Shown here one piece after another: positions 1 through 60,739 of a stretch of DNA of 60,739 bases. The first letter of the stretch is position 1; the number at the start of each line of letters is the position of its first letter. Position numbers and translations under genes: made by a program. Source of the stretch: Ktedonobacteraceae bacterium (GTDB lineage Bacteria > Chloroflexota > Ktedonobacteria > Ktedonobacterales > Ktedonobacteraceae); contig DASRBN010000016.1 of the NCBI GenBank assembly GCA_035653615.1, forward strand, positions 1 through 60,739, written 5' to 3'. Under the pieces are notes generated by a model, which was not told the DNA's origin, made no database searches, and saw only the letters and a list, made by a program, of their open reading frames with translations.

Positions 1-2
1 CG

Positions 3-473
3 CCGCAGGATCGGGTGGAGGAACCCAATGGCGTGAGGCCGGAGGAGACGGAGCCGCAACCGCCTAAGAGTCCTCAATCGCCAGATAGTCAACCCCCGGC
101 TGAGCATGTTCCGCCGCCTGCTGAACATCCGCAACCAGCAGAAAAGCAGCCGCCTGTTAATAGCAAAGGTGAGCCATATCCTACTGTTATTGATCCTCGA
201 ACATTCCAACCTATACCTTTTCCTGACGATTTAGTGAAAACAGAACCAGAAAATCGGGTGGACTGGGGTAGTGAGCAACGAGGGAACTTCATCAAGGAGT
301 GGATAGAACAGGGTTACCCTGATTATGGAAAAGAAGGGTGGAAAATGTTCGATATACATCATATTAAACCCAGGGAATGGGGAGGAACAAACGATTTCTG
401 GAATCTTGTACCCATAGATAGATTTTGGCATAATAGAGTGGTCACGCCCTGGTGGGACGCTTATAAACCTTGA
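3..473 (+). CDS. C-terminal part of an HNH-nuclease polymorphic toxin (5' truncated by window edge)
   Basis: The reading frame is open to the window edge, so this is probably the tail of a larger protein. A GTG at 15 could start a 152-residue product but has no convincing ribosome site. The first ~50 residues are a Pro/Glu/Gln-rich linker (repeated PPAEH-type units). The last ~70 residues carry an HNH-type nuclease signature: DIHHIKPREWGG, then an Asn-Leu-Val-Pro segment and a downstream His (FWHNR). Such modules sit at the C-terminus of secreted polymorphic toxins and cleave nucleic acid in a target cell. Two SUKH-family genes follow, the usual partners of HNH-type toxins. The delivery domain lies outside the window. 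Confidence 0.7.
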   Translation, partial: PQDRVEEPNGVRPEETEPQPPKSPQSPDSQPPAEHVPPPAEHPQPAEKQPPVNSKGEPYPTVIDPRTFQPIPFPDDLVKTEPENRVDWGSEQRGNFIKEWIEQGYPDYGKEGWKMFDIHHIKPREWGGTNDFWNLVPIDRFWHNRVVTPWWDAYKP

Positions 474-534
474 TTAGACAAGAGGAAATTCTTATAATTC
501 GTGCCAAGTATTTCACCAATGAAAGGAGAAAATA

Positions 535-1083
535 ATGACGCAAAAACCAGCGAGTGGATTGAAGGCACTTGCAGCTCTCCAATCGAGGCTTGACGCTGAA
601 TCTTATGTAGAGGTAATTCATGAAAATGGCCACTGCTGGAGAGCCTATTGCAAGCTCAATGCACCGGCAGTTCCTGAAGCAATTGAAGCAGTCAAGCAAC
701 AATTAAGCATGCCCTTGCCTTTTACATATGAGCAGTTTTTGTTGCATTATAATGGAGCCTTGCTCTATTATGATAATGAGTACGGACAATGGGGATTCGA
801 ACTGTATGGAACAGAGAATTTGCTCATTGCGAACGTAAACGCCCAAAAGCGATATGAAGATGAGTGGGCGCTATCCTACCTGGTGTTTGCTGAATCGTAT
901 GGTGATGCAGATTTACTTATCATTGATACAGCCCAAATGGTAAACGAAGGAAAGGACTGCCGGGTTATCGATGGTGATAGCGGTTATGCTCTTCAACAAT
1001 GGCGTGTTGCTGCTCGCAGCTTCAGCGACTGGATAGATCGACTGGTAGTGGCACAAGGAGCAAAATACTGGCGATGGCGTTAG
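535..1083 (+). CDS. SMI1/KNR4 (SUKH) family immunity-type protein
   Basis: This 182-residue cytosolic protein starts at ATG 535, preceded by AAGGAG at a good distance. The central part has the SUKH pattern: a helix before LPFTYEQFLLHYNGALLYY, then a strand-rich core and a C-terminal helix with a conserved-looking SFSDWIDRLV segment. SUKH proteins bind and neutralise nuclease toxins of contact-dependent or polymorphic systems. It lies 61 bp downstream of the HNH toxin tail on the same strand, as expected for a cognate immunity gene. The fold assignment is fairly safe; pairing with this toxin is inferred from position only. Confidence 0.75.
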   Translation: MTQKPASGLKALAALQSRLDAESYVEVIHENGHCWRAYCKLNAPAVPEAIEAVKQQLSMPLPFTYEQFLLHYNGALLYYDNEYGQWGFELYGTENLLIANVNAQKRYEDEWALSYLVFAESYGDADLLIIDTAQMVNEGKDCRVIDGDSGYALQQWRVAARSFSDWIDRLVVAQGAKYWRWR

Positions 1084-1263
1084 TTAGAGCAATGGGCTTT
1101 CTTGCAAGATGGCCTAAAAACAGCTTTTATGATAGAGCCTGCTCAATGCTAATAGTAGTCTGCTTCTGAACAGAAGGTTTCTTGCTTTACTCAAGAGGCA
1201 TTCTTTTGAAAATTTTGTACAGACATCTCAGAGTGAATGATGCAGAGTTGCAAAAGAGACATT

Positions 1264-1695
1264 ATGTGGCGTGAATATATCCAGACATTAGAACCAGGGG
1301 CAACGTTCTTCTCAGGTGCCACTCCATCAGAACTATCCACGCTCGAAGCAACGTTCGGTCTTGTCTTACCAGAAGAGCTGAGAAGTTTGCTGACCGAATC
1401 AAATGGGGTGCGAGGCACCTCTGGGTTGCGTTTGATATGGGCAGTCGAGGAGATGACGAAACGGAATATGGAGATGCGCACTGCCCCGTCATTTCGCGAC
1501 AACTTCCCTTTTGATCATCTGCTATTTTTTGCAGATGCTGGGAATGGAGATCAGTTTGCGTTGGGGATTATTCAGGGAGCGATCAAAAGACCCGCTATCT
1601 CTGTCTGGAATCACGAAGATGATAGCCGCACCTGGGTAGCCCCTACCCTGAAGCGATACCTGGAATGGTGGGTGAGTGGAAAATTGACCATTTGA
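1264..1695 (+). CDS. Second SMI1/KNR4 (SUKH) family immunity-type protein
   Basis: This is a 143-residue protein. I chose ATG 1264, preceded by AAGAGA, over ATG 1237 because the product then begins at the first conserved helix (MWREYIQTL). SUKH hallmarks are the segment GLVLPEELRSLLTESNGV near residues 35-55, the FADAGNGDQFAL loop and a C-terminal SRTWVAPTLKRYLEWW helix. It differs clearly from the neighbouring SUKH gene, so the pair is not a recent duplication. Arrays of divergent immunity genes behind one toxin are typical of polymorphic toxin loci, where orphan immunity genes protect against toxins of relatives. The gap of about 180 bp to the previous gene holds no obvious feature. Confidence 0.75.
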   Translation: MWREYIQTLEPGATFFSGATPSELSTLEATFGLVLPEELRSLLTESNGVRGTSGLRLIWAVEEMTKRNMEMRTAPSFRDNFPFDHLLFFADAGNGDQFALGIIQGAIKRPAISVWNHEDDSRTWVAPTLKRYLEWWVSGKLTI

Positions 1696-1853
1696 CCCAA
1701 GAGCTGATGGAGAGATTTTTACCATTCTAGTGGTTGCTTATGAATTCGTCTTCTCACGCAATTGGGATGAAACATCATTCACCTGGCCAGCAGGCGGCGC
1801 CTCGGTGCAGGGCAACCAGCTCTTCATAATAGCTCATATAAACGGACAACAGT

Positions 1854-1918
1854 AGGCCACCATCTCTACCATAGGCGGACTTTACGAGCTGCTGCGTCCT
1901 AAGTAGGGATGGTGGCCT
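1854..1918. terminator. Hairpin between convergent SUKH and AIM24 genes
   Basis: An 11-bp perfect inverted repeat (AGGCCACCATC at 1854-1864, complement at 1908-1918) encloses a 43-nt loop. It lies between two convergent genes, so it could act as a two-way terminator, although there is no long T-run on either side. Confidence 0.45.
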
Positions 1919-1964
1919 GTCCTTGTTCTGCCTGGACTTTCACCTTGTCGGATCAGAGCAGTTT

Positions 1965-2975
1965 CTACTGGTTAAACAACTGCCCCCACGTGCCGCCGAT
2001 GTTGCTGCTACCACCGGCCTGGGTCGCGCCCTCGGACTGAGGCGGATGGTACGTCATCGACTGGATACCGATGCGGCCAGGACCGGTGAAGCGATTGAGA
2101 ACGATGGATGCGCCCGCTACCAGTCCTCCAATCGCGCCCAGTAAACCACCGCCGCGCTGCGAGCCGGCAACCGTTGTCACGGTCATCTGTACGGATGGGT
2201 CTTTCCAGAGCCAGGCGCCCGGCTCAACATCCAGCGTTTCTCCCGGGGCCAGGTTCTTTTCGAAGACGTTGCCATAGCCATGCAGTAACACCATGCCCTC
2301 GCCACCCTGGCAGGTGAACTGATCAATAAACAGGCCTGTGCGACTGAAGAGAATATTGGCCGCTCCTTGCACGAAGGTGAAGCCGTAATCGACATTGCTG
2401 GTCGCTACCAGAAACTGATGCTCGCGCACCTCGACCATCTGACCCGGCTGCAGGCGCAGCGCTACGATCTGGCCGACAGAGTCACGCGAGAACGAAATGT
2501 TGCCGGGGCCCTGAGCCTCTGTAATGAAGATTTGCAAGCCTGCAAAGAAACGCTTGGCAGCACCACGTATGGATTTGAACCCGATCTGCACGCCTGGATG
2601 CTTCCAGAGCAGGATGTGATGCTCGAAGTAGACGGTGAGTTGATTTCCAAGCATAATATCTACAACCGGCACCAGTTCGCCATCGATGCTGATGGTCATA
2701 TCAGCGATCTTCAGCGGGCTTTTAGGATTATGCAGTTCAGCCTTGGGTACGGCGTTGCCGAAAATGCTGTTCTCGTACTGTTCATACTGGTTCGGCGGCG
2801 TATAGACACCCTGCGGCGGCACTCCGCCACCGTACTGGCTTTGTGGCGGCGGTGGCGCTCCATATGGATTTTGTGGTGGCGGCGGCGGAGTCTGGCCGAT
2901 TGGCATTTGCCTGCCACAAGTGCCACAGAATTTTACGCCGTCAGCTACCTGACTCCCACAATAGGGACAATTCAT
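1965..2975 (-). CDS. AIM24/TIGR00266-family protein with N-terminal zinc ribbon
   Basis: A 336-residue protein starting at ATG 2975 behind GAGGAGGT. Residues 1-22 form a zinc ribbon with two CX2C pairs (CPYCGS and CGTCGR). A Pro/Tyr/Gly-rich linker runs to about residue 65. The rest is an all-beta AIM24-like domain (old DUF124), with LLHGYGNVFEKNLAPGE and a glycine-rich GLLGAIGGLVAGAS stretch near residue 280. Bacterial members have no settled biochemical role; the mitochondrial namesake helps build inner-membrane complexes. The gene is monocistronic and convergent with the SUKH genes. Confidence 0.8.
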   Translation of the reverse strand: MNCPYCGSQVADGVKFCGTCGRQMPIGQTPPPPPQNPYGAPPPPQSQYGGGVPPQGVYTPPNQYEQYENSIFGNAVPKAELHNPKSPLKIADMTISIDGELVPVVDIMLGNQLTVYFEHHILLWKHPGVQIGFKSIRGAAKRFFAGLQIFITEAQGPGNISFSRDSVGQIVALRLQPGQMVEVREHQFLVATSNVDYGFTFVQGAANILFSRTGLFIDQFTCQGGEGMVLLHGYGNVFEKNLAPGETLDVEPGAWLWKDPSVQMTVTTVAGSQRGGGLLGAIGGLVAGASIVLNRFTGPGRIGIQSMTYHPPQSEGATQAGGSSNIGGTWGQLFNQ

Positions 2976-3160
2976 AACGTTGACCTCCTCTTTTAATCTG
3001 GCTCCGGTTGAAGGACCAGGGTGCAGGTTTGCGAGTGTACGCGGTTAAAGTTTGCAGGTTTACCTGAAGTTCAGTATACCCTGCAAGATAATATCACACC
3101 CGGACAAGGAAGCATAGCATAGCTGATCCCTAATTTTACTTACCGAAAAGAACGGGGTGT

Positions 3161-3206
3161 GAAGCCAGGGCGTTATCTTGCGCACCCTTGCGATTGTCCT
3201 GGCTTC
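3161..3206 (-). terminator. Candidate terminator hairpin after the HTH gene
   Basis: A 9-bp perfect inverted repeat (GAAGCCAGG 3161-3169 with CCTGGCTTC 3198-3206) sits just beyond the stop codon of the minus-strand HTH gene. The loop is 28 nt and no clear U-tract follows, so termination is only likely. Confidence 0.4.
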
Positions 3207-3213
3207 TACTCAC

Positions 3214-3708
3214 TCAATCTGTTCCCTGCTTTGCTCTCTGTTGCCCCTCCTCAATTAAACTAACCAGGTATTGCAGCTTCTTAATAGTATGCTGCGCGTT
3301 GCGTTTATTGCGTTCGTAGCCATCAGGGGCGAGTTGCTGGAACCAGGTTCGAATATCATCTTCCGAGATGTCGTACCATTTGGCATCGGCCTGCAGGCGC
3401 AGGTAGACACGCATCTGTGGGTCCTGCTTTTTGCGCGCCGGGCCTTTAGCTTCTCCGCCTTCAGCTGTAGCGCTTTCGCTTTCGTCCGCGGCCACAGCTG
3501 CGGCCAGTTCGGCAGCAGGATGCAGTTCATTATAGAGTTCTTCGACGTCGGAGGAACGGAAGAACATATCGCGCCCCACGCCTTTATAGGGTCGAATGCG
3601 TCCGTCGCGCGCCCACTGCTCGAGCGTTATGCGGTCAATTCCCAGGCGCCGGGCGGCTTCTCCGGCATCAATAAAGGCGAAACGTCCGCCTCCAGGTTTA
3701 TTTATCAT
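3214..3708 (-). CDS. Excisionase/MerR-type helix-turn-helix protein
   Basis: A 164-residue protein starting at ATG 3708 behind GAGGAG. Residues 10-60 are a winged HTH of the excisionase/MerR kind: FIDAGEAARRLGIDRITLEQ, then WARDGRIRPYKGVGRDMFFR and SDVEEL. An Ala/Glu-rich linker (about residues 65-95) leads to a C-terminal helical domain (KWYDISEDDIRTWFQQL). That domain is not one I recognise. A DNA-binding regulator or nucleoid-associated role is likely, but no phage or integrase gene is nearby to support a true excisionase. Direct repeats at 3735-3843 lie right upstream of its start. Confidence 0.65.
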   Translation of the reverse strand: MINKPGGGRFAFIDAGEAARRLGIDRITLEQWARDGRIRPYKGVGRDMFFRSSDVEELYNELHPAAELAAAVAADESESATAEGGEAKGPARKKQDPQMRVYLRLQADAKWYDISEDDIRTWFQQLAPDGYERNKRNAQHTIKKLQYLVSLIEEGQQRAKQGTD

Positions 3709-3734
3709 CTATCACTCCTCTATCTCTAGTAGCT

Positions 3735-3843
3735 CTCTATCCTTTGGGGCCGAGCATGAGTTTTCACAGACATTGTCAGAAAGACCTCTTCCAACCCTAA
3801 GCCAGTTCTCTATCCTTTGGGGCCGAGCATGAGTTTTCACAGA
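3735..3843. repeat. Two identical 36-bp direct repeats
   Basis: The 36-bp unit at 3735-3770 recurs without change at 3808-3843, a 73-bp period. It contains CCTTTGGGGCCGAGCATGAG. A diverged relative (ATCATGGGTTTTCACA) occurs near 22852, next to a family-B repeat as here, so the unit seems to be part of that composite element. Confidence 0.8.
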
Positions 3844-3904
3844 GTAGTCCGGCAAGGGACGCGAGGCCGATACATCGGCGGTGGGCGCGATCAATCGGCC
3901 CCTA
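3844..3904. repeat. Family-B palindromic intergenic repeat overlapping the rsmD stop
   Basis: Contains GACGCGAGGCCGAT and its inverted counterpart GATCAATCGGCCCC. Related copies lie at 16827-17023, 22796-23053 and 25106-25171. On the minus strand the element reads TAGGGGCCGATTGATCG, and its first three bases are the stop codon of rsmD. Confidence 0.75.
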
Positions 3905-4462
3905 CGCCCTCTCGAAAAACAGCAAGAGGGTGCTGCCATATTTGCGTTCGTCGGTCAATTGCAGGCGTGTGAGAGGCACTGCCGCGACTCCGGCTCGCTC
4001 CTTCGGATGAATCTGGACGATGACCAGCCCCGCTTCCGCTACCAGCGGGGAAGTATCTAATAGACTCAAGGCGCGTGCCGCCATTTCGTGGTACTGTGGT
4101 GGCGCCACATAGATAATATCGTACTGGCGCTTTTCGTCCTGGCACGATTGCAAAAACTTGAAGGCATCGGCATGAATGGTCTCGGCGCGGTCCGCGAGAC
4201 CTGTAATTTTCAGATTCTCGCGCACCAGCTTCAGTACGCTATGGCTCATTTCAATGAACGTCGCGCTGGCTGCTCCCCGGCTCAACGCCTCAATACCGAC
4301 GCTACCTGTGCCCGCGAAAAGGTCCAGGAAGCGAGCATCTTCGACACGAGTCGAGAGAATATCGAAAAGCGCCGTCTTCACGCGGTCAATGATGGGACGA
4401 GTACCTGCTGTTTTGGGTGCTTTAAGCTTGCGGCCCTTGGCTTCACCGGTCACTACGCGCAT
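3902..4462 (-). CDS. rsmD: 16S rRNA (guanine966-N2)-methyltransferase RsmD
   Basis: A Rossmann-fold SAM-dependent methyltransferase that modifies G966 of 16S rRNA during 30S assembly. It opens with RVVTGEAKGRKLKAP, the usual RsmD start, followed by RPIIDRVKTALFDIL and the SAM-binding FLDLFAGTGSVGIEALSRGA. I place the start at ATG 4462 (186 residues), the last Met before the conserved start; the open frame reaches 4489. It overlaps the upstream gene by 20 bp, suggesting coupling. Motif IV reads VAPPQYH where most RsmD proteins have DPPY. The stop codon TAG lies in a family-B repeat. Confidence 0.88.
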   Translation of the reverse strand: MRVVTGEAKGRKLKAPKTAGTRPIIDRVKTALFDILSTRVEDARFLDLFAGTGSVGIEALSRGAASATFIEMSHSVLKLVRENLKITGLADRAETIHADAFKFLQSCQDEKRQYDIIYVAPPQYHEMAARALSLLDTSPLVAEAGLVIVQIHPKERAGVAAVPLTRLQLTDERKYGSTLLLFFERA

Positions 4463-5780
4463 AGGGTTCCTCCTCATCGATGAGATCAAGTACCGCCTCC
4501 ACCTCGTCTACGAAGTAATCTTCTTTGGCCCAGGAAATGAGAGCCTCGACCTGGTCGGCCTTCAATTTTTTCACGGTTGTGGTGCCCCAGGCCGCCTGGA
4601 TCAAACGTGTTAATTGTTCGTTGTCGATTTGCGAGTCCAGGACGTTGTGCAGCACGGCCAGGCGCCCGGCATTAGCGGCAGAAGCTCCTCGCACTTCCTT
4701 CAACTCATCCAGTTTGATGCGCGCTCCGGCCAGTCTCTGCTCCTTATCGTCCTCCTCATCTGCCTCCGCGAGGGCCAGCTCATCCATCTCCTCCTCATCT
4801 GCCTCCTCGTCAAATTTATATTTTCGTGCTTCATCGCGCACCATGTGAATAGGAATAACAGGCGCCTTCGCAGTAGGAGCGGCGCTTGCTCCGCCCTGTC
4901 GCGCGTTTACCTCACCCTGATGCGTGCCTGTTCCGCCCTGTCGCGTGCTTGCCTCACTCTGTCGCGTACTTACCTCACTCTGATGGATGCTTGCTCCACT
5001 CTGTCGTGCGTTTGCCTCACCCTGGTGCGTACTTGCCCCGCCCGATGCCTGCCCCACTCTCGCGCTCCCTTGCGTAGGCGGAACAGGTCGGAGAGAGGTC
5101 GCGTGCGCCGGAGCACCTGGATTTGAGGATTTCTCTGAGGGTCTGTTCGGGCCGGGCGCCGGAGGTTTTTGATCGGAAGCCTGCTGCTCAACCAGTGGCT
5201 GTAGCTGTCGCAGTACTTCGCGATAATTCAGGCCATTGAGCGACTTCACATTCAGCAAATCCATTGCCTGTTTGGGTGTCAGTCCCCATGTTTCGCGTAT
5301 GAATTGCATGAATTGTCCCAGCTTCATATTGCCATTGGCGTCTCCAGAAATGCCGGGTGTGACGGGCATATTGGCGCCTATCGTTTGTCGTGTTGGCGGA
5401 ACCGCCGGCTGAGCGGGAGAAGCTGCCGGAGAAACCGGCTGGGATTCTGCCGGCATTGTTGTGTTCTGTGAGCGTCCTGCCGGAGAAACCGGTGAGCTTA
5501 TCGTGCTGCTCGCTGGCAGGGTGTGCGGGGCAGGTTCAGATAAGCGAGCATTGCGCTGCAGCATCTGCGATACGCGATTTTCAACGTGTCTTGTGAGCTG
5601 CTCCATACCGGACTCGGCCTCGCGAATCAGTTGCTCGCGCATTTCCGCGCTGGCTCCCACAGGTACAGGTATACCCATTTCAATGCTGTGCGTGCGCCCG
5701 CCGGTCGAGAATTGGGTCGTGTAGCGCAGCCAGATGTAGGGACTGCCATCTGCTCCCGTTGCTTTATCCTTATAATCCAT
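4443..5780 (-). CDS. Unrecognised protein with heptapeptide-repeat linker
   Basis: The product has 445 residues from ATG 5780, which follows AGGTGAGG; the frame is open further upstream to 6053 but without a comparable ribosome site. The N-terminus (residues 1-70) is a compact domain with YIWLRYTTQFSTGGRTHSIE. A Pro/Ser-rich stretch and a helical segment (LGQFMQFIRETWGLTPKQAM, about residues 150-195) follow. About residues 245-300 hold heptad units of the type G-G/E-A-S-T-H/R-Q. An acidic run (DEEADEEEMDELAL) and a C-terminal helical domain resembling the earlier one (LTRLIQAAWGTTTVKKLKAD) end it. I do not recognise a family. The paired short helical modules could be protein-binding. It is probably co-transcribed with rsmD. 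Confidence 0.6.
   Translation of the reverse strand: MDYKDKATGADGSPYIWLRYTTQFSTGGRTHSIEMGIPVPVGASAEMREQLIREAESGMEQLTRHVENRVSQMLQRNARLSEPAPHTLPASSTISSPVSPAGRSQNTTMPAESQPVSPAASPAQPAVPPTRQTIGANMPVTPGISGDANGNMKLGQFMQFIRETWGLTPKQAMDLLNVKSLNGLNYREVLRQLQPLVEQQASDQKPPAPGPNRPSEKSSNPGAPAHATSLRPVPPTQGSARVGQASGGASTHQGEANARQSGASIHQSEVSTRQSEASTRQGGTGTHQGEVNARQGGASAAPTAKAPVIPIHMVRDEARKYKFDEEADEEEMDELALAEADEEDDKEQRLAGARIKLDELKEVRGASAANAGRLAVLHNVLDSQIDNEQLTRLIQAAWGTTTVKKLKADQVEALISWAKEDYFVDEVEAVLDLIDEEEPYARSDR
4881..5040 (-). repeat. In-frame 21-bp tandem repeats
   Basis: About seven degenerate 21-bp units encode heptapeptides such as GGASTHQ, GEANARQ, SGASIHQ, SEVSTRQ, SEASTRQ, GGTGTHQ and GEVNARQ. The period is kept in frame and the units differ mainly at the 1st, 2nd and 6th residues. 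Confidence 0.85.
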
Positions 5781-6147
5781 AATCCTCACCTGCCTTTGTC
5801 TTTTTATCACCATGTCTATAGTTGTAACATTGGTACGTAACATTATATCAAATGTACTAACTTTCGTCGCCCCCTTTCGGTGATGCGAGATTGCAGGCCG
5901 AATCTGAACGCGTCGCGGGTAATGGGGATTGAACCACCTCAAAGAATTTTCACGGGGCTTGCCAAATGCCGTGTTGTAGTGTATGTTACGTTGTGAGAAT
6001 CGTGGTAGGATTAGCCGTACTCTCATCAGGAATACCGGTGAAGCCGCAAGCACTTTTTCGCTGAGATAGTATCGCCTTGTACATCTGTCATATTAATGAA
6101 TGAGAGAAGAAAGCTCTCGAGCCTGAGAAAGTTGAGACGCGAGACGC
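5781..6147. other. Divergent intergenic region, no gene seen
   Basis: This 367-bp stretch separates the minus-strand repeat protein from the plus-strand membrane protein. It must hold both promoters, but I see no convincing -35/-10 pair and no strong palindrome. Confidence 0.5.
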
Positions 6148-6825
6148 ATGATCAGTAGCCCATCACCAACTTCACAACCGCAACCACAACTTCCAGAACA
6201 AAAAACACAAGAAGAGAAGAAAGACCCTTATAGGCGGCCACGGGCAGGACAATCGCCCGCCGCCGTCTTTGTAAAGAATCTCCTGCGCCCCATTTTTAAG
6301 GGCCTGTACTATGTATTCCATGCCATGGGCCGCCATAAACTGGTGACGCTGGTAATGTTGCTCCTGTTACTAGGCAGCGCTATCGGGGCTAACTTCGCAG
6401 TGACGAGAGAATGGCCTTTCGGCATTGGCAATGACCCTTTCAATTTTCACGTCCGTGGTGGTGGCAATGGCGGCGGCGACCAGGTGAAAAACTGGATGTA
6501 TGCCCTGCGCGATGGCAATCTTGCCGCCCTGGAATTACTTGATAAAGATATGCCACAGCCGCCAAGCGCCCAGCAATTGCAACAATACATCAGCCAGTAC
6601 AGCCAGGCGCAGGGACACCTGAGCTGGAAAGCGATCAACGTTGAAGGCGTGGCCCAGCAAACAGACACAAGCGTGGATAGTTTCGTCGAGGTAGACCTCT
6701 CGGCCAATGGGCCTGGTGGTCCTGTCGGTGGCTACATGATCTGGCATTTCGTCACAGTACAGGGGCAAACGGGAGAAGTTCTTTTTAGCGTCACCCTGAT
6801 AGATTTCCGGCCATCTCTGCAATAG
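6148..6825 (+). CDS. Single-pass membrane protein of unknown function
   Basis: A 225-residue protein. Residues 1-60 are cytosolic and Pro/Gln/basic-rich. One transmembrane segment (LVTLVMLLLLLGSAIGANFA, about residues 65-85) is followed by a Gly/Asn-rich spacer (HVRGGGNGGGD). The last ~110 residues start WMYALRDGNLAALELLDKDM and end in alternating strands. That layout suggests an extracytoplasmic NTF2-like or cystatin-like alpha+beta domain; this is a guess from secondary-structure pattern. The FtsH-like protease gene starts 27 bp downstream, so the two are probably one operon and this protein may be a partner or substrate adaptor of that protease. Confidence 0.6.
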   Translation: MISSPSPTSQPQPQLPEQKTQEEKKDPYRRPRAGQSPAAVFVKNLLRPIFKGLYYVFHAMGRHKLVTLVMLLLLLGSAIGANFAVTREWPFGIGNDPFNFHVRGGGNGGGDQVKNWMYALRDGNLAALELLDKDMPQPPSAQQLQQYISQYSQAQGHLSWKAINVEGVAQQTDTSVDSFVEVDLSANGPGGPVGGYMIWHFVTVQGQTGEVLFSVTLIDFRPSLQ

Positions 6826-6852
6826 GTCCTGTAGCGAAAGGGATAGACTGTT

Positions 6853-8808
6853 ATGGCAAAAAATACGAAAAAAACAAGCGATCTTGACAAGTCAATCGAT
6901 ACCGGACTGGACCAGTTTGGGCGATTTGTCAAATTGCGCTGGCTCTGGATTCTGATCGTTGGCATTATCCTGTGGTATTTTGCTTTCAACATCGCGCCGC
7001 AGTTGAGCCCGCCATCGCCAGGAACGATTTTCCTCTATGCCTTCCAAATAGTGTTTTATATGTTCGCCATCGTCATACAGTTCGTGGCGCTGTTCTGGTT
7101 TCTGGGGCGACCCCGCCTGTACTGGGTGATGCCCGGCGAAACAGGCGTCACGTTTGACGACTATAAAGGCAATCCAGAGGTGCTGGAAGCCGCGAAGCGT
7201 ATCGTCTTGCTGCTACGCGGAACCGAGGAATTCAAAGAAATGGGCGGACAGGCCGTGCGCGGTCTCCTGCTGACGGGCGATCCTGGCACCGGAAAGAGCT
7301 ACCTGGCGCAATGTATGAGTACCGAGGCCGGAGTTCCATTTGCCTATGCCAGCGCCGCCAGCTTCCGCGCCATGTTCATTGGCATGGATGTGCTGATGAT
7401 CAAACGCCTGTATGGTAAGGCACGCCGCCTGGCTCGCGAGTATGGCGCCTGCGTGGTGTTCATGGATGAAATCGATGCCATCGGCATGTCGCGCTCGCAG
7501 CGTGGCGGCGGCACCATGGCTATGGGCGGCGGTATTTTCGGATTCATGGGCGGCACCGGTGGTCTGAACGAACTGCTGATGCAAATGGACCCGCCCAACA
7601 TCGAAACCGGCTGGTTCAAGAAGGTCCTGCGCACTCTGGGCCTGTATCATAGCCGCGTGCAAAGTCAACCCGTCCTTACCGTTGGAGCGACCAATATTCC
7701 CGAATCGCTCGATCCCGCGCTCCTGCGTCCCGGGCGCTTTGACCGTAAAGTCCATGTCGCCCCACCGACTGATAAATATCGCGGCGAAGTGATCGAGTAT
7801 TATCTGAACAAGGTCAAACACGATCCTGATATCTCCATTGCCGCTCTCGTGCAACGCCTGGTCGAATATACGCCCGTGGCGATCAAGCATGTCGTCAACG
7901 AAGCGGTCATCATCGCGCACTTCGCCGGACGCGATACCGTTACCTATAGAGACCTCATCGAGGCCCAGGATATACATGAGTTCGGGCTGCGCCAGTTGAG
8001 CGAGCTGACACCGATTGAGCGCCGCCGCCTTGCCTATCACGAAGCGGGACACGCCGTTGCCTGCTATTACCTGATGGAGCGCCACTTCCCCGCCTTTGTC
8101 ACGCTGCACAAACATGGAGACCTGGAAGGCGCCGCCGCGTTTGCCGCCTGGCGTCAAACCGAAACCATCGTCACACGCAGCAGAGAAGACATCCTGGCAC
8201 GCATCCAGGTCGCGCTGGCATCACGCGCCGCCGAAGAACTCTTCCTGGATGTCAATCTGAGTGGCGTGACCGGCGACCTTGCCAGCGCCACGCAACTGGC
8301 CGCCCAGTATGTCGGCATGTTCGGTATGGATGGCACCTTCACATCCGCCATCGCCTTCGCCGGTACTCCGCTGGAGAAAGTTGTCGCGGTACCTAAGGCC
8401 GGTGAGCGTGTCGAGGCCATCCTGCAATCGCAGTTCAAGGCCGTCAAGCGCCTCTTCCAGCAGCACAGCGAAGCCGTCATGGCAGTTGCCGAAACGCTGA
8501 TCGAGCGCGACGAACTGGTAGCCGAAGAGATCAAGCAATTGATCGACGAAGCCGATGCCAGGCACGTCAACAAGATCGTCATTTCCGAATTCGAAGAACT
8601 GCTCGGCAACGGCCACAGTAATGGCAAGACCGGCAACGGACATGTTCTCGCGGGCAGCTACGGCAATGGCAGCGGGAATGGCAACGTAATTGATGCCCCC
8701 AGAGTCGATTACACTTACCTGCCCGATAGCGAAAACGGAACCAGCCACATGCCCGGCCTGCAAAATCCCGTTGATGACGACGGCATGTTATTCTACCTTG
8801 AAGGATGA
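6853..8808 (+). CDS. FtsH-like membrane AAA+ zinc metalloprotease
   Basis: A 651-residue protein starting at ATG 6853 behind AAGGGA. It has two N-terminal membrane segments (about residues 28-48 and 60-85) joined by a very short loop. Walker A is GDPGTGKS (about 141) and Walker B VVFMDEIDA (about 202). The second region of homology is GATNIPESLDPALLRPGRF (about 278), and the zinc site YHEAGHAV (about 394). The third ligand is probably the Asp of GVTGDLASAT (about 473). It should extract and degrade membrane proteins. It lacks the ~70-residue extracytoplasmic domain usual in FtsH and ends in a Gly/Asn/His-rich tail, so I treat it as a divergent paralogue rather than the housekeeping ftsH. Confidence 0.85.
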   Translation: MAKNTKKTSDLDKSIDTGLDQFGRFVKLRWLWILIVGIILWYFAFNIAPQLSPPSPGTIFLYAFQIVFYMFAIVIQFVALFWFLGRPRLYWVMPGETGVTFDDYKGNPEVLEAAKRIVLLLRGTEEFKEMGGQAVRGLLLTGDPGTGKSYLAQCMSTEAGVPFAYASAASFRAMFIGMDVLMIKRLYGKARRLAREYGACVVFMDEIDAIGMSRSQRGGGTMAMGGGIFGFMGGTGGLNELLMQMDPPNIETGWFKKVLRTLGLYHSRVQSQPVLTVGATNIPESLDPALLRPGRFDRKVHVAPPTDKYRGEVIEYYLNKVKHDPDISIAALVQRLVEYTPVAIKHVVNEAVIIAHFAGRDTVTYRDLIEAQDIHEFGLRQLSELTPIERRRLAYHEAGHAVACYYLMERHFPAFVTLHKHGDLEGAAAFAAWRQTETIVTRSREDILARIQVALASRAAEELFLDVNLSGVTGDLASATQLAAQYVGMFGMDGTFTSAIAFAGTPLEKVVAVPKAGERVEAILQSQFKAVKRLFQQHSEAVMAVAETLIERDELVAEEIKQLIDEADARHVNKIVISEFEELLGNGHSNGKTGNGHVLAGSYGNGSGNGNVIDAPRVDYTYLPDSENGTSHMPGLQNPVDDDGMLFYLEG

Positions 8809-8860
8809 TATGTGCCCGTTGTATCCTGAAGGAAATACGGCACATTCGTATTGAACACTA

Positions 8861-8901
8861 TGTCCGATCTTGCGCATCCAACTTATGCGCAAGATCGGAC
8901 A
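8861..8901. terminator. Perfect 17-bp stem hairpin after the FtsH-like gene
   Basis: The arms are 8861-8877 and 8885-8901 (TGTCCGATCTTGCGCAT and its complement) around a 7-nt loop. It lacks a T-tract, so it may be an mRNA-stabilising or attenuating hairpin at the boundary between the protease gene and the small gene at 8923. Confidence 0.6.
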
Positions 8902-8922
8902 CGTTATAGAGGAGATACTATT

Positions 8923-9027
8923 ATGCAGAAAAAGAAAACGTTCAGCACGATGGAGATTGTCCTGTTGTGCGTACTCATCGGTTCGCTGATCCTGTCGTAT
9001 ATACAATCACGACGAGCGGAAGAGTGA
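8923..9027 (+). CDS. 34-residue single-transmembrane small protein
   Basis: ATG 8923 follows GAGGAG at an ideal distance and the frame closes at TGA 9025-9027. The peptide has a basic start (MQKKKTF), one hydrophobic helix (EIVLLCVLIGSLILSYI) and a charged end (QSRRAEE), a classic layout for a membrane-regulatory small protein. It lies about 115 bp behind the FtsH-like protease gene, with a strong hairpin between them. Membrane peptides of this size often modulate FtsH or transporters, but any link here is positional. I have no family match. Confidence 0.55.
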   Translation: MQKKKTFSTMEIVLLCVLIGSLILSYIQSRRAEE

Positions 9028-9163
9028 CCAACCAGTTCATGCGACCTTCGACCCGTAACCGGGACGCGCGCAAGGTGGCGCTACGGCGTTCCGGCCTGAA
9101 CATCGCCATATCGACCCCTCGCGACCAGGTGCGCCACTCCCGCCCTACCGGGCTGAGCCGATA

Positions 9164-11665
9164 TCATACCGGCACCTGCGGGTAGCAACTGGTCGTGCTG
9201 GATGGTTTGACCGTGAAGGTCAAATCCGGGCCGCTCATTACGCCCTCAAAACGCAGACCCGCCGTCTTTAGCGCCTCGCAAGCCCCAGGCGCCGGCAGAA
9301 TGGTCAGATCCAGTTCAGGGAAGGTGGCGGCCTGCCGCTGCACAAGCAGCGAATAGCGTCCGTGACCCGGCGGTGGAACATACCAGGAGAGCGTTACCGT
9401 CATCGTACAGTTCTTGGGGATCACCACCCAGCCGCCGAACATCGCGCGCCCCGGCACATCGCTCGTAAAGTTCGTTGGCGGCCCCACCGTATCCAGCGGA
9501 TGGTTGCTGCCTGCATACGGATCATCCAGCATCGACGTCGCCGCCCCCGGCTCAAACTGCCCGGCAGGGCACAGCAAATCACCATTGCCATACGCGTCAT
9601 AGCGCGGGCAGCTCCCAAATCCTGCTCCACACAAAGGCATACCCGTATCAAAGCCATCGCCCCACAGGAACTGGCTCCCCGGCGGCACATACACGCGCAC
9701 ATAATCCCGGTAGGTATCCAGCCCGTACACCGGGCCGATCTGTGTATAGACAAGCCGCAGCCGCATTACATGCCTCGCCCCGCCCGTTGCATTCAGCGTC
9801 ACCGCGTCATCAATCATTGTCCGTACATACTGCGACGCCTTGCTCGCGCTCACATTCGCCTGCACTACATATAGCCCATCGGAACTCGTCCCCTGCTCCA
9901 CCAGTGCCGCGTCCCCATGCTGCACCAGGTACTGCTCCAATTGCGCATTCGACACATATACCTCCACATCCTTCGCCTGCATATCATAGAACAGCCCTCG
10001 CGCAATCTCCACCAGCTGGCTCGTCGGAGCATGCGTCACACGGCTAATCAATGCGCTCGCCAGTTGTTGTGTAAAAATCTTGCGTGCCTCCTGCGGATCC
10101 GCAATATGCGATACCACCTCCTCATGCCGGATGCCCGCATTATCAAGTTGATAATAATGCAGCCGCTGCTCCAGATTTTGTGCTGTAATCGTATCGTGGT
10201 ACGCGCTCATCGTAATCGGCCCGGTGATCTGCAAAATATGTTCAATCGCGAAAGGCGTAAACATTATCACCCCATCCAGCTGCCGCCCGAACTCGAACTG
10301 GTACTGCCGCATGATCATTTGCGCCGAAGTAGGAAAATCCGCCGAAAGGTTCGCGTCGCGCAATCCCCAGTTCGGAATCGGCCACCATGAACGGTACGCC
10401 GCCGGGGCCAGCGCGCCATTCACCGGACTATTCGGATTATTCTCCTCAATCGGCCCAATATTCCTTAGCGCGGGTGGCGTAATGCGCGCTCCATTTGTAA
10501 TCAACTCTCCAAATTGCCCCGTAAATCCCCCCGTTGGTCGCAACTCCGCCCGGTCCATCGTCTCCACCAGAAACGTCCGCGGCGTCCCTACGCCGAGCAA
10601 CCATCCCAACCCATCTCGCAATGTATAGAGCTGCGTCACAACCTCCTGCACCTGCGGCACTACCTGTACAACCTCCCCTAACAGCGCCCGTTGGGATGCG
10701 CTCAACGGCAAAGCGCCAGGAGAGAGGATTTGTGCCTGCGCCCGCATATCATCCAGGTCCGGCAAAATCGACCCCACAGTCGCCGTAATCGTCGCATACA
10801 TCCCCGGCGTAATCAACGGCTTGCTCGTATTCGCCGCCATCGAACTACTAAACGACGGCGCCAGCACCAGCAGCATCTTGCTCAGTTTCACGCCCATTCG
10901 CGATGCATCCACCCCTATCTGGCTCAGTGCGCGCGCCGAAGTCACCTGCGTACCGAAAAATGGCATACCATTCACAAACGCATCATTTACCAGCGCGCTA
11001 TGCAAGCGCTCAAACTGCCCTTCTGCCGCCACCAGCTCCGCCTGTGCCGCGTGTAATCTACTTGCATCCACCAGCTCATGCGGATCGCTCTTCACATTTG
11101 CAAAGATCGCCTGTACTTTCTGTATATGCTGCACTCCGTGCATCGCGTAATTGAACATCACATACGCGTTGGCCCCCACGCCGATCGCAAAAATCACTCC
11201 AGGTGCCAATATCCCTAGCAGGCTCACGATCAGCACCAGGCGTGTCCGCCTGCTCAACCTGCGCTCCCTCGCCCTCTTCACCCGCCTGCGTGCGCTCCCG
11301 GCGATATGCCTGGGACGCGCCCTCGTCGTAATGCGTCGTATCGCCTTACCAGGAGCCGTCACCAGCAGCGAGATATCCTGCCAGCTAAGAGATTCCTCTT
11401 CAGCTGGTGCTTGAACATCAGGTGCAAGCGGAGCAGGCGCGCTTTCCTGCTGTGAAGATGGTTCACTAGAAGGAACAATAGAGCTGGATGGCTGGTCTTG
11501 CCGTGTAGAAGGTTGCTGGACAGCAGTATCATCAGAGGTTGCCGCGTGTGGCAGCGTTTCGATCAGCGAGATATCTTTTTGCGTAGGAGCCGTTTCCTCA
11601 GTTGGTATGTGCCTCATCGCACGCAGGAATGGGGTCTTAAACAGTTTTTTATTTCGCGATGGCAT
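9164..11665 (-). CDS. DUF4012-family membrane-anchored protein
   Basis: A protein of about 833 residues from ATG 11665; a TTG at 11704 would add 13, and neither start has a good ribosome site. The first ~140 residues are disordered and Gln/Ser/Pro-rich. Then come a basic Arg-rich patch, one transmembrane helix (LVLIVSLLGILAPGVIFAIG) and a large exported part. That part begins with a helical region (HAAQAELVAAEGQFERLHSA) and continues with the DUF4012 signature (RTFLVETMDRAELRPTGGFT). DUF4012 proteins occur beside surface-polysaccharide and cell-wall genes in monoderm bacteria but lack a proven activity. The gene is divergent from an LCP ligase gene, supporting an envelope role. Confidence 0.8.
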   Translation of the reverse strand: MPSRNKKLFKTPFLRAMRHIPTEETAPTQKDISLIETLPHAATSDDTAVQQPSTRQDQPSSSIVPSSEPSSQQESAPAPLAPDVQAPAEEESLSWQDISLLVTAPGKAIRRITTRARPRHIAGSARRRVKRARERRLSRRTRLVLIVSLLGILAPGVIFAIGVGANAYVMFNYAMHGVQHIQKVQAIFANVKSDPHELVDASRLHAAQAELVAAEGQFERLHSALVNDAFVNGMPFFGTQVTSARALSQIGVDASRMGVKLSKMLLVLAPSFSSSMAANTSKPLITPGMYATITATVGSILPDLDDMRAQAQILSPGALPLSASQRALLGEVVQVVPQVQEVVTQLYTLRDGLGWLLGVGTPRTFLVETMDRAELRPTGGFTGQFGELITNGARITPPALRNIGPIEENNPNSPVNGALAPAAYRSWWPIPNWGLRDANLSADFPTSAQMIMRQYQFEFGRQLDGVIMFTPFAIEHILQITGPITMSAYHDTITAQNLEQRLHYYQLDNAGIRHEEVVSHIADPQEARKIFTQQLASALISRVTHAPTSQLVEIARGLFYDMQAKDVEVYVSNAQLEQYLVQHGDAALVEQGTSSDGLYVVQANVSASKASQYVRTMIDDAVTLNATGGARHVMRLRLVYTQIGPVYGLDTYRDYVRVYVPPGSQFLWGDGFDTGMPLCGAGFGSCPRYDAYGNGDLLCPAGQFEPGAATSMLDDPYAGSNHPLDTVGPPTNFTSDVPGRAMFGGWVVIPKNCTMTVTLSWYVPPPGHGRYSLLVQRQAATFPELDLTILPAPGACEALKTAGLRFEGVMSGPDLTFTVKPSSTTSCYPQVPV

Positions 11666-12086
11666 GCTGGTGCCAGGCACTATATTCCTCCAGACGATCA
11701 GCAAGCATAAAGAGTAGCAGCATCATCCTCGCCTTTCTCTTTACTCCACGCTCAGCTTAGATAATCTCTTATATCTTCCTATAACGAGCGACAGCTCATT
11801 AAGGCCTCGCTATCCACCGGTATTGCCTGATCGTCTTATGCTTTGATGGATTTTAATCGGTTGATAACGAAATAAGAAGATTCGGCAGCTACATAACCGG
11901 TGTGTGATACTTTGTTGCTTTGAAGCGTTATACAAATCAGCAAACCCATCTTCCATGATAGGTAGATTGGGGGAATATGCTGCACAATATGTGATGTCCG
12001 TTTGGATGAGTCGTTATACTTACATAAAGCTCAAGCTGTCTCTTTCTGTGTGAATATGAAGCGAATAGCATAAAGGGTAGAAGACA
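11666..12086. other. Divergent intergenic region between DUF4012 and LCP genes
   Basis: About 420 bp without a gene. A good -10-like hexamer TATACT lies at 12015-12020 on the plus strand, about 65 bp before the LCP start, but its -35 is poor. The stretch looks AT-richer than its neighbours. I see no other structure. Confidence 0.45.
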
Positions 12087-14012
12087 TTGAAATCTCAATT
12101 TGTAAAATTTCCCACGTCATACAAACACTACCATAAGAACGATGGGAACAACAACTATGGGAATGGCAGGCCAGACCCGGATGGTCTCCCACATGTCGGG
12201 CCTACCCCCAATCTTCAAATGCAAAGCGCTGTCAATTCGATGGCCGGCAATGCTCCATCAGCTGCTCCACCATCGCCATCCGGCCAGTTTCCTGATACTC
12301 CTGCCAGGGGCTTGCTTTCGGGTTGGAATCCGCCTCAGGAGCAAGCAGCGAGTCATCTCCAGCACGCTAATGGCAGCGCATTGGCAGAATTGGCGACCAA
12401 TAAACAGCCCGCCGTCCAGGCACAGCCCGCTCCTATTTCGCCGGCTCACGGGCCTGGATGGTATCAGAACCTGCAGCAACCGGCCTCTTCATGGCCGTGG
12501 GGAGCGCCGCCGCGCTCACAGCAGCAGTTAAGCTCCCCGGCCCCCTTCCCGGTGCAGCAATCCCCTGCTCAGCGACCACCGGCGCCCGCTGCCTCCCTCG
12601 CGCCATTTTACTCGTCGCAGGGGCCCGCCCCGCAATCATCAACCGCCGCGCCCGCAGGCTCTCGCAATGGCTCCGCCGGCGGCCCGCCGCGTGGCAAAAA
12701 AAAGCAGCGTAAAAAGCGTCGCTTCCCCATGTGGGCGCGCGTCCTCGTCGCCGTCTTCGGTGTGATCCTGCTCCTGGTTGGTGGCGCTGCCGGCTACCTC
12801 TACTTCACCTTCTCGCCCTCCGTCAACAACATCGTTGGCCAGCAAGTGCAGCGCGCCAGGGGCGAAGAAGACCCCAACGCCAGCCGCAACGGCGCCGATA
12901 TCTTGAGCGGCCCGCGCATCAACATCCTCTTGCTTGGCAGCGATACCGACGAAAAATTTACCAACGCTGATGGTAGCCACAGCTACCTCGCACAGACCGA
13001 TATTGTCGTTACCATCGACCCCGCTACCAAAAGCGTCGGCATGCTCTCTATACCACGCGACTTCTACATCAACGTGCCCGGCTACGGTATGCATAAGCTC
13101 GACGAAGCCTACGCCCTGGGGGGCGTCGCCAGCGGCAACGCCGACTACAGCCCCGGCGGCGTTGCCCTCAGCCGTTACACTATCGAACAGGATTTCGGCA
13201 TCCCCATCAACTACTATGCCTGGATCGGCCTTACCGGCTTCGTCCAGGTCATCAACACCGTTGGCGGCGTCGATGTCGATGTCACCCATCCCATCACCGA
13301 CGACAACTATCCCGACGATGTCGGCAACTCCAAAGACCCCTATGGCTACATGCGCCTCTATATCCCGCCAGGCCCGCAGCACCTCGACGGCATCACCGCC
13401 CTCGAATACGTCCGTTCGCGCCACGCCGACCTCGTCGGTGACTTCGGTCGCTCCGCGCGCCAGCAGCAGGTACTCAGCGCCTTAAAAACCAAGCTCAACA
13501 ACCCCGACATCATCGGCAAGTTGCCCACCATTGCTAATGACCTCAATGGCTATGTCAAAACCGACATGCAGCTCAGCGATGTCTTCAAACTCATGAACTT
13601 TGCCCGCAGCATCAATCCGAATAGTATCAACAAGGTCATCCTCGATGCGCCCTACTCAAGCACAGGCACCCTGCCAGGTGGCGAATCGGTCGTCTTTCCC
13701 AATTGCGCCAAAATCGTTCCCGTCATCTCCAAAATGTTTGATCTAGGCAGCAAAGCCGCCTGCAATATTCAGGGGAGCACCGGCAACACATCCGTCGCCG
13801 GCGTTTCACCAGCATCATCACCGCAGGTAGCCCCGGTTGCTGAGATTCCTCAGGTCAGCAGCGACAGCCTGCAAACAGCAAGTCAACTGGCAAGCATGAG
13901 CATGATGAGTCTCTTCGCAGGTGGCGATCAGTATGACTTTTCCGGCATCCACAGCCTGCTTGATCTACTACTACTGACAGTCTTTGAAGCACCTCAAGCC
14001 TTACAGGTCTAA
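12087..14012 (+). CDS. LytR-CpsA-Psr (LCP) family cell-envelope ligase
   Basis: LCP enzymes transfer polymers from lipid carriers onto peptidoglycan outside the membrane. The start is TTG 12087, behind GGGTAG, giving 641 residues. A long Pro/Gln/Ser-rich cytosolic part runs to about residue 210, ending in a Lys/Arg patch. One transmembrane helix follows (about 213-237), then the LCP core. Core marks are RINILLLGSDTDEKF, VVTIDPATKSVGMLSIPRDF, HKLDEAYALGG and LEYVRSRHADLVGDFGRSAR; the Arg and Asp of these segments line the pyrophosphate site. The cytosolic linker is unusually long. The PD40 lipoprotein gene begins 18 bp after the stop, so both are likely in one transcript. Confidence 0.88.
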   Translation: MKSQFVKFPTSYKHYHKNDGNNNYGNGRPDPDGLPHVGPTPNLQMQSAVNSMAGNAPSAAPPSPSGQFPDTPARGLLSGWNPPQEQAASHLQHANGSALAELATNKQPAVQAQPAPISPAHGPGWYQNLQQPASSWPWGAPPRSQQQLSSPAPFPVQQSPAQRPPAPAASLAPFYSSQGPAPQSSTAAPAGSRNGSAGGPPRGKKKQRKKRRFPMWARVLVAVFGVILLLVGGAAGYLYFTFSPSVNNIVGQQVQRARGEEDPNASRNGADILSGPRINILLLGSDTDEKFTNADGSHSYLAQTDIVVTIDPATKSVGMLSIPRDFYINVPGYGMHKLDEAYALGGVASGNADYSPGGVALSRYTIEQDFGIPINYYAWIGLTGFVQVINTVGGVDVDVTHPITDDNYPDDVGNSKDPYGYMRLYIPPGPQHLDGITALEYVRSRHADLVGDFGRSARQQQVLSALKTKLNNPDIIGKLPTIANDLNGYVKTDMQLSDVFKLMNFARSINPNSINKVILDAPYSSTGTLPGGESVVFPNCAKIVPVISKMFDLGSKAACNIQGSTGNTSVAGVSPASSPQVAPVAEIPQVSSDSLQTASQLASMSMMSLFAGGDQYDFSGIHSLLDLLLLTVFEAPQALQV

Positions 14013-14030
14013 CCACTGAGGAAATAACCC

Positions 14031-15281
14031 ATGAGAAAGAAACAGACATCCAAGAATATATCGAAACTATCTCTTATATGGAAGCCGCGGAACAGTTCCC
14101 TGCTCCTGCTGCTCCTGCTGGCCTTTGGCCTGCAAGGATGTTTTGGCATCGGCGGCAGCAACACGAGCAATACACCAGGCACCAAACCAATTACGACCAA
14201 TGCCAATGGCCAGCAAGTCGGCGTCAACCAGACCCAGAACCTTTTCAAGGGCAAGATCTACTTTACCATCGACCACAACCTCTGGGTCATCGACCCCAGC
14301 AACAATGCGCGCGAAATCACCCATGGCGGAAACCTGTACGATCCCGCCATCTCTCCTGATGGCAAATGGATTGCCTGCATCGCCCGCTACAAAGACTACT
14401 CCAATCTCATCTACCTATCGACCACCGGCAATTCAGCCCACCTGCTGCGCTCGGGCAACGGTAAATATTATCAAGATGGGCCATACGTCAAAAGCACCTA
14501 CTACTGGTATGCGCAGCCGGCATGGTCCGCCGATAGCACCCATTTGCTTTTCCTCAGCGACTTCGAAAAAGAGGATTGGTACGCCGCTACCGGCGAAAAC
14601 GCTCCCTTGCTCGATTTGCAGGTCTTCTCCATCTCACTCAATAATCCTTCAAAACCGCAGGACGTAGCCTACGCCAGCTTTGGCGACGGCGGGGATCGCG
14701 ACCCCTCCTATCGTCCTGGGCATCCCAATGAGATCGTCTACACTCATTACGCCTACGATGCCGCGACACAGACCCAGCAAGTCATCCAGATCTTCCTCGA
14801 GGACGTGACGCAGATCGCCGACCATCCCGGACTCTATCATCCCGGCTCACCCTCCAGCGCATTTGATCCCGGCATCGCCATCACCAGTCCCAAAGACGAA
14901 GATCTTCAGCCCGCATTTTCACCCGATGGTAACGCCATCGCCTTCGTCAAACGCGAAGCCTCCGGCACCATGGGCATTTACATCATGCACGTACCGGAAA
15001 ACGTTACCGCAACCCCCAATGATCCCAAAACCGAACAAGAGGCCCTCATACCCTATAAAACGGCCTCACATATCCTCAGCGGCCAGTACGTCAGCCAGCC
15101 CGTCTGGTCTCCCGATGGGAAACAGCTAGCGTATATCTCCTATGACAACAGTACTTTTGATCTGTGGCTTGCCAACATCAACTACAACGCAAAAACGGGC
15201 GCGTATAGCATGCAAGGCAGTCCCGTACAGCTCACCAGCGGTGGAATTGACGCAGATTCGCGCCCATTCTGGACGACATAA
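14031..15281 (+). CDS. Lipoprotein with TolB-like PD40 beta-propeller
   Basis: A 416-residue protein starting at ATG 14031 behind GAGG. The N-terminus is basic and followed by a leucine-rich hydrophobic core with lipobox LQGC near residue 37, so it should be lipid-anchored on the outer face of the membrane. The body has several PD40/WD40-like blades, each with a S/W-P-D-G core: ISPDGKWIACIA, AWSADSTHLLFLSD, AFSPDGNAIAFVKRE and VWSPDGKQLAYISYD. Such propellers act as binding platforms. It is 18 bp downstream of the LCP ligase gene, pointing to a shared envelope function, for example scaffolding. Confidence 0.82.
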   Translation: MRKKQTSKNISKLSLIWKPRNSSLLLLLLLAFGLQGCFGIGGSNTSNTPGTKPITTNANGQQVGVNQTQNLFKGKIYFTIDHNLWVIDPSNNAREITHGGNLYDPAISPDGKWIACIARYKDYSNLIYLSTTGNSAHLLRSGNGKYYQDGPYVKSTYYWYAQPAWSADSTHLLFLSDFEKEDWYAATGENAPLLDLQVFSISLNNPSKPQDVAYASFGDGGDRDPSYRPGHPNEIVYTHYAYDAATQTQQVIQIFLEDVTQIADHPGLYHPGSPSSAFDPGIAITSPKDEDLQPAFSPDGNAIAFVKREASGTMGIYIMHVPENVTATPNDPKTEQEALIPYKTASHILSGQYVSQPVWSPDGKQLAYISYDNSTFDLWLANINYNAKTGAYSMQGSPVQLTSGGIDADSRPFWTT

Positions 15282-15349
15282 ACCGTTAAATGATATACTG
15301 GTACTCTGTATACACAAATTTGACCGGGAAATGCCGTTGAGGTGCTAGA

Positions 15350-16297
15350 TTGAGTCAATTTGAGGGCGCATTAATTGCGGGACGATACGAAATTCGTGAA
15401 CATATTGCCACCGGTGGCATGGCGAGCGTTTTCAAAACCTGGGATCACCGTGTGGAGCGCCTGGTTGCCATTAAAGTCTTGCGGTCGCTGGATAAGAACG
15501 ACTCGCGAGCCGTTGAACGTTTCCGGCGTGAAGCGCGCGCAGCTGCAGCCCTTGCCCATCCCAATGCCGTCACAATCTACGATTTCGTAGAGGAGTTCGG
15601 ACAATATTTTCTGGTCATGGAATACATCCACGGCCCAACCCTGAAGCAATTGATTGCGCAGCGCCGCCACCTGCTGGCGCACGAAACGTTGGAGATCGCG
15701 GCCCAGGTTTGCGCCGTGCTGCAGGTAGCTCACGAGCGACGCTTCATCCACCGTGATATTAAGCCACAGAATATCATGCTGGTAACAAATGGCGCACCCG
15801 CCAACGCCGGAACGGGAGCCAACGCCCTGCTCGTGAAGCTCACCGATTTTGGCATCGTGCGTGTTGCCGAGGATGCCGGCCTGACCAACAGTGGCATCGT
15901 GCTGGGAACGGCGGACTATCTTTCGCCTGAACAGGCCAGGGGGGAAACCCTGACCGCCTCTTCCGATCTTTATTCGTTAGGTGTGGTGATGTTTGAAATG
16001 CTGGCCGGGCGACCTCCTTTTGTCGGGCCAACCGCTGTATCAATAGCGATGCAGCATGCCTCGACCAACCCGCCATCGCTGCACCAGTTCAACGCCAATG
16101 TGCCACCCGCGCTTGAGCAAATTGTGATGAAGGCCCTGGAAAAAGAGCCGGAGAATCGTTTTCTCTCTGCCGCCGAAATGCAGCAGGCGCTGCGCTATTG
16201 CGCGAAAGAATTATACGCGCGCGCCAGTTCGACGACTCCGGCGCCGCAGTTCATGCCGCGCAACTTTCTACCTCCTGGTGGAGCGCGGTCCCTGTAG
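15350..16297 (+). CDS. Soluble Hanks-type Ser/Thr protein kinase
   Basis: The start is TTG 15350 behind GAGGTG; 315 residues. All kinase landmarks are present: the glycine loop IATGGMASVFK, VAIKV lysine, HRDIKPQN catalytic loop, TDFGIV metal loop and GTADYLSPEQARG activation segment. Unlike PknB it has no transmembrane helix and no PASTA repeats; the chain ends about 30 residues after the kinase domain. It therefore acts in the cytosol and needs another input. It follows the PD40 lipoprotein gene by 68 bp. Its TAG stop lies inside a family-C repeat, so the natural end of the protein may have been altered by repeat insertion. Confidence 0.9.
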   Translation: MSQFEGALIAGRYEIREHIATGGMASVFKTWDHRVERLVAIKVLRSLDKNDSRAVERFRREARAAAALAHPNAVTIYDFVEEFGQYFLVMEYIHGPTLKQLIAQRRHLLAHETLEIAAQVCAVLQVAHERRFIHRDIKPQNIMLVTNGAPANAGTGANALLVKLTDFGIVRVAEDAGLTNSGIVLGTADYLSPEQARGETLTASSDLYSLGVVMFEMLAGRPPFVGPTAVSIAMQHASTNPPSLHQFNANVPPALEQIVMKALEKEPENRFLSAAEMQQALRYCAKELYARASSTTPAPQFMPRNFLPPGGARSL

Positions 16298-16424
16298 AGG
16301 CAGTGCCTGGTGCCTGTCCTCTCCGGGTGTTTGTGGTCGCCCATGGGGTAGGGGCTTATGATCCACCCGGCCCAGGCGCGGAGAATTTACTACATATTAT
16401 ATGGGCGATCCCTTGTGGTCGCCC
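16292..16424. repeat. Family-C and family-D short repeats
   Basis: 16292-16319 is a family-C unit (CTGTAG, then CCTGGTGCCTGTCC), with relatives at 30241-30270 (inverted) and 44182-44209. 16403-16424 is a family-D unit (GGGCGATCCCTTGTGGTCGC), with relatives near 26593, 32806 and 58476. Confidence 0.7.
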
Positions 16425-16445
16425 GATGCATGAGGGATAGCATCT

Positions 16446-16829
16446 ATGGAACGCACAGCGATTCATACCACTTCGGCTCCGGCAGCGATTGGTCCATACA
16501 ATCAGGCCATTCGTTGCGGAGATTTGATTTATACGTCCGGCCAGATTGCGCTTGATCCGGCCACCGGAGAGCTAGTGGGCGAAGATATCGAAGCGCAGAC
16601 GCATCGCGTACTGCAAAACCTGCAGGCGGTGCTGAGCAGCGCCGGATCATCACTCTCCAACGTCATAAAGACAACAGTTTTTCTTGCGCAGATGAGTGAC
16701 TTCCAGGCTATGAATGCAGTATATGCCGGCTATTTCGAGGGCATCGCGCCCGCGCGTTCGACAGTAGCGGTTGCTGAACTGCCCCGCAAGGCGCGTGTCG
16801 AAATTGAATGTATTGCGCTCGCCGTATAG
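16446..16829 (+). CDS. ridA: RidA family enamine/imine deaminase
   Basis: A 127-residue RidA/YjgF/TdcF protein of normal length, starting at ATG 16446 behind GAGGG. RidA trimers hydrolyse reactive enamines and imines made by PLP-dependent dehydratases. Seen here are the N-terminal APAAIGPYNQAI, LIYTSGQIALDP, the NLQAVLSSAGSSLSNVIKTT helix and the C-terminal PARSTVAVAELPRKARVEIE. The last includes the substrate-binding Arg and the acidic residue near the end. It is flanked on both sides by intergenic repeats, and its TAG stop is the first codon of a family-B repeat. Confidence 0.92.
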   Translation: MERTAIHTTSAPAAIGPYNQAIRCGDLIYTSGQIALDPATGELVGEDIEAQTHRVLQNLQAVLSSAGSSLSNVIKTTVFLAQMSDFQAMNAVYAGYFEGIAPARSTVAVAELPRKARVEIECIALAV

Positions 16830-17023
16830 GAGCCAGATTATGTTGTTTAACGAATTCGTTCAGCAATCCCACGGGCCGATAAATCGGCGGTGTGTACGGT
16901 GAACCGGCCCCTACGGCTCCGTCGTGGCAATGGAATGCATATCCCACGGCGGAGCCGTAGGCCCCGATTTATCGTGGGCACCGCCGATTTATCGGCCCTA
17001 CGTCCATTACCGAAGTATTCCGT
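16827..17023. repeat. Family-B palindromic element between ridA and dnaA
   Basis: Begins TAGGAGCCAGATTAT at the ridA stop and ends near CGTCCATTACCG. Internal inverted units (GGGCCGATAAATCGG and CCGATTTATCGTGGG) and a GGCTCCG/CGGAGCC pair let it fold into a long hairpin. It fills almost the whole dnaA upstream gap. Confidence 0.75.
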
Positions 17024-17064
17024 TAAAGTGCGTGATCGCGCCCCCATACCTGGAGAACTAAAAA

Positions 17065-18699
17065 ATGAATGCAGCGGCTATCTGGCAGGCAACGCTTGAC
17101 CGGCTCGAAACGACACCAATTGATACTGTATGTAAGACCTGGCTTCAGTCTGCTTATCTGATGAATAATGCGACCATAGGTGCGGATGATATCGATGCTG
17201 CCTTTCTGCCTGCCCAGGATGAAGTGCTGTATTTCACGCTCGCGGTGCCGGGCACACTGGCACGCGACATGATTATAACGCGCTGGCGGCGTACTGTTGA
17301 AGATATACTGGCCGATGTTACCGGCCAGCCGGTCGTAATCGCGGTTATGCAGCAGGACGAGGCTCATGATTCCCATGATGCTCACCAGGTGGGTGAAACT
17401 TATACGTCTCCTGGGCGTGACTTGCCGGGCGGCAGGAGCGCAAGTACTCGCTATGCGGCCTCCACGCAGCGCCAGACGGAGGATTACGCCTATGACATGG
17501 AGGAACACGAGGGAATGGAAATGCGTCTTCCACGCTCTGCCGCCGATAAGCGCCCCACTTCCGTCTATGGATATGGCGCCTATGCCAACGAGAGCAATTA
17601 CGCCAGTTACTCCGATTTTGACGAGAGCGATCACCTCAGCGAGGAATGGGATAATGAGCAGCGCGCCAATATCTTGATGCACAACCGCCTCAATCCCCGC
17701 TATACCTTCGATGCCTTTATTGTCGGTAATAGCAACCGGCTGGCGCATGCCGCTTCCCTTGCCGTCGCGGAGGCGCCCGGCGAATCATATAACCCGCTCT
17801 TCCTCTATGGGGGTGTGGGGCTTGGAAAGACGCACCTGCTGCACGCCATCGGCCACCAGGGCGTACAGACCGGGCTGGCCGTACTCTATGTCTCATCCGA
17901 ACAATTCACTAATGAAATCATCAATGCCATTCGCTATCGCACCACGGAGGAGTTTCGCGCCAAGTATCGCTCCGTCGATATCCTGCTCGTCGATGACATT
18001 CAATTTATCGCCGGCAAAGAGTCCACGGAGGAAGAATTCTTTCATACTTTCAACAGCCTGTACGAGATGAGCAAGCAGATCGTGATCTGTAGCGACCGCC
18101 CGCCAAAGGCGATTGTGAGCCTGGAAGAGCGCCTGCGCTCGCGTTTCGAATGGGGATTGATAGCCGATATCCAGCCGCCCGACCTTGAAACACGCATGGC
18201 CATCCTGCGTGTCAAAGCCGATCTCTTGCGCTATCGCGTGCCGGACGATATCATTGCGTATATCGCCGGGCGCGTACAAACAAACATCCGCGAACTCGAA
18301 GGCTGCCTGAATCGCCTGATGGCGTACCAGCAGCTGCATCAGACCGAACTAACCATGGATATGGCGCGCGCTGCCATGTCATCGCTCGTGCAGGACAGCA
18401 GGGAGGTGCGCCTGACCAGCAAGCAGATTGCCCAGGCCGTCGCCGAGTACTATCATATTACGCTGGAAGACATGTGCGGCAAACAACGCGACAAGCACAT
18501 CGTGATGCCACGCCAGGTCGCCATGTACCTGATACGCCAGGAGACACAGGCATCCTTGCTGGAAATCGGACAACTGTTCGGCGGGCGCGATCACAGCACA
18601 GTTCTGCATGCCTGTGAAAAGATCGAGCGCGCTTTGAACATTCATCCCACGCTGCGGCGCGAAATCGTAGCCATTCGCGAACAACTCATGCGCGAATGA
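17065..18699 (+). CDS. dnaA: Chromosomal replication initiator DnaA
   Basis: A 544-residue protein starting at ATG 17065 behind GGAG. Domain I (1-100) opens [21 protein letters not shown] long linker domain II (about 100-210) is acidic and Tyr/Ser-rich. Domain III, the AAA+ core, begins [18 protein letters not shown] and has Walker [11 protein letters not shown] (about 248) and Walker B LLVDDIQF (about 307). Domain IV carries the DnaA-box binding helix [13 protein letters not shown] (about 504). It binds ATP and melts oriC. Unusually, neither dnaN nor recF is adjacent and I see no DnaA-box cluster in the flanking gaps, so oriC probably lies elsewhere or a second dnaA exists. Confidence 0.93.
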
Positions 18700-18717
18700 G
18701 GGTTACCAGGAATAATT

Positions 18718-19506
18718 ATGCTACCATATACTACCTACCTGATCGACCTGGACGGGGTCATCTATCGCGGCAACGAACTGCTGCCGGGGGCGAAAGCATT
18801 CGTCCAGTGGCTCGAAGCCAATCACCACAAATACCTCTTTCTGACCAATAACTCCTTTGCGACTAGCACGCAGATACTGGCAAAACTCGCGCAGCTGGGC
18901 ATCGCCACCGATAACGCGCACCTGCTGACTGCGGGCCAGGCGGCGGTACAGTATATCGCGCGCCGTTTTCCCCATGGCACCGTCTATGTCGTCGGCGAGC
19001 CTGCCCTGATGCAACTGGTAGAAGCGCAGGGCCTGGTAGTAGCCAGCCTGGACGCGCAGAAGGCAGATGCGATCCTGGTGGGACTCGACCGTGGCTTCGA
19101 CTACACAAAGATGACGCACGCGGCTAATGCCGTTCGCGCAGGCGCGCTCTTTGTCACCATCAATCGCGACCCCGTGCTGCCCATTGCCGGCGGCTTCATC
19201 CCCGGCTGCGGCGCCCTGGCAGCTGCTATCGAGGTCAGCAGCGGCATAACGCCTGAAGTTGTAGGCAAACCGGAACCACGCTTGCTCCTGGAGGCCATGC
19301 ACGCGCTAGGAAGCCGGGCAGATGAAACCGTCATGATCGGCGATACGCTCTCAGTTGATATTCAGGCCGGGCATAACGCCCAGACGCATACAATCCTCGT
19401 CCTATCGGGCAGCAGTTCGCGCAAAGACCTGGAGAAGTCTTCGCTGAAGCCAGATCATGTATACGAAGACCTGGCCGATATGCTGCAAAAAGAGGAGAAG
19501 CTATGA
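18718..19506 (+). CDS. NagD-type HAD-IIA phosphatase
   Basis: A 262-residue protein starting at ATG 18718 behind AGGA, 18 bp after dnaA. Motif I is LIDLDGVIYRG (nucleophile and acid/base Asp), motif II LFLTNNS, and motif III the Lys in VVGKPEPRLL. Motif IV is VMIGDTLSVDIQAG. The C2 cap between motifs II and III is the NagD/4-nitrophenylphosphatase type. Substrates of this group are small phosphates such as nucleotides, PLP or glycolate phosphate; which one applies here is not visible. The last four bases overlap the start of the next short frame (ATGA), suggesting a once-coupled downstream gene. Confidence 0.88.
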   Translation: MLPYTTYLIDLDGVIYRGNELLPGAKAFVQWLEANHHKYLFLTNNSFATSTQILAKLAQLGIATDNAHLLTAGQAAVQYIARRFPHGTVYVVGEPALMQLVEAQGLVVASLDAQKADAILVGLDRGFDYTKMTHAANAVRAGALFVTINRDPVLPIAGGFIPGCGALAAAIEVSSGITPEVVGKPEPRLLLEAMHALGSRADETVMIGDTLSVDIQAGHNAQTHTILVLSGSSSRKDLEKSSLKPDHVYEDLADMLQKEEKL

Positions 19507-19606
19507 GCGAGCGCAGCAGCGAGAAAACGATTTCTTACTACTATGGCAGCCATCCCACCGAGGAGGACTTGATGGGGGAGGCAACCCAACATCATGCCGC
19601 GACGCA

Positions 19607-19631
19607 GATTCTTCGCTGCGCTCAGAATGAC
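19607..19631. repeat. Family-A 25-bp repeat, single copy
   Basis: A perfect copy of the family-A unit (starts GATTCTTCGCTG, ends CTCAGAATGAC). Other copies are at 25924, 25962, 55133, 55186, 55225, 60247 and 60306. Confidence 0.85.
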
Positions 19632-19709
19632 ACGAACAATTCCCCGATTCGATTGGATGGAAAAATTCATCATGCCTTTTCCCTGGCCCTGGGCAGTCCT
19701 GTATGCTCC

Positions 19710-19738
19710 TTGACATCCTGTCGCATAGCCGCTAAACT
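19710..19738 (+). promoter_or_regulatory. Sigma-A-type promoter for T-box-valS
   Basis: A consensus TTGACA (19710-19715) and TAAACT (19733-19738) are separated by exactly 17 bp. Transcription would start near 19745, about 35 bp before the T-box stem I. Confidence 0.7.
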
Positions 19739-19769
19739 ATAGCCAGCAAACAAAAAACCGCTAGAAGTG

Positions 19770-20015
19770 ACGATGAGCAGGAGGAGTAGGCACCTATTCT
19801 CCGTACAGAGAAGGAAGATCATGCCGGCTGCGAATCTTCCCCGGAGCAATACGCCGAAGGTCGCCTGGGAGTCTGAAATCCGACTCAAACAGGGTTTCAC
19901 GGGAGTGCCCGTTACAGTACAGCCCAAGAATCAATCTTCGTGATTGATTGAAACAAGGTGGTACCACGAGCAATTTTAGCCCTTTCTCGTCCTTGACGGG
20001 GAAAGGGCTTTTTCT
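19770..20015 (+). ncRNA. T-box riboswitch for valyl-tRNA
   Basis: A tRNA-sensing leader that antiterminates valS when uncharged tRNA-Val binds. Stem I has the AGUA loop-E motif (19785-19788) opposite GAA (19856-19858), an arrangement that places the specifier codon one base later at 19860-19862. That codon is GUC, valine. A stem with GAGTC/GACTC arms follows. The T-box proper, AAGGTGGTACCACG, spans about 19955-19968 and contains the UGG-type bases that pair with the tRNA acceptor end. The terminator helix is at 19978-20009. Specifier, T-box and downstream valS agree, so the assignment is strong. Confidence 0.9.
19978..20013 (+). terminator. T-box-controlled intrinsic terminator
   Basis: AGCCCTTTC (19978-19986) pairs with GAAAGGGCT (20001-20009), extended by an inner CGTC/GACG pair, and a run of T follows to 20013. 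The 5' arm follows directly on the T-box segment, which forms the alternative antiterminator. Confidence 0.85.
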
Positions 20016-20051
20016 ATAGAACCGGGAATACATTGCACGCGGGGAGGGAAT

Positions 20052-22763
20052 ATGATCGAACAAGAGAAAGAACTGGTTGCATCTTTGCCAAAGGCATATG
20101 AGCCGCAGGAGGTCGAGGGCAAATGGTATCGTTTCTGGGAAGAGGGCGGCTACTTCAAGCCACGGCCAGGGACGACGGGCAAGACATTTGTCATCAGCAT
20201 GCCGCCGCCCAATGTAACGGGCGCGCTGCACCTGGGTCATGCGATCACGGCGACTATCGAGGACATCCTGATTCGCTATCATCGCATGATCGGCGACGAC
20301 ACGCTATGGGTGCCGGGCGAGGATCATGCCGGAATCGCGACTCAAGTGGTCGTGGAGCGCCTGCTGGCTTCAGAGGGCACGGACAGGCACAAAGTTGGCC
20401 GCGAGGCGTTTATCGAGCGTGTCTGGCAATGGGTCCACAAGTATAAGAGCCGTATCCAGAACCAGCATCGCCGGCTAGGAGCTTCGTGCGATTGGTCGCG
20501 CGAGCGCTTCACGCTGGATGAAGGGCTATCGAGAGCAGTGCGCGAAGTGTTTGTGCGCCTCTATGAAGAGGGATTGATTTATCGCGGCGAGCGCATCATC
20601 AACTGGTGCCCACATGACATGAGCGCGCTTTCCGATCTTGAAGTCAATCACGTCGATACGCCGGGAACACTGACCTACGTGCGCTACCCGCTGAAGCCGG
20701 AACCCGGCCACGAGAACGAGCCAACTGAGTACATCAGCGTCGCCACCACGCGCCCTGAAACCATCCTGGGCGATACCGCCGTGGCCGTCAATCCCAAAGA
20801 CCCACGCTACGCAAATTTGATCGGGCGTATGGCGATACTGCCGGTAATCGGACGTGAGATACCCATCATTGCCGACGAGGCCGTGGATGCCAACTTCGGT
20901 ACAGGCGCGGTCAAAGTCACGCCCGCACATGACCCGACCGACTTCGAAATCGGCATGCGTCATAACCTGCCGCGCGTGCAGGTGATCGGCTTCGACGCGA
21001 AAATGACCGGGGAGGCCGGCCCATATGCCGGGCAGGACCGCTACGAGGCGCGTAAAAACCTGGTGGAGGAACTGAAACAGCTGGAACTGCTGGTCAAGGT
21101 TGAGGAGTATACGGTGCCGCTGGGCCATTGCCAGCGCTGCGATACGGTCATCGAGCCATTGATTTCAAAGCAGTGGTTTGTGAAAATGACGCCGCTGGCA
21201 ACGCCTGCCATGGGCGCGGTAAAGTATGGCCAGATGAAGATCGTGCCGGAGCGCTTCAATAAGGTCTACATGGACTGGCTGGAGAATATCCACGACTGGT
21301 GCATCTCACGGCAACTGTGGTGGGGGCATCGCATTCCCGTCTGGTATTGCGACGACTGCGGCGAGATGATTGCCAGCCGCGAAGACGTGACGGCCTGCCC
21401 TCACTGCGCTAGTGCGAATATCCACCAGGACGAGGATGTGCTTGACACGTGGTTCAGTTCATGGCTGTGGCCGTTCAGCACGCTGGGATGGCCGGATGTG
21501 ACCGCGGATTTGCAGCGCTACTATCCAACATCCGTAATGGAGACCGGCTACGACATCATCTTCTTCTGGGTAGCGCGCATGGCGATGGCCGGCATCCATT
21601 TCATGGGACTGATCCCGTTCCATACGATTTACCTGCATGGCCTGGTGCGCGACGCAAAAGGCGAGAAGATGAGCAAGTCCAGGAACAATGTCGTCGATCC
21701 CATCGAGGTCATGGACCAGTATGGCACGGATGCGCTGCGCTTCACGCTCGCCACGAGCAGCACGCCGGGCAACGATATGAAACTGGTGCCGGAACGCATC
21801 GTTGGTAACCGCAACTTTGCCAACAAAATCTGGAATGCCTCGCGCTTCGTGCTGATGACCACTGTGGGAATCGGTGGGGGTGTGCCGGACATTCGCGAGG
21901 TGCAGCCAACGACGCTGGCTGACCGCTGGATTCTCAGCCGCCTGGCAAAGCTGACCGGACGAGTGACGGCGCTGATCGAAAACTTCCAGCTAGGTGAGGC
22001 CGGTCGCCAGATCAACGAGTTCTTCTGGTCGGATTACTGCGACTGGTACGTGGAAATCGCCAAAGTGCAGTTGCAGGGCGACGAGGAGATACGGCGCGGT
22101 ACCGCCGGTATCTTGCGCGCCGTGCTTGACCAGAGCCTGCGCCTGCTGCATCCCTACATGCCGTTCGTGACCGAAGAGGTGTGGCAGTATCTCTATCGGA
22201 TTTGCGAACCGGATTCCAGTCTCTGGCCGGCTTCAGCATTGATTGTCGCGCCGTGGCCGCAAGCCAATGCTGAGGCTAGCGATGACGATGCGGAGCAGGA
22301 TTTTGGCCTGCTGCAAGAGGTGATTGCGCGCATCCGCGACGCGCGCAGCCAGATGAACGTCGAGCCAGCGCGCCGCGTGCCTGTGATGATGGCTGCCGGG
22401 AGCCACCTGGAGATGTTGCGGGCGCAGGCCCCACTGATCGAGTTCCTGGCGCGTACCGAAAAGCCACAACTATTCGAGCAGCTTGACGAGAAGCCCGAGC
22501 AAGCAATGAGCCTGCTGGCCGGACCGGTAGAGATCTACTTGCCATTGGCCGGGCTGCTGGACATCGGCAAAGAACTGGAGCGGCTCGATAAGGAAATCGC
22601 CCAGGCGCGGCAAGAGATTGCGCGGCTGCAAGGCAAGCTGGCAAACGAGAATTTTGTGACGAGGGCAAAACCCGAAGTCGTCGAAAAGGAGCGCGAGCGC
22701 CTTGCTGTTCAGGAGGAGCGTATCGGTAAGCTGCTGGAACGCAGGGCAGAACTGGGAGGATGA
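20052..22763 (+). CDS. valS: Valyl-tRNA synthetase
   Basis: Charges tRNA-Val with valine and edits misacylated threonine. It has 903 residues from ATG 20052, behind GGGAGG. Class I signatures are present: [14 protein letters not shown] (HIGH-type motif, about residue 59) and [10 protein letters not shown] (KMSKS, about 538). The CP1 editing domain is seen in [20 protein letters not shown] and the [16 protein letters not shown] segment. A four-cysteine zinc knuckle (CDDCGEM, then CPHC) lies near residue 435. The C-terminal coiled coil ([20 protein letters not shown]) is intact. Expression is controlled by the T-box directly upstream. Confidence 0.97.
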
Positions 22764-22795
22764 TGTGAAAATCGGGTCCCTATCTTTTGGGGAGG

Positions 22796-23053
22796 TAGGG
22801 GCCAGATTATGGAGTTTGACGAAATAATCTAGCAATGGGCGCGAGGCCGATCATGGGTTTTCACAACAGAGTCCGGTAACGGGCGCGAGGCCGATCAATC
22901 GGCGGTGTGTACGGTATGCCTGTCCCCCAGACAGGACTGCCCGGCCCCTACGGCTGCGCCGTGGGGATGCATTGTCCGGCTGCGCCGTAGGCCCCGATTG
23001 ATCGCGGGCAGCGCCGATTGATCGGCCCTGCGTCCATTATCGAGTAGTTTCCG
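22796..23053. repeat. Long family-B composite palindromic element
   Basis: Begins TAGGGGCCAGATTAT just after valS and ends near CGAGTAGTTTCCGC. It contains inverted unit pairs (GGCCGATCAATCGG and CCGATTGATCGG; CGGCTGCGCCGTGGGG and CGGCTGCGCCGTAGGC). It also carries a diverged copy of the ATCATGGGTTTTCACA segment seen as direct repeats at 3735-3843. With the 22764-22795 spacer and the promoter at 23299, this accounts for most of the ~620-bp gap before the GAF gene; the rest (23054-23298) shows nothing. Confidence 0.75.
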
Positions 23054-23298
23054 CATGGGCATGTGCGGCTATCATTGCCAGGACTATCAGTACGAGACTG
23101 TAGATGTGTGGGATATAGGCCAACCAGGGGCTGGACTGGCCGTGAGATTGCTCCATTCCTTTGCTTGCCTCTACAAGAGGTGGGATTTCACTTGCATGCT
23201 TAAAGTCTAAGCTGATGTAAGGAAATCTACATCGTTAGAATGGCCTATTTCTGGCCGCATATCGCTAAGGCTTATGGGTAAATATCAGATTTATAATA

Positions 23299-23327
23299 TT
23301 GACAGCCTTTCCCCTTTTCATTAGAAT
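23299..23327 (+). promoter_or_regulatory. Sigma-A-type promoter for the GAF/subtilisin pair
   Basis: TTGACA at 23299-23304 and TAGAAT at 23322-23327 with a 17-bp spacer, 55 bp before the GAF gene start. Confidence 0.7.
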
Positions 23328-23381
23328 GAACTCACCTTAGTAGCCGGTGCCATAGAACCTTGCTTCGTTGAAAGGGTTGCC

Positions 23382-24272
23382 ATGGACGATGAAAGTTTGA
23401 CTGAAGGCCAGAATGGGTTGAGTCAGGCCCACAAAACCATAGCGGAACAGCAGGCGGAGATCGAGCAACTGCGTTCAAGACTCGCGAATGAGAATTTTAC
23501 GCAAGTTCTGCGTACAGCGTTAATAACTGCTTCCACAGCAGCCACGATTGCCTCGCCGGTGACACATTCGCAATTGCTGGAGATGATCGTCGCAACTGCC
23601 GCGCATATCCTTTCCGCGCAGGCCGCGTCCCTCTTCCTGATCGATAACCATACGCAGGAACTCATCTTTGAAGTGGCTCTTGGGCAGAAAGCGGATGAAG
23701 TGAAGAAATTTCGCATCCCGCTGGGTCATGGTATTGCCGGGCTGGTAGCGGTGAGCGGGCAACCAATGGCGGTTGCGAACGCCGAGAGCGACCTGCGCCA
23801 GGCCAGCGATGTAGCCCGGGCCGTCGGTTATGTGCCACGCAACATCCTCTGTGTTCCTCTCGTCTACAACGATAGGACTATAGGAGTTCTTGAACTACTC
23901 GACAAGACGGGAGATAGCTCTTTCGGCATCGATGATATGCATGTGTTGAGCATGTTCGCGAACCAGGCCGCGGTCGCTATTGAACAATCACGCATGCATG
24001 ATAGCCTGGTTCCCTTGATCGTCGAAGTGTTGCAGTCAGCCGGTGGCATTGCAGAACAAACGAAGGAAGAGCTCCAGCAGCAAGCGTTAGACTTCATCAC
24101 GGCTATTGAGGAAAGCCCGGCGTATCACAATGCCATGAAATTAGCCAGGCTGATACACGAAATCTCGTGGCAAGGTGACGAGGAACTCAAATTGTGCTAC
24201 GTGATTCTCAGCAATTTCGCGGAATATTTGAGGGCGAGGGCGAAAGCTACTTCTGAGCTGGGGTGGCTGTAA
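23382..24272 (+). CDS. GAF-domain sensor protein
   Basis: A 296-residue cytosolic protein starting at ATG 23382 behind AAGGG. A short coiled coil (KTIAEQQAEIEQLRSRLANE) precedes a GAF domain at about 65-205, with AQAASLFLIDNHTQELIFEV, IPLGHGIAGLVAVSGQPMAV and RNILCVPLVYNDRTIGVLEL. The C-terminal ~90 residues are helical and not recognised. There is no output enzyme, so it must signal through a partner. The stop codon shares one base with the ATG of the subtilisin gene, implying translational coupling and probable joint function. GAF ligands range from cyclic nucleotides to small metabolites; none can be named here. Confidence 0.82.
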   Translation: MDDESLTEGQNGLSQAHKTIAEQQAEIEQLRSRLANENFTQVLRTALITASTAATIASPVTHSQLLEMIVATAAHILSAQAASLFLIDNHTQELIFEVALGQKADEVKKFRIPLGHGIAGLVAVSGQPMAVANAESDLRQASDVARAVGYVPRNILCVPLVYNDRTIGVLELLDKTGDSSFGIDDMHVLSMFANQAAVAIEQSRMHDSLVPLIVEVLQSAGGIAEQTKEELQQQALDFITAIEESPAYHNAMKLARLIHEISWQGDEELKLCYVILSNFAEYLRARAKATSELGWL

Positions 24273-25108
24273 TGATAACGCGACAGCCGGAGTGGAGCAA
24301 ACCTTTCACCGCCGATGCTCTACAGAAACTCACTCCTGTCCTGCCTCTTGATAACATTACTCGTGAATGGGCCTGGGAAGGAGGCACCGGCAAGGGGGTC
24401 AAGGTGGCCGTGATCGATAGCGGAATCGATGCTTCGCACCCCGCTATTGGCGCTCCCCTGAGCGGCTACGTCACTGTCATTGAGAAACCGGAAGGTATGC
24501 TGCTCGATACCGCGCCGCATGGGGATTCGTATGGGCATGGCACTGCCTGCGCCGGTATCATCCGCTCGCTTGCCCCAGATTGCGAACTCTATAGCATCAA
24601 GGTATTGGGAGAAGGATTGAGCGGGCGCAGCACGGTCTTTGCAGCCGGCCTGCGCTGGGCCATCGAGAACGGCATGCATGCCTGCAATTTGAGCCTGGGA
24701 ACGACCAAAAAAGACTTCTACGCGCTGCTGCACGAACTGACCGACCTGGCCTACTTCCGTAATGTAGTGCTGGTAACCGCGGCTAATAACATGCCGGTCC
24801 CCAGTTTCCCATCGGTCTATGCCTCGGTCATTTCGGTAGCGGCGCACGAGGGAAAAGACCCGTTTGTTTTCTACTATAACCCACATCCGCCGGTAGAATT
24901 TGGCGCGCCAGGCATCGATGTACGCGTAGCCTGGAAGAACGGAGAATGGCTCACAACCACGGGCAACAGCTTCGCCGCCCCACATATCACAGGCATCATA
25001 GCCAGGATTCTAAGCAAGCATCCCGGATTGACGGTGTTTCAGATCAAAGCCATCTTGCGCGCTTTATCCTCTAATATGACGCGAGATGGCAGCGAGCACC
25101 AGGTGTAG
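24272..25108 (+). CDS. Subtilisin-like (S8) serine peptidase without signal peptide
   Basis: I chose ATG 24272 (278 residues), which overlaps the GAF stop by one base; a GTG at 24263 is also possible. The catalytic triad is complete: Asp in VAVIDSGID, His in YGHGTACAGI and Ser in TTGNSFAAPH. The oxyanion Asn is likely in VTAANNMPVP. There is no signal peptide, no propeptide and no extra domain, so it is a minimal, probably intracellular subtilase. Overlap with the GAF gene suggests that the two act together, perhaps as regulated proteolysis or a peptide-processing pair. The TAG stop is the start of a family-B repeat. Confidence 0.88.
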   Translation: MITRQPEWSKPFTADALQKLTPVLPLDNITREWAWEGGTGKGVKVAVIDSGIDASHPAIGAPLSGYVTVIEKPEGMLLDTAPHGDSYGHGTACAGIIRSLAPDCELYSIKVLGEGLSGRSTVFAAGLRWAIENGMHACNLSLGTTKKDFYALLHELTDLAYFRNVVLVTAANNMPVPSFPSVYASVISVAAHEGKDPFVFYYNPHPPVEFGAPGIDVRVAWKNGEWLTTTGNSFAAPHITGIIARILSKHPGLTVFQIKAILRALSSNMTRDGSEHQV

Positions 25109-25171
25109 GGGCCAGATTATCGACTTTGACAAAATAATCAAGTAATGGACAGAAGGCCGATTTATCGGCCT
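25106..25171. repeat. Family-B element at the subtilisin stop codon
   Basis: Begins TAGGGGCCAGATTAT, whose first codon is the stop of the peptidase, and ends with the small palindrome GGCCGATTTATCGGCC. Confidence 0.75.
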
Positions 25172-25205
25172 TCCCGGGATGACCAGGGTAATTTGTAAAA
25201 CTCCA

Positions 25206-26567
25206 TCATCGCGCCTGGGGTGGGGCCTCAACGCCTGCATCTTCCTTTGCCTCAGCAGCCCGCACCTGGGGAAGCACCAGCAAAACGAAGACACCAACCA
25301 GGGCCATAGCAACTCCTGCGACGGCGAAGACGTAGCCCAGGCCAAACAGCGTGGCGAAGAGCGCGCCAAGCGGCGGGGCCAGCACCTGAAAAAACGTTTG
25401 CAGCCCTATCGCAGCGGACGAAACGCGGCCCATCAGCTGGGGCGGCGTTTCTTTTTGTAAAATATAGCCGTAAGGTACGAAGATGGCGGCTCCGGCCAGA
25501 CCCATAAGCAGCCAGATTGGCAACCACCCGGCGCCCACGCCCCTGATGGCAATAATCAACGCCAGACCAAGGATGGCAACCAGAACCCCGCTCATCACTT
25601 TGCCCGCGCCTATCAATCCCAGTGGATGAAAGCGATTGCCCCATTGGCCAACGATTACCGCGCCAATAGCAGTGCCCAGGCCTACCGATCCGACGGCCAG
25701 CCCCAGGTAGGCCTGATTGAGTCCCAGTTGTTCAACGGAAAGCGCCGCCAGCGAATCAAAGGTAAAAATGATGAAAATTGTGACCATCATACTGCCAACG
25801 GCAATGGCGAGGACCTTGCGATGCACGATATAGCTGATTCCGGCCACGAACTCGGACCAGAAATTGCTTTTCGGCGCTTCTTCCTGCTCTTCCTGGGATG
25901 GTAGTGCTGCCTCGATCCCGGCAGATTCTTCGCTTTGCTCAGAATGACGCGCTTGCACCATGTCATTCTGAGCAAAGCGAAGAATCTCCTGCATACTCGG
26001 TAGCTGGCTCAGGATGATGGCGGAGAGCAGGAAGGAGAGCGAGTCGGCGACGAAAGCGGCCTTCGGGCCGGCGGCCAGCACGATCACGCCGCCGATAGCC
26101 GGGCCAATCACCTTTGTGATTTGCGTTGAAAGCTGGCTCAGTGAATTTGCTGCCAGTAGATCATCCTCCGGCACTGTAAAACGAATCGTAGCCTGGCGCG
26201 CGGGGTCGAAAAAGGAGGTGAATATGCCTGCCGCCAGCACCAGCGCCAGCAAAACGTAGAGATTTGGGGCCCACACCAGCCCAAGCACCACAACCGCCCG
26301 CGCCAGGTCACAGGCGATCATTACGGTGCGGCGAGGCCAGCGGTCAACCCATACGCCGGCGAAAGGCGCTACCAGTATCGAGGGCAGGATGAGGGCCACC
26401 GAGAGCGCGGCCAAAGCTCCCGCCCCCAACTTCCAGGTAAAAGTAATCAGGCTGAGCAGCGCCAGCAAATCCAGCCAGTCGCCGAGATCAGAGATGACCT
26501 GGCCACCAAACAGCAGGCTGAAGGCCCGGTGTCGTAAAGGGGCCAGAATGGTAATGCGCGATATCAT
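25206..26567 (-). CDS. MFS exporter, probable RiPP export protein
   Basis: The start is ATG 26567 behind AGGAG, giving about 453 residues; the open frame extends to 26621 without a better site. It is a 12-helix major-facilitator protein of the MFS_3/EntS-like exporter group. The family motif A appears as FAGVWVDRWPRRTVM after helix 2. The central cytosolic loop between helices 6 and 7 is odd: about 40 residues (ILRFAQND, RHSEQSEES, PSQEEQEE) come partly from an inverted pair of family-A repeats lying in frame. It is the last gene of the minus-strand RiPP-like cluster, 50 bp after the metal-enzyme gene. Export of the mature peptide is inferred from context. Confidence 0.8.
   Translation of the reverse strand: MISRITILAPLRHRAFSLLFGGQVISDLGDWLDLLALLSLITFTWKLGAGALAALSVALILPSILVAPFAGVWVDRWPRRTVMIACDLARAVVVLGLVWAPNLYVLLALVLAAGIFTSFFDPARQATIRFTVPEDDLLAANSLSQLSTQITKVIGPAIGGVIVLAAGPKAAFVADSLSFLLSAIILSQLPSMQEILRFAQNDMVQARHSEQSEESAGIEAALPSQEEQEEAPKSNFWSEFVAGISYIVHRKVLAIAVGSMMVTIFIIFTFDSLAALSVEQLGLNQAYLGLAVGSVGLGTAIGAVIVGQWGNRFHPLGLIGAGKVMSGVLVAILGLALIIAIRGVGAGWLPIWLLMGLAGAAIFVPYGYILQKETPPQLMGRVSSAAIGLQTFFQVLAPPLGALFATLFGLGYVFAVAGVAMALVGVFVLLVLPQVRAAEAKEDAGVEAPPQAR
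25924..25986. repeat. Inverted pair of family-A repeats inside the MFS gene
   Basis: Copies at 25924-25948 and 25962-25986 are exact inverted complements of each other (with TTTG in place of the usual TGCG) around a 13-bp spacer. They keep the MFS reading frame open and encode part of the central loop. Confidence 0.9.
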
Positions 26568-26592
26568 GATTGCTCCTATGACTGGTGGGAGC

Positions 26593-26617
26593 GGGCGACT
26601 ACAAGGATCGCCCCTAC
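26593..26617. repeat. Family-D repeat
   Basis: GGGCGACTACAAGGATCG followed by CCCCTAC. It abuts the stop codon of the metal-enzyme gene at 26618. Confidence 0.65.
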
Positions 26618-27316
26618 TCAAGCGATATTAGCTGCGAGCCTGGCCATACCTCGCTCAACCACGTCACGGATAGCCTGGCTACCAAGGTGTACTGTCTGCA
26701 TGGCGCTCACGCCAACAATCGAAGCCTGCTCCTGCGTCAGCGGCAGCTCGTCCAACGCGGCGTTCAGGTCATCCCGGTGGTGAGGATCGAGGTGCGCATG
26801 TTTGATTACGGTGCGGAAGGCCTGGCGCGGCAATCCGGTGCGCGCAATTTGCTCATCGACCTGTTCCAACGTCGGTGGATAGCCCTCCATCACCGCGATG
26901 TAGCCGAGCAGCGCCACGGGATGGTAATGAAAGATCCAGTAATACTGCGAGCCAACCATGGCCGCTACCGAAGGATAGGGCGCTCTCTGGAGAATCTCTC
27001 GCCGGTCGTAGCCGAGCACTTCCAGGTCATCTAGCAGCCAATCGTCGTGATGCATCTCCTCGCGGATATGCTTTGCCAGGTACCTGGCTACACCGGTAGC
27101 TACAGGATCATTCTCATCCATAGCGCGTGCCTGGCGGAGCGCCGCCTCCATCAAGGGAACGCTGGCGCGGATCATGGAGTGCATGGTGAACATGTACTCG
27201 GGATACAGCTCGGCGAGGCGCGGGTTGCTGGTGAGCGCGTAGCCGGCCGCCATCAGTTCCGGTAGCACTATTTCAATTTTGTAACGCAATCGTGCGCTGT
27301 TGCTGATTGTTGTCAT
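26618..27316 (-). CDS. Heme-oxygenase-like (HDO/TenA-fold) iron enzyme in the RiPP-like cluster
   Basis: A 232-residue all-helical protein. ATG 27316 overlaps the stop of the upstream radical SAM gene by 4 bp (ATGA). The likely metal site has H83, E86/E87 and H89-H90 in AKHIREEMHHDD, H130/H132 in WIFHYHPVALLG, E144, and H173/D177/H180 in IKHAHLDPHHRD. The spacing resembles iron-dependent heme-oxygenase-like oxidases, which cleave C-C or C-H bonds or oxidise amines using O2. Such an enzyme beside radical SAM maturases and precursor peptides suggests a tailoring step. The exact reaction, and whether the site binds one or two irons, cannot be read from sequence. Confidence 0.7.
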   Translation of the reverse strand: MTTISNSARLRYKIEIVLPELMAAGYALTSNPRLAELYPEYMFTMHSMIRASVPLMEAALRQARAMDENDPVATGVARYLAKHIREEMHHDDWLLDDLEVLGYDRREILQRAPYPSVAAMVGSQYYWIFHYHPVALLGYIAVMEGYPPTLEQVDEQIARTGLPRQAFRTVIKHAHLDPHHRDDLNAALDELPLTQEQASIVGVSAMQTVHLGSQAIRDVVERGMARLAANIA

Positions 27317-28311
27317 CTGTCGATCTGTCCTCCCATTACTGCCATGGCATTCAATAGCCGGTCTGATCTATCTCCTAGAGGATCTGCGCGTCTCTGCATC
27401 GCCCAGCAAAGATCGCACATGCCTCGAAATTCCTTTTTCGCAAGATCCGCGTACTTTGGATGCATCGTCAGCGCGCCAACGCCCATCCTGTGTACCACCT
27501 GTAGCAATGGATCGGCGCCGAACAAATCCAGCGCCTCGCGCAGTTCCTCTCTTGTCTTGCACTGGCGACGCAGCCGCGGTGATCCCCAGCCCATCAGTAC
27601 ATGTTCATTACAGCACGCGGTAACAATGCCGTCATAGCGAATCATCTGCGCTGAAACGTTATCGCAGGCTGGAAACACCTCACCGGGCCAGCGTTCGCCC
27701 GTTTTCGAGAGGAATATCTTCTCCCCTCTGCCCGCGGAGAGAGGGATGACCCGTTTAAATTCCACATAGTCGGTGACACGGTCGCCAAAGGCCTGATCTA
27801 GCAGTCGTTCGGCCCGCTGCACCATTGCGGGAATATCCAGCACCTGAACGACCATCCAGGCAGCTTCCTCAGCGATGGTACGCGCCGCACGGATGAAGCG
27901 CTCGTCATCGATGCTGGCGGCATGGAACGAGTCGGTGCTGAGAAAGACACAGCTTGCGCGCCTGAGAACCTTGCGAATCCAGTCCGGGATCTCGGCGTTG
28001 GCCCACACGCCGCTGGTGTAGATAACGATATGCTTGCTATCAGCAAGGCGCTCGGTTGCCAGCGCCAGCCCGCGGCGCTCAACGAAGGGTTCTCCACCGG
28101 TGATGCCGACCATCTCCACCTCCGGTCTGTTCCGAATTTCATCAATGATCGCTTCGAAGAGCGCAAAGTCGCTGATGCTGGGGCTATCAGGGCGCGAATC
28201 CACCGAGCAATGCGCGCAACCAACAGGACAACGGTCGGTGATGAACAGGCCGATGGAGCGCCCCCGCGTGTTGCGCAAGTAGCCGACCTCGTCCAATTTC
28301 AATTGACGCAT
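27313..28311 (-). CDS. Radical SAM peptide maturase, second of a related pair
   Basis: A 332-residue protein from ATG 28311, overlapping the upstream maturase gene by 13 bp. The radical SAM cluster motif is RCPVGCAHC (CX3CX2C, residues 28-35), followed by GITGGEPF, the SAM-binding glycine motif. A C-terminal part has YDGIVTACCNEHVLMGWG and MCDLCWAM, matching the twitch/SPASM pattern that binds an auxiliary iron-sulfur cluster in peptide-modifying enzymes. It shares CPxxCAHCS and the YDG-x-I-x-ACCN block with its neighbour, so the pair arose by duplication. A radical modification of the co-encoded peptides is likely; bond type is unknown. Confidence 0.82.
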   Translation of the reverse strand: MRQLKLDEVGYLRNTRGRSIGLFITDRCPVGCAHCSVDSRPDSPSISDFALFEAIIDEIRNRPEVEMVGITGGEPFVERRGLALATERLADSKHIVIYTSGVWANAEIPDWIRKVLRRASCVFLSTDSFHAASIDDERFIRAARTIAEEAAWMVVQVLDIPAMVQRAERLLDQAFGDRVTDYVEFKRVIPLSAGRGEKIFLSKTGERWPGEVFPACDNVSAQMIRYDGIVTACCNEHVLMGWGSPRLRRQCKTREELREALDLFGADPLLQVVHRMGVGALTMHPKYADLAKKEFRGMCDLCWAMQRRADPLGDRSDRLLNAMAVMGGQIDR

Positions 28312-29375
28312 AGTTCTCTCCTCTCCGGGTCGTAGCCGAGACCGAGCATGTACTGGTAGGCCTGAATGCCGAAACTCGAACGTTGCTGCTGGATTGTCAC
28401 CAGCTGGCGCTCGACGAAGCGCATGGTCTGACGGGCCATCAGCGGTGCGAGTCGTTCAGAGATCGCCGGATCATCAGCCAGCCTGTAGCAGGTGCTGCAA
28501 TAGCCGTCGCAGTCTACTTTGCCCGCGCTGTGGCGATTCGCGATATATTCGGGACCAAAGACACGAATGGCGCGCAGTAGATTTGATTGCAATAAACGCC
28601 CGGAGATGGTAGTCCAGTCGTCTTCCAGGGAGTGTCCGAGGCGGAGATGGGGCGGCACCGGGCCATCTACGACCTCCTGGTTGCAGCAGGCGATGATCGT
28701 TCCATCATAGGTCATTACGGGCCAGGTGGCGAGTCCGCACGGCTGGGGAGCAATGTCTAAGGGAGCATAGTGCTCGCGTTCCTCTAACCACTCCCTGGCG
28801 CGTCCTACCGCGTTCACGGGCGCGACATATGCTGGGACGCGGTCATTGAAGGTGCGCCGGATATCGGCGGTGACATCGGCCAGGTAGGGGTCGTTTTCGT
28901 CCATCCCGACCACCTGGATACTCACATCCTGGCCGCGCTCCACCAGTGCCTTCAGAACGCGAAACACAGCGGCCCGTGGCACCTGCTGCTCGTGAAAGAT
29001 GTCGAGGCTGGCAGTGAAGTGGTCCAACCCGGCAATAGCGCGCTCAATGGATGGCGGTATCTGCTGCTGGCGCGCAAAGAACATGCCCGAAGTCAAGGAG
29101 ACGCGAGTACCTGCCGCGTGAGCAAGTTCGATTAACCGCTGGACCAGTCTGGGTCGCAACAAAGCTTCTCCGCCTGTGAGCATCAGCACCTGCGGGTGGT
29201 TAGCCGGCGTGAAGGTTTCGACAAAGCGCAGGAATATCTCTCCGGCGTACTGCTCACTGGTCATAAGCGAGTTCGTGGAGCAGTGAGCGCACTTAAGCGG
29301 GCAGCGCCTCGTCAGCGACAGGAAGAGCCCCGCAGCGGGTATTGGCCGTAATTTTATAATTTCCATGACGTGCAT
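28299..29375 (-). CDS. Radical SAM peptide maturase, first of a related pair
   Basis: A 358-residue protein. I chose ATG 29375, which has AGGAGG at 8 bp; a GTG at 29384 lies too close to that site. The core motif is TRRCPLKCAHCSTNS (CX3CX2C), with VLMLTGGEALLRP as the SAM glycine motif. The C-terminal part has YDGTIIACCNQEVVDG and CDGYCSTCYRLADD, which can hold an auxiliary cluster. No B12 or peptide-recognition (RRE) domain is evident. It directly follows precursor A1 by 46 bp and is coupled to the second maturase. Together they suggest two sequential or cooperating radical reactions. Confidence 0.82.
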   Translation of the reverse strand: MHVMEIIKLRPIPAAGLFLSLTRRCPLKCAHCSTNSLMTSEQYAGEIFLRFVETFTPANHPQVLMLTGGEALLRPRLVQRLIELAHAAGTRVSLTSGMFFARQQQIPPSIERAIAGLDHFTASLDIFHEQQVPRAAVFRVLKALVERGQDVSIQVVGMDENDPYLADVTADIRRTFNDRVPAYVAPVNAVGRAREWLEEREHYAPLDIAPQPCGLATWPVMTYDGTIIACCNQEVVDGPVPPHLRLGHSLEDDWTTISGRLLQSNLLRAIRVFGPEYIANRHSAGKVDCDGYCSTCYRLADDPAISERLAPLMARQTMRFVERQLVTIQQQRSSFGIQAYQYMLGLGYDPERRELCVN

Positions 29376-29421
29376 GCAGTACACCTCCTATTGCTTAGCC
29401 CTGCACTACTATAGTCTCCCG

Positions 29422-29634
29422 CTAATAAATGAAGTAGCCTACTCCACTCTCCGGCCACGATTGAAATGCCAGGATGCTTGCATCGATTTGCTCTTTGCTG
29501 GCAAGCAGAATCTTCAATTCTCCCGGTGAAAGCGTAGTCAGTACCTCAACCTGCTCGCCGGGTATCTGTTCCAGAGTGAACCCGGCGCTCTTTAAAACAT
29601 TGAGCGATTTGTTTGTGTCAAGTTGTTGCGGCAT
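29422..29634 (-). CDS. RiPP precursor peptide A1
   Basis: A 70-residue peptide from ATG 29634 behind AAGGGG. The leader-like part has LNVLKSAGF, then EQVEVLTTLSPGELKILLAS and a KEQIDAS segment. The C-terminus is WPESGVGYFIY. It aligns with A2, 175 bp upstream, through shared xG, EQ, LSPxE, (I/L)D and the terminal pattern G-x-G-x-F-x-Y. Short length, an acidic helical leader, an aromatic/glycine tail and position in front of radical SAM genes identify it as a likely RiPP precursor, with the core in the last ~8-12 residues. I do not recognise the leader as Nif11, NHLP or another named type. Confidence 0.78.
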   Translation of the reverse strand: MPQQLDTNKSLNVLKSAGFTLEQIPGEQVEVLTTLSPGELKILLASKEQIDASILAFQSWPESGVGYFIY

Positions 29635-29679
29635 ACATCTGAACCCCTTAGCTGAACTTGCCCAAATTCTGTATGATCG

Positions 29680-29785
29680 GTGACATCCCATGAGCGGGAT
29701 GTCACCAGTACTTCTCCCTCTCTCTCATCGCTCACCCGAAAGGTGACCTGGAAGCCGAAGCCCCTGGTAACCTTTCCGGGTGACA
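29680..29785 (-). promoter_or_regulatory. Two hairpins between the precursor genes
   Basis: Hairpin 1 is a perfect 10-bp stem (GTGACATCCC 29680-29689 with 29696-29705, 6-nt loop). Hairpin 2 (about 29731-29785) pairs CACCCG-AAAGGT with ACCTTT-CGGGTG. Neither has a U-tract; they may set processing or relative levels of the two precursor transcripts. Confidence 0.5.
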
Positions 29786-29808
29786 TTTAGCGAAGGACTA
29801 GAAGTATC

Positions 29809-30009
29809 TTAGTAATAGAAGTTGCCATTACCCTTGGCGTAACCCTGCACATCGGCAGCCTCGTCCAGACGCTTTTTCGTCCTTACCAGCACATCCACTT
29901 CCTCGGGGCTGAGTGAGGATATGACCAGGCGCTGCTCCTCGTTCATGGTGTCGGTATTCATACCAACCTCTTCCAAAGCCTTGATCGGATCTGGTTGATT
30001 CTGGGTCAT
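29809..30009 (-). CDS. RiPP precursor peptide A2
   Basis: A 66-residue peptide from ATG 30009 behind GAGGAGGT, one of the strongest ribosome sites in the window, as expected for an abundant precursor. The leader has IKALEEVGMNTDTM, EEQRLVISSLSPEEVDVLV and a TKKRLDEA segment. The tail is VQGYAKGNGNFYY. Terminal G-x-G-x-F-x-Y is shared with A1 (GVGYFIY versus GNGNFYY), while the middle of the tails differs, consistent with two related products. It lies directly downstream of the B12 radical SAM gene. The precursor role is inferred from size, homology and context. Confidence 0.8.
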   Translation of the reverse strand: MTQNQPDPIKALEEVGMNTDTMNEEQRLVISSLSPEEVDVLVRTKKRLDEAADVQGYAKGNGNFYY

Positions 30010-30421
30010 AGAAGAATTACCTCCTCTTTTCTTAGTAAAGTGACAGTTGTGTTTAGATCGGTTTGTCGCAAACCGGTGGCCTTCGCGTGAGAGCGAAGCC
30101 TTTATGTTATGAAATCCTGGAATTATTAGCGGCCTTATCACCTCTTTCTCTTAATGGAGCTTCCTGATATCCCGGTGGACGATCACAAGATTCGCCCCTC
30201 ATAAATTTTTCCAACCGGATCGGGCGCTGCTGTAGGGCGCGGGGACAGGCACGAGGCGCTGTCCCTACAGGATATGGGACGCAGACGCCCCTTATTCCCT
30301 GCTCTGATTGTCAAAATTCATCAGGAGGATGGCCGGCCCTCCTGACGGTTGGGATATCCGGCAGGCCTTCCCTGCTCAAGGCCGCTGCGCGCGGCATGAG
30401 AAAACCCACGCCATACGTTTG
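30010..30421. other. Leader/intergenic region between B12 radical SAM and precursor A2
   Basis: About 410 bp without a gene. It holds a small hairpin (CTTCGC/GCGAAG near 30080), an inverted family-C unit (30241-30270) and a degenerate family-D unit near 30182. A separate promoter for the precursors could lie here, but I see no clear -35/-10. Confidence 0.5.
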
Positions 30422-32557
30422 TTAAAGAACGCCTTTCGAGCGCAGCAGTAATTCCTTGAGTATTTGATAGGCCGCGCTTCCCTGGTTCCCTACCTCGACC
30501 ATCTGCGATGTCAGGGCAATGTAATGGCCGCTCGGGTATATTTCCAGTATCTCTTCCTTTCCCTCTGCCAGCGCATCTTGCTGGGGTGGGTACTCGGCTA
30601 ACCAGTTCGTCAACCGCTTGAAATCGGGGGTCTGTCCCTGAAAACGCTGCTGGAAGTAATAATCCGCGACCTCCGACCGGTTCAGAACCCCATCAACGTT
30701 GCGAAGAGGCGTTCGATACTGAACCGTCTCGATAATGGGCTGCGTCGGCTTATCATTGCGTTGTTGAACGGGGACCAGGCAGGGTCCGTACTTTGCGAAG
30801 TACAGGATACTATGGTTCGTGTCTATCCCGCCCACGAAAGGGCGATTATCCCGAAATGACTCCAATGATGCTGCTACCTTATTAATGGCCGTGGTTCGCA
30901 TATCTTGTGGATTGCGCACCCTGCCATCATGGTCTATCCAGTAGAGGCTGCGTATGATGTCGTCGCCGGAATATGCTCCAATTTTCTGGATGCCGAAATC
31001 TTGATAGCGTTTCGCCACAATAGAGCCTCTGGTCAGCACGAAATCCCCGATTCCGGCCAGCGTCCAGTAGTCGTTGTGTTCAAGCAGAAACTCGAAGGTG
31101 GCACGCGCCTCTTCAGGTGTTTCAGTCGGAAAGCCGATGAAGCCCATCATCTGCGCTCCAATGCCCGCGCGCGCCAGTTCTCGCAGCACTTCCGGCACCT
31201 GGTCGAGGTGTACCCCTTTATTAATCAGATTGAGAACGCGCTGCGAGCCAGATTCATAGCCAAATGAGATGGCAACGCATCCCGCGTTTTTCAATTCGTC
31301 TGCTAATCCTTGTCTGAAAGTGCGTTCCAGGCGCAGCTCCGCGCTCCACCGGATGTCAATTCCATTTTCCTGGATGGCATGGCAGAGCTTGCGCAAGTAG
31401 GACGGCGAGATTGCGTCCACCGAAAAGTAAAGCGTGCGGGCAAAGCGCGTGATGTTTCGCAATTCCCGTATCGTGGCCTCGATGGGCCTCATGCGCGAGG
31501 GCGAAGTTGGAGAATCGGTATTGAGTCCATAATCACAAAAGGTGCATTTATTCCAGTAACAGCCTCGTGTCGGCGAATAGAGGACAACGGGTTCGGGAGA
31601 CCAGTACTGCTTCCAATCCCAGATGTCGTACCTGGCATCGGCAAGCGCGGCTAAGTTTTCGTACCGCGCCGCCGGCTGCATAATTGTTACCGGATCGTCT
31701 GGCAGCAGTATTCCTGGGCGCTGCCGGGGCAGGGGCTTACGCTCGCGTATCGCATCAAGTATCTCGATAAGCGCCGTTTCCCCCTCACCCGCTACAATGA
31801 CATCGCAATCGGGGAATAGCGTCCATATCTGCCGCGGATCGTTCAGGTACTTAATGTCATCGCTGATCTCCGTTCCGCCCAGGCAAATGATGCACTCCGG
31901 GCGCAAAGATCGGATGAGCTTGCACATGGCAATGGCAAAAGGCAACTGGTCGGCATAGTTGACAGAGAGGCCGACAAGGTCCCAGGCGCGGCTCAGAATA
32001 GTATCAGCGAAAGGACCGTTAAGATACGGCGAGAACGGATTCAGGAGCCTGTTCAGGCAGGAAGGGTTGGTCAGGTCGCCGATACTGCTGAGATTGCCTA
32101 CAACTGTAGGAACGAATGCGAAATTATGGAACTGGCCGGCAAATCCCTGCACAGACAAAAAATCCAGCCAGCGATTCATTATCATGACCGCATGACGATA
32201 TAAGCCATAGTCATAAAATGCCTCTGCATCCTGCAAGATCGCTATCGCCTGGCGTACCATGCATGGCTTGAAACCGACTGCCGCTAAAGCGTAACGGTAC
32301 GTGAGCTGCTCGCCGCGCGTTAACCGCCCTTTCTTCTCCAGGCGAAGGCGGATATCCTCGCAATACTGGAGCTGACCGGCAACCTGTTCCGGCCGCGCCA
32401 GGTAATTGAGGGCTTCAATATTGGCATCAAGGCAGGTGATATTTGTATAACCGGCATTAGATGTCGCACCCACAAGATAAGAAATCGAATGGTAAGGGGC
32501 AGTCGGGTCGGTCAGCGGCGTATTGATAAGCAGGTACTGTATCTCGTCGTATTTCAC
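30422..32557 (-). CDS. B12-binding-type radical SAM protein with CX4CX2C motif
   Basis: A 711-residue protein with start GTG 32557 behind TAGGGG. The N-terminal half resembles the cobalamin-binding arrangement of class B radical SAM enzymes: WDLVGLSVNYADQLPFAIAM, ECIICLGGTEISDDIKYL and DCDVIVAGEGETALIEILDA. The Elp3-like radical SAM core starts at VLYSPTRGCYWNKCTFCDYG (about residue 330), where the cysteines are spaced CX4CX2C instead of CX3CX2C. VAISFGYESGSQRVLNLINK and MGFIGFPTETPEEA are typical of the fold. The C-terminal ~150 residues are unassigned. Such proteins methylate or rearrange unactivated carbons. It is first in the RiPP-like cluster. Confidence 0.8.
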   Translation of the reverse strand: MKYDEIQYLLINTPLTDPTAPYHSISYLVGATSNAGYTNITCLDANIEALNYLARPEQVAGQLQYCEDIRLRLEKKGRLTRGEQLTYRYALAAVGFKPCMVRQAIAILQDAEAFYDYGLYRHAVMIMNRWLDFLSVQGFAGQFHNFAFVPTVVGNLSSIGDLTNPSCLNRLLNPFSPYLNGPFADTILSRAWDLVGLSVNYADQLPFAIAMCKLIRSLRPECIICLGGTEISDDIKYLNDPRQIWTLFPDCDVIVAGEGETALIEILDAIRERKPLPRQRPGILLPDDPVTIMQPAARYENLAALADARYDIWDWKQYWSPEPVVLYSPTRGCYWNKCTFCDYGLNTDSPTSPSRMRPIEATIRELRNITRFARTLYFSVDAISPSYLRKLCHAIQENGIDIRWSAELRLERTFRQGLADELKNAGCVAISFGYESGSQRVLNLINKGVHLDQVPEVLRELARAGIGAQMMGFIGFPTETPEEARATFEFLLEHNDYWTLAGIGDFVLTRGSIVAKRYQDFGIQKIGAYSGDDIIRSLYWIDHDGRVRNPQDMRTTAINKVAASLESFRDNRPFVGGIDTNHSILYFAKYGPCLVPVQQRNDKPTQPIIETVQYRTPLRNVDGVLNRSEVADYYFQQRFQGQTPDFKRLTNWLAEYPPQQDALAEGKEEILEIYPSGHYIALTSQMVEVGNQGSAAYQILKELLLRSKGVL

Positions 32558-33088
32558 TGTGGTTCCCCTAACGTTTTACCATGAAAAAGACTCTCGCGCA
32601 TGTCATTCTGAATGAAGTGAAGAATCCGCAGCACGTACTTGATCGATCTGGCTCAACAGAGCTTCTTCCCCTTCGTTGCTCAGGGCTTCGGCTTCTTGCG
32701 CTCAGAATGACACGTCCGAACTGGTTTTTAGCGGCATGCTATTTTCACGTTCATAAACTTGCTACACAGTAAACGGTGCCTATGAAGAAATTTAGCACCT
32801 CAATCGTAGGGATGTATCCTGGTAGTCGCCCGCACGTGTGCTTGTAAAAAGAAAAATATGTGGCTTTTCAAGAAGATGAGAGGCCGATTGGCAGGAGAGA
32901 CGAACATTCGCAAGTGTGCCTGACGAAAGAGACAGTTTCAATTGAAAGAAGATTGGTTCGTAGTAATTACTGAATGGGGAAGCACATGTTATTGAAAGGG
33001 TTGGAAAGAAAATAGGGTGCTTGAGTGCCGTGTGATGCATTAAGATGTACCACACAACGCTCAAGCACTCCGTTTGCGGCAAATTGTT
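32558..33088. other. Intergenic region upstream of the RiPP-like cluster
   Basis: About 530 bp. It holds diverged family-A units (near 32602-32627 and 32695-32713), a family-D unit (32806-32831) and the ABC-transporter terminator at 33017-33068. The promoter of the cluster should be here but is not evident. Confidence 0.5.
33017..33068 (-). terminator. Terminator of the ABC transporter gene
   Basis: GTGCTTGAG (33017-33025) pairs with CTCAAGCAC (33060-33068), with a partly paired inner GTGTG/CACAC. On the minus strand a U-rich stretch follows (CCCTATTTTCTTTCC), fitting intrinsic termination. Confidence 0.7.
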
Positions 33089-35071
33089 CTATATTGCCAT
33101 CTCTTCCTGCGCAATTTGGGAGAACTGCTCGTTATACAACTTCGCGTAGAGGCCGTTGCGCTCCAGCAGTTCCTCGTGGGTGCCGCGCTCCACGATCTCG
33201 CCATGATCTACCACCAGGATCACGTCTGCCGCCAGGATAGTCGAAAGGCGGTGCGCAATTGCCAGCGTTGTGCGATTCTTCATCAATGGCTCCAACGCGG
33301 CCTGAATCAGGCGCTCGGAGTGCGTATCGAGCGCGCTGGTGGCCTCGTCCAGGATCAGGATGCGCGGATTCTTGAGAATGACACGGGCGATGGCGATACG
33401 CTGCTTCTCGCCGCCGGAGAGCTTGAAACCTCGCTCGCCGACCAGCGTCTCGTAGCCATCGTCGAGTTCCATGATGCGATCATGGATGGCCGCGGCCTTC
33501 GCTGCGGCGATCATCTCCTCCTCGGTCGCATCGAGTCTTGCATAGAGCAGGTTTTCGCGAATGGACGCGTTGAACAGGTACGTTTCCTGCGTCACCACGC
33601 CGATGATATCGCCGAGCGAGGACAACGCGATGTCCTTGACGTTATGCCCATCGATTTCTACGGAGCCGCTGTCCACGTCATAGAGACGGGGAACGAGATA
33701 GGTGATCGTGGTCTTGCCCGCGCCACTTGGCCCGACCAGCGCGGCCAGTTGTCCCGGCTGGATGTCGAACGAAACATGGTTCAGCGTCGGACGGTCCGTC
33801 GTTTCCAGTACCTGCTCGGTCATCGTCACCGGCACGGCTACGACCGGCTTATCCGCCTTGCCATTACCTTTGCCGTCACCATTTGTTTTGCCATTATTCG
33901 TATCCAGTCCGATCAGGCTGCTAATGGACTCATCTCGCTTGTACGTGAATGAGACATCGTTGAATGTAATCTCGCCACGCACGTCATCATTCGTCAGGTG
34001 AAGAGGATTGGGCGAATCCTGTATATCAATCGGCAGGTCCAGGTATTCAAAGATGCGGTCGAACAGCGCCAGCGCGCCCTGGATATCTACCTGTATGCTC
34101 AGCAATTGCCCTATCGGGAAGAACAACCTGCTTTGCAGCGTCGTAAAGGCCACGATGCCGCCGAGGGTAATTCCTGAGTGCAGCGGATTATTGATAATTT
34201 GCCAGCCCGCGACCAGGTAGACTACCGCCGGGGTGATCGAGAAAAAGGTGCCGATGAACATGAAGAACCAGCGGCCAATCATCTGCTGGCGCACTTCCAG
34301 GTTGGTCAGGTTTTGATTCTCTTTCTCGAAGCGCTCCTGGGCATATTTCTGGCGCCCGAAGGTCTTGCTCAACAAAATGCCACTGACCGAGAGCGTCTCC
34401 TGCATCATAGCGGTCAGGGCGGCCATACTCTGCTGCGTCTCCTTGCTCGTCACCCTGCGCACGTTGCCGACCTTATACGTGATCCACAAGAAGATCGGCA
34501 GCAGGCCAAGCGATATCAGCGTCAATAGCGGGCTGATGAAAAGCATGGCGATGATCGTACTCAGCGCCGTGGAGACATTAGAAACGATGCTGGTTGCCGT
34601 ATTCGTCACTACCCCCTGCACGCCGCCTACGTCGTTTGATAAACGCGACTGGATCTCACCGGTCTTGGTGGAAGTAAAGAAGCGCAGCGACAGGCTCTGC
34701 AAATGTTCATAGAGTTTATTGCGGAAATCGCGCATCACCTGTTGACCGATCATATTATTCAGATAGGTTTGCCCAACGCCGATGATACCGGTAATGATGG
34801 GCATAATGATCATGATACCAACAAAGATGATCAGCAGGTGCAGGTTGCGTTTTCCAATCGCGTCATCAAAAATGAACTGGATCAGGAACGGGTTGACAAG
34901 CCCCAACACGGTCGTGAGGATGATAGCGATCAATACGAGTATGATCTGAAATTTATACGGACTAAAGGCCGCCGCCACGCGCCGCACGGTTCGTGAGTCG
35001 GTCTTACGTCCCCGTTTTTTCTGTTCTTCGGCATAGGCGGCCATACCGCCGCCCATTCCATGAAATGCCAT
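33089..35071 (-). CDS. MsbA-like ABC exporter, fused permease and ATPase
   Basis: A 660-residue half-transporter from ATG 35071 behind GGAG. Six transmembrane helices fill about residues 40-340 ([20 protein letters not shown], then [20 protein letters not shown] and others). The ATPase has Walker [11 protein letters not shown] (about 445), the signature [14 protein letters not shown] (about 548), Walker [13 protein letters not shown] (about 572) and the H-loop AHRLST (about 603). A ~45-residue Asn/Gly/Lys-rich insertion ([18 protein letters not shown]) interrupts the first strands of the ATPase, just before Walker A. It probably works as a homodimer exporting lipid, drug or peptide. It lies upstream of the RiPP-like cluster on the same strand but behind its own terminator. 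Confidence 0.92.
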
Positions 35072-35199
35072 AGAATATGTACTCCAATCTAGCCCCCAGG
35101 CCCTGATCTAAAGTATAAACCATTCCCCGGCTGATTACACCGTCTGAGTGGACAGTTTACGACCCTGTAAATTCTGACAGGCCTGGAGGCAGAATGGTT

Positions 35200-35526
35200 T
35201 TACAGTTTCTGCTGGCGTTTTTTCAACTCGCTCTCCCGTCTCCTGATCTCCCTCTCGCGCTTGCGTCGCTGTAGCTCTTTATAGCGTTGGGCGTCTTTCA
35301 TGCGAATGCTGACCGTCACAATGACGAGGATAAATAGCACAAGAGAAAAGACGGCCGTAAAGCTGACGTAGGCAGCTACCCAGAAGAGTAATCCCGGCGT
35401 CAATCCTATTCGCTCGACGAGAGCGTTAAGAACGAGTCCGGCCAGAATTGTGAAGAGAACAGCATCTATGCCCAGCACTACAAAGAACAGCTTGACCAAT
35501 GCCGGATGACTTATTGTGCCTTTCAT
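35200..35526 (-). CDS. Small two-helix membrane protein
   Basis: A 108-residue protein from ATG 35526 behind AGGAGGAGG, a very strong site. Two transmembrane helices (about 10-33 and 45-70: LVKLFFVVLGIDAVLFTILA, VSFTAVFSLVLFILVIVTVS) are followed by a highly basic coiled-coil tail (RRKREREIRRRESELKKRQQ). No family is recognised. The basic tail could bind nucleic acid, acidic lipids or a partner at the membrane. It lies 128 bp upstream of the ABC exporter and may be co-transcribed with it. Confidence 0.6.
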   Translation of the reverse strand: MKGTISHPALVKLFFVVLGIDAVLFTILAGLVLNALVERIGLTPGLLFWVAAYVSFTAVFSLVLFILVIVTVSIRMKDAQRYKELQRRKREREIRRRESELKKRQQKL

Positions 35527-35718
35527 TGCCTCCTCCTTTCGCCCGTGATGTCGAAGTGCTAGATATGGGCTATACCGGTGAGCTTATTGTTGCCAGGCAT
35601 ATGCTCGAACTCACAACAAACAAAACGGGAAGAAGACGCCTCTATCAAAAATGTCTGGTGTATTCGCACTTTACCTTTTCTGGTTGTACTTTTCTCGATC
35701 TCCTGTTTGGGATTGAAA

Positions 35719-36399
35719 CTACGCAGCCAGATCGTCACGTCGAAGACAAATTACTTGCGCCAGCCGTTTGTACGCCAGACTGAGCAGGGAAGCGTGCCGG
35801 CTTTTTGCCACCGGATCATTTGGAAGCAATCCCTGATAGTCCTGCAAACGAATCCCTACATCTAAGAAAGCCTGTTGCAACGCTGTTGGTTGCCCGTCTT
35901 CAAAGGACATGCGACTTGCCAGGTCTATTAAGAGCGCATTACGTGTCGCCGCAGGGAATCCGGCTACCACATGCGCGATCTTGGTAAAGAGCCAGCTGGT
36001 GTACATGGTATCGAACGCTAATTCTGCCGGGTCTACCAGGTTGTCTAGCTTGATTTGTCCTCCCGCTAAGCAATCGTCCTGATCGAAACGAGTCAGCCTC
36101 CCCTCTTTTCGCAGCCGGTCTAGAAAATGGTTCCTGGCAATTCTCATGCTCAACCTTTCCAGCGAGATAATGGCGATACCACCATATTGGGCTTTTAAAG
36201 CGTACTCAAATGTACGCCCGACAGCAAAAAGTACTATGTCCCATGCCACATCACTTTCCTGGCCATACCAGGAATTGAGATGGGCATTGTAAACCCAGTA
36301 GTTGACAATGGGGAACAGCTTTGAATAAAGGAGGCCCCAGGTGCCATCTCCGGTCTGCTCGATTGTAACGCTTTGGGACGAATGGTAGAAGCTATTCAT
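35719..36399 (-). CDS. Sigma-70-like RNA polymerase factor, divergent
   Basis: 226 residues from ATG 36399 (GAGAGG ribosome site; the GTG at 36405 lies inside that site). A segment resembling sigma region 2 is seen at about residues 85-115 (LSMRIARNHFLDRLRKEGRL), with an aromatic and basic pattern like the promoter-melting helix. The C-terminal region (LPNDPVAKSRHASLLSLAYKRL, about 190-220) could be a region-4 HTH. The start ...DGTWGLLYSKLFPIVNYWVY is unusual. No anti-sigma factor gene is adjacent. Assignment as an ECF-like or orphan sigma is likely but not certain. A hairpin in its 5' leader could be an autoregulatory site. Confidence 0.6.
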   Translation of the reverse strand: MNSFYHSSQSVTIEQTGDGTWGLLYSKLFPIVNYWVYNAHLNSWYGQESDVAWDIVLFAVGRTFEYALKAQYGGIAIISLERLSMRIARNHFLDRLRKEGRLTRFDQDDCLAGGQIKLDNLVDPAELAFDTMYTSWLFTKIAHVVAGFPAATRNALLIDLASRMSFEDGQPTALQQAFLDVGIRLQDYQGLLPNDPVAKSRHASLLSLAYKRLAQVICLRRDDLAA

Positions 36400-36410
36400 C
36401 TGCACTCCTC

Positions 36411-36442
36411 TCAGAAAATCTGAGTAATCTAAGATTTTCTGA
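36411..36442. promoter_or_regulatory. Inverted repeat upstream of the sigma-like gene
   Basis: TCAGAAAATCT (36411-36421) and its exact complement (36432-36442) with a 10-bp spacer, starting 11 bp upstream of the sigma-like gene's ATG. It could be an operator or a hairpin affecting translation. Confidence 0.55.
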
Positions 36443-36881
36443 TGCTATAATAAGACTGACCTACAAAGCTTTCTTACTTTATTCTAAGCGAACCTTAATT
36501 TAAGTACAGATGAATGTTCAAAGTGCTATTTGGCTTCTTGAGATGGAATACTTTTTCTCTTCTTTAGCAAAGTATAATCAGAAAAATGTACAGAGTCAAG
36601 TAATTTTCATTAGAATTTTTGCGAATTTTGAGGATGTTAATAAGAAGTTATGAGAAGGTTAATTCTAAAATATTCAAATTATCACAAGTTACTTACGGTG
36701 GTTAGAAATACCTTCGGATTTGTCATAGGTTTTTTAATGTAAAATTCTGATCTGTATTAGTTCTATTGATTAAAACGTGTCAAGTTGTATCAAATAAAAT
36801 CGATGTGATTTAAAGGATGGGCTTGAGGTTTTCGTTCATCATGGCTTGCTTGAAGACTGAAATTATTACACAGTTTGCCTC

Positions 36882-36910
36882 TTGACACCTTTCAGCAAAA
36901 AAGATAGAAT
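36882..36910 (+). promoter_or_regulatory. Sigma-A-type promoter for the MerR-GAF-GGDEF gene
   Basis: TTGACA (36882-36887) and TAGAAT (36905-36910) are separated by 17 bp. The predicted 5' leader is about 180 nt, long enough to hold further control. Confidence 0.7.
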
Positions 36911-37096
36911 AAACTAGGATTTCTTGTGAGTTGAAGTAAGCTTTTCTTGGATTGAGAGCGGTGAAAGTGGGTAAGCTGACAAGCAAGTATGTGTCCCAGA
37001 TAAAATCCTCTACAAGAAATGTTATGGAAAAGCGTCAATAATATATGTTCATTAATATGAAAATGTAATAGTACGAAGTCTTCTCAGGAGACAGGT

Positions 37097-39262
37097 ATGA
37101 ACCAGCCAGACGTGGAACACATCAAGCAGTATCTTCAAGAGGGGGAAGTTCAAAAGCGTGTGCAGGAGCGCATCCTCTACGCGCGCTCGCGTGCGGCAGT
37201 GACCATCAGTCGCGCTGCCCAACTGTTCGGCTTTACTGAAAACCAGTTAAGGGAATGGGAAAAACGAGGATTAATCCAATCTAATAGACCTGCTCTGTCA
37301 CAGGATGGCAAACAGGGAAGGCAGCCCAAAGCCGATGGAACTGCTCCGTCACAAGATGGCAAGGCGCCGGCCAGCCACCGGCAATATTCACCCGAAGAGC
37401 TTGATAAGCTGGCACTGATCCGAGAATTATTGGAACATGGGTATGGACTGAACGAGATTCCTAAGAATATCGATGAGATTTGGAAACAGGTCCTGGGCAA
37501 ACAACAGAGCGAGATTGAGGCCCTGGAGGCGCAAGAAGGCAGGCAGATCCAAGAAATCAGGCATGTACCCCTTGAGAGGCGCATAGAAAGCCTGGATCAA
37601 AAAGAGTTCTGGCGTTACTTCACGGCACAGGTCCTACGATTATCTCTTTTGTTGATTTGCGAAAATAATCCAGATACGCTTGCCGGCTTCGTAATCCCGC
37701 TTGAGCGGAAGCAAGTTCCCACTCTTGTGCATACCCCACAAGACCTACCCAAACTGGGATCTGTACTGTTTGGTTGGCTTGGCCGGAATGACACGTTTTA
37801 TACTTTTATTGATCCTGCCCCCACCTTTGAATACCCCAGTGATTTTCGTATCGAGTACTTACGTCCTTTTGGAGCGGAGAGGCCACCCGAAGATACAGTT
37901 CAAGATAATGTCCTGATAATTATCCAGAGAAAAGCCAAACCTGTTATGCTTAGCGCCGAGCTTGTACAGGTCATCGCTCGTTTTGTGAAGCTCCTCTATA
38001 ACAATAAAGAGCACTGGTACTCCGCTTTTGACTATGAGATGCACGACTGGCTCTATCAAGTAGCCGATTTCAACAGGAACGTCAACTATCCTGACGAGAC
38101 TTTCAATAGCCTGGCCAACATAGTGGTAGAACTGGGTGGAAAAACGGGCGACGGCACATCCCGCTGGTGGTTTTGTAATCTCTTCCTGCCGCGAGATACT
38201 TCACTGCCCCTTCAACAGCGTAACCTGGTTGTGCGAGCGCACAGCAAGGCGGCGCCTATTCATATTGATACGTATGTACTCTCTAGCAGAAATCCAGGTC
38301 TGACATTTCGGGCCTATCAGAGTGGGCATGTTATCTACCGGCCACGGATCACACCTCAAGACCCTGTTCTCGCCTATTGGGAGTTCGAACAATCAACACG
38401 CTCCGCAATCGCTATTCCGATTGCCGGGCGGGAGGGCCTTGCTGCTGCCTGCCTGTATGTCTCCTCAGAATACGAGGATGCATTTTCAGTAGAAGACCAG
38501 CGTGTTTTGCGTGTGATAACGCGAATGATGGAGGAACTGTTAGCAACCTATCAGGCCCGCAGTCAGGTAACAGGCAAGTTCAGCGACCTGATCACCGATC
38601 CAGGACTTGTGGATACCTCCTTTAAGGAATTCCTACCCGAGGATGCGTTTATCAACGATGTCGAAGCGATCCTTGCTGATATTCATGGACGAGATATGGG
38701 CGAGTTGAATGATACAGATGTGCTTTCTTTTGTCGATATCGATATCGATAATCTGAGCAGTCTAGCTACAAAATATGGTGATCGCATAACAAGAAACTTG
38801 AGCCGGGCCGTTGGTTCGCGGATACAAGGACAGCTACGTCTTGAATCGAAGAAAGAACAGATTAAGCGATATCATGTGAATGCCGATAGTTACTATCTCC
38901 TTTTAAAGGAGATGACACTTGAAGATGCGCGTTATCTCGCCGAGCGTCTGCGGCGGCTAGGAGGAGATTATCGTATTGATGCTCGTGGTGTAAGTGCATA
39001 CCGGCAACTACCACCAGAAGAACTGTTAGAACTCCCCAATGTCACCATACGGCTCGGAGTACAATCTTATCCCTATGTAAAGTTAAAAGAGATTTTGCAG
39101 CGCTACCCTGTCGATACAGCTATAACGAAAACAAGAGTTTTGATTATGGAAAATATCGAGGAGAGCCTGATACGCGGGCAACGTGAAGGGGGGAATTGTA
39201 TTATCAGCTGGGATCCTGATATATGGACTTATAGGCGCTGGTCCCCTCCTGATGGCGTCTGA
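37097..39262 (+). CDS. MerR-like HTH, GAF and degenerate GGDEF fusion sensor
   Basis: A 721-residue protein starting at ATG 37097 behind AGGAGA. Residues 30-60 form a MerR-type HTH (TISRAAQLFGFTENQLREWE, KRGLIQSN), interrupted by a Gln/Lys-rich insert with two SQDGK repeats. The MerR wing/dimer part resumes at YSPEELDKLALIRELLEHGY. GAF-like regions follow (about 180-290 and 330-490: TRSAIAIPIAGREGLAAACL). The C-terminal third is a GGDEF-like domain (FVDIDIDNLSSLATKYGD), where the catalytic GGDEF loop is not recognisable (YHVNADSYYLLL), so it is probably an inactive, ligand- or partner-binding version. It may link DNA binding to a small-molecule signal. Unusual fusion. Confidence 0.75.
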   Translation: MNQPDVEHIKQYLQEGEVQKRVQERILYARSRAAVTISRAAQLFGFTENQLREWEKRGLIQSNRPALSQDGKQGRQPKADGTAPSQDGKAPASHRQYSPEELDKLALIRELLEHGYGLNEIPKNIDEIWKQVLGKQQSEIEALEAQEGRQIQEIRHVPLERRIESLDQKEFWRYFTAQVLRLSLLLICENNPDTLAGFVIPLERKQVPTLVHTPQDLPKLGSVLFGWLGRNDTFYTFIDPAPTFEYPSDFRIEYLRPFGAERPPEDTVQDNVLIIIQRKAKPVMLSAELVQVIARFVKLLYNNKEHWYSAFDYEMHDWLYQVADFNRNVNYPDETFNSLANIVVELGGKTGDGTSRWWFCNLFLPRDTSLPLQQRNLVVRAHSKAAPIHIDTYVLSSRNPGLTFRAYQSGHVIYRPRITPQDPVLAYWEFEQSTRSAIAIPIAGREGLAAACLYVSSEYEDAFSVEDQRVLRVITRMMEELLATYQARSQVTGKFSDLITDPGLVDTSFKEFLPEDAFINDVEAILADIHGRDMGELNDTDVLSFVDIDIDNLSSLATKYGDRITRNLSRAVGSRIQGQLRLESKKEQIKRYHVNADSYYLLLKEMTLEDARYLAERLRRLGGDYRIDARGVSAYRQLPPEELLELPNVTIRLGVQSYPYVKLKEILQRYPVDTAITKTRVLIMENIEESLIRGQREGGNCIISWDPDIWTYRRWSPPDGV

Positions 39263-39462
39263 ACCTCAACTCGTAGCCAGACAATTCTCCCAAATTCCTG
39301 TTACTATTAACCTTTCTTATCCGTATTACATTTCAAATGCTGAATTACTGATACCAATTCTATTCGCTTGCTATGCTCGTTGCTTGAGGAGAGGACAACG
39401 AGTATTTCCAGGGCTCAACAAGAGATGGAAGATGGTTCGAGGACATAAGGGGAGAGCTTTGT

Positions 39463-40131
39463 ATGACGGTCTATCTGTTTATACTGGGAATGCCTGGTAG
39501 TGGGAAATCAAGTATTGCGCGCTTTATTCAAGCATACGCAGAAGTCAAACATTGGATCGCCAGATCGCATTATAATGATTATGAGATTTTGCACAGTATG
39601 TTCGAAAACGATAGCGCCTGCAAACAATTTAGGCCCGCTGATGGTGGTGGCTTTGATGTTATTGATCTGACCGCATTTGATACCGCGCTTCAGAAGTTGG
39701 AGGAGATAGTTAAAAAAGATGCCTCTCCGGCCCATAGAGAAGAAGTTGTCTTGATCGAATTTTCTCGTGCCGATTATCAACGTGCTTTCCGTCAATTCAG
39801 CAAAGCATTTTTGCAGAACCAAAATACATTTTTCCTCTACCTTGACACCGGGCTTGATATTTGCAAGCAACGAATAAAAAACCGCGTAACCGACCCGCGT
39901 TATGCGGACGATTATCCTGTCTCCGACTATATCTTTGAAAAATATTACCATCAAGATGATGGAGAGCTTCTACCTGATATGCTTGCACAGGAGTATCAGA
40001 TTGAGCGCGAACAGGTGAAAATAATCAAGAATAATGGCCCATTGGAAGTTGTTGCGGCAGAAATTCGTGCGTTTATTGATTTTATAATCAGCGAGGTTTC
40101 TAAGCATTTAGTCAAAGCAGGCGCATCCTAG
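39463..40131 (+). CDS. P-loop kinase-like ATPase, paralogue 1
   Basis: A 222-residue protein starting at ATG 39463 behind GGGGAG. A Walker A loop lies at the very start (FILGMPGSGKSSIARFI). A Walker-B-like hhhhE segment (EEVVLIEFSRADYQRAFRQF) and a lid region (CKQRIKNRVTDPRYADDYPV) follow. The C-terminal YIFEKYYHQDDGELLPDM block is highly conserved in the neighbouring paralogue. The fold resembles small-molecule or nucleotide kinases, but no substrate motif is recognised. It starts 200 bp after the MerR-GAF-GGDEF gene, and a second copy follows, suggesting a recent tandem duplication in an accessory region. Confidence 0.65.
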   Translation: MTVYLFILGMPGSGKSSIARFIQAYAEVKHWIARSHYNDYEILHSMFENDSACKQFRPADGGGFDVIDLTAFDTALQKLEEIVKKDASPAHREEVVLIEFSRADYQRAFRQFSKAFLQNQNTFFLYLDTGLDICKQRIKNRVTDPRYADDYPVSDYIFEKYYHQDDGELLPDMLAQEYQIEREQVKIIKNNGPLEVVAAEIRAFIDFIISEVSKHLVKAGAS

Positions 40132-40361
40132 ATACTCTAGAGATTCTTCTATTCTCCTGCTGTTTCCCATCCTTATCCGGGTTGTTAAAAGCCCTTGCTT
40201 TCTGCCTGTTTTTCAGCATGAAATCGCGCAGGAAAGCATAAAATCATTCGTTGCCGCAATCCTCTGGCATGTGCAATCCCTCATGAAATATTTCAATATG
40301 TACATCTTTGTGTTAAAATTAGCCATTGTGTTCCAATCGCAAACGAGGGGAAGGTATTATC

Positions 40362-41000
40362 ATGCCAATTAAACTGTTCCTTCTAGGTCTGCCAGGCAGC
40401 GGCAAATCGACGGTTGCGCGCTATATTACAAACTATGTAGAAGATAGGAAGTGGGCGGCGAAACATTGCGGCGATTATCCTTTTCTATACACAATGTTTG
40501 AGAAGGATATGAAGCACAAGCAATTTATGCCTGCCAAAAATGGCGGTTTCGATATGGTTGATCGTACTGTACTCGATATTGCCTTGCAGCAATTGGAACA
40601 AAGTATCCGCGAATATATCTCTAAAATGCAATCGACGAAGATCATTTTGATTGAATTTTCTCGTGCTGATTATCAACACGCTTTCTCGCAGTTCAGTAAA
40701 GCATTTTTGCAAGATCAGAATACCTATTTCCTCTACCTGGATACTGAGCTGGCTATCTGCAAGCAACGCATACAGAATCGTATAGACAATCCCCTTTTTG
40801 AGGATGATTATCCCGTCTCCGAGTACCTTTTTGAAAAATATTACCATCAGGATGATGGACAACTGCTACCAGATTTCCTCGAAAAAACATATCAGATCGA
40901 CCAGCAGCGGGTGAAGATCATTTCCAATAACGGCCCATTAGAGGCAGTAACAGGAGAAATTGAGGCTTTTCTCCACGCAATGCTGGGAAAGCTGCCATGA
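40362..41000 (+). CDS. P-loop kinase-like ATPase, paralogue 2
   Basis: A 212-residue protein from ATG 40362 (GAGGGG site); a start at 40326 is in frame but weaker. It has Walker A LLGLPGSGKSTVARYI and the block TKIILIEFSRADYQHAFSQF, in which the same hhhhE motif is kept. It ends with YLFEKYYHQDDGQLLPDFLE. Identity to the upstream paralogue is high across the whole length, with differences concentrated in the region after Walker A (residues 20-90), the likely substrate-recognition part. The 230-bp gap between the copies contains no repeat. Kinase activity is inferred only from the fold. Confidence 0.65.
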   Translation: MPIKLFLLGLPGSGKSTVARYITNYVEDRKWAAKHCGDYPFLYTMFEKDMKHKQFMPAKNGGFDMVDRTVLDIALQQLEQSIREYISKMQSTKIILIEFSRADYQHAFSQFSKAFLQDQNTYFLYLDTELAICKQRIQNRIDNPLFEDDYPVSEYLFEKYYHQDDGQLLPDFLEKTYQIDQQRVKIISNNGPLEAVTGEIEAFLHAMLGKLP

Positions 41001-41179
41001 CCAATTGACCCCCGAGTCATTCTACCCATTTCCTTTACAACACCCTCGATTTCAGTTACACTGTACTCATGTATTGACTCGCGCGCAATCCTTTTCACCT
41101 TCGCTTCTCTATTCCGGTCTGGCTAAGCGCGCTAACGAGTAGTACACCGCACGTTTCAAATTTCTTAAAGGGGGAAAGA

Positions 41180-42559
41180 ATGAATCAGCCTCAGAAGTAT
41201 CCACTTGCCTTCTGGCAAAAACTCAGCACGGCAAAAACGCTCCGCGTCGCCTGCGTACTCACGGTCCTGCTGGTATTTCTTGGTCTCAGTCCCATTTCTC
41301 AGGCTCGCGAGACACAGGCGCTGAAGCGGAAAACAAATCCTATCCAGCACATTGTGATCATGGTGAAGGAGAATCGCACCTTCGACAACTATTTTGGTAC
41401 CTTTCCGGGAGCCGATGGAGCCACTACCTACACCGGTACCGATGGCAAGCAACACCCGCTGACCCACGATCCCGATACACTGGCCTCGGACATCCTGCAC
41501 ACCCATTATGCCTATCTCAAAGCGTTCGATCATGGGAAGCTGGACAAGTTCTCAGAACTCAAGGGCGCGATCCAGGACATCAACGGGCAGAAGGAAGATG
41601 TCGCGGACGGTCAGATGTACCAGTCGGATATTCCCAACTACTGGCAGTACGCGCAGACCTTTGCGCTGCCGGACCATTTCTTCTACACCATCAACTCGGA
41701 TAGCTTCCCCAACCATCTCTTCTCGATTGCCGCGACCGACGACGACGTATTTGGACTTCCTCATATCACAAAACAGAAGGATAAATGGAACTGGGGCTGC
41801 GATGCTCCCCCGAATACCTATGTTCAACAGGAGCATCCAGACGGAACATTCGCCAAAACGTTCCCGTGTTTTTCGTTTGAGACGTTGGGCGATCTTCTCA
41901 CCGCGAATGGCATTTCCTGGAAATACTACGCGCCGGGACAGGGCCAGGACGGTTACGAATGGTCGGCCTATAACGCCATTTCGGACATTCGCAATACGCA
42001 GCAGTGGCAGCAGCATGTCGTCGATTATACCCAGTTCGCGCAGGATGCCGCCGCCGGTACGCTGCCAACCGTCAGCTGGCTGGTGCAGCCTTCGAGCGTG
42101 AGCGACCATCCACCCGCCAGCGTTTGCGTCGGCGAGAACTTTACCGTGCAGCAGATCAACGCGATTATGAACAACCAGTCGCTCTGGAGTTCAACAGCGA
42201 TTTTCCTGACCTGGGACGACTGGGGCGCCTTTTATGATCACGTCGTGCCGCCGGTGGGGCCCAACAAATATCTCGAGTATGGCCTGCGCGCGCCTCTGAT
42301 CGTGATTTCGCCCTATGTCAAGCCGGGTTTCATCGATCACACCGTCTACAGCTTCCCCTCCATGCTCAAGTACGTGGAAACCACACTTAACCTGCCCTCG
42401 CTCGGCGGACTGGATCAGCAGGCTAATGACCTGACCAACGTATTCAACTACAGCCAGCAGCCCTTGCCTCCACTGGTCTTGCAAACCCGCTCCTGTTCGA
42501 GCCAGGCCTATAAGGTATCTGAAGAATTCGTGCCCAATCCCGATGTCTACGGAGATTGA
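41180..42559 (+). CDS. Secreted alkaline phosphatase-superfamily phosphoesterase (phospholipase C/acid phosphatase type)
   Basis: A 459-residue protein from ATG 41180 behind AAAGGGGG. It has an N-terminal signal peptide (basic start, VACVLTVLLVFLGLSPI, cleavage likely near SQA-RE). The family signature comes right after: HIVIMVKENRTFDNYFGTFP, in which Glu and Asn bind a metal. Other marks are LPDHFFYTINSDSFPNHLFS, TWDDWGAFYDHV (metal-binding Asp/His) and RAPLIVISPYVKPGFIDHTV. It should release phosphate or cleave phospholipid head groups outside the cell; the exact substrate is not resolved. It is monocistronic and ends at a very strong terminator. Confidence 0.85.
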   Translation: MNQPQKYPLAFWQKLSTAKTLRVACVLTVLLVFLGLSPISQARETQALKRKTNPIQHIVIMVKENRTFDNYFGTFPGADGATTYTGTDGKQHPLTHDPDTLASDILHTHYAYLKAFDHGKLDKFSELKGAIQDINGQKEDVADGQMYQSDIPNYWQYAQTFALPDHFFYTINSDSFPNHLFSIAATDDDVFGLPHITKQKDKWNWGCDAPPNTYVQQEHPDGTFAKTFPCFSFETLGDLLTANGISWKYYAPGQGQDGYEWSAYNAISDIRNTQQWQQHVVDYTQFAQDAAAGTLPTVSWLVQPSSVSDHPPASVCVGENFTVQQINAIMNNQSLWSSTAIFLTWDDWGAFYDHVVPPVGPNKYLEYGLRAPLIVISPYVKPGFIDHTVYSFPSMLKYVETTLNLPSLGGLDQQANDLTNVFNYSQQPLPPLVLQTRSCSSQAYKVSEEFVPNPDVYGD

Positions 42560-42560
42560 T

Positions 42561-42632
42561 TTAGCAACAAAAGACGAGGCCCATTTTCAGCCGCTCAGTC
42601 TGCTGAAAATGGGCCTCGTCTTTTGTTGCTAA
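42561..42632. terminator. Perfect 30-bp-arm terminator hairpin
   Basis: Arms 42561-42590 and 42603-42632 are exact complements, with a 12-nt loop. The 3' arm ends in CTTTTGTTGCTAA, and T-rich DNA lies on both sides, so it can terminate transcription in both directions. Confidence 0.85.
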
Positions 42633-42734
42633 CACTTTCCCCTTGCATAACCTTGTCCTATATGCTACCACTAGTAGTGATAATTATGATGCATGTACAA
42701 GGGCGGCTCTCAGGTCGTCTTGAGAGGAGCAACG

Positions 42735-43871
42735 ATGAATTTTGATCTCGACGCGGAGCAATTCGAAATTCGCGACATGGTACGTCGCTTCACCGAGCAA
42801 GAAATTACTCCTCATGCCGAGGAATGGGACGAAACGTATCACTTTCCCCGCGAAATCTACTCAAAAATGGGCGAACTCGGTCTGATGGGCATGACCACGC
42901 CTGAAGAGTATGGCGGCAGCGCCCTCAGCAGGCTCACGGCGGCGCTTGTTTACGAGGAACTGGCAAAAGGCGAGATGGCTACGGCTGTCGGCCTTTCGGT
43001 ACACAATATGATTACCGGGTCGATAGCGCGTTTCGGCAACGAGGAGCAACGCCAGCGCTGGGTGCCGCGCCTGGCTTCCGGCGAGCTGCTGGGTGCATTT
43101 TCGTTGAGTGAGGCATCGTCTGGAACCGATGCTGCGAGCCTGCAATGCCGCGCCGGACGCTCCGGCGATTCCTACGTGATTAATGGCACCAAGATGTGGG
43201 TCACGAACGGCGGCGAGGCCGATATCTATCTGCTGATGGTGCGTACCGCGGAGGGTAGGGGCTCAGCGGGCATCTCCTGCTTCGTGGTCGAGAAAGGCAC
43301 GCCTGGCTTCTCCTTTGGCAAAACAGAGCGTAAAATGGGTCTGCACTCCTCTCCGACGCGCGAGCTGATCTTCGAGAATTGCGAGATACCGCTTGCTAAC
43401 CGCATCGGCGAAGAGGGTCAGGGCTTCAAGATAGCGCTCGCATCGTTGGACGGTGGGCGCATCAACATCGGAGCCATTGCTGTGGGGGTGGCACAGGCGG
43501 CGTTTGAAACAGCCACAAAGTACGCGCACGAGCGCATGCAGTTCGGCCAGCCGATCAGCAGTTTTCAAGGCATCCAGTTCATGCTGGCGGATATGGCGAT
43601 GAAGATCGAGGCGGCGCGCCTGCTGGTCTACGAGGCAGCCTACAAGCTGGACGAGGGACAGAGCGCGAGCATGTATTCCTCGATGGCCAAGTGCTTCGCG
43701 ACCGATACGGCCATGGAGGTTACGACCAACGCCGTGCAGGTGCTGGGTGGAGCAGGCTACGTGCGCGATTATCCGGTCGAACGTTACATGCGTGATGTGA
43801 AGGTGGCGCAGATTTTCGAGGGCACGAATCAGATCCAGCGTGTGGTGATCGCACGGGCATTAAAGCATTAA
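42735..43871 (+). CDS. Acyl-CoA dehydrogenase
   Basis: A 378-residue FAD enzyme of the acyl-CoA dehydrogenase family, catalysing alpha-beta dehydrogenation of acyl-CoA and passing electrons to ETF. I chose ATG 42735 (GAGAGGAG site); the frame opens further upstream at 42693. It begins with MNFDLDAEQFEIRDMVRRF and has FSLSEASSGTDAASLQCRAG and MWVTNGGEADIYLLM for substrate and FAD binding. The C-terminal catalytic base is expected in VAQIFEGTNQIQRVVIARAL (Glu). Chain-length specificity cannot be seen. It is monocistronic, convergent with nuoN, and its stop codon lies inside a 70-bp palindrome. Confidence 0.93.
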   Translation: MNFDLDAEQFEIRDMVRRFTEQEITPHAEEWDETYHFPREIYSKMGELGLMGMTTPEEYGGSALSRLTAALVYEELAKGEMATAVGLSVHNMITGSIARFGNEEQRQRWVPRLASGELLGAFSLSEASSGTDAASLQCRAGRSGDSYVINGTKMWVTNGGEADIYLLMVRTAEGRGSAGISCFVVEKGTPGFSFGKTERKMGLHSSPTRELIFENCEIPLANRIGEEGQGFKIALASLDGGRINIGAIAVGVAQAAFETATKYAHERMQFGQPISSFQGIQFMLADMAMKIEAARLLVYEAAYKLDEGQSASMYSSMAKCFATDTAMEVTTNAVQVLGGAGYVRDYPVERYMRDVKVAQIFEGTNQIQRVVIARALKH

Positions 43872-43934
43872 ACTTGATAAGCATGGAAAAACGGCCTCGC
43901 GAGGTCGTTTTTCCATGCTTATCAAGTTTAATGC
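43865..43934. terminator. 70-bp palindromic terminator spanning both stop codons of acyl-CoA dehydrogenase and nuoN
   Basis: Arms 43865-43899 and 43900-43934 are complementary at all but one position (a G:T pair), with essentially no loop. The ends of both converging genes (His codon CAT plus TAA on each strand) are part of the arms. It serves both operons as terminator. Confidence 0.9.
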
Positions 43935-45637
43935 AGCATCATCTGCGCGCCCTGCTGTGCCACCGTCACCAGCCAGAACGGCAGAATCGTACCCATCAAG
44001 AAGGTGCCGGCCAGCGCGATATAGAGCTCCAGCCAGGTTGTCCAGGCAACAACCGGCTTGCTTTCGATAGTCTTTACCAGTGGAGACGACTTCGCGCGGC
44101 TGGTGGATGCCGGTTTGACGGCGACGGCAGTAGCCGCGCCGCCTGGAGCAGCGTTGCTCAATCTTGATGAGACCCGTCTTCCTGTAGGGACAGCGCCTGG
44201 TGCCTGTCCTTGCGCCTGTCCTGGCGTTGGCGCAGTTTCCCTCTCCATGAACATGGACGCAATTACGCGCAGGTAGTAGTACATGCCGAGTACGCTGGCA
44301 ACGACGCCGATAATCAGCAATTCCGGGTGGCCGCCTACAAGCGCGGCGTAGAAGATATAATATTTGGCGGCGAAACCGGCCATGGGCGGAAAACCGGCCA
44401 GGGCTATCATGAATAAGGCCAGCAATCCGGCCAGTACCGGCTGGCGATACCACAGCCCGCGTATCTCGCTCAGTGCGTTGCCGCTATTATCGGGCTTCTC
44501 CAACACCGAGACGACGCCAAAAGCGCCCAGGTTCAGGAATGTATAGCAGAGCAGGTAGAAGAGGATGGCAGACAGGCCAATTGTTCCGCCCACTACGACG
44601 CCAATCAAGAGATAGCCGGCGTGCGCGATGCTGGAATAGGCCAGCAGGCGCTTGACGTTGTTCTGTGCCAGCGCCAGCACGTTGCCGCCCACGATGGTCA
44701 GGATGGCGATGGCCCAGATTACCGGTTCCCAGGTTGTTTTCACCGGTGACAGCGCGACATCGAAGACGCGCGCAAAAGCGATCAGCGCCGCGGCCTTGGT
44801 GCCGACGGACATAAAAGCAGTGACGGGAGCCGGAGCGCCATCATAGACATCGGGCGTCCAGGCCTGAAATGGCACCGCCGACACCTTGAAAGCGAAACCG
44901 ACGATGAGTAGTCCCATCCCGATCAACAGCAATGTCGTATTCGAAGGATGCGCCGAGAGATAATTCCGAATGCCGGCGAACGAGGTATTGCCCGTCGCAC
45001 CATAGGTCATGGCAATGCCGTAGAGCAAGAAGGCCGAGGCGAATGAGCTGAGCAGGAAATACTTCATGCCGGCTTCCTGCGATGTAATGCGACGCGCGAC
45101 GAAGCCACAGAGAATGTAGAGGGCCAGCGAGAGCATTTCGATGCCCAGGAAGATGGTCAGGAAACTGGTGGCCGCCGCCATAATCATCATGCCGAGGGCG
45201 GCCAGGAGCATCAGGGCATAATATTCTCCCTGGTGGGGAATATTCAGGCGACTCAGATAACCGGGAGATAGGAGAACGCCCAGGAAACCGGCGCTGAGGA
45301 TGATGATATAGGCATACAGCGTTCCCTCGTCAGAGCCGATCATCGAATTGAAAGCAGTCTGATGATCTCCTACGAAGAACAGGACGATGGTGGCTGCAAA
45401 AGCCCCCAGTATGCCCAACAAACTCAAGACCGGCAGCGGCAGGAAGCTAAAAGGCAAGGCATTCGAGGGAGCTTCCATGCTATCCACGGGAAGCGCTCCT
45501 GATTTGCTTTGCTGCTTTTGCGCCGGTCGTGTCAGAAGTAAATCCGCCAGCAAAACCAGCAATGCGGTGCCTGCCAGAACTATCAGGGGGATGATGCGCC
45601 CCCAATCGGCAGCAGAGACGATAAATGTGAACGACAT
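43928..45637 (-). CDS. nuoN: NADH-quinone oxidoreductase subunit N
   Basis: An antiporter-like, proton-channel subunit of complex I with 13-14 helices. The start is ATG 45637 behind AAGGAG. Family marks include FFLGIEMLSLALYILCGFV-type helices (here TIFLGIEMLSLALYIL) and VPFQAWTPDVYDGAPAPVTA with the channel Lys/Glu. At 569 residues it is longer than the usual ~480. The excess is a hydrophilic insertion between the last two helices (TPGQAQGQAPGAVPTGRR through KPASTSRAKSSPL), part of which is translated family-C repeat. It is the last gene of the operon, ending in a palindromic terminator. Confidence 0.93.
   Translation of the reverse strand: MSFTFIVSAADWGRIIPLIVLAGTALLVLLADLLLTRPAQKQQSKSGALPVDSMEAPSNALPFSFLPLPVLSLLGILGAFAATIVLFFVGDHQTAFNSMIGSDEGTLYAYIIILSAGFLGVLLSPGYLSRLNIPHQGEYYALMLLAALGMMIMAAATSFLTIFLGIEMLSLALYILCGFVARRITSQEAGMKYFLLSSFASAFLLYGIAMTYGATGNTSFAGIRNYLSAHPSNTTLLLIGMGLLIVGFAFKVSAVPFQAWTPDVYDGAPAPVTAFMSVGTKAAALIAFARVFDVALSPVKTTWEPVIWAIAILTIVGGNVLALAQNNVKRLLAYSSIAHAGYLLIGVVVGGTIGLSAILFYLLCYTFLNLGAFGVVSVLEKPDNSGNALSEIRGLWYRQPVLAGLLALFMIALAGFPPMAGFAAKYYIFYAALVGGHPELLIIGVVASVLGMYYYLRVIASMFMERETAPTPGQAQGQAPGAVPTGRRVSSRLSNAAPGGAATAVAVKPASTSRAKSSPLVKTIESKPVVAWTTWLELYIALAGTFLMGTILPFWLVTVAQQGAQMMLH
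44182..44209. repeat. Family-C repeat inside nuoN
   Basis: CTGTAGGGACAGCGCC followed by TGGTGCCTGTCC, in frame in the nuoN C-terminal insertion; on the coding strand it gives GQAPGAVPTG. Confidence 0.8.
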
Positions 45638-45723
45638 AGAAAAATCCTTCTCCTTGCATCCTGCCCGAGTGCGATAGCACTAACCGCGAACGAGCGGCGT
45701 TGGCAGGATGGATAGGTGCCGAG

Positions 45724-47274
45724 TTAATGTATCAAAGCACTTCCAATATTCTGCAAGGTATTGACGACAGACGGTTCCATCAGGTTCGTAAGCGGGTTGG
45801 GTTGAAAGCCGATATAAAAGATCAGCGCCAGCAGTGGCAGAAGGGTCATGAACTCGCCAACGTTGATGTCGCTGAGCGTACCCTTGCGTAGCAGCGCGCC
45901 TACCGCACCCTCTTTCTGTAGCGGGCCTTCCATGATGCCGAGAACGAAGCGAATCATGTACCAGGCCGCGGGCACAATCACAGCGGTACCCAGCACGCCA
46001 TATATAGCATGCGCGCGGAACACGCCGATCAACGCCAGAAACTCGCCGGCAAAACTATTGAGTCCGGGCAGGCCAAGCGATGAGAGCGCGGCTATCATCA
46101 TCACGGTTGCCAGCAAGGGAATGCGCAGCGCAAGCCCGCCAAAGTCGCTCAGCTTGCGCGTACCGGCGCGGGCCTCGATAAAGCCGGCGATCAGGAAGAG
46201 CGCGGTGATCGTGATGCCGTGATTGACCATCTGTAGCACCGAGCCTTCGACTCCCTGCACATTGAACGCGAAGATGCCCAGCATGATGATGCCCAGGTGG
46301 CTGATGCTCGAATAGGCGAGCAGGCGTTTGATATCGATCTGTACCAGGGCCATCAACGCGCAATACAGGATGCCGATGACCGCCAGGATATTGATGAGCG
46401 GCGCGAAGTAATGCACAGCGTTGGGAAAGAGCGGCAGGCAAAAGCGCAGGAAACCATATGCTCCGGTCTTCGACATGGCGCCGGCCAGCATTGCCGTCAC
46501 CGGCGCGGGCGCTTCGCTATAGGCATCGGGCAGCCAGCTATGGAACGGCACAAGCGGCACTTTTACGGCGAACGCGGCGGCAAAGGCCAGGAACAACCAG
46601 GTCTGCACGCCCGGACTAACAGTACCATTCAGCAGGGTCGCCAGGTCGAGCGTATAGCTGCCGCCTGCCGCCTGCTGGTGATAATAGCCGAGGGCAATAA
46701 TGCCGGCCAGCATCAGCAGGCTGCCAACCGAGGTATAGAGTACAAACTTGATGGCGGCATAAATGCGTCGCTCGCCGCCCCAACTACCGATCAGGAAATA
46801 GGCCGGGATCAGCATTACTTCCCAGAAAATATAGAACAGGAAGAGGTTAGTCGAGAGAAAAACGCCCAGGATGCCACATTCCAGCAGCAGCATGAAGGCC
46901 ATATAGTTCTTGACCTTCTGCTCGATGCGGAACGACGCGCCGATACATACCACCGTCAGCAGTGAGGTGAGCGCGACCAGCAGCAGGCTGATGCCGTCAA
47001 CTCCCAGGCTATAGTTAATGCCGATGCCCGAAATCCAGGTGAATTGCTCGTTGAAAAGGAATGTGCTGCTGGGAGCTGAACCGATAATGGTTGAACTGAC
47101 GGTCAGATTGGCCTGCGAATAGGCCAGCATCAGGCCCAGGACAAGCATGAGGTCGGCCCAGGCAAAACCCAGGGCCGTCCAGCGCATCGCGTTTTCTCGT
47201 CCCCTCGGAAAGAACAGCACGACTATGCCCCCCAGTAAGGGCAGGAATGTGATCAGAGATAATAATGGAAACAT
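45724..47274 (-). CDS. nuoM: NADH-quinone oxidoreductase subunit M
   Basis: A 516-residue antiporter-like membrane subunit, normal length, with about 14 helices. Characteristic parts are NYSLGVDGISLLLVALTSLL near residue 85, LLECGILGVFLSTNLFLFYI with WEVMLIPAYFLIGSWGG, and VPLVPFHSWLPDAYSEAPAP containing the conserved channel residues. FAGEFLALIGVF marks the broken helix region. Its ATG at 47274 is 4 bp past the nuoL stop, so translation is coupled. Together with NuoL and NuoN it drives three of the four proton paths. Confidence 0.95.
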   Translation of the reverse strand: MFPLLSLITFLPLLGGIVVLFFPRGRENAMRWTALGFAWADLMLVLGLMLAYSQANLTVSSTIIGSAPSSTFLFNEQFTWISGIGINYSLGVDGISLLLVALTSLLTVVCIGASFRIEQKVKNYMAFMLLLECGILGVFLSTNLFLFYIFWEVMLIPAYFLIGSWGGERRIYAAIKFVLYTSVGSLLMLAGIIALGYYHQQAAGGSYTLDLATLLNGTVSPGVQTWLFLAFAAAFAVKVPLVPFHSWLPDAYSEAPAPVTAMLAGAMSKTGAYGFLRFCLPLFPNAVHYFAPLINILAVIGILYCALMALVQIDIKRLLAYSSISHLGIIMLGIFAFNVQGVEGSVLQMVNHGITITALFLIAGFIEARAGTRKLSDFGGLALRIPLLATVMMIAALSSLGLPGLNSFAGEFLALIGVFRAHAIYGVLGTAVIVPAAWYMIRFVLGIMEGPLQKEGAVGALLRKGTLSDINVGEFMTLLPLLALIFYIGFQPNPLTNLMEPSVVNTLQNIGSALIH

Positions 47275-47278
47275 TGCC

Positions 47279-49312
47279 CTACCCTCTCACCGCGTAATAA
47301 AGAATAATCAGTACAACGCCCAACAGGATAGCCAGGGCGTAGTTGCGCATGTAGCCGGTTTGCAGGCGGCGCAGCAAGGCGCTCGTCCCTCCCAGTATCC
47401 AGGCTACACCGCGGCTTCCGCCATCGAGCAGATCGCCCTCCAGCAAATTCGATGCCGTGCGGCCTATCCATTGTACCGGTTGAATCACGAGCAAGATGAG
47501 CAATTCATCCACGTAGTACTTATGAAATACCAGCTGGTAGACCAGGTTCCTGTTCTCTTTATATTGGAAGCCGCGCCTGTACAATGCCCAGGCTCCCAGG
47601 ATGCCGAGTACTGCCACGATGATACTTATACCCGTCGAGACCCATTGCAGGCCCAGCGATGCAGCCGCCACACGTGCTGGAACGCTCGTCCACTGTGAAT
47701 TGGTGAAAACGGGATCGAGGAACGCGAAGATTGGCTGCCAGCGCGGAAGACCGATAATCGCGAACGATCCAATCACCCCTCCAATCGCGGAGAGGACAGC
47801 CAGAATAATCATCGGCACAGTCATCACAGAGGGTGCCTCGTGAATATCGTATACGTTCCTGATGCGCGGGCCGTGATCCGGCTCCTCCTCGTCCTCATGA
47901 GCATATTCCGTGGAAGTCAGGCCCCGGTAAGAGCCTGCGAAGATGCCGAACACCAGCCGGAACATGTAGAAAGCGGTCAGCCCTGCCGTCAGGATACCCA
48001 GAATCCAGAGGATGTAGTACAGCGCGCCCCCGCCGCTGCTGGCCTGTGCCAGTACAGACCCCAGGATATCATCCTTGCTCCAGAAACCTGCCAGCGGCGG
48101 AATACTGCTGATTGCCAGGGCAGCGATCAAAAACGTCCAGAACGAGATTTTTAGCCGGTAGCGCAGTCCGCCCATTTTACGCATATCCTGTTCGCCGTGT
48201 AGCGCGTGAATAACCGCGCCCGCGGCCAGGAAGAGCAGCGCCTTAAAGAAGGCATGCGTGACGAGATGAAAGATACCGGCGCTGTAGTTCTGCACGCCCT
48301 CGCCTAAAAACATGTAACCAAGCTGGCTGATGGTCGAATACGCCAACACGCGCTTGATGTCGAGCTGGAAGAGAGCGATGGTCGCGGCATAGAGAGCGGT
48401 AACGGCTCCGATGATGGCAACAACCTTCAGCGCTGTAGGCGAAACCGTGAACAGTGGATTGGCGCGGGCTACCAGGTAGACACCGGCTGTTACCATTGTC
48501 GCGGCATGGATCAGCGCGCTGACGGGCGTGGGGCCTTCCATGGCGTCGGGCAGCCACATATAGAGGGGTAACTGCGCCGATTTCGCTGTACAGGCCAGGA
48601 ACAGCAGCAGGCAAATGACGGTGATGGTTAACGTGGTCACCCCTCCGCTCGTTACCTGATTGAAGACGCCAATGCCGTTATTATTCGAATAGAAGCTGAG
48701 CGTGCCGAAATGCTTGAAGATGATGAAGATGGCGATCATCAAACCGAAGTCGCCGATGATATTGATGACCAGGGCTTTGCGGGCCGCATCGACAGCTGAG
48801 CGGCGCGTAAACCAGAAGCCGATCAACAGGAACGAGGCCAGGCCGACCAGTCCCCAACCAACCAGCAGGAAGAGGAAGTTATCGGCGCTGACCAGCAGCA
48901 CCATGGCGAAAATAAAGAAGTTCAGGTAACAGAAGAAACGCCAGAACCCTGGATCGTCTTCCATGTATCCTGCTGAGTAGATATGAATGAGAAAGCCTAC
49001 GCCCGTAACCACCATCAACATGGTTGCAGAGAGCGGATCGAAGAGCAGCCCGAAGCTGATGACCAGCGGTGATGCGCCGGTTGTTGTGCCCGAGGAAACC
49101 CAGGTGTAGAGTAGTTGATCGCTGAAGCGCGCGGTAACAGGCGAAGTGGCCAGCATCGAGAAGAAGCTGATGGCCGCGAACAAAAAGGCCAGCCCGCACG
49201 CTCCCAGCCCCACCGTCAGTATCGCGGAGCGCGTCATTGCCCGACCGGCCAGACCCAGGATAATGAATCCGAGCAGGGGCAAGAGCAGCACGTATGGTGT
49301 CAGATTCGTCAT
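47279..49312 (-). CDS. nuoL: NADH-quinone oxidoreductase subunit L
   Basis: A 677-residue distal antiporter-like subunit, normal length for NuoL, including the C-terminal lateral helix that clamps the membrane arm. Visible are GLLFDPLSATMLMVVTGVGF, the channel segment LPLYMWLPDAMEGPTPVSAL, and HALHGEQDMRKMGGL followed by AGFWSKDDILGS. The 3' part has a cytosolic linker (YAHEDEEEPDHGPRIRN) before the last helices. The start ATG 49312 comes 6 bp after nuoK and has a weak ribosome site, consistent with coupling. Confidence 0.95.
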   Translation of the reverse strand: MTNLTPYVLLLPLLGFIILGLAGRAMTRSAILTVGLGACGLAFLFAAISFFSMLATSPVTARFSDQLLYTWVSSGTTTGASPLVISFGLLFDPLSATMLMVVTGVGFLIHIYSAGYMEDDPGFWRFFCYLNFFIFAMVLLVSADNFLFLLVGWGLVGLASFLLIGFWFTRRSAVDAARKALVINIIGDFGLMIAIFIIFKHFGTLSFYSNNNGIGVFNQVTSGGVTTLTITVICLLLFLACTAKSAQLPLYMWLPDAMEGPTPVSALIHAATMVTAGVYLVARANPLFTVSPTALKVVAIIGAVTALYAATIALFQLDIKRVLAYSTISQLGYMFLGEGVQNYSAGIFHLVTHAFFKALLFLAAGAVIHALHGEQDMRKMGGLRYRLKISFWTFLIAALAISSIPPLAGFWSKDDILGSVLAQASSGGGALYYILWILGILTAGLTAFYMFRLVFGIFAGSYRGLTSTEYAHEDEEEPDHGPRIRNVYDIHEAPSVMTVPMIILAVLSAIGGVIGSFAIIGLPRWQPIFAFLDPVFTNSQWTSVPARVAAASLGLQWVSTGISIIVAVLGILGAWALYRRGFQYKENRNLVYQLVFHKYYVDELLILLVIQPVQWIGRTASNLLEGDLLDGGSRGVAWILGGTSALLRRLQTGYMRNYALAILLGVVLIILYYAVRG

Positions 49313-49318
49313 AATTGG

Positions 49319-49618
49319 TTAGCCTCGCAATGCATTCATGTCGTCGACATCGATATCGCGGCGCGTGCGGAAGATGGAAACGATGATGGCCAGACCTACC
49401 ACTACCTCTGCCGCGGCAACGGTCAACACGAGAAAAACAAACATCTGCCCATCCACCGAGTTTAGAAAATGCGAGAAGGCCATAAACGAGAGATTGACGG
49501 CATTCAACATCAATTCAATCGACATAAAGATAACCAGTGGATTGCGCCGCACAAGCACTCCCACCACCCCCACCGTAAAAATGATGGCGCTTACTATTAA
49601 ATATCCCGATAGTTGCAT
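49319..49618 (-). CDS. nuoK: NADH-quinone oxidoreductase subunit K
   Basis: A 99-residue, three-helix subunit of standard length, starting at ATG 49618 behind GGAGG. The conserved Glu in helix 2 is in [15 protein letters not shown], and the helix-3 Glu in [15 protein letters not shown]. These two glutamates connect the quinone-proximal proton path. The C-terminus [14 protein letters not shown] is the usual polar end. Confidence 0.96.
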
Positions 49619-49630
49619 AATTTCCTCCAG

Positions 49631-50167
49631 CTATGACCTGCGCCCAAATACCATCGCGCCCAGGATTGCCACGACGATCAACAGGCTCGTCACCTCAAAA
49701 GGAAAGGCGAAACCATGGAACAGCGCGAGGCCGAACGCCTGAATGTCGCCCTGCGTCGTTACCTCATGCGCGAGACTGTTCGCTCCGGTAGCGATGGCGC
49801 TGTTATTGATGGTCGCCGTATAGAAAATCAGGTAGCTCAAGGAGCCGACAAGAACAATACCCAGCGCGGCAGCTACTCCCCGCTGCCAGGGAATGCGGTC
49901 GGGCGGCTCGTTATCCGGGGCTTCCGAGGCCAGCATGGTGACGACAAAGAGGAATAAGACCATGATCGCGCCGGCATAGATCAGGATTTGCACAATGGCA
50001 ATGAACAACGAGTTCAGTTGCAGGTAGAACAGCGCCAGGAAGAGCAGCGTCAGGATCAGGCTCAGGGCGCTGTGTACGGCATTGCGAAACGCGATCACCC
50101 CGATGGCGGAAGCAACGCTGGCGATTGCCAGCAAAAAGAAGGTAACGACTGTTGGCGTGACGTTCAT
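49631..50167 (-). CDS. nuoJ: NADH-quinone oxidoreductase subunit J
   Basis: A 178-residue five-helix subunit. The start ATG 50167 overlaps the nuoI stop as ATGA. NuoJ is poorly conserved, but LFLALFYLQLNSLFIAIVQI with LIYAGAIMVLFLFVVTML is diagnostic; the glycine/tyrosine segment forms the pi-bulge helix that changes shape during turnover. Helix 5 is PFEVTSLLIVVAILGAMVFG. Confidence 0.95.
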   Translation of the reverse strand: MNVTPTVVTFFLLAIASVASAIGVIAFRNAVHSALSLILTLLFLALFYLQLNSLFIAIVQILIYAGAIMVLFLFVVTMLASEAPDNEPPDRIPWQRGVAAALGIVLVGSLSYLIFYTATINNSAIATGANSLAHEVTTQGDIQAFGLALFHGFAFPFEVTSLLIVVAILGAMVFGRRS

Positions 50168-50805
50168 ACCTTTTCCCAGTCCTTTCCCCGCTGCAACTTC
50201 CGGCGATCCTCGTCCTGTTCTTCGTCCGTTAGCAACACGGGTTCCTGGGTGGGAATAGTGCCCAGGCCGACGGCGGCGGCGCTGGCCTGCGAGCCATCAA
50301 ACACATGCGTTTCCTGTGGAATCGGTTGTGGGGCCTCGGGCGGGGGCGGCTCGAACCAGACGGCAGCTGAACCGACCGTTGCCTGTCCCTCGGGCTCAAG
50401 CAGTTGTTCCTTGTGATAAACCATATCTTCTGGATAGTACGAAGCCAGTTTATAGATGCGCTCCAGCGTAATGGCCCCGGTTGGGCAGGCCGCTTCACAA
50501 TAGCCACAGAAGATGCAGCGCAGCAGGTTTACGTCGAAGACCTTCGCGTATCGTTCGCCTGGAGAGACGCGATTCTCCTCGGTATTCTCCTCGGCCTCGA
50601 TATAGATGGCGTCGGCGGGACAGGCGCCCGCGCACAGGTAGCAGCCGACGCAACGTTCCAGCCCATTCTCATAGCGGTGCAGCACGTGCCGCCCGCGAAA
50701 ACGCGCCGGCAACTCGCGCTCCTGCTCCGGATAGGAGACCGTCGTCGGCTTCTTGCCCATATTTCTCAGGGTGGTTGCCATACCCTTGATGATGTCGAAT
50801 GACAT
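50164..50805 (-). CDS. nuoI: NADH-quinone oxidoreductase subunit I (2x[4Fe-4S])
   Basis: A 213-residue ferredoxin-like subunit carrying clusters N6a and N6b next to the quinone site. The start is ATG 50805 behind AAGGAG, 12 bp after the PIN toxin gene. Cluster motifs are CVGCYLCAGACPADAIYI and CIFCGYCEAACPTGAITLE. The N-terminal GMATTLRNMGKKPTTVSYPE and the heme-free RGRHVLHRYENGLERC are typical. The C-terminus (about 150-213) is longer and Pro/Glu-rich than in most bacteria. The upstream neighbour is a toxin-antitoxin pair, not nuoH as usual. Confidence 0.96.
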   Translation of the reverse strand: MSFDIIKGMATTLRNMGKKPTTVSYPEQERELPARFRGRHVLHRYENGLERCVGCYLCAGACPADAIYIEAEENTEENRVSPGERYAKVFDVNLLRCIFCGYCEAACPTGAITLERIYKLASYYPEDMVYHKEQLLEPEGQATVGSAAVWFEPPPPEAPQPIPQETHVFDGSQASAAAVGLGTIPTQEPVLLTDEEQDEDRRKLQRGKDWEKV

Positions 50806-50817
50806 GGTGTGAACTCC

Positions 50818-51294
50818 TTATGGTTCCTGAGATTGTTGCTCAGATTCTATTTCTTTTTTCAAGTTGTCTAGTAGCAATATTTTTATGTCCGGCAAAGATT
50901 GAAAGTGGACATCATTCGTTAGAAAATAGGAAGCCCCACCAAGAATGGCAGTAGCTAGTTGAATAGAGTCAGGTGTCCGAATTTTATAAAGTGCTCGTAG
51001 GCGCGATGCCTCTTCTGCGATTTCTCGATTGATAATGTTAGTAGATAAACCTTCTGTATCGAAAAGAAGTGTTCGATACTCTTGAGCGAGCTCTATGTCA
51101 CCATTTCGGATCGGATGAACGAGTACTTCAAGCAAAGTAATAACGGATGTTACAACCTCAAATTCGCCGTGCTCTATTGCTCTGAAGAAAGGCTCAACAA
51201 CCTTTAAGTAAGTAGGATGTTCTTCGATATAATATATCAACGGCATCGTATCAAAACCCACTACACTTCCACGTAGTGAGTCTATCGTTCCCAT
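50818..51294 (-). CDS. PIN-domain toxin (VapC-like) inside the nuo operon
   Basis: A 158-residue protein. I chose ATG 51294, behind AGGAGG; the open frame reaches 51342. The acidic PIN residues are visible: Asp in VVGFDTMPLIYYIEEHP, Glu in LLEVLVHPIRNG, Asp in IRTPDSIQLATAIL and Asp in FLTNDVHFQSLPD. PIN toxins are RNases that cut tRNA or rRNA. Its start overlaps the end of the antitoxin gene by 13 bp, the usual TA layout. It is inserted between nuoH and nuoI in the same orientation and so is probably co-transcribed with complex I genes. Confidence 0.85.
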   Translation of the reverse strand: MGTIDSLRGSVVGFDTMPLIYYIEEHPTYLKVVEPFFRAIEHGEFEVVTSVITLLEVLVHPIRNGDIELAQEYRTLLFDTEGLSTNIINREIAEEASRLRALYKIRTPDSIQLATAILGGASYFLTNDVHFQSLPDIKILLLDNLKKEIESEQQSQEP

Positions 51295-51503
51295 GAGTTC
51301 CGTTCCTCCTCTATGTATCTTTCCACATCGATTTTCCGCCATACCTCTTTACCCAACCCCTTGAACTCCGTGATGCGATGCTTAGGTCGCGGTGCATTCT
51401 GTTGACGAACAAGTGCAGCCAACTCCTCCAACAGCCGGAGTTGCTCATCTGGCGTGAGGTTTCGCGCATAATTTAATGCTTCTTGATAGGTGTGAGTTGA
51501 CAT
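51282..51503 (-). CDS. Antitoxin of the PIN-domain pair
   Basis: A 73-residue acidic/helical protein from ATG 51503 behind AAGGAG. It has a helical start (YQEALNYARNLTPDEQLRLL, EELAALVRQQ) and a C-terminal toxin-binding tail EVWRKIDVERYIEEERNSWE, a pattern common in small cyanobacterial and Chloroflexota antitoxins that neutralise PIN toxins. I do not see a known DNA-binding fold, so autoregulation is uncertain. It overlaps the toxin gene by 13 bp. A related tail fragment lies right upstream (51611-51721). Confidence 0.75.
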   Translation of the reverse strand: MSTHTYQEALNYARNLTPDEQLRLLEELAALVRQQNAPRPKHRITEFKGLGKEVWRKIDVERYIEEERNSWER

Positions 51504-51610
51504 AGCCTTCTCCTTGCAACTTCTGTTACCGATACCACTCAAATCATATCAGAGTCATCACCACTTGTCACATTACTAACGATGCAAGATTTACATATGC
51601 TACCGGACGA

Positions 51611-51721
51611 TTACCAGGATTTGCGTTCTTCCTCGATAAATTTCTGCACATCAATACCTTGCCATGCTTCTACTCCTGAACAGTTAATTGTAAGGCTCTT
51701 CTCGCTATATGGGAATTGATC
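51611..51721 (-). pseudogene. Remnant of a second antitoxin
   Basis: Between nuoH and the intact antitoxin gene, one minus-strand frame reads EAWQGIDVQKFIEEERKSW and then stops (TAA 51611-51613). This matches the EVWRKIDVERYIEEERNSW tail of the intact antitoxin. The segment before it (DQFPYSEKSLTINCSGV) fits an antitoxin start, but there is no start codon; the frame runs out into the nuoH 3' end in another phase. It is therefore a decayed copy, and no matching toxin is left. Confidence 0.65.
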
Positions 51722-52950
51722 TACGCCTTCGCCTCCTGCGCCACCTCCTCCGGTGCCGGGGTACTCGTTTCCTTCGCAACCCTGTCAAATTTCACCAGGC
51801 GCACCGACGCGGGCAGGGCTTTCTCGACAGCGGCAAGCTCTGCCTGGCGGCGCAGCACCTGCTGGCGCTCATAGAGCAGGACGGCGGCGATGACGACCAG
51901 GCCGGCCAAGCCGTTTACCCACCACGGCCAGCCAAAAGCGACGACGATTGCCGTTAGCACGATGTTGAGTACCGCCAGGGGCAGCAAGGTCGTCCAGCCC
52001 AGGCGCATCAGGCGGTCGTAGCGGATACGTGGCAGCGTGGCGCGTATCCACATGAACAGGAACAGGAAAATGGCTACCTTAATCAAAAAGAAGACGATGG
52101 TCAGCCCTGGAATGTTGTTTCCCAGGCCGAAGAGACTCCAGCCGCCGAAGAAAACCGTGGCAGCCACGGCGCTAACAGTTATCATATTGATGTACTCGGC
52201 CATCTGGTACAGGCTCCAGCGCAGGCCGCTGTACTCGGTCAGGTAACCGGCGGTCAACTCCTGCTCGGCTTCCGGCAGGTCGAACGGCGCGCGGTTCACC
52301 TCGGCTATGGCGGCAATCAGGTAGATGACGAAGCCCAGCGGCTGCGCGAAGACGAACCAGATACCCTGGTCCAGCTGCGCGTGTACAATATTTACCACGC
52401 TGAGCGTGCCGGCCCACATCAATGCGCCGCTGAGCGCCAGTCCCAGGCTCGTCTCGTAAGAAACCATCTGGGCAGCGCTGCGCAGCGAACCGAGCAGCGA
52501 ATAGCGGTTGCCGGATGACCAGCCACCGAGCACGATACCATAAACGGCCAGCGAGGACATCGAGAGAATCCAGAGCAGGCCGACGTTGATATCGCCAATC
52601 CACGGGTCCCAGACGCTCGGCTTGCCGTTGATCCAGTTGTTGCCGATGGGTATGACGGCAAATGCGCTCAGCGCGACGATCACTGAAATGATGGGCGCGA
52701 TCAGGTAGATGAGCTTTTTCGCCTGCGATGGCACGATCTGTTCTTTGAAAGCCATTTTAATGCCGTCGGCCACGGGTTGGAACATGCCGAGCGGGCCGGC
52801 GCGATTCGGTCCCAGCCGGCCCTGAATCTTCGCCACCACGCGTCGCTCAATCAGCGTCAAATACGCGAAAGCGGTCAGCAGGGCGAAGATCACAATGGCG
52901 CTTTTAATGACGGCAGCGGTATAGGGATTATTCAGAAAATCAAGAAACAT
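51721..52950 (-). CDS. nuoH: NADH-quinone oxidoreductase subunit H
   Basis: A 409-residue membrane subunit forming the quinone chamber; the start is ATG 52950 behind GGAGGTGG, inside the nuoG end (11-bp overlap). Marks are FAYLTLIERRVVAKIQGRLGPNRAGP, given here in part as ERRVVAKIQGRLGPN, then QPVADGIKMAFKEQIVP and RAPFDLPEAEQELTAGYLTE with the E-rich loop. It is longer than usual (~330) by a C-terminal ~60-residue extension that begins with one more helix and ends acidic (STPAPEEVAQEAKA). Confidence 0.95.
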   Translation of the reverse strand: MFLDFLNNPYTAAVIKSAIVIFALLTAFAYLTLIERRVVAKIQGRLGPNRAGPLGMFQPVADGIKMAFKEQIVPSQAKKLIYLIAPIISVIVALSAFAVIPIGNNWINGKPSVWDPWIGDINVGLLWILSMSSLAVYGIVLGGWSSGNRYSLLGSLRSAAQMVSYETSLGLALSGALMWAGTLSVVNIVHAQLDQGIWFVFAQPLGFVIYLIAAIAEVNRAPFDLPEAEQELTAGYLTEYSGLRWSLYQMAEYINMITVSAVAATVFFGGWSLFGLGNNIPGLTIVFFLIKVAIFLFLFMWIRATLPRIRYDRLMRLGWTTLLPLAVLNIVLTAIVVAFGWPWWVNGLAGLVVIAAVLLYERQQVLRRQAELAAVEKALPASVRLVKFDRVAKETSTPAPEEVAQEAKA

Positions 52951-55099
52951 GCGCCACCTCCTGCTCGCTTGTCCGCACGCCATGTGGGCGCAGGCCTTCC
53001 CACGTCAGGCCGGCGTAGAACGGGTTCGTGCTCGCGATCTCAAGCAGTATTTCCTGCGGGCTGCTATAGTTCCATTTGTGACCAAGGTGATTGGCCAGCG
53101 CGGTCAGGATTTCCCAATCGGCTTTCGCGCCCGGCAGTGGTCGCAGGGAATGCCAGATAGCCTGCACGTGGTGATCGACATTGGTCATACTGCCATCTTT
53201 TTCGGCGAACGTGACGGCGGGCAGCACGACATCGGCCTGCTGAGCCGTCTCTGTCAGCAGAATATCCTGCACGATCAACAATTCCAGGTCAGGCGGAAAT
53301 TGTCCCACGTGCCGCATGGGATTGGCTCCCATGACATACAATGCCTTGATATCGGGGCTACTCAGCATCTCGTTGTACGACAAACCGCGCTCTTGAGCAG
53401 GTTGATAGCCGGGAAGCGCATCGGGCAGCAGTCCCATATCGCGCGCGCCAAGCGAGTTCGCGTCCTCGAAGAGCGGCCCGACACCGGCTCCGGGGCGATC
53501 AATGTTTCCGGTGACGACGGCCACCATTTGCAGGTCTGCCGCCAGGTCCTGGCAGCCGGGCGCCAATGTTGCCATTTCGTCATAGAGAATGATTGCGCCT
53601 TTGGCCAGCGCGATCTCGTGCGCGAGATGTTGCAAGTGCGTTGTCGTCTCAAGCCCGAAGGATGTTTCCGCCGCCTGTATGTTGGCGTCTTCACTGTGCA
53701 AGCGGGCGCGCAGGTCTTCATGTTGATGCGGGTTGTCGATCTCGTTGTTCAAGACGTATTTCAGTAGCATCTTCGCGGCCATGCCGGCTCCATGCTGCGG
53801 AATCGCGACCTTGCTTGCCGCGAAGCGATCCAGTTCCGTCTCATCCTCGTTGACGATGTAGATTTTTGCCCCGGCCTTCATTGCCTTCTTGATGCGCAGG
53901 TTGAGAATGGGCTGGCGCTGGTAGGGATCGGAAGCCACCAGCACGATATGCGAGGCCTTCTCGATCTCGGCGATACTGTTGGTCATCATCCACGGCTTGC
54001 CCGTCAATGGATCGCGCGGGCCGGGAAATTGGCCGTGATGGTGATCGACGTGAGGCGTGCCGATAACCTGGCGCAGCAACTTCTGGAAGAGGTAGGCCTC
54101 TTCGTTGGTGGTACGCGTTGAGCCAATTCCGGCAACGGCCTTCGCGCCATGGTTCTTGATGATTCCCTGAAGGCGTGAAGCAATGAAAAAGAACGCCTCG
54201 TCCCAGCTTGCCGGTTCCAGCTTGCCGCCGCGACGAATGAGCGGCGTGCGCAGTCGCTGCGGACTGTTGACGAACTCGAAGCCCCAGCGCCCGCGGTCGC
54301 ACAGCCAGCCATCGTCTATCTCGTCGTTGGTGCGCGACATCAGACGCATCACCTTGTCCACGCGCACATCGATGCGCACGTTGCAGCCGACGCTGCAGTT
54401 GTTGCACACGCTCGGCGTATGTTTCAATTCCCAGGGTCGTGCCTTGAAACGGTAAGCTGACGCGGTGAGCGCACCCACCGGACACATCTCGACTGTGTTG
54501 CCCGAAAAGATGGAGTCAAACGCGTGATCGGGCGCCGTTCCCACTTCCATTTTGTAGCCACGCGAGATCATTACCAGACCGTTATCCATCGAAATTTCCG
54601 AACTGAAGCGCGTGCAACGCTGGCACAGGATGCAGCGCTCGCGATCAAGCATGACGCGGTCGCTCACCGGCACCGGCTTCGGATAGTGACGCTTATAGAG
54701 GTCGAAGCGCGTGCCGCCGGGACCGTAGCGCAGCGTGAAGTCTTGCAGATCGCACTCGCCGCCCTTATCGCAGATGGGGCAATCGAGCGGGTGGTTGATG
54801 AGCAGAAACTCCAGCGTTCCCCGGCGCGCCTTCAGCACCTTGTCGGTTTTGGTATGCACGATCATGCCCTCGCTGACCGGCGTGGTACAGGCGGTTTGCG
54901 GCGGCTTGGGCATCTTTTCGATTTCGACGAAGCACATGCGGCAGGCGCCCAGCGGCGGCATCTTCGGATGATAACAATAAATGGGAATCTCTATACCGGC
55001 CTGCTTTGCCGCCGCCCAGACAAGCGTTCCTGGTGGAACCGCGACAGGAATATCGTCGATAGTGAGATGTATTAGTTCGTCTTGTTTCTCTTCTGCCAT
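52940..55099 (-). CDS. nuoG: NADH-quinone oxidoreductase subunit G
   Basis: A 719-residue iron-sulfur subunit of the hydrophilic arm. The ferredoxin part has CRMCFVEIEK and CPICDKGGECDLQD. Then CILCQRCTRF and CNNCSVGCNVRIDV carry further clusters, the last being an extra N7-like [4Fe-4S] site or its molybdopterin-oxidoreductase equivalent. The rest is the catalytically dead molybdopterin-like domain. Its ATG 55099 has a poor ribosome site. The 178-bp gap to nuoF contains three family-A repeats. Confidence 0.95.
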   Translation of the reverse strand: MAEEKQDELIHLTIDDIPVAVPPGTLVWAAAKQAGIEIPIYCYHPKMPPLGACRMCFVEIEKMPKPPQTACTTPVSEGMIVHTKTDKVLKARRGTLEFLLINHPLDCPICDKGGECDLQDFTLRYGPGGTRFDLYKRHYPKPVPVSDRVMLDRERCILCQRCTRFSSEISMDNGLVMISRGYKMEVGTAPDHAFDSIFSGNTVEMCPVGALTASAYRFKARPWELKHTPSVCNNCSVGCNVRIDVRVDKVMRLMSRTNDEIDDGWLCDRGRWGFEFVNSPQRLRTPLIRRGGKLEPASWDEAFFFIASRLQGIIKNHGAKAVAGIGSTRTTNEEAYLFQKLLRQVIGTPHVDHHHGQFPGPRDPLTGKPWMMTNSIAEIEKASHIVLVASDPYQRQPILNLRIKKAMKAGAKIYIVNEDETELDRFAASKVAIPQHGAGMAAKMLLKYVLNNEIDNPHQHEDLRARLHSEDANIQAAETSFGLETTTHLQHLAHEIALAKGAIILYDEMATLAPGCQDLAADLQMVAVVTGNIDRPGAGVGPLFEDANSLGARDMGLLPDALPGYQPAQERGLSYNEMLSSPDIKALYVMGANPMRHVGQFPPDLELLIVQDILLTETAQQADVVLPAVTFAEKDGSMTNVDHHVQAIWHSLRPLPGAKADWEILTALANHLGHKWNYSSPQEILLEIASTNPFYAGLTWEGLRPHGVRTSEQEVAHVS

Positions 55100-55132
55100 A
55101 GCTTTTTTACCGTATTCTCAGGATCGGGCCAG

Positions 55133-55249
55133 GATTCTTCGCTGCGCTCAGAATGACAAGCCCGTATTTCTCAGGTATGGGCCAGGATTCTTCGCTGCGC
55201 TCAGAATGACAAGTTCCAGGGCTTGTCATTCTGAGCGCAGCGAAGAATC
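55133..55249. repeat. Three family-A repeats between nuoF and nuoG
   Basis: Two direct copies (55133-55157 and 55186-55210) and one inverted copy (55225-55249). The second and third form a 28-bp-arm hairpin with an 8-nt loop inside the operon transcript, which could attenuate or define an RNA processing point. Confidence 0.9.
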
Positions 55250-55277
55250 TGCACTCTACCGGTCGCCCTCCAATTGT

Positions 55278-56603
55278 TTATCTAGCTCCTGCCTGCAGGG
55301 ATTGGGCCTCTACCTCCGGTTCCACATCGAACTGGCGGCTGCCAACCATGCAACGTTTATGCGTGATGTGATGCTCATACTCCTCACGGAAGAGCTTGAT
55401 GCTGCTCGTAATGGAACTGGTGGCCGCGTCGCCCAGGGGGCAGAACGACTTGCCGCTGATGTTATCGCAGATATCCAGCAGCAGGTCGATATCGCGCTCC
55501 CTACCGTCGCCATGCTCGATGCGATGCAGGATTTCGGTCAGCCAGTAGGTTCCCTCGCGACAGGGGGTGCATTTACCGCAGGATTCGTCGCGGTAGAATT
55601 CCGTCATGCGCAACACGGCGTCTACGATGCAGGTATCCTCGTTCATGACGATCACGCCGCCTGAGCCGAGCATCGAACCGGCGGCGGCAATGGCCTCAAA
55701 GTCGAGCGGCGTGTCGATCTTGTCCGCGCCCAATATGAATGTGGACGAGCCGCCCGGAATGATGGCCTTGAGCTGCTTATCGTCAAGGATGCCGCCGCCA
55801 TATTGCTCGTCGTAAATCAGCGTGCGCAAGGGCGTTCCCAGCGGCAATTCATAGTTGCCGGGCTTTTTCACGTGCCCGCTGAGACAGAAGACGCGCGTGC
55901 CCTTGCTTTTCTCGGTGCCGAACGAGGCATACCAGTCGGCCCCGTTTTTGATGATGGCGGGGATGGTCGAAAGCGTCTCGGCGTTATTGATGACCGTCGG
56001 GCCACCATACAGGCCAATGGCGGCAGGGAACGGCGGCTTCAGGCGTGGATAGCCGCGGCGGCCCTCCAGCGACTCCATCAACGCGCTCTCCTCGCCACAG
56101 ATGTAGGCGCCGGCTCCGCGATGCACGATCACATCCAGGTTGTAGCCGCTGCCCAGGATATCCTTGCCGATATAACCGGCGGCGTAGGCTTCCGCGACGG
56201 CGCGTTCAACCTGGTCCCCGGCCAGCTCCAGTTCGCCTCTCACATAAATAAAGGCGACCGAAACGCGACAGGCATAGCTCGTAATAATAACGCCCTCTAC
56301 TAACTGGTGCGGATTTTTCTCCATCAGCATGCGGTCTTTGAAGGTGCCCGGCTCGCTCTCATCGGCATTACAGCACAGATAGCGCGTCTTGTCATTTTTC
56401 GCCAGGAAGCTCCACTTCATGCCTGTTGGGAAGCCTGCTCCGCCACGCCCGCGCAGTCCCGATTTTTTGACCATTTCGACCAGGTCATCGGGCTGGGATT
56501 GCAGCGCTTTCGCAAGCGCCTCGTAGCCCCCATGCTGGCGGTATCCTTCCAGTGTATCCAGTCCTGGCGCATCGATATCTTTTGTAACAATAAGTTCTGG
56601 CAT
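55278..56603 (-). CDS. nuoF: NADH-quinone oxidoreductase subunit F
   Basis: The NADH- and FMN-binding subunit, 441 residues from ATG 56603 (AAGGA site). FMN/NADH loop: [18 protein letters not shown]; second site [17 protein letters not shown]; cluster N3 in [16 protein letters not shown] with the distant fourth Cys in FCPLGDAA. It takes hydride from NADH and passes electrons to NuoG. The gap to nuoE is 75 bp. Confidence 0.96.
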
Positions 56604-56678
56604 AGATATATTCCTTATTATATAAGAAGCACGCTCTGGTCGTGCCATTCGAATTGTCGATCTTGCTTGTGCAAGCCA

Positions 56679-57212
56679 TTACCGGCCTCCCGCGTTACTC
56701 CTCTTTAATGGCTCAATGAACTGCGATCCCGCGGTTGCTTTCAATTCACGATCCAACTCTTCTAGCAGGATATCGGCCTGCTCCGGCGTCACATTTTCGA
56801 CGAACTGGCCATTCACCTGAAGTACTGGAGCCGTGCCACACGAGGCGAGGCATTCCGTCGTCATCAGGGTATAGTTGCCGTCGGCGGTCGTCTCGCCGCG
56901 TTTGATGCCCAGACGCTGCTCCAGGTGCTCGACCAGCTTATCACAGCCGCGCAGGTAGCACGAAATGCTGGTGCAGACCTTAATTACTCTTTTGCCGGGC
57001 GGCCGCTGGTAGTACATGGTATAAAAGGTGGCCACGCTCTCAACATCGTCAACCGTCATGCCGATTGCCTCCGCGACGGCCTGCAATGCCTCCTGCGTAA
57101 TATATCCTTCTTCTTGTTGCGCGATATAAAGCGCGGGCATGACCGCCGAACGCGCCACGGGATAACGCGACGCCAGGTCACGCATGCGCTGTTTCGCCTG
57201 TTCTGAAATCAT
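56679..57212 (-). CDS. nuoE: NADH-quinone oxidoreductase subunit E (24 kDa)
   Basis: A 177-residue thioredoxin-like [2Fe-2S] subunit; ATG 57212 overlaps the nuoD stop as ATGA. The N1a cluster ligands are in CTSISCYLRGCDKLVEHL (CX4C) and TECLASCGTAPVLQV (CX3C). The four-helix start is DLASRYPVARSAVMPALYIA. Normal length. It forms the NADH dehydrogenase module with NuoF. Confidence 0.95.
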   Translation of the reverse strand: MISEQAKQRMRDLASRYPVARSAVMPALYIAQQEEGYITQEALQAVAEAIGMTVDDVESVATFYTMYYQRPPGKRVIKVCTSISCYLRGCDKLVEHLEQRLGIKRGETTADGNYTLMTTECLASCGTAPVLQVNGQFVENVTPEQADILLEELDRELKATAGSQFIEPLKRSNAGGR

Positions 57213-58450
57213 CTATCTACCTCGCCTAACACGATATCAATGCTGCCAATCGCGGCCACCACATCGGAGAGCAGGCAGCCCTCAATCATCGTCGGTAGCG
57301 CTTCGAGATTGGCGAACGACGGTGCGCGCACGTGCATGCGATATGGTTTGGCGGTTCCGTCGCTCACAATGTAGAAGCCAAGCTCACCCTTAGGCGATTC
57401 GGTGCGTACAAATGCCTCGCCTTTGGGCGGTCGATAGCCCTCGGTATAGAGCTTGAAATGATGGATCAGCGCCTCCATACTGCCCGTAATCTGCCACTTG
57501 GGTGGTGGCGCGATCTTGGTATTCTGCACGCGGAATGGGCCAGCCGGAATGCCTCGCTCCATGACCTGGTTCACAATCCTCAAGCTCTGCTCCATTTCGA
57601 GCATCCGCACCAGGTAGCGGTCATAGACATCGCCGTTGCTTCCGACCGGGATATCGAAATCGAATTGATCGTAGCCACTATAAGGAAAGGCCTTGCGCGT
57701 ATCCCATACAATGCCGCTGCCACGCAGTACCGGGCCGCTGGCGCCATAGGCAATGGCATCCTCCGGTTTGAGTACGGCCACGCCCCGCGTGCGTTCGATC
57801 CACAACTGGTTATTGGTTAGCAGATCATGATATTCGCGCAAGCGGTCGGGAAAGATGCTGGTAAACGCGCGCACCTTCTTCTCAAAGGTAGACGTCAATT
57901 CGGCCTGCAAACCGCCGGGACAGATGTAGCTGGTCATCATGCGCACGCCGGACAGGTCTTCAAAGACATCCAGAATCATCTCGCGCTCGCGGAAGCAGTA
58001 GAGGAAAACGCTCTGCGCGCCAAGGTCGAGCGCGGACGTGCCCAGCCAGACCAGGTGACTGGCAATGCGCTGCAATTCGGCCAGCAGCACGCGCGTGTAG
58101 CGAATTTTGTCGTTGATCTCGTCTTCGATGCCCAATAGCTTCTCGACGGCCAGCGAATAGCCCAGGTTGTTGCAGAGCGGCGCGAGATAATCCATGCGGT
58201 CGGTCAGCACCAGGGCCTGGTGGTAGGTTTTGCCCTCGGCAGTCTTCTCAATGCCGGTGTGCAGGAAGCCGATATCCGGTACAGCCTTGACCACCGTCTC
58301 GCCCTCAATAGTCAGGATCAAGCGCAGCACACCGTGCGTGCTGGGATGCTGCGGCCCCATATTGATGGTCATCGTATCGCTGCGCTGCCCATCTTCAAGC
58401 GCCTGGCCGCTATCGAGTGTATATTGTGTTTTCATGTCTTTTATTTGCAT
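57209..58450 (-). CDS. nuoD: NADH-quinone oxidoreductase subunit D (49 kDa)
   Basis: Quinone-site subunit, 413 residues from ATG 58450 (GAGG site); ATG 58435 is an alternative. The frame opens further to 58648 over the nuoC end, but a fused NuoCD is excluded because nuoC has its own stop in another frame. Diagnostic start: MTINMGPQHPSTHGVLRLIL, with the His-Thr-His quinone loop. Others are GFLHTGIEKTAEGKTYHQAL, SYICPGGLQAELTSTF and the C-terminal IGSIDIVLGEVDR. Confidence 0.96.
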   Translation of the reverse strand: MQIKDMKTQYTLDSGQALEDGQRSDTMTINMGPQHPSTHGVLRLILTIEGETVVKAVPDIGFLHTGIEKTAEGKTYHQALVLTDRMDYLAPLCNNLGYSLAVEKLLGIEDEINDKIRYTRVLLAELQRIASHLVWLGTSALDLGAQSVFLYCFREREMILDVFEDLSGVRMMTSYICPGGLQAELTSTFEKKVRAFTSIFPDRLREYHDLLTNNQLWIERTRGVAVLKPEDAIAYGASGPVLRGSGIVWDTRKAFPYSGYDQFDFDIPVGSNGDVYDRYLVRMLEMEQSLRIVNQVMERGIPAGPFRVQNTKIAPPPKWQITGSMEALIHHFKLYTEGYRPPKGEAFVRTESPKGELGFYIVSDGTAKPYRMHVRAPSFANLEALPTMIEGCLLSDVVAAIGSIDIVLGEVDR

Positions 58451-58475
58451 ACGTCCTCGTCGATAGTGCTGTGGA

Positions 58476-58500
58476 GGGCGACCACAAGGGTCGTCCCTAC
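58476..58500. repeat. Family-D repeat at the nuoC stop
   Basis: GGGCGACCACAAGGGTCGTC followed by CCTAC. Read on the minus strand it starts GTAGGG, and its TAG is the stop codon of nuoC. Confidence 0.7.
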
Positions 58501-59111
58501 TTCTCGGTTCCAGGCTCCTGGGTGTGGCTGAACCTGCTGCGGCTCTCGTTGAGTTCCCGGCTGAACGGCGTGCGCAGGGTCTGACTGCCGACGCCGGGAT
58601 CAACATCGTAAGGAATTTGGCCACCCCAGTGTGGTTCGGGAAGATCAAAGCCGGAAAGCGGATAATCTTTGCGCAGCGGGTGCGTCGTCCAGTCCATTGG
58701 CATCAGAATGCGTCGCAGGTCGGGATGGCCCGTGAAGATGATGCCAAAGAGATCATAAACTTCGCGCTCGAACCAGTTCGCCGTCGGCCAGACTTCCGTC
58801 ACGGTCGGTACGGATGGGTGATCCTCGTTTTTTCCGCCCACGCGCACTTTCAGGCGCAACTCGTTCTGGTCGCGCATCGAGAGCAGGTGGTAGACCACAT
58901 CATAGCGCGGGATACGCTCCAACCAATCTACCGCTGTTATGTCCGAAAGATAGGTATAGTGCAAGTTTTTCTTCAGATACGTGCAGACTGCAACCAGCGA
59001 TGCCGGTTGCAGTACAATCGTTTGCTCGCCACGGAAATCATTCGTTTCGACGACTGCCTGCGAGAACTTTTCCCGTATCGTTGCCACCGTCGATACTGCT
59101 GTTATAGCCAT
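58497..59111 (-). CDS. nuoC: NADH-quinone oxidoreductase subunit C
   Basis: A 204-residue 30-kDa-type subunit in the peripheral arm. ATG 59111 has a weak ribosome site. Signature: NWFEREVYDLFGIIFTGHPD, then RRILMPMDWTTHPLRKDYPL. The last ~20 residues (ESRSRFSHTQEPGTEK) are a polar tail whose TAG stop lies in a family-D repeat, so the end may be repeat-derived. nuoD starts 46 bp later. Confidence 0.95.
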   Translation of the reverse strand: MAITAVSTVATIREKFSQAVVETNDFRGEQTIVLQPASLVAVCTYLKKNLHYTYLSDITAVDWLERIPRYDVVYHLLSMRDQNELRLKVRVGGKNEDHPSVPTVTEVWPTANWFEREVYDLFGIIFTGHPDLRRILMPMDWTTHPLRKDYPLSGFDLPEPHWGGQIPYDVDPGVGSQTLRTPFSRELNESRSRFSHTQEPGTEK

Positions 59112-59169
59112 ATTACATCTATTCCTTGCCCAAAAGTTGTTTTTGTACCCAGGGGCCGATAAATCGGAC

Positions 59170-59769
59170 TTATAAATCGTCTCCGGTTGGCCCCACCAGC
59201 TTCAGACCACTGGCCTTCAGGGGATCGGGAGGATTGGGTATGCCTTCGCGGATCTTGCGCTGTAGTTCGTTGAAGCCGAAGAGCAGCATCTCGGGAGTTG
59301 GCGGGCAGCCGGGAATGAATACATCCACTGGTACAATCTTGTCTACGCCCTGCACGATGGCATAATTATTGAAGACGCCGCCACAGGACGCGCAGGCGCC
59401 CATCGCGATCACCCATTTAGGGTCTGGCATCTGATCGTAAATTTGCCTCAAAACGGGAGCCATTTTTATAGAGCAGCGTCCCGCGACGATCATCAAGTCG
59501 GACTGCCGCGGTGAGGCGCGGTAGACTTCGGCTCCGAAACGCGCGATATCGAAGCGGTCGGCGCTGGTCGCCATCATTTCGATAGCGCAGCAGGCCAGGC
59601 CAAACAGGGCCGGCCACAGCGATGCGCTGCGCCCCCACTCGATGAGCTTGCTGACCTGGGTCGTCAGAATGCCCGCTTCGCCATTTTTTACGTGCAATTC
59701 ACGTCGCAGGCGGGGCGTCTGCGTATTGGAATAGGTCTGAACCGGCTCCCAGGGGTTTTTTACTCCCAT
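59170..59769 (-). CDS. nuoB: NADH-quinone oxidoreductase subunit B
   Basis: Holds cluster N2, the last donor to quinone. It has 199 residues, starting at ATG 59769 behind AAGGGGG and overlapping nuoA by 10 bp. Cys ligands: tandem CC in [14 protein letters not shown], Cys in [14 protein letters not shown] and Cys in [14 protein letters not shown]. Normal length. A short GGCCGATAAATCGG palindrome (59153-59166) lies in the gap before nuoC. Confidence 0.96.
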
Positions 59770-60110
59770 GTGAACGCCCCCTTTCGCCAGACATACACAT
59801 AGCCAATCATCAAGACCAGCAGGAAGAGCAGCAATTCGACCAGCCCGAACACCTTGAGCTGGCGCAGCAGGACGGCCAGCGGATAAAACGAGACGATTTC
59901 AATATCGAAAACAATAAAAAGCATACCCGTCAAGAGATACTTCACGGGAAAACGTCTTTTAGGCGCTTCAATCTCTTGAATGCCGCATTCATAAGGCGCG
60001 AGCTTCTCAGGTGTTGGTCTCTTAGGCCCGAGAATGCTGGTCAGAATCATGACCAGAGCACCGAAGAGGATAGCCAGCGCGACCAGAATTAAAATGGGGA
60101 TAATTCCCAT
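59760..60110 (-). CDS. nuoA: NADH-quinone oxidoreductase subunit A
   Basis: A 116-residue three-helix subunit and first gene of the operon, from ATG 60110 behind AAGGA. Conserved loop: [13 protein letters not shown], with the quinone-gate Cys; helix 2 has [18 protein letters not shown] with the acidic FDIE motif. Normal length. The operon order A-B-C-D-E-F-G-H-I-J-K-L-M-N is the canonical one except for the TA insertion between H and I. Confidence 0.96.
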
Positions 60111-60150
60111 GGCCGGGATCCTTCACTTCTTTAATGTAATACTGTCAGGC

Positions 60151-60179
60151 ACCGTACATAGCTGGTACCTATGTGTCAA
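60151..60179 (-). promoter_or_regulatory. Candidate nuo operon promoter
   Basis: TTGACA (minus strand, 60179-60174) and TACGGT (60156-60151) with a 17-bp spacer, 41 bp upstream of nuoA. The -35 is perfect and the -10 weak. Confidence 0.45.
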
Positions 60180-60243
60180 TTGTACACTACCTCATTCGTA
60201 TGGTAGCATAGCAAGCTCGATGGTGTCAAATGAGAACGTGACT

Positions 60244-60333
60244 GCGGATTCTTCGCTGCGCTCAGAATGACAGGTCCCGGGCACACTCTGGTGTCTCCGG
60301 GACCTGTCATTCTGAGCGCAGCGAAGAATCCGC
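60244..60333. repeat. Long inverted repeat made of two family-A copies
   Basis: Arms 60244-60280 and 60297-60333 are perfect 37-nt complements, built on family-A units at 60247-60271 and 60306-60330, around a 16-nt loop with a further ACAC/GTGT pair. It lies between the divergent nuo and rRNA promoters. Confidence 0.9.
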
Positions 60334-60389
60334 GGCAGGCAGGTATAAAATAAATTTTTAGTACTTTTGTAAAATTCCCAAAAAGCCTC

Positions 60390-60418
60390 TTGACATAGCG
60401 CAAACACAGTGGTAATAT
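60390..60418 (+). promoter_or_regulatory. Strong rRNA operon promoter
   Basis: TTGACA (60390-60395) and TAATAT (60413-60418) with a 17-bp spacer. Transcription would begin near 60425, giving a leader of about 175 nt before mature 16S rRNA. Confidence 0.8.
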
Positions 60419-60600
60419 CTCACTTGCACTCAACAAACAACTGTTGAAGCGCGCCAGATGCGGAGGCATCGCATCAAAGCAGGTGTACCTGAACAACTGA
60501 AGAGTGGTAAGGAACAAAAAGCAACAGCATAATAACCTGTCAATTAGCGACAACTCGTTGATACAGCACTTGAGTCTCCGTGGAGAGATTCATATAGAAC

Positions 60601-60739
<139 letters not shown>

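Follow-up and report, generated by a model that had tools for sequence, protein, structure and literature searches.

Genes and precursors of the locus

The window, i.e., the whole stretch of 60,739 nucleotides analysed here, comes from a Ktedonobacteraceae bacterium (Chloroflexota). It carries seven open genes on its minus strand, encoding a B12-type radical SAM enzyme, two precursor peptides (A2 and A1), two related radical SAM enzymes (rS1 and rS2), a candidate heme-oxygenase-fold dimetal oxidase/oxygenase (HDO) and an MFS exporter. Their coordinates and the overlaps claimed in the preliminary description are borne out, rS1 and rS2 sharing 13 bp and rS2 and the HDO gene 4 bp. The MFS gene (25206..26567) starts with an ATG at 26567, and an alternative TTG start at 26621 would make it overlap the HDO gene by 4 bp. 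The proposal of a single compact unit holds from A2 to the exporter only, since the B12-type radical SAM gene is 412 bp away from A2.

Two neighbours had been overlooked, and the set is incomplete without them. A GAF-domain protein gene (23382..24272) and an S8 subtilase gene (24263..25108), overlapping by 10 bp, lie on the opposite (plus) strand at 23382-25108. This pair belongs to the locus, as judged from its conservation in related loci elsewhere. The subtilase, a candidate leader peptidase, displays the motifs IDSGID, GHGTACAG and GNSFAAPH and is 46-53% identical to the S8 proteins of these loci. The cyclase/AAA gene that usually accompanies the S8 and GAF genes elsewhere is absent from the window. 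No match to LanKC was found in the window either, which does not qualify as a class III lanthipeptide locus; in the related loci L064, L069, L083 and L084, LanKC adjoins rS1. Promoter and terminator scans gave signals not above those of shuffled sequences. PADLOC matches (subtilase, viperin-like, Pycsar-cyclase-like) were set aside as generic, superfamily-level ones.

Both precursors carry a leader domain that is already known, NF045560 (NCBIfam “aroma-sacti cluster domain”, curated cut-off 30 bits), so that their leaders are not new, contrary to the initial suggestion that they fitted no nameable class. A2 (29809..30009, minus strand, 66 aa), preceded by a strong ribosome site (GAGGAGG), scores 61.3 bits over residues 7-56 and ends in DVQGYAKGNGNFYY. 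A1 (29422..29634, minus strand, 70 aa) barely exceeds the cut-off with 30.6 bits over residues 11-52 and ends in SWPESGVGYFIY. Neither contains cysteine. This domain is common to StsA-type sactipeptide precursors, but the StsA equivalog model NF045559 gives only 25.1 and 16.2 bits against 75. In actinomycete precursors, a [DE]VxAH-like stretch precedes the core; A1 has no clear site of this kind. The searchable literature yielded no mention of “aroma-sacti” and, with the StsA model failing and no cysteine in the core, the biosynthetic class appears still to be one for which no characterised member has been found.

Related loci and the C-terminal aromatic residue

The preliminary description raised the question whether the gene order recurs in other Chloroflexota. 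A sample of about 300 of them did not yield the locus; weak NF045560 matches in this phylum were short, lay within longer frames, did not exceed 22.5 bits and were discarded. The gene order does recur in Actinomycetota. The locus type is patchy there, being found in a few percent of actinomycetes: NF045560 is present in 8 of 247 actinomycete genomes, rS1 in 6 of 395 and rS2 in 6 of 151 genomes of one actinomycete family. The map of L063 comprises a B12-type radical SAM, rS1, rS2, HDO, MFS, four precursors, cyclase/AAA, S8 and GAF, the identities to the window proteins being 51% for rS1, 47% for rS2, 54% for HDO and 41% for MFS. Smaller sets (rS1-HDO-precursor-cyclase-S8-GAF) are seen in L064, L065, L069 and L088. 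Genome collections searched with rS2 alone yielded no close relative, viral contigs scanned with rS1 no match, and plasmid searches with rS1, rS2 and A2 nothing useful.

The co-occurrence in actinomycetes of orthologues of rS1, rS2, HDO, MFS and the precursors, together with precursor scores above a curated leader cut-off, confirms by sequence comparison that the locus is not a chance assembly. That the set reappears in unrelated actinomycetes bears out the original assignment as a RiPP locus with maturases and precursors, and this identity is near certain.

The predicted G-x-G-x-F-x-Y tails were not found literally among the relatives. What recurs is a glycine-rich, hydrophobic tail closed by an aromatic residue (GGALF, GGLLF, GASFW, GAGLW, GGLFW). 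The last residue is F, W or Y in all 13 precursors tied to rS1 and HDO, and their C-terminal dipeptide is invariably hydrophobic-aromatic (IY, YY, LF, LW, FW). For leaders of this domain family in loci that have neither gene, the last residue is V, L, C, D or E instead. With close relatives collapsed (about 11 versus 4), this association gives a one-sided Fisher value of 7e-4. L083 and L084 keep rS1 and rS2, and neither HDO nor an aromatic-tail leader peptide was seen in them; this joint absence is expected if HDO acts on that tail. L087 is a counter-case: its HDO locus also encodes a peptide that has the leader domain but no aromatic tail, adjoining a different radical SAM.

Maturation enzymes and proposed pathway

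The locus very probably makes small ribosomal peptides altered by three radical SAM enzymes and one iron oxidase. As a whole, we regard this region with good confidence as a locus for RiPP biosynthesis that this Chloroflexota lineage either acquired or has retained patchily. The sequences establish that there are two precursors with a leader domain and that the maturase set, the C-terminal aromatic residue and candidate catalytic residues are conserved, and we infer the individual reactions as follows. The NF045560 leader would guide the maturases to the core. The S8 protease would rather likely cut the leader off near a [DE]-V-x-[AG]-[HQY] stretch, and export of the product by the MFS protein is a somewhat safer assignment.

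The B12-type radical SAM enzyme (30422..32557, minus strand, 711 aa) is of the cobalamin-binding type, with C333-x4-C338-x2-C341. It matches PF04055 (6e-16), and its B12-binding match is slightly under the cut-off; its C-terminus gave no Pfam match to an RRE domain. It reaches 84 bits against 281.85 with TIGR03975, the model of the RiPP C-methyltransferases rSAM_ocin_1. Its relatives (39-58% identity) adjoin Nif11, NHLP with YcaO/TfuA, NF045560 and other precursors, which places it in a subfamily sited beside RiPP precursors. The enzyme may alkylate a core residue, most likely by C-methylation, with chances that we put as roughly even. Asn-rich precursor stretches (NNNLC, SNNICC, NNNLYQSK, NINLYQAK, NNINNNIK, GNGNFYY) had suggested an Asn motif as its target; this advance prediction failed in G410, whose precursor ends in SSEVDVNIVVIAIVI, and was abandoned.

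The B12 enzyme could instead be a separate unit that does not act on A1 or A2, the pathway then consisting only of A2-A1-rS1-rS2-HDO-MFS and S8-GAF. Its distance from A2, its absence from the minimal actinomycete loci and the other leaders beside its close relatives are all consistent with this. However, in L028 a close relative of the enzyme (49%) occurs together with S8, GAF and an NF045560 precursor, and L063 has a B12 radical SAM, unrelated to that of the window, beside rS1. This separation is the strongest of the alternatives, and still an unlikely one.

The HDO candidate (26618..27316, minus strand) matches PF14518 (1.4e-11; 45.0 bits against a gathering score of 28.9). E86/E87, H90, E144 and H173-x3-D177-x2-H180 are invariant in the aligned orthologues and are candidate ligands; a single-sequence fold model (pLDDT 48) was of too low quality to locate metals and was dropped. 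For the C-terminal aromatic residue as the target of HDO, oxidised for example by oxidative decarboxylation, our confidence is about evenly balanced. The hydrophobic-aromatic dipeptide could also be the source of a small redox cofactor or signal, similar to mycofactocin or PQQ, rather than part of a secreted modified peptide. In mycofactocin biosynthesis, a radical SAM enzyme decarboxylates a C-terminal Val-Tyr and forms a C-C bond in it. HDO and PqqC are members of one fold superfamily, and a cyclase/AAA regulator may occur in related loci. However, rS2 scores 18.7 bits against 265 with the mycofactocin radical SAM model TIGR03962, several divergent precursors (four in L063, two in the window) with an MFS exporter fit a secreted product, and the patchy distribution also speaks against a cofactor, which is improbable.

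The paralogues rS1 (28299..29384) and rS2 (27313..28311), both on the minus strand, share 27% identity (BLASTP, 2e-18). Both have a CX3CX2C motif, C21/C25/C28 in rS1 (numbered from the residue following the ATG at 29366) and C28/C32/C35 in rS2, with further cysteines at 209, 226, 227, 289 and 292 and at 216, 233, 234, 299 and 302, respectively. They appear nearest to the peptide epimerase EpeE/YydG, the top PDB match of the rS1 profile (2.8e-11), but they fall below the epimerase model TIGR04078 (58.9 and 42.1 bits against 300), and EpeE Asp210, the residue altered in PDB 8ai6, is not conserved in them. A pair of cysteines (C226-C227 in rS1, C233-C234 in rS2), in which a hydrogen-donor cysteine would stand beside a cluster cysteine, aligns in rS1 with EpeE Cys222-Cys223, and Cys223 is the proposed hydrogen donor (PMC8326336). 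The pair is kept in 10 of 11 rS1 and all seven rS2 sequences, the second cysteine being missing in the rS1 of L086. Both enzymes would use a 5'-deoxyadenosyl radical to abstract an alpha-hydrogen from core residues. By analogy with EpeE, return of a hydrogen by the second cysteine might then give D-residues, an outcome for which we see about equal grounds either way.

Crosslinking of the cyclophane type (aryl to carbon) at aromatic residues, rather than epimerisation, would agree with the conserved aromatic residues of the core, and cyclophane synthases are also radical SAM enzymes. In this family, the aromatic residue opens an aromatic-x-x triplet, but the sole aromatic residue of the GGALF and GGLLF tails is the last one and cannot do so. 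The top matches are EpeE/YydG and not cyclophane synthases, and such crosslinks are improbable, slightly more so than a cofactor. Finally, the NCBI label and the presence of the leader domain in StsA-type CxC precursors could point to a sactipeptide or ranthipeptide locus. This option is dismissed, because A1 and A2 (like the GGALF, GGLLF and GASFW tails) contain no core cysteine and therefore no thiol donor, besides failing the StsA model.

Significance and comparison with known systems

The most far-reaching reading, to which we give somewhat less than even odds, is that of an uncharacterised RiPP class: HDO would oxidise the aromatic residue at the C-terminus, an epimerase-like radical SAM pair would edit the peptide and the B12 radical SAM would be an optional tailoring enzyme. 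The locus would combine three metalloenzyme chemistries on one short peptide. The window is also linked with a family of actinomycete loci of patchy distribution; this family has a domain name at NCBI, and no description of its product was found in the searchable literature. The chemistry is now testable because the recurring actinomycete clusters always have a precursor with an aromatic end, which gives a checkable substrate rule: the rS1 and HDO pair accompanies a C-terminal Phe, Trp or Tyr. It would help to have a well-defined pair of HDO and peptide since, in a 2026 review of HDO enzymes (PMC13108848), modification of ribosomal peptides rests on a single genome-mining paper.

StsA-type clusters share the NF045560 leader, maturation by radical SAM enzymes and, as regards the actinomycete forms, a [DE]VxAH-like stretch ahead of the core; unlike them, the present locus has no CxC core, combines EpeE-like maturases with HDO and lies outside NF045559. 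The rSAM_ocin_1 (TIGR03975), ApyD and PhpK enzymes have in common with the window a B12-type radical SAM in a RiPP neighbourhood, but the window enzyme scores 74-84 bits against cut-offs of 282-750 and forms its own subfamily with CX4CX2C spacing.

UndA, AetD, MboA and CADD belong to the same heme-oxygenase-like fold family (PF14518), and the candidate His/carboxylate ligands of HDO would be compatible with 3H/3C; the sequence similarity to MboA is very weak (E 0.09); unlike them, HDO lies here in a RiPP neighbourhood and its substrate is probably a peptide C-terminus. MftA, the mycofactocin precursor, is likewise a radical SAM RiPP precursor ending in a hydrophobic-aromatic dipeptide, but the mycofactocin system differs by its radical SAM model and by the multiple precursors and exporter found here. 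The epipeptide system EpeXE (YydFG) of Bacillus subtilis is the nearest for the radical SAM enzymes, by family model and PDB profile, and would share the paired cysteines and the use of a free cysteine as hydrogen donor. The locus departs from it by scores below the model cut-off, the absence of Asp210, the presence of two paralogues, an unrelated leader and the HDO and B12 partners.

Gene content of the locus and its precursors

The seven genes of the preliminary description were all found at the positions and on the strand claimed (minus): the B12-type radical SAM gene (30422-32557), the putative RiPP precursors A2 (29809-30009) and A1 (29422-29634), the paired radical SAM genes rS1 (28299-29384) and rS2 (27313-28311), the heme-oxygenase-fold gene HDO (26618-27316) and the MFS gene (25206-26567). 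The claimed overlaps, 13 bp for rS1/rS2 and 4 bp for rS2/HDO, were both seen. Comparison with L063 (L-numbers designate neighbourhoods from other genomes) makes the ATG at 26567 the probable start of the MFS gene; this would leave a gap of 50 bp after HDO. The ribosome site of A2 is strong (GAGGAGG) and that of A1 weaker (AAGGGG). Because 412 bp separate the B12 gene from A2, the former can only be considered a candidate member of the A2 transcript. On the plus strand, a GAF gene (23382-24272) and an S8 gene (24263-25108), whose protein keeps all the Asp, His and Ser motifs, recur in related loci and thus belong to the system. No cyclase gene like that of the related loci was found in the window.

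An insert within the MFS gene (25900-26000), reading EILRFAQNDMVQARHSEQSEESAG, resembles the translation of a dispersed repeat; directly upstream of the B12 gene (32600-32715) there is a repeat similar to it, GTCATTCTGAATGAAGTGAAGAATC.... The window also holds a T-box leader (RF00230, 97.7 bits; 19764-19997) upstream of a valyl-tRNA synthetase gene and, at the contig end, a partial 16S rRNA (60601-60739).

The precursors were initially thought to carry no known leader. Actually, A2 (61.3 bits) and A1 (30.6 bits, barely over) both exceed the curated cut-off of 30 bits of the NCBIfam model NF045560, "aroma-sacti cluster domain". This leader leaves the chemistry undecided: it is common to StsA-like CxC peptides (L066-L070), peptides ending in EGQELKLV or EGQELKLL (L059-L062, L028) or NNNLC (L028), and the aromatic-tail peptides of window-type loci. 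Thioether crosslinks are ruled out in A1 and A2, since neither contains cysteine.

In L059-L062 and L028, cyclase, S8 and GAF genes come after the EGQELKLV/EGQELKLL peptide, and nothing there matches the radical SAM pair of the window; these loci may be a peptide signal system that was the source of the S8-GAF module. In L087 (6354-7883), the C-terminus of an MFS transporter is fused to a leader-domain-like segment that contains a VMAH motif.

Related loci and the C-terminal aromatic residue

The gene set, whose recurrence in other Chloroflexota had been suggested as a check, was found in none of those sampled: NF045560 exceeded its cut-off in 1 of 121 genomes, the window's own, and rS2 occurred in 2 of 301, the second being distant (32% identity). 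In one actinomycete class, the leader domain was found in 8/247 genomes and rS1 in 6/395; rS2 was found in 6/151 genomes of one actinomycete family.

Neighbourhoods were mapped using the window proteins. L063 encodes a B12-type radical SAM, rS1 (51% identity), rS2 (47%), HDO (54%), MFS (41%), S8 (49%), GAF (39%), four precursors and a cyclase/AAA/TPR protein. L064, L065, L069 and L088 carry rS1, HDO, precursor, cyclase, S8 and GAF; L086 has these and rS2; L085 has rS1, rS2, HDO, precursor and cyclase, with S8/GAF unmatched; L087 is split into two parts. In L083 and L084, rS1 and rS2 lie next to a class III lanthipeptide synthetase, with neither HDO nor an aromatic-tail leader peptide. The LanKC gene there is accompanied by small peptides with [DE]VxAH, and the product is possibly a lanthipeptide with epimerase-like editing.

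In all 13 precursors tied to rS1 and HDO, the last residue is aromatic and the one before it hydrophobic: GNGNFYY and GVGYFIY in the window, GASFW, GAGLW (two copies) and GGLFW in L063, GGALF in L064, L065, L069 and L088, and GGLLF in L085, L086 and L087. Where rS1 and HDO are missing from the locus, leader peptides of the same domain have V, L, C, D or E as their last residue. Once close relatives were collapsed, the aromatic end was seen in about 11/11 versus 0/4 (one-sided Fisher 7e-4, a guide only given sequence kinship). L087 also has a leader-domain peptide whose tail is not aromatic; this peptide adjoins a different radical SAM. Considering L083/L084, the aromatic end tracks HDO better than the radical SAM pair, and it is mainly for this reason that HDO is proposed to act at the C-terminal residue. 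HDO belongs to PF14518; its invariant residues (E86/E87, H90, E144, H173-x3-D177-x2-H180) appear to fit the 3-His/3-carboxylate set reported for HDOs (PMC13108848).

Associations of the B12 radical SAM

Relatives of the B12 gene (39-58% identity) all adjoin likely RiPP precursors. In Nostoc (L029, 58%) the neighbours are a Nif11 leader and a peptidase-type exporter. In an actinobacterial MAG (L028, 49%) there is an NF045560 precursor, accompanied by ATP-grasp, radical SAM/SPASM, flavoprotein, S8 and GAF. Three Actinoplanes have an NHLP-like leader together with YcaO and TfuA (typed in L030), and Streptomyces (L033) has a small peptide next to a radical SAM and a flavoprotein. In Sinorhizobium meliloti (L013) the peptide is small and NHLP-like and is found with a flavoprotein; a further genome, G410, combines an NHLP-like precursor and a YcaO-like gene. 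By association, the B12 radical SAM is a predicted RiPP enzyme across several leader classes. It is an optional part of the window-type system. In L063, an unrelated B12 radical SAM occupies the corresponding position. Methylation is the commonest reaction of B12 radical SAM enzymes and, by analogy, a candidate reaction here.

In L013 (13065-16305, plasmid pAK76), the B12 radical SAM (43%) adjoins the peptide, which ends in GGQNC; the flavoprotein is of the cysteine-decarboxylase type and 2OG-Fe(II) oxygenase genes lie in the same region. L030-L032 and L094 combine NHLP-like leaders, YcaO-type genes (TfuA in L030) and a B12 radical SAM; with cores NNVNNNLYQSK, GNNNINLYQSK, INVNINLYQAK and SSEVDVNIVVIAIVI, their products are possibly thioamidated.

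Putative pathway and comparison with known systems

From the observed gene content and sequence conservation, we infer each reaction and their order: once the leader is bound, rS1/rS2 would carry out alpha-carbon radical editing and HDO would then oxidise the terminal aromatic residue; B12-dependent alkylation, cleavage by S8 near the conserved [DE]-V-x-[AG]-[HQY] stretch and export by MFS would follow in turn. The leader family is already named and the enzymes come from known superfamilies. No characterised cluster with the same gene set, nor the term "aroma-sacti", was found in the open-licence literature searched; a product may have been reported in papers without open access.

Both rS1 and rS2 retain the CX3CX2C motif, followed by an invariant Cys, a CC pair and finally two C-terminal Cys (C209, C226-C227, C289 and C292 in rS1; C216, C233-C234, C299 and C302 in rS2). 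Four of these further Cys could hold an auxiliary cluster, leaving the second Cys of the CC pair free. In L010 (996-2559; G259, from another Chloroflexota family), an Os1348-type NHLP-clan peptide with C-terminus ATFITFEVTIYK directly precedes a single CC-motif radical SAM, a candidate second epimerase-like RiPP.

Among known enzymes, rS1 and rS2 come nearest to the epipeptide epimerase EpeE/YydG. It is the top NCBIfam match of rS1/rS2, and its structures came first in a PDB search with a profile of ten rS1 sequences (2.8e-11). The CC pair aligns with EpeE Cys222-Cys223, the chain being numbered so that Cys223, whose role is documented (PMC8326336), is the second of the pair. However, the YydG score is far below its cut-off, EpeE Asp210 (Ala in entry 8ai6, according to a comparison of two EpeE chains) is not conserved, and L086 rS1 misses the second Cys; an epimerase-like function, with no membership claimed, therefore stays the best guess for the pair.

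Follow-up and report, generated by a model that had tools for sequence, protein, structure and literature searches.

A C-terminal glycine-aromatic rule in two putative aroma-sacti RiPP precursors of a Ktedonobacteraceae bacterium, and its link to YydG-like radical SAM enzymes and a haem-oxygenase-like di-iron enzyme

Two short genes of a Ktedonobacteraceae bacterium encode proteins, here called A1 and A2, that share landmarks in their leaders and end in GVGYFIY and GNGNFYY, respectively; the question raised by this locus is what becomes of these ends, and which of the neighbouring enzymes act on them. We have analysed the whole stretch of 60,739 nucleotides in which the two genes lie, referred to throughout as the window. 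Both proteins are present, with these ends and at the lengths given in Table 1, where a preliminary description had placed them. Their sequences are best explained if both are precursors of RiPPs and belong to the aroma-sacti leader family; a C-terminal piece of roughly nine residues is probably cut away and chemically altered by radical enzymes together with a di-iron enzyme. The gene set, the leader family, the tail rule, the link between tail and enzymes and the conserved catalytic residues described below are seen directly.

Table 1. Features of the precursor locus, in positions of the window
Feature	Position	Strand	Basis or remark
A1, precursor, 70 aa	29422..29634	(-)	aroma-sacti leader; ends GVGYFIY
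A2, precursor, 66 aa	29809..30009	(-)	aroma-sacti leader; ends GNGNFYY
A1 predicted core WPESGVGYFIY, last 11 residues	29425..29457	(-)	boundary placed by alignment with relatives
A2 tail, residues 56-66, predicted unstructured	29812..29844	(-)	pLDDT <50
rSAM1, YydG-like radical SAM enzyme, 361 aa	28299..29384	(-)	TIGR04078 top match, PDB match, Cys set
rSAM2, second YydG-like radical SAM enzyme, 332 aa	27313..28311	(-)	TIGR04078, YydG profile match, Cys set
HDO, haem-oxygenase-like di-iron oxidase, 232 aa	26618..27316	(-)	PF14518; six MboA ligands aligned
MFS transporter, probable exporter	25206..26621	(-)	PF07690; relatives in similar loci
B12-binding radical SAM protein, 711 aa	30422..32557	(-)	NCBIfam/Pfam matches, relatives
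S8 (subtilisin-type) protease, probable leader peptidase	24263..25108	(+)	PF00082, 99.8 bits
GAF-domain protein	23382..24272	(+)	PF01590, 66.5 bits

When called mechanically, the open reading frames of A1 and A2 start further upstream and are longer (89 and 110 aa, respectively); purine-rich stretches lie just 5' of the shorter starts (AAGGGG for A1, GGAGGT for A2). Only two leader families of NCBIfam, NF045560 and NF045559, match these proteins. NF045560 (aroma_sacti_dom) scores 61.3 bits with A2 and 30.6 bits, barely above its cut-off of 30, with A1, so that both belong to this family. A profile built from the precursors of relatives, with the window left out, gives 60.1 bits for A2 and 40.5 bits for A1, the best of 4000 shuffles used as a control reaching 8.2 bits. 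In a three-way alignment of A1, A2 and a distant relative, the A2 leader residues G16, Q26, L33, P35 and E37 are invariant; this alignment and the NF045560 scores bear out the common landmarks at matching spacing that had been described. The profile of the relatives' precursors would place the core of A2 at about its last nine residues.

The preliminary description had itself named the alternative that would speak against its reading, namely that A1 and A2 are not precursors but ordinary folded proteins of small size. In an AlphaFold2 model of A2, built from three sequences, the leader part is indeed predicted to form three helices (residues 8-14, 24-31 and 35-55) with a pLDDT of about 85-88, but the tail is predicted to be unstructured (residues 56-66, pLDDT <50), is hypervariable upstream of its conserved end and is tied to the enzyme set; moreover, Foldseek with this model finds no fold match in the PDB at E 0.001, and the layout of leader plus core recurs in 53 relatives. 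We consider this alternative very improbable. NF045560, the relatives and the profile support the view that A1 and A2 are precursors of the RiPP type, which have a leader in common, a short C-terminal core that varies, and radical SAM enzymes as neighbours.

The second leader family is the StsA-related model NF045559, with which A1 scores 16.2 and A2 25.1 bits against a cut-off of 75, so that neither is a member. The leader domain common to this model and our precursors is what can be said for a sactipeptide-like thioether product. Such a product would fit the family's name, but we give it almost no credence: A1 and A2 contain no Cys that could act as donor, a substrate without Cys contradicts this chemistry, and Cys is found in the last 15 residues of 0 of 36 aromatic-ended relatives. 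On the lack of Cys in A1 and A2 the sactipeptide reading was rejected.

Between A2 and A1 (29635-29808) the minus-strand RNA folds unusually well (-70.4 kcal/mol, z -4.4, with 0 of 200 shuffles as good) and includes a 12-pair hairpin; an Rfam search of positions 23000-36000, this hairpin included, gave no match. The RNA structure may set the levels of A1 and A2.

Relatives of the precursors were found mostly outside the Chloroflexota. The leader occurs in 6 of 396 genomes (4 above the cut-off) of the phylum of G400, an Actinobacteria MAG that carries locus L010, and in 45 of 150 genomes (44 above the cut-off) of one actinobacterial family; this family was chosen as that of one of the phylum matches, and a repeated sampling of it contributes no independent data. 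Of 54 places fetched, L112 was dropped as not being a precursor by its context, and regions of 5.9 to 20 kb were compared around 53 precursors, together with L010, L033 and L034. The statistics of the tails (n = 57) comprise the 53 precursors and L033, L034, L010 and L032; L035-L037 and L038 were left out. Among Chloroflexota the leader scores above the cut-off in 1 of 41 relatives and in 1 of 400 genomes of the phylum, the window's own genome both times, and rSAM1 was found among 101 genomes only in the window's own. A contig scan with rSAM1 alone produced 10 pattern matches and no relative. Plasmid searches returned one weak match for rSAM1 and none for A2; those with the B12 enzyme returned 98 records, 1 of which covers at least 80% of the query.

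The last seven residues of A1 and A2 are identical at 4 of 7 positions in fixed register, with p ~4.6e-4 from the residue frequencies of the window, a rough value because both proteins are related anyway. An aromatic residue (F, W or Y) ends 38 of the 57 precursors, the remaining 19 having other ends. Gly is found at -5 in all 38 aromatic-ended relatives, as in A1 and A2. Reduced to 12 distinct tails over the last 7 positions, the relatives have Gly at -5 (12/12), G, A or V at -4, L, A, V or G at -3, L, V, F or I at -2, and F (8) or W (4) at -1; upstream of this conserved end the tail is hypervariable. A1 (G-Y-F-I-Y) and A2 (G-N-F-Y-Y) conform to this pattern, their last residue being Tyr, and the tail rule is, as read from this alignment, G(-5)-x-x-hydrophobic-aromatic(-1). 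The invariant G-x-G-x-F-x-Y end that had been predicted is ruled out by the same alignment, in which Gly is absent from -7, Phe from -3 and Tyr from -1. Homologues with another motif, which had been named as evidence against the earlier reading, thus do exist as far as the exact motif is concerned, and a broader C-terminal rule takes its place.

This rule is linked to a pair of enzymes. A locus with relatives of both rSAM1 and HDO surrounds 37 of the 38 aromatic-ended precursors, versus 0 of the 19 others (Fisher p 3e-14, which is not a true probability because the relatives, most of them from one bacterial family, are not independent); counted by distinct tails over the last 6 positions, the link is found for 10 of 11 aromatic and 0 of 11 other tails. 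In the sole exception, L086, rSAM1, rSAM2 and HDO lie ~23 kb off in the same genome. A search independent of the leader, with rSAM2 as the query, led to 10 of 345 genomes and to 8 loci with adjacent precursors, all 17 of which have Gly at -5 and an aromatic end. No recognisable aroma-sacti precursor adjoins rSAM1, rSAM2 and HDO in L125 and L127; these two clusters also hold S8, GAF and a cyclase/AAA protein. On three small contigs (L035-L037, 3.6 to 11.2 kb each), where rSAM1 was not found, HDO adjoins leader-like small proteins that end in Val (AEWV, MVHV, AHMV), so that an aromatic end is not always needed in a partner of HDO; a cyclase/AAA/TPR protein also adjoins HDO there. A separate group of precursors, ending in IKLA (L069, L073, L083, L110, L111), adjoins a radical SAM/SPASM protein that is only 25-26% identical to that in L010. 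Of all the enzymes, HDO, which was absent from the preliminary description, shows the closest tie to the aromatic tail.

In sequence, rSAM1 and rSAM2 resemble peptide epimerases of the YydG type. Each finds its best NCBIfam match in TIGR04078 (YydG family epimerase), with 58.9 bits for rSAM1 and 42.1 bits for rSAM2; the cut-off is 300 bits, and neither belongs to the epipeptide YydG equivalog. YydG is also the top PDB match of each, and the rSAM2 profile aligns with it over positions 18-304, nearly the whole length (E 9.6e-14); the Cys pair falls in register, as do three other Cys. The Cys residues lie at 28/32/35, 216, 233, 234, 296 and 299 in rSAM1, and at 28/32/35, 216, 233, 234, 299 and 302 in rSAM2. 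The ACCN motif of both aligns with Cys222-Cys223 of YydG, whose place in the chain we counted from the alignment assuming a 25-residue tag, as the length of the protein leads us to suppose. In YydG, Cys223 gives the H-atom that completes epimerisation (PMC5682303 and PMC8326336, each in part). What the YydG mechanism calls for, an H-donor Cys next to a cluster Cys and a C-terminal cluster Cys, is found in rSAM1 and rSAM2, the further Cys being aligned for rSAM2. With the window included, the second Cys of the pair is kept in 30 of 33 rSAM1 and 6 of 6 rSAM2 sequences; the exceptions have Gly (2) or Thr (1), and all 3 belong to clusters that also contain rSAM2, so that rSAM1 may do something else there. 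From an alignment of two sequences, AlphaFold2 gave a poor model of rSAM1 (mean pLDDT 45.2).

Cross-linking or C-methylation had been the chemistries suggested for the terminal aromatic residues. In the first, the radical SAM enzymes would join the tail aromatics (F, Y) to their neighbours in a cyclophane or similar ring, which would agree with the aromatic residue at the end of every tail in this group; cyclophane-forming radical SAM enzymes are widespread in RiPP pathways. Most tails, however, have one aromatic residue, at the very end, and Leu, Ala or Val elsewhere; rSAM1 and rSAM2 keep the Cys that quenches the C-alpha radical in YydG; and among the 25 NCBIfam matches listed for them there is no cyclophane-maturase family, the YydG epimerase coming first. 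Cross-linking, like sactipeptide chemistry, is therefore the less likely course, and we judge it unlikely in its own right. The two smaller radical SAM enzymes would rather be epimerases of the YydG type, and C-methylation is kept as a possibility by the B12 enzyme.

HDO belongs to PF14518 (45.0 bits, cut-off 28.9). A profile of 12 HDO sequences matches MboA with E 0.0017, and E87, H90, E144, H173, D177 and H180 of HDO align with the MboA ligands Glu86, His89, Glu143, His172, Asp176 and His181 (PMC13185094, in part), so that the full set of 3 His and 3 Glu/Asp ligands is present. These six residues are conserved in 31, 31, 33, 33, 33 and 33 of 33 HDO sequences, respectively, two sequences being shortened or frame-shifted through the choice of ORF. 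In MboA the C-terminus of a tripeptide is bound at Fe1 and the C-terminal residue is oxidised (desaturated) (PMC13185094, in part); the haem-oxygenase-like VarO acts in a RiPP pathway (PMC6511847 and PMC8120280, each in part), probably as a dehydrogenase (PMC6511847, in part). A tail rule that is counted from the C-terminus is what an MboA-like enzyme would need.

The B12 radical SAM protein has among its best NCBIfam matches TIGR03975 (84.0 bits, cut-off 281.85) and ApyD NF050148 (73.9 bits, cut-off 750), both below cut-off, so that it falls outside the RiPP C-methyltransferases of TIGR03975; in Pfam it belongs to Radical_SAM (59.4 bits) and stays below the threshold of B12-binding (29.0 vs 32.1). 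Its cluster motif is C-x4-C-x2-C (C333, C338, C341) and not the usual C-x3-C-x2-C, with the three Cys invariant in four aligned relatives. That it C-methylates is an expectation from its family. ApyD, a related member, makes beta-methyltyrosine (PMC10635010, in part). The precursors near its relatives vary, with an aroma-sacti leader in L010, a Nif11 leader in L011 (Nostoc mirabile, 58% identical), an NHLP-like one, below cut-off, in L012 (L013 and L014 being similar by eye), and unclassified ones in L015 and L005. Many of the cores are Asn-rich (ADTNNNLC in L010, KNNINNNIKG in L011, SNNICC in L015), as is A2 (GNGN), while A1 is not. In the Actinoplanes loci L012-L014 the ends adjoining the B12 enzyme (~5050-5410) are NNVNNNLYQSK, GNNNINLYQSK and INVNINLYQAK.

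These Asn-rich cores, together with the activity of ApyD, could be taken to mean that the tail serves the B12 enzyme, A2 being a C-methylation substrate of the Asn-rich type which the rest of the cluster serves. We find this quite unlikely: there is no Asn in the tail of A1, the precursors in two B12-enzyme clusters end in DVVIFRIG and DINLVRIG, and the B12 enzyme, present in 7 of 47 loci, occurs with rSAM1 or HDO in 0 of 47 and thus cannot explain the tail rule. An Asn-rich tail as the rule of the B12 enzyme is kept as a rival only, because A1 and the two other precursors misfit. A B12-enzyme relative (43%) also occurs on Sinorhizobium meliloti plasmid pAK76 (L005, 8480-13473), with a flavoprotein, two oxygenase genes (one annotated 2OG-Fe(II), one an unannotated ORF at 12289-12888) and a 72 aa precursor-like ORF (12087-12305) that ends in GGQNC; judging by its genes, this locus is a RiPP-like cluster of another kind.

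In the window the minus-strand genes follow one another in the order B12 radical SAM, A2, A1, rSAM1, rSAM2, HDO, MFS, and the ends of rSAM1/rSAM2 (28299/28311), rSAM2/HDO (27313/27316) and HDO/MFS (26618/26621) overlap, as in a coupled operon. An MFS protein 39-42% identical to that of the window adjoins the same enzymes in L080, L084, L123 and L124. The S8 and GAF genes are on the opposite strand to the precursor cluster, which counts against the best explanation. Across the loci, rSAM1 and HDO occur together in 32 of 47 (5 of these 32 also with rSAM2), and S8 and GAF relatives in 40 of 47, including all 32, with the GAF gene beside the S8 gene in 40 and S8 beside the precursors in 40. The nearest layouts are those of L074 (precursors, rSAM1, rSAM2, HDO) and of L084, L123 and L124 (rSAM1, rSAM2, HDO, MFS); the window combines the set of two epimerase-like enzymes with the B12 enzyme, a pairing absent from the 47 comparison loci. 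In the open-licence literature searched we found no description of such a combination, and no match for the term 'aroma-sacti'. Further along the window, on the plus strand, two similar P-loop proteins (39463-40131, GMPGSGKSSIARF, and 40326-41000, GLPGSGKSTVARY) form a tandem pair of paralogues.

We regard it as rather probable, from the sequences, that this locus is a RiPP cluster whose products are short peptides containing D-residues and ending in an oxidised aromatic residue; the reactions, the cleavage site, the order of the steps and the activity of the A1/A2 cluster are all what we infer. The helical leader (about residues 1-56) would recruit the enzymes, leaving as core only the last 9-11 residues. 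rSAM1 and rSAM2 would remove the C-alpha H of core residues and return an H from the enzyme Cys, yielding D-residues as YydG does, and the B12 enzyme would probably C-methylate a core residue, more likely in A2. HDO would bind the free C-terminus and oxidise the terminal aromatic residue, most likely by desaturation, as MboA does on a tripeptide; the S8 protease would then cut off the leader, and the MFS protein would export the short peptide. The order would be leader binding, epimerisation, methylation of A2, oxidation by HDO, removal of the leader, and export.

These features can be set beside known systems. Both precursors match the leader domain of NF045560 above its cut-off, but that model covers the leader only, and neither its name nor its description includes the tail rule or the tie to rSAM1 and HDO. 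As in the epipeptides (YydF/EpeX with YydG/EpeE), the window has radical SAM enzymes of this kind, in which the catalytic and cluster Cys recur, and a short C-terminal core without Cys; it differs in having two such enzymes instead of one, as well as HDO and the B12 enzyme, in its leader family, and in scores that stay far under the cut-off of the YydG equivalog. MboA (mangotoxin) and VarO (thiovarsolin) are of the same fold family as HDO, in which the six MboA di-iron ligands align, and MboA modifies a short peptide at its C-terminal residue (PMC13185094, in part), as is proposed here for HDO; the substrate of MboA, however, ends in Arg, whereas that of the window ends in an aromatic residue and comes with peptide epimerase-like enzymes, and thiovarsolin derives from a YcaO/TfuA cluster (PMC6511847, in part). 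The B12 protein resembles RiPP C-methyltransferases (TIGR03975, ApyD) through its best matches, and differs from them in scoring below their cut-offs and in its C-x4-C-x2-C motif. In proteusins of the polytheonamide type, epimerisation by radical SAM enzymes goes together with methylation by B12 radical SAM enzymes. The window likewise pairs an epimerase-like with a B12 radical SAM enzyme, but has neither an NHLP nor a Nif11 leader and is thus not a proteusin cluster. The peptide epimerase of the proteusin type is described in PMC8326336 (in part).

More tentatively, and with doubt slightly outweighing confidence, we propose a class of RiPPs read by HDO, in which the free C-terminus is recognised by way of Gly(-5) and the terminal aromatic residue, and the latter is desaturated or oxidatively decarboxylated once one or two YydG-type enzymes have introduced D-residues into a core some nine residues long. 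The cluster of the window would be a hybrid, to which the B12 enzyme adds C-methylation. If this is true, the peptide of the window carries three kinds of radical or oxygen chemistry. The set is not rare, with 45 of 150 genomes of one actinobacterial family carrying the leader. If the reading is right, a loosely named leader family becomes a testable type of pathway, with a C-terminal rule that predicts which enzymes act; HDO, of an enzyme group whose known substrates are chiefly amino acids and very short peptides, would work on the C-terminal aromatic residue of a ribosomal peptide, and the cores of about nine residues would offer compact substrates for the study of radical epimerisation.
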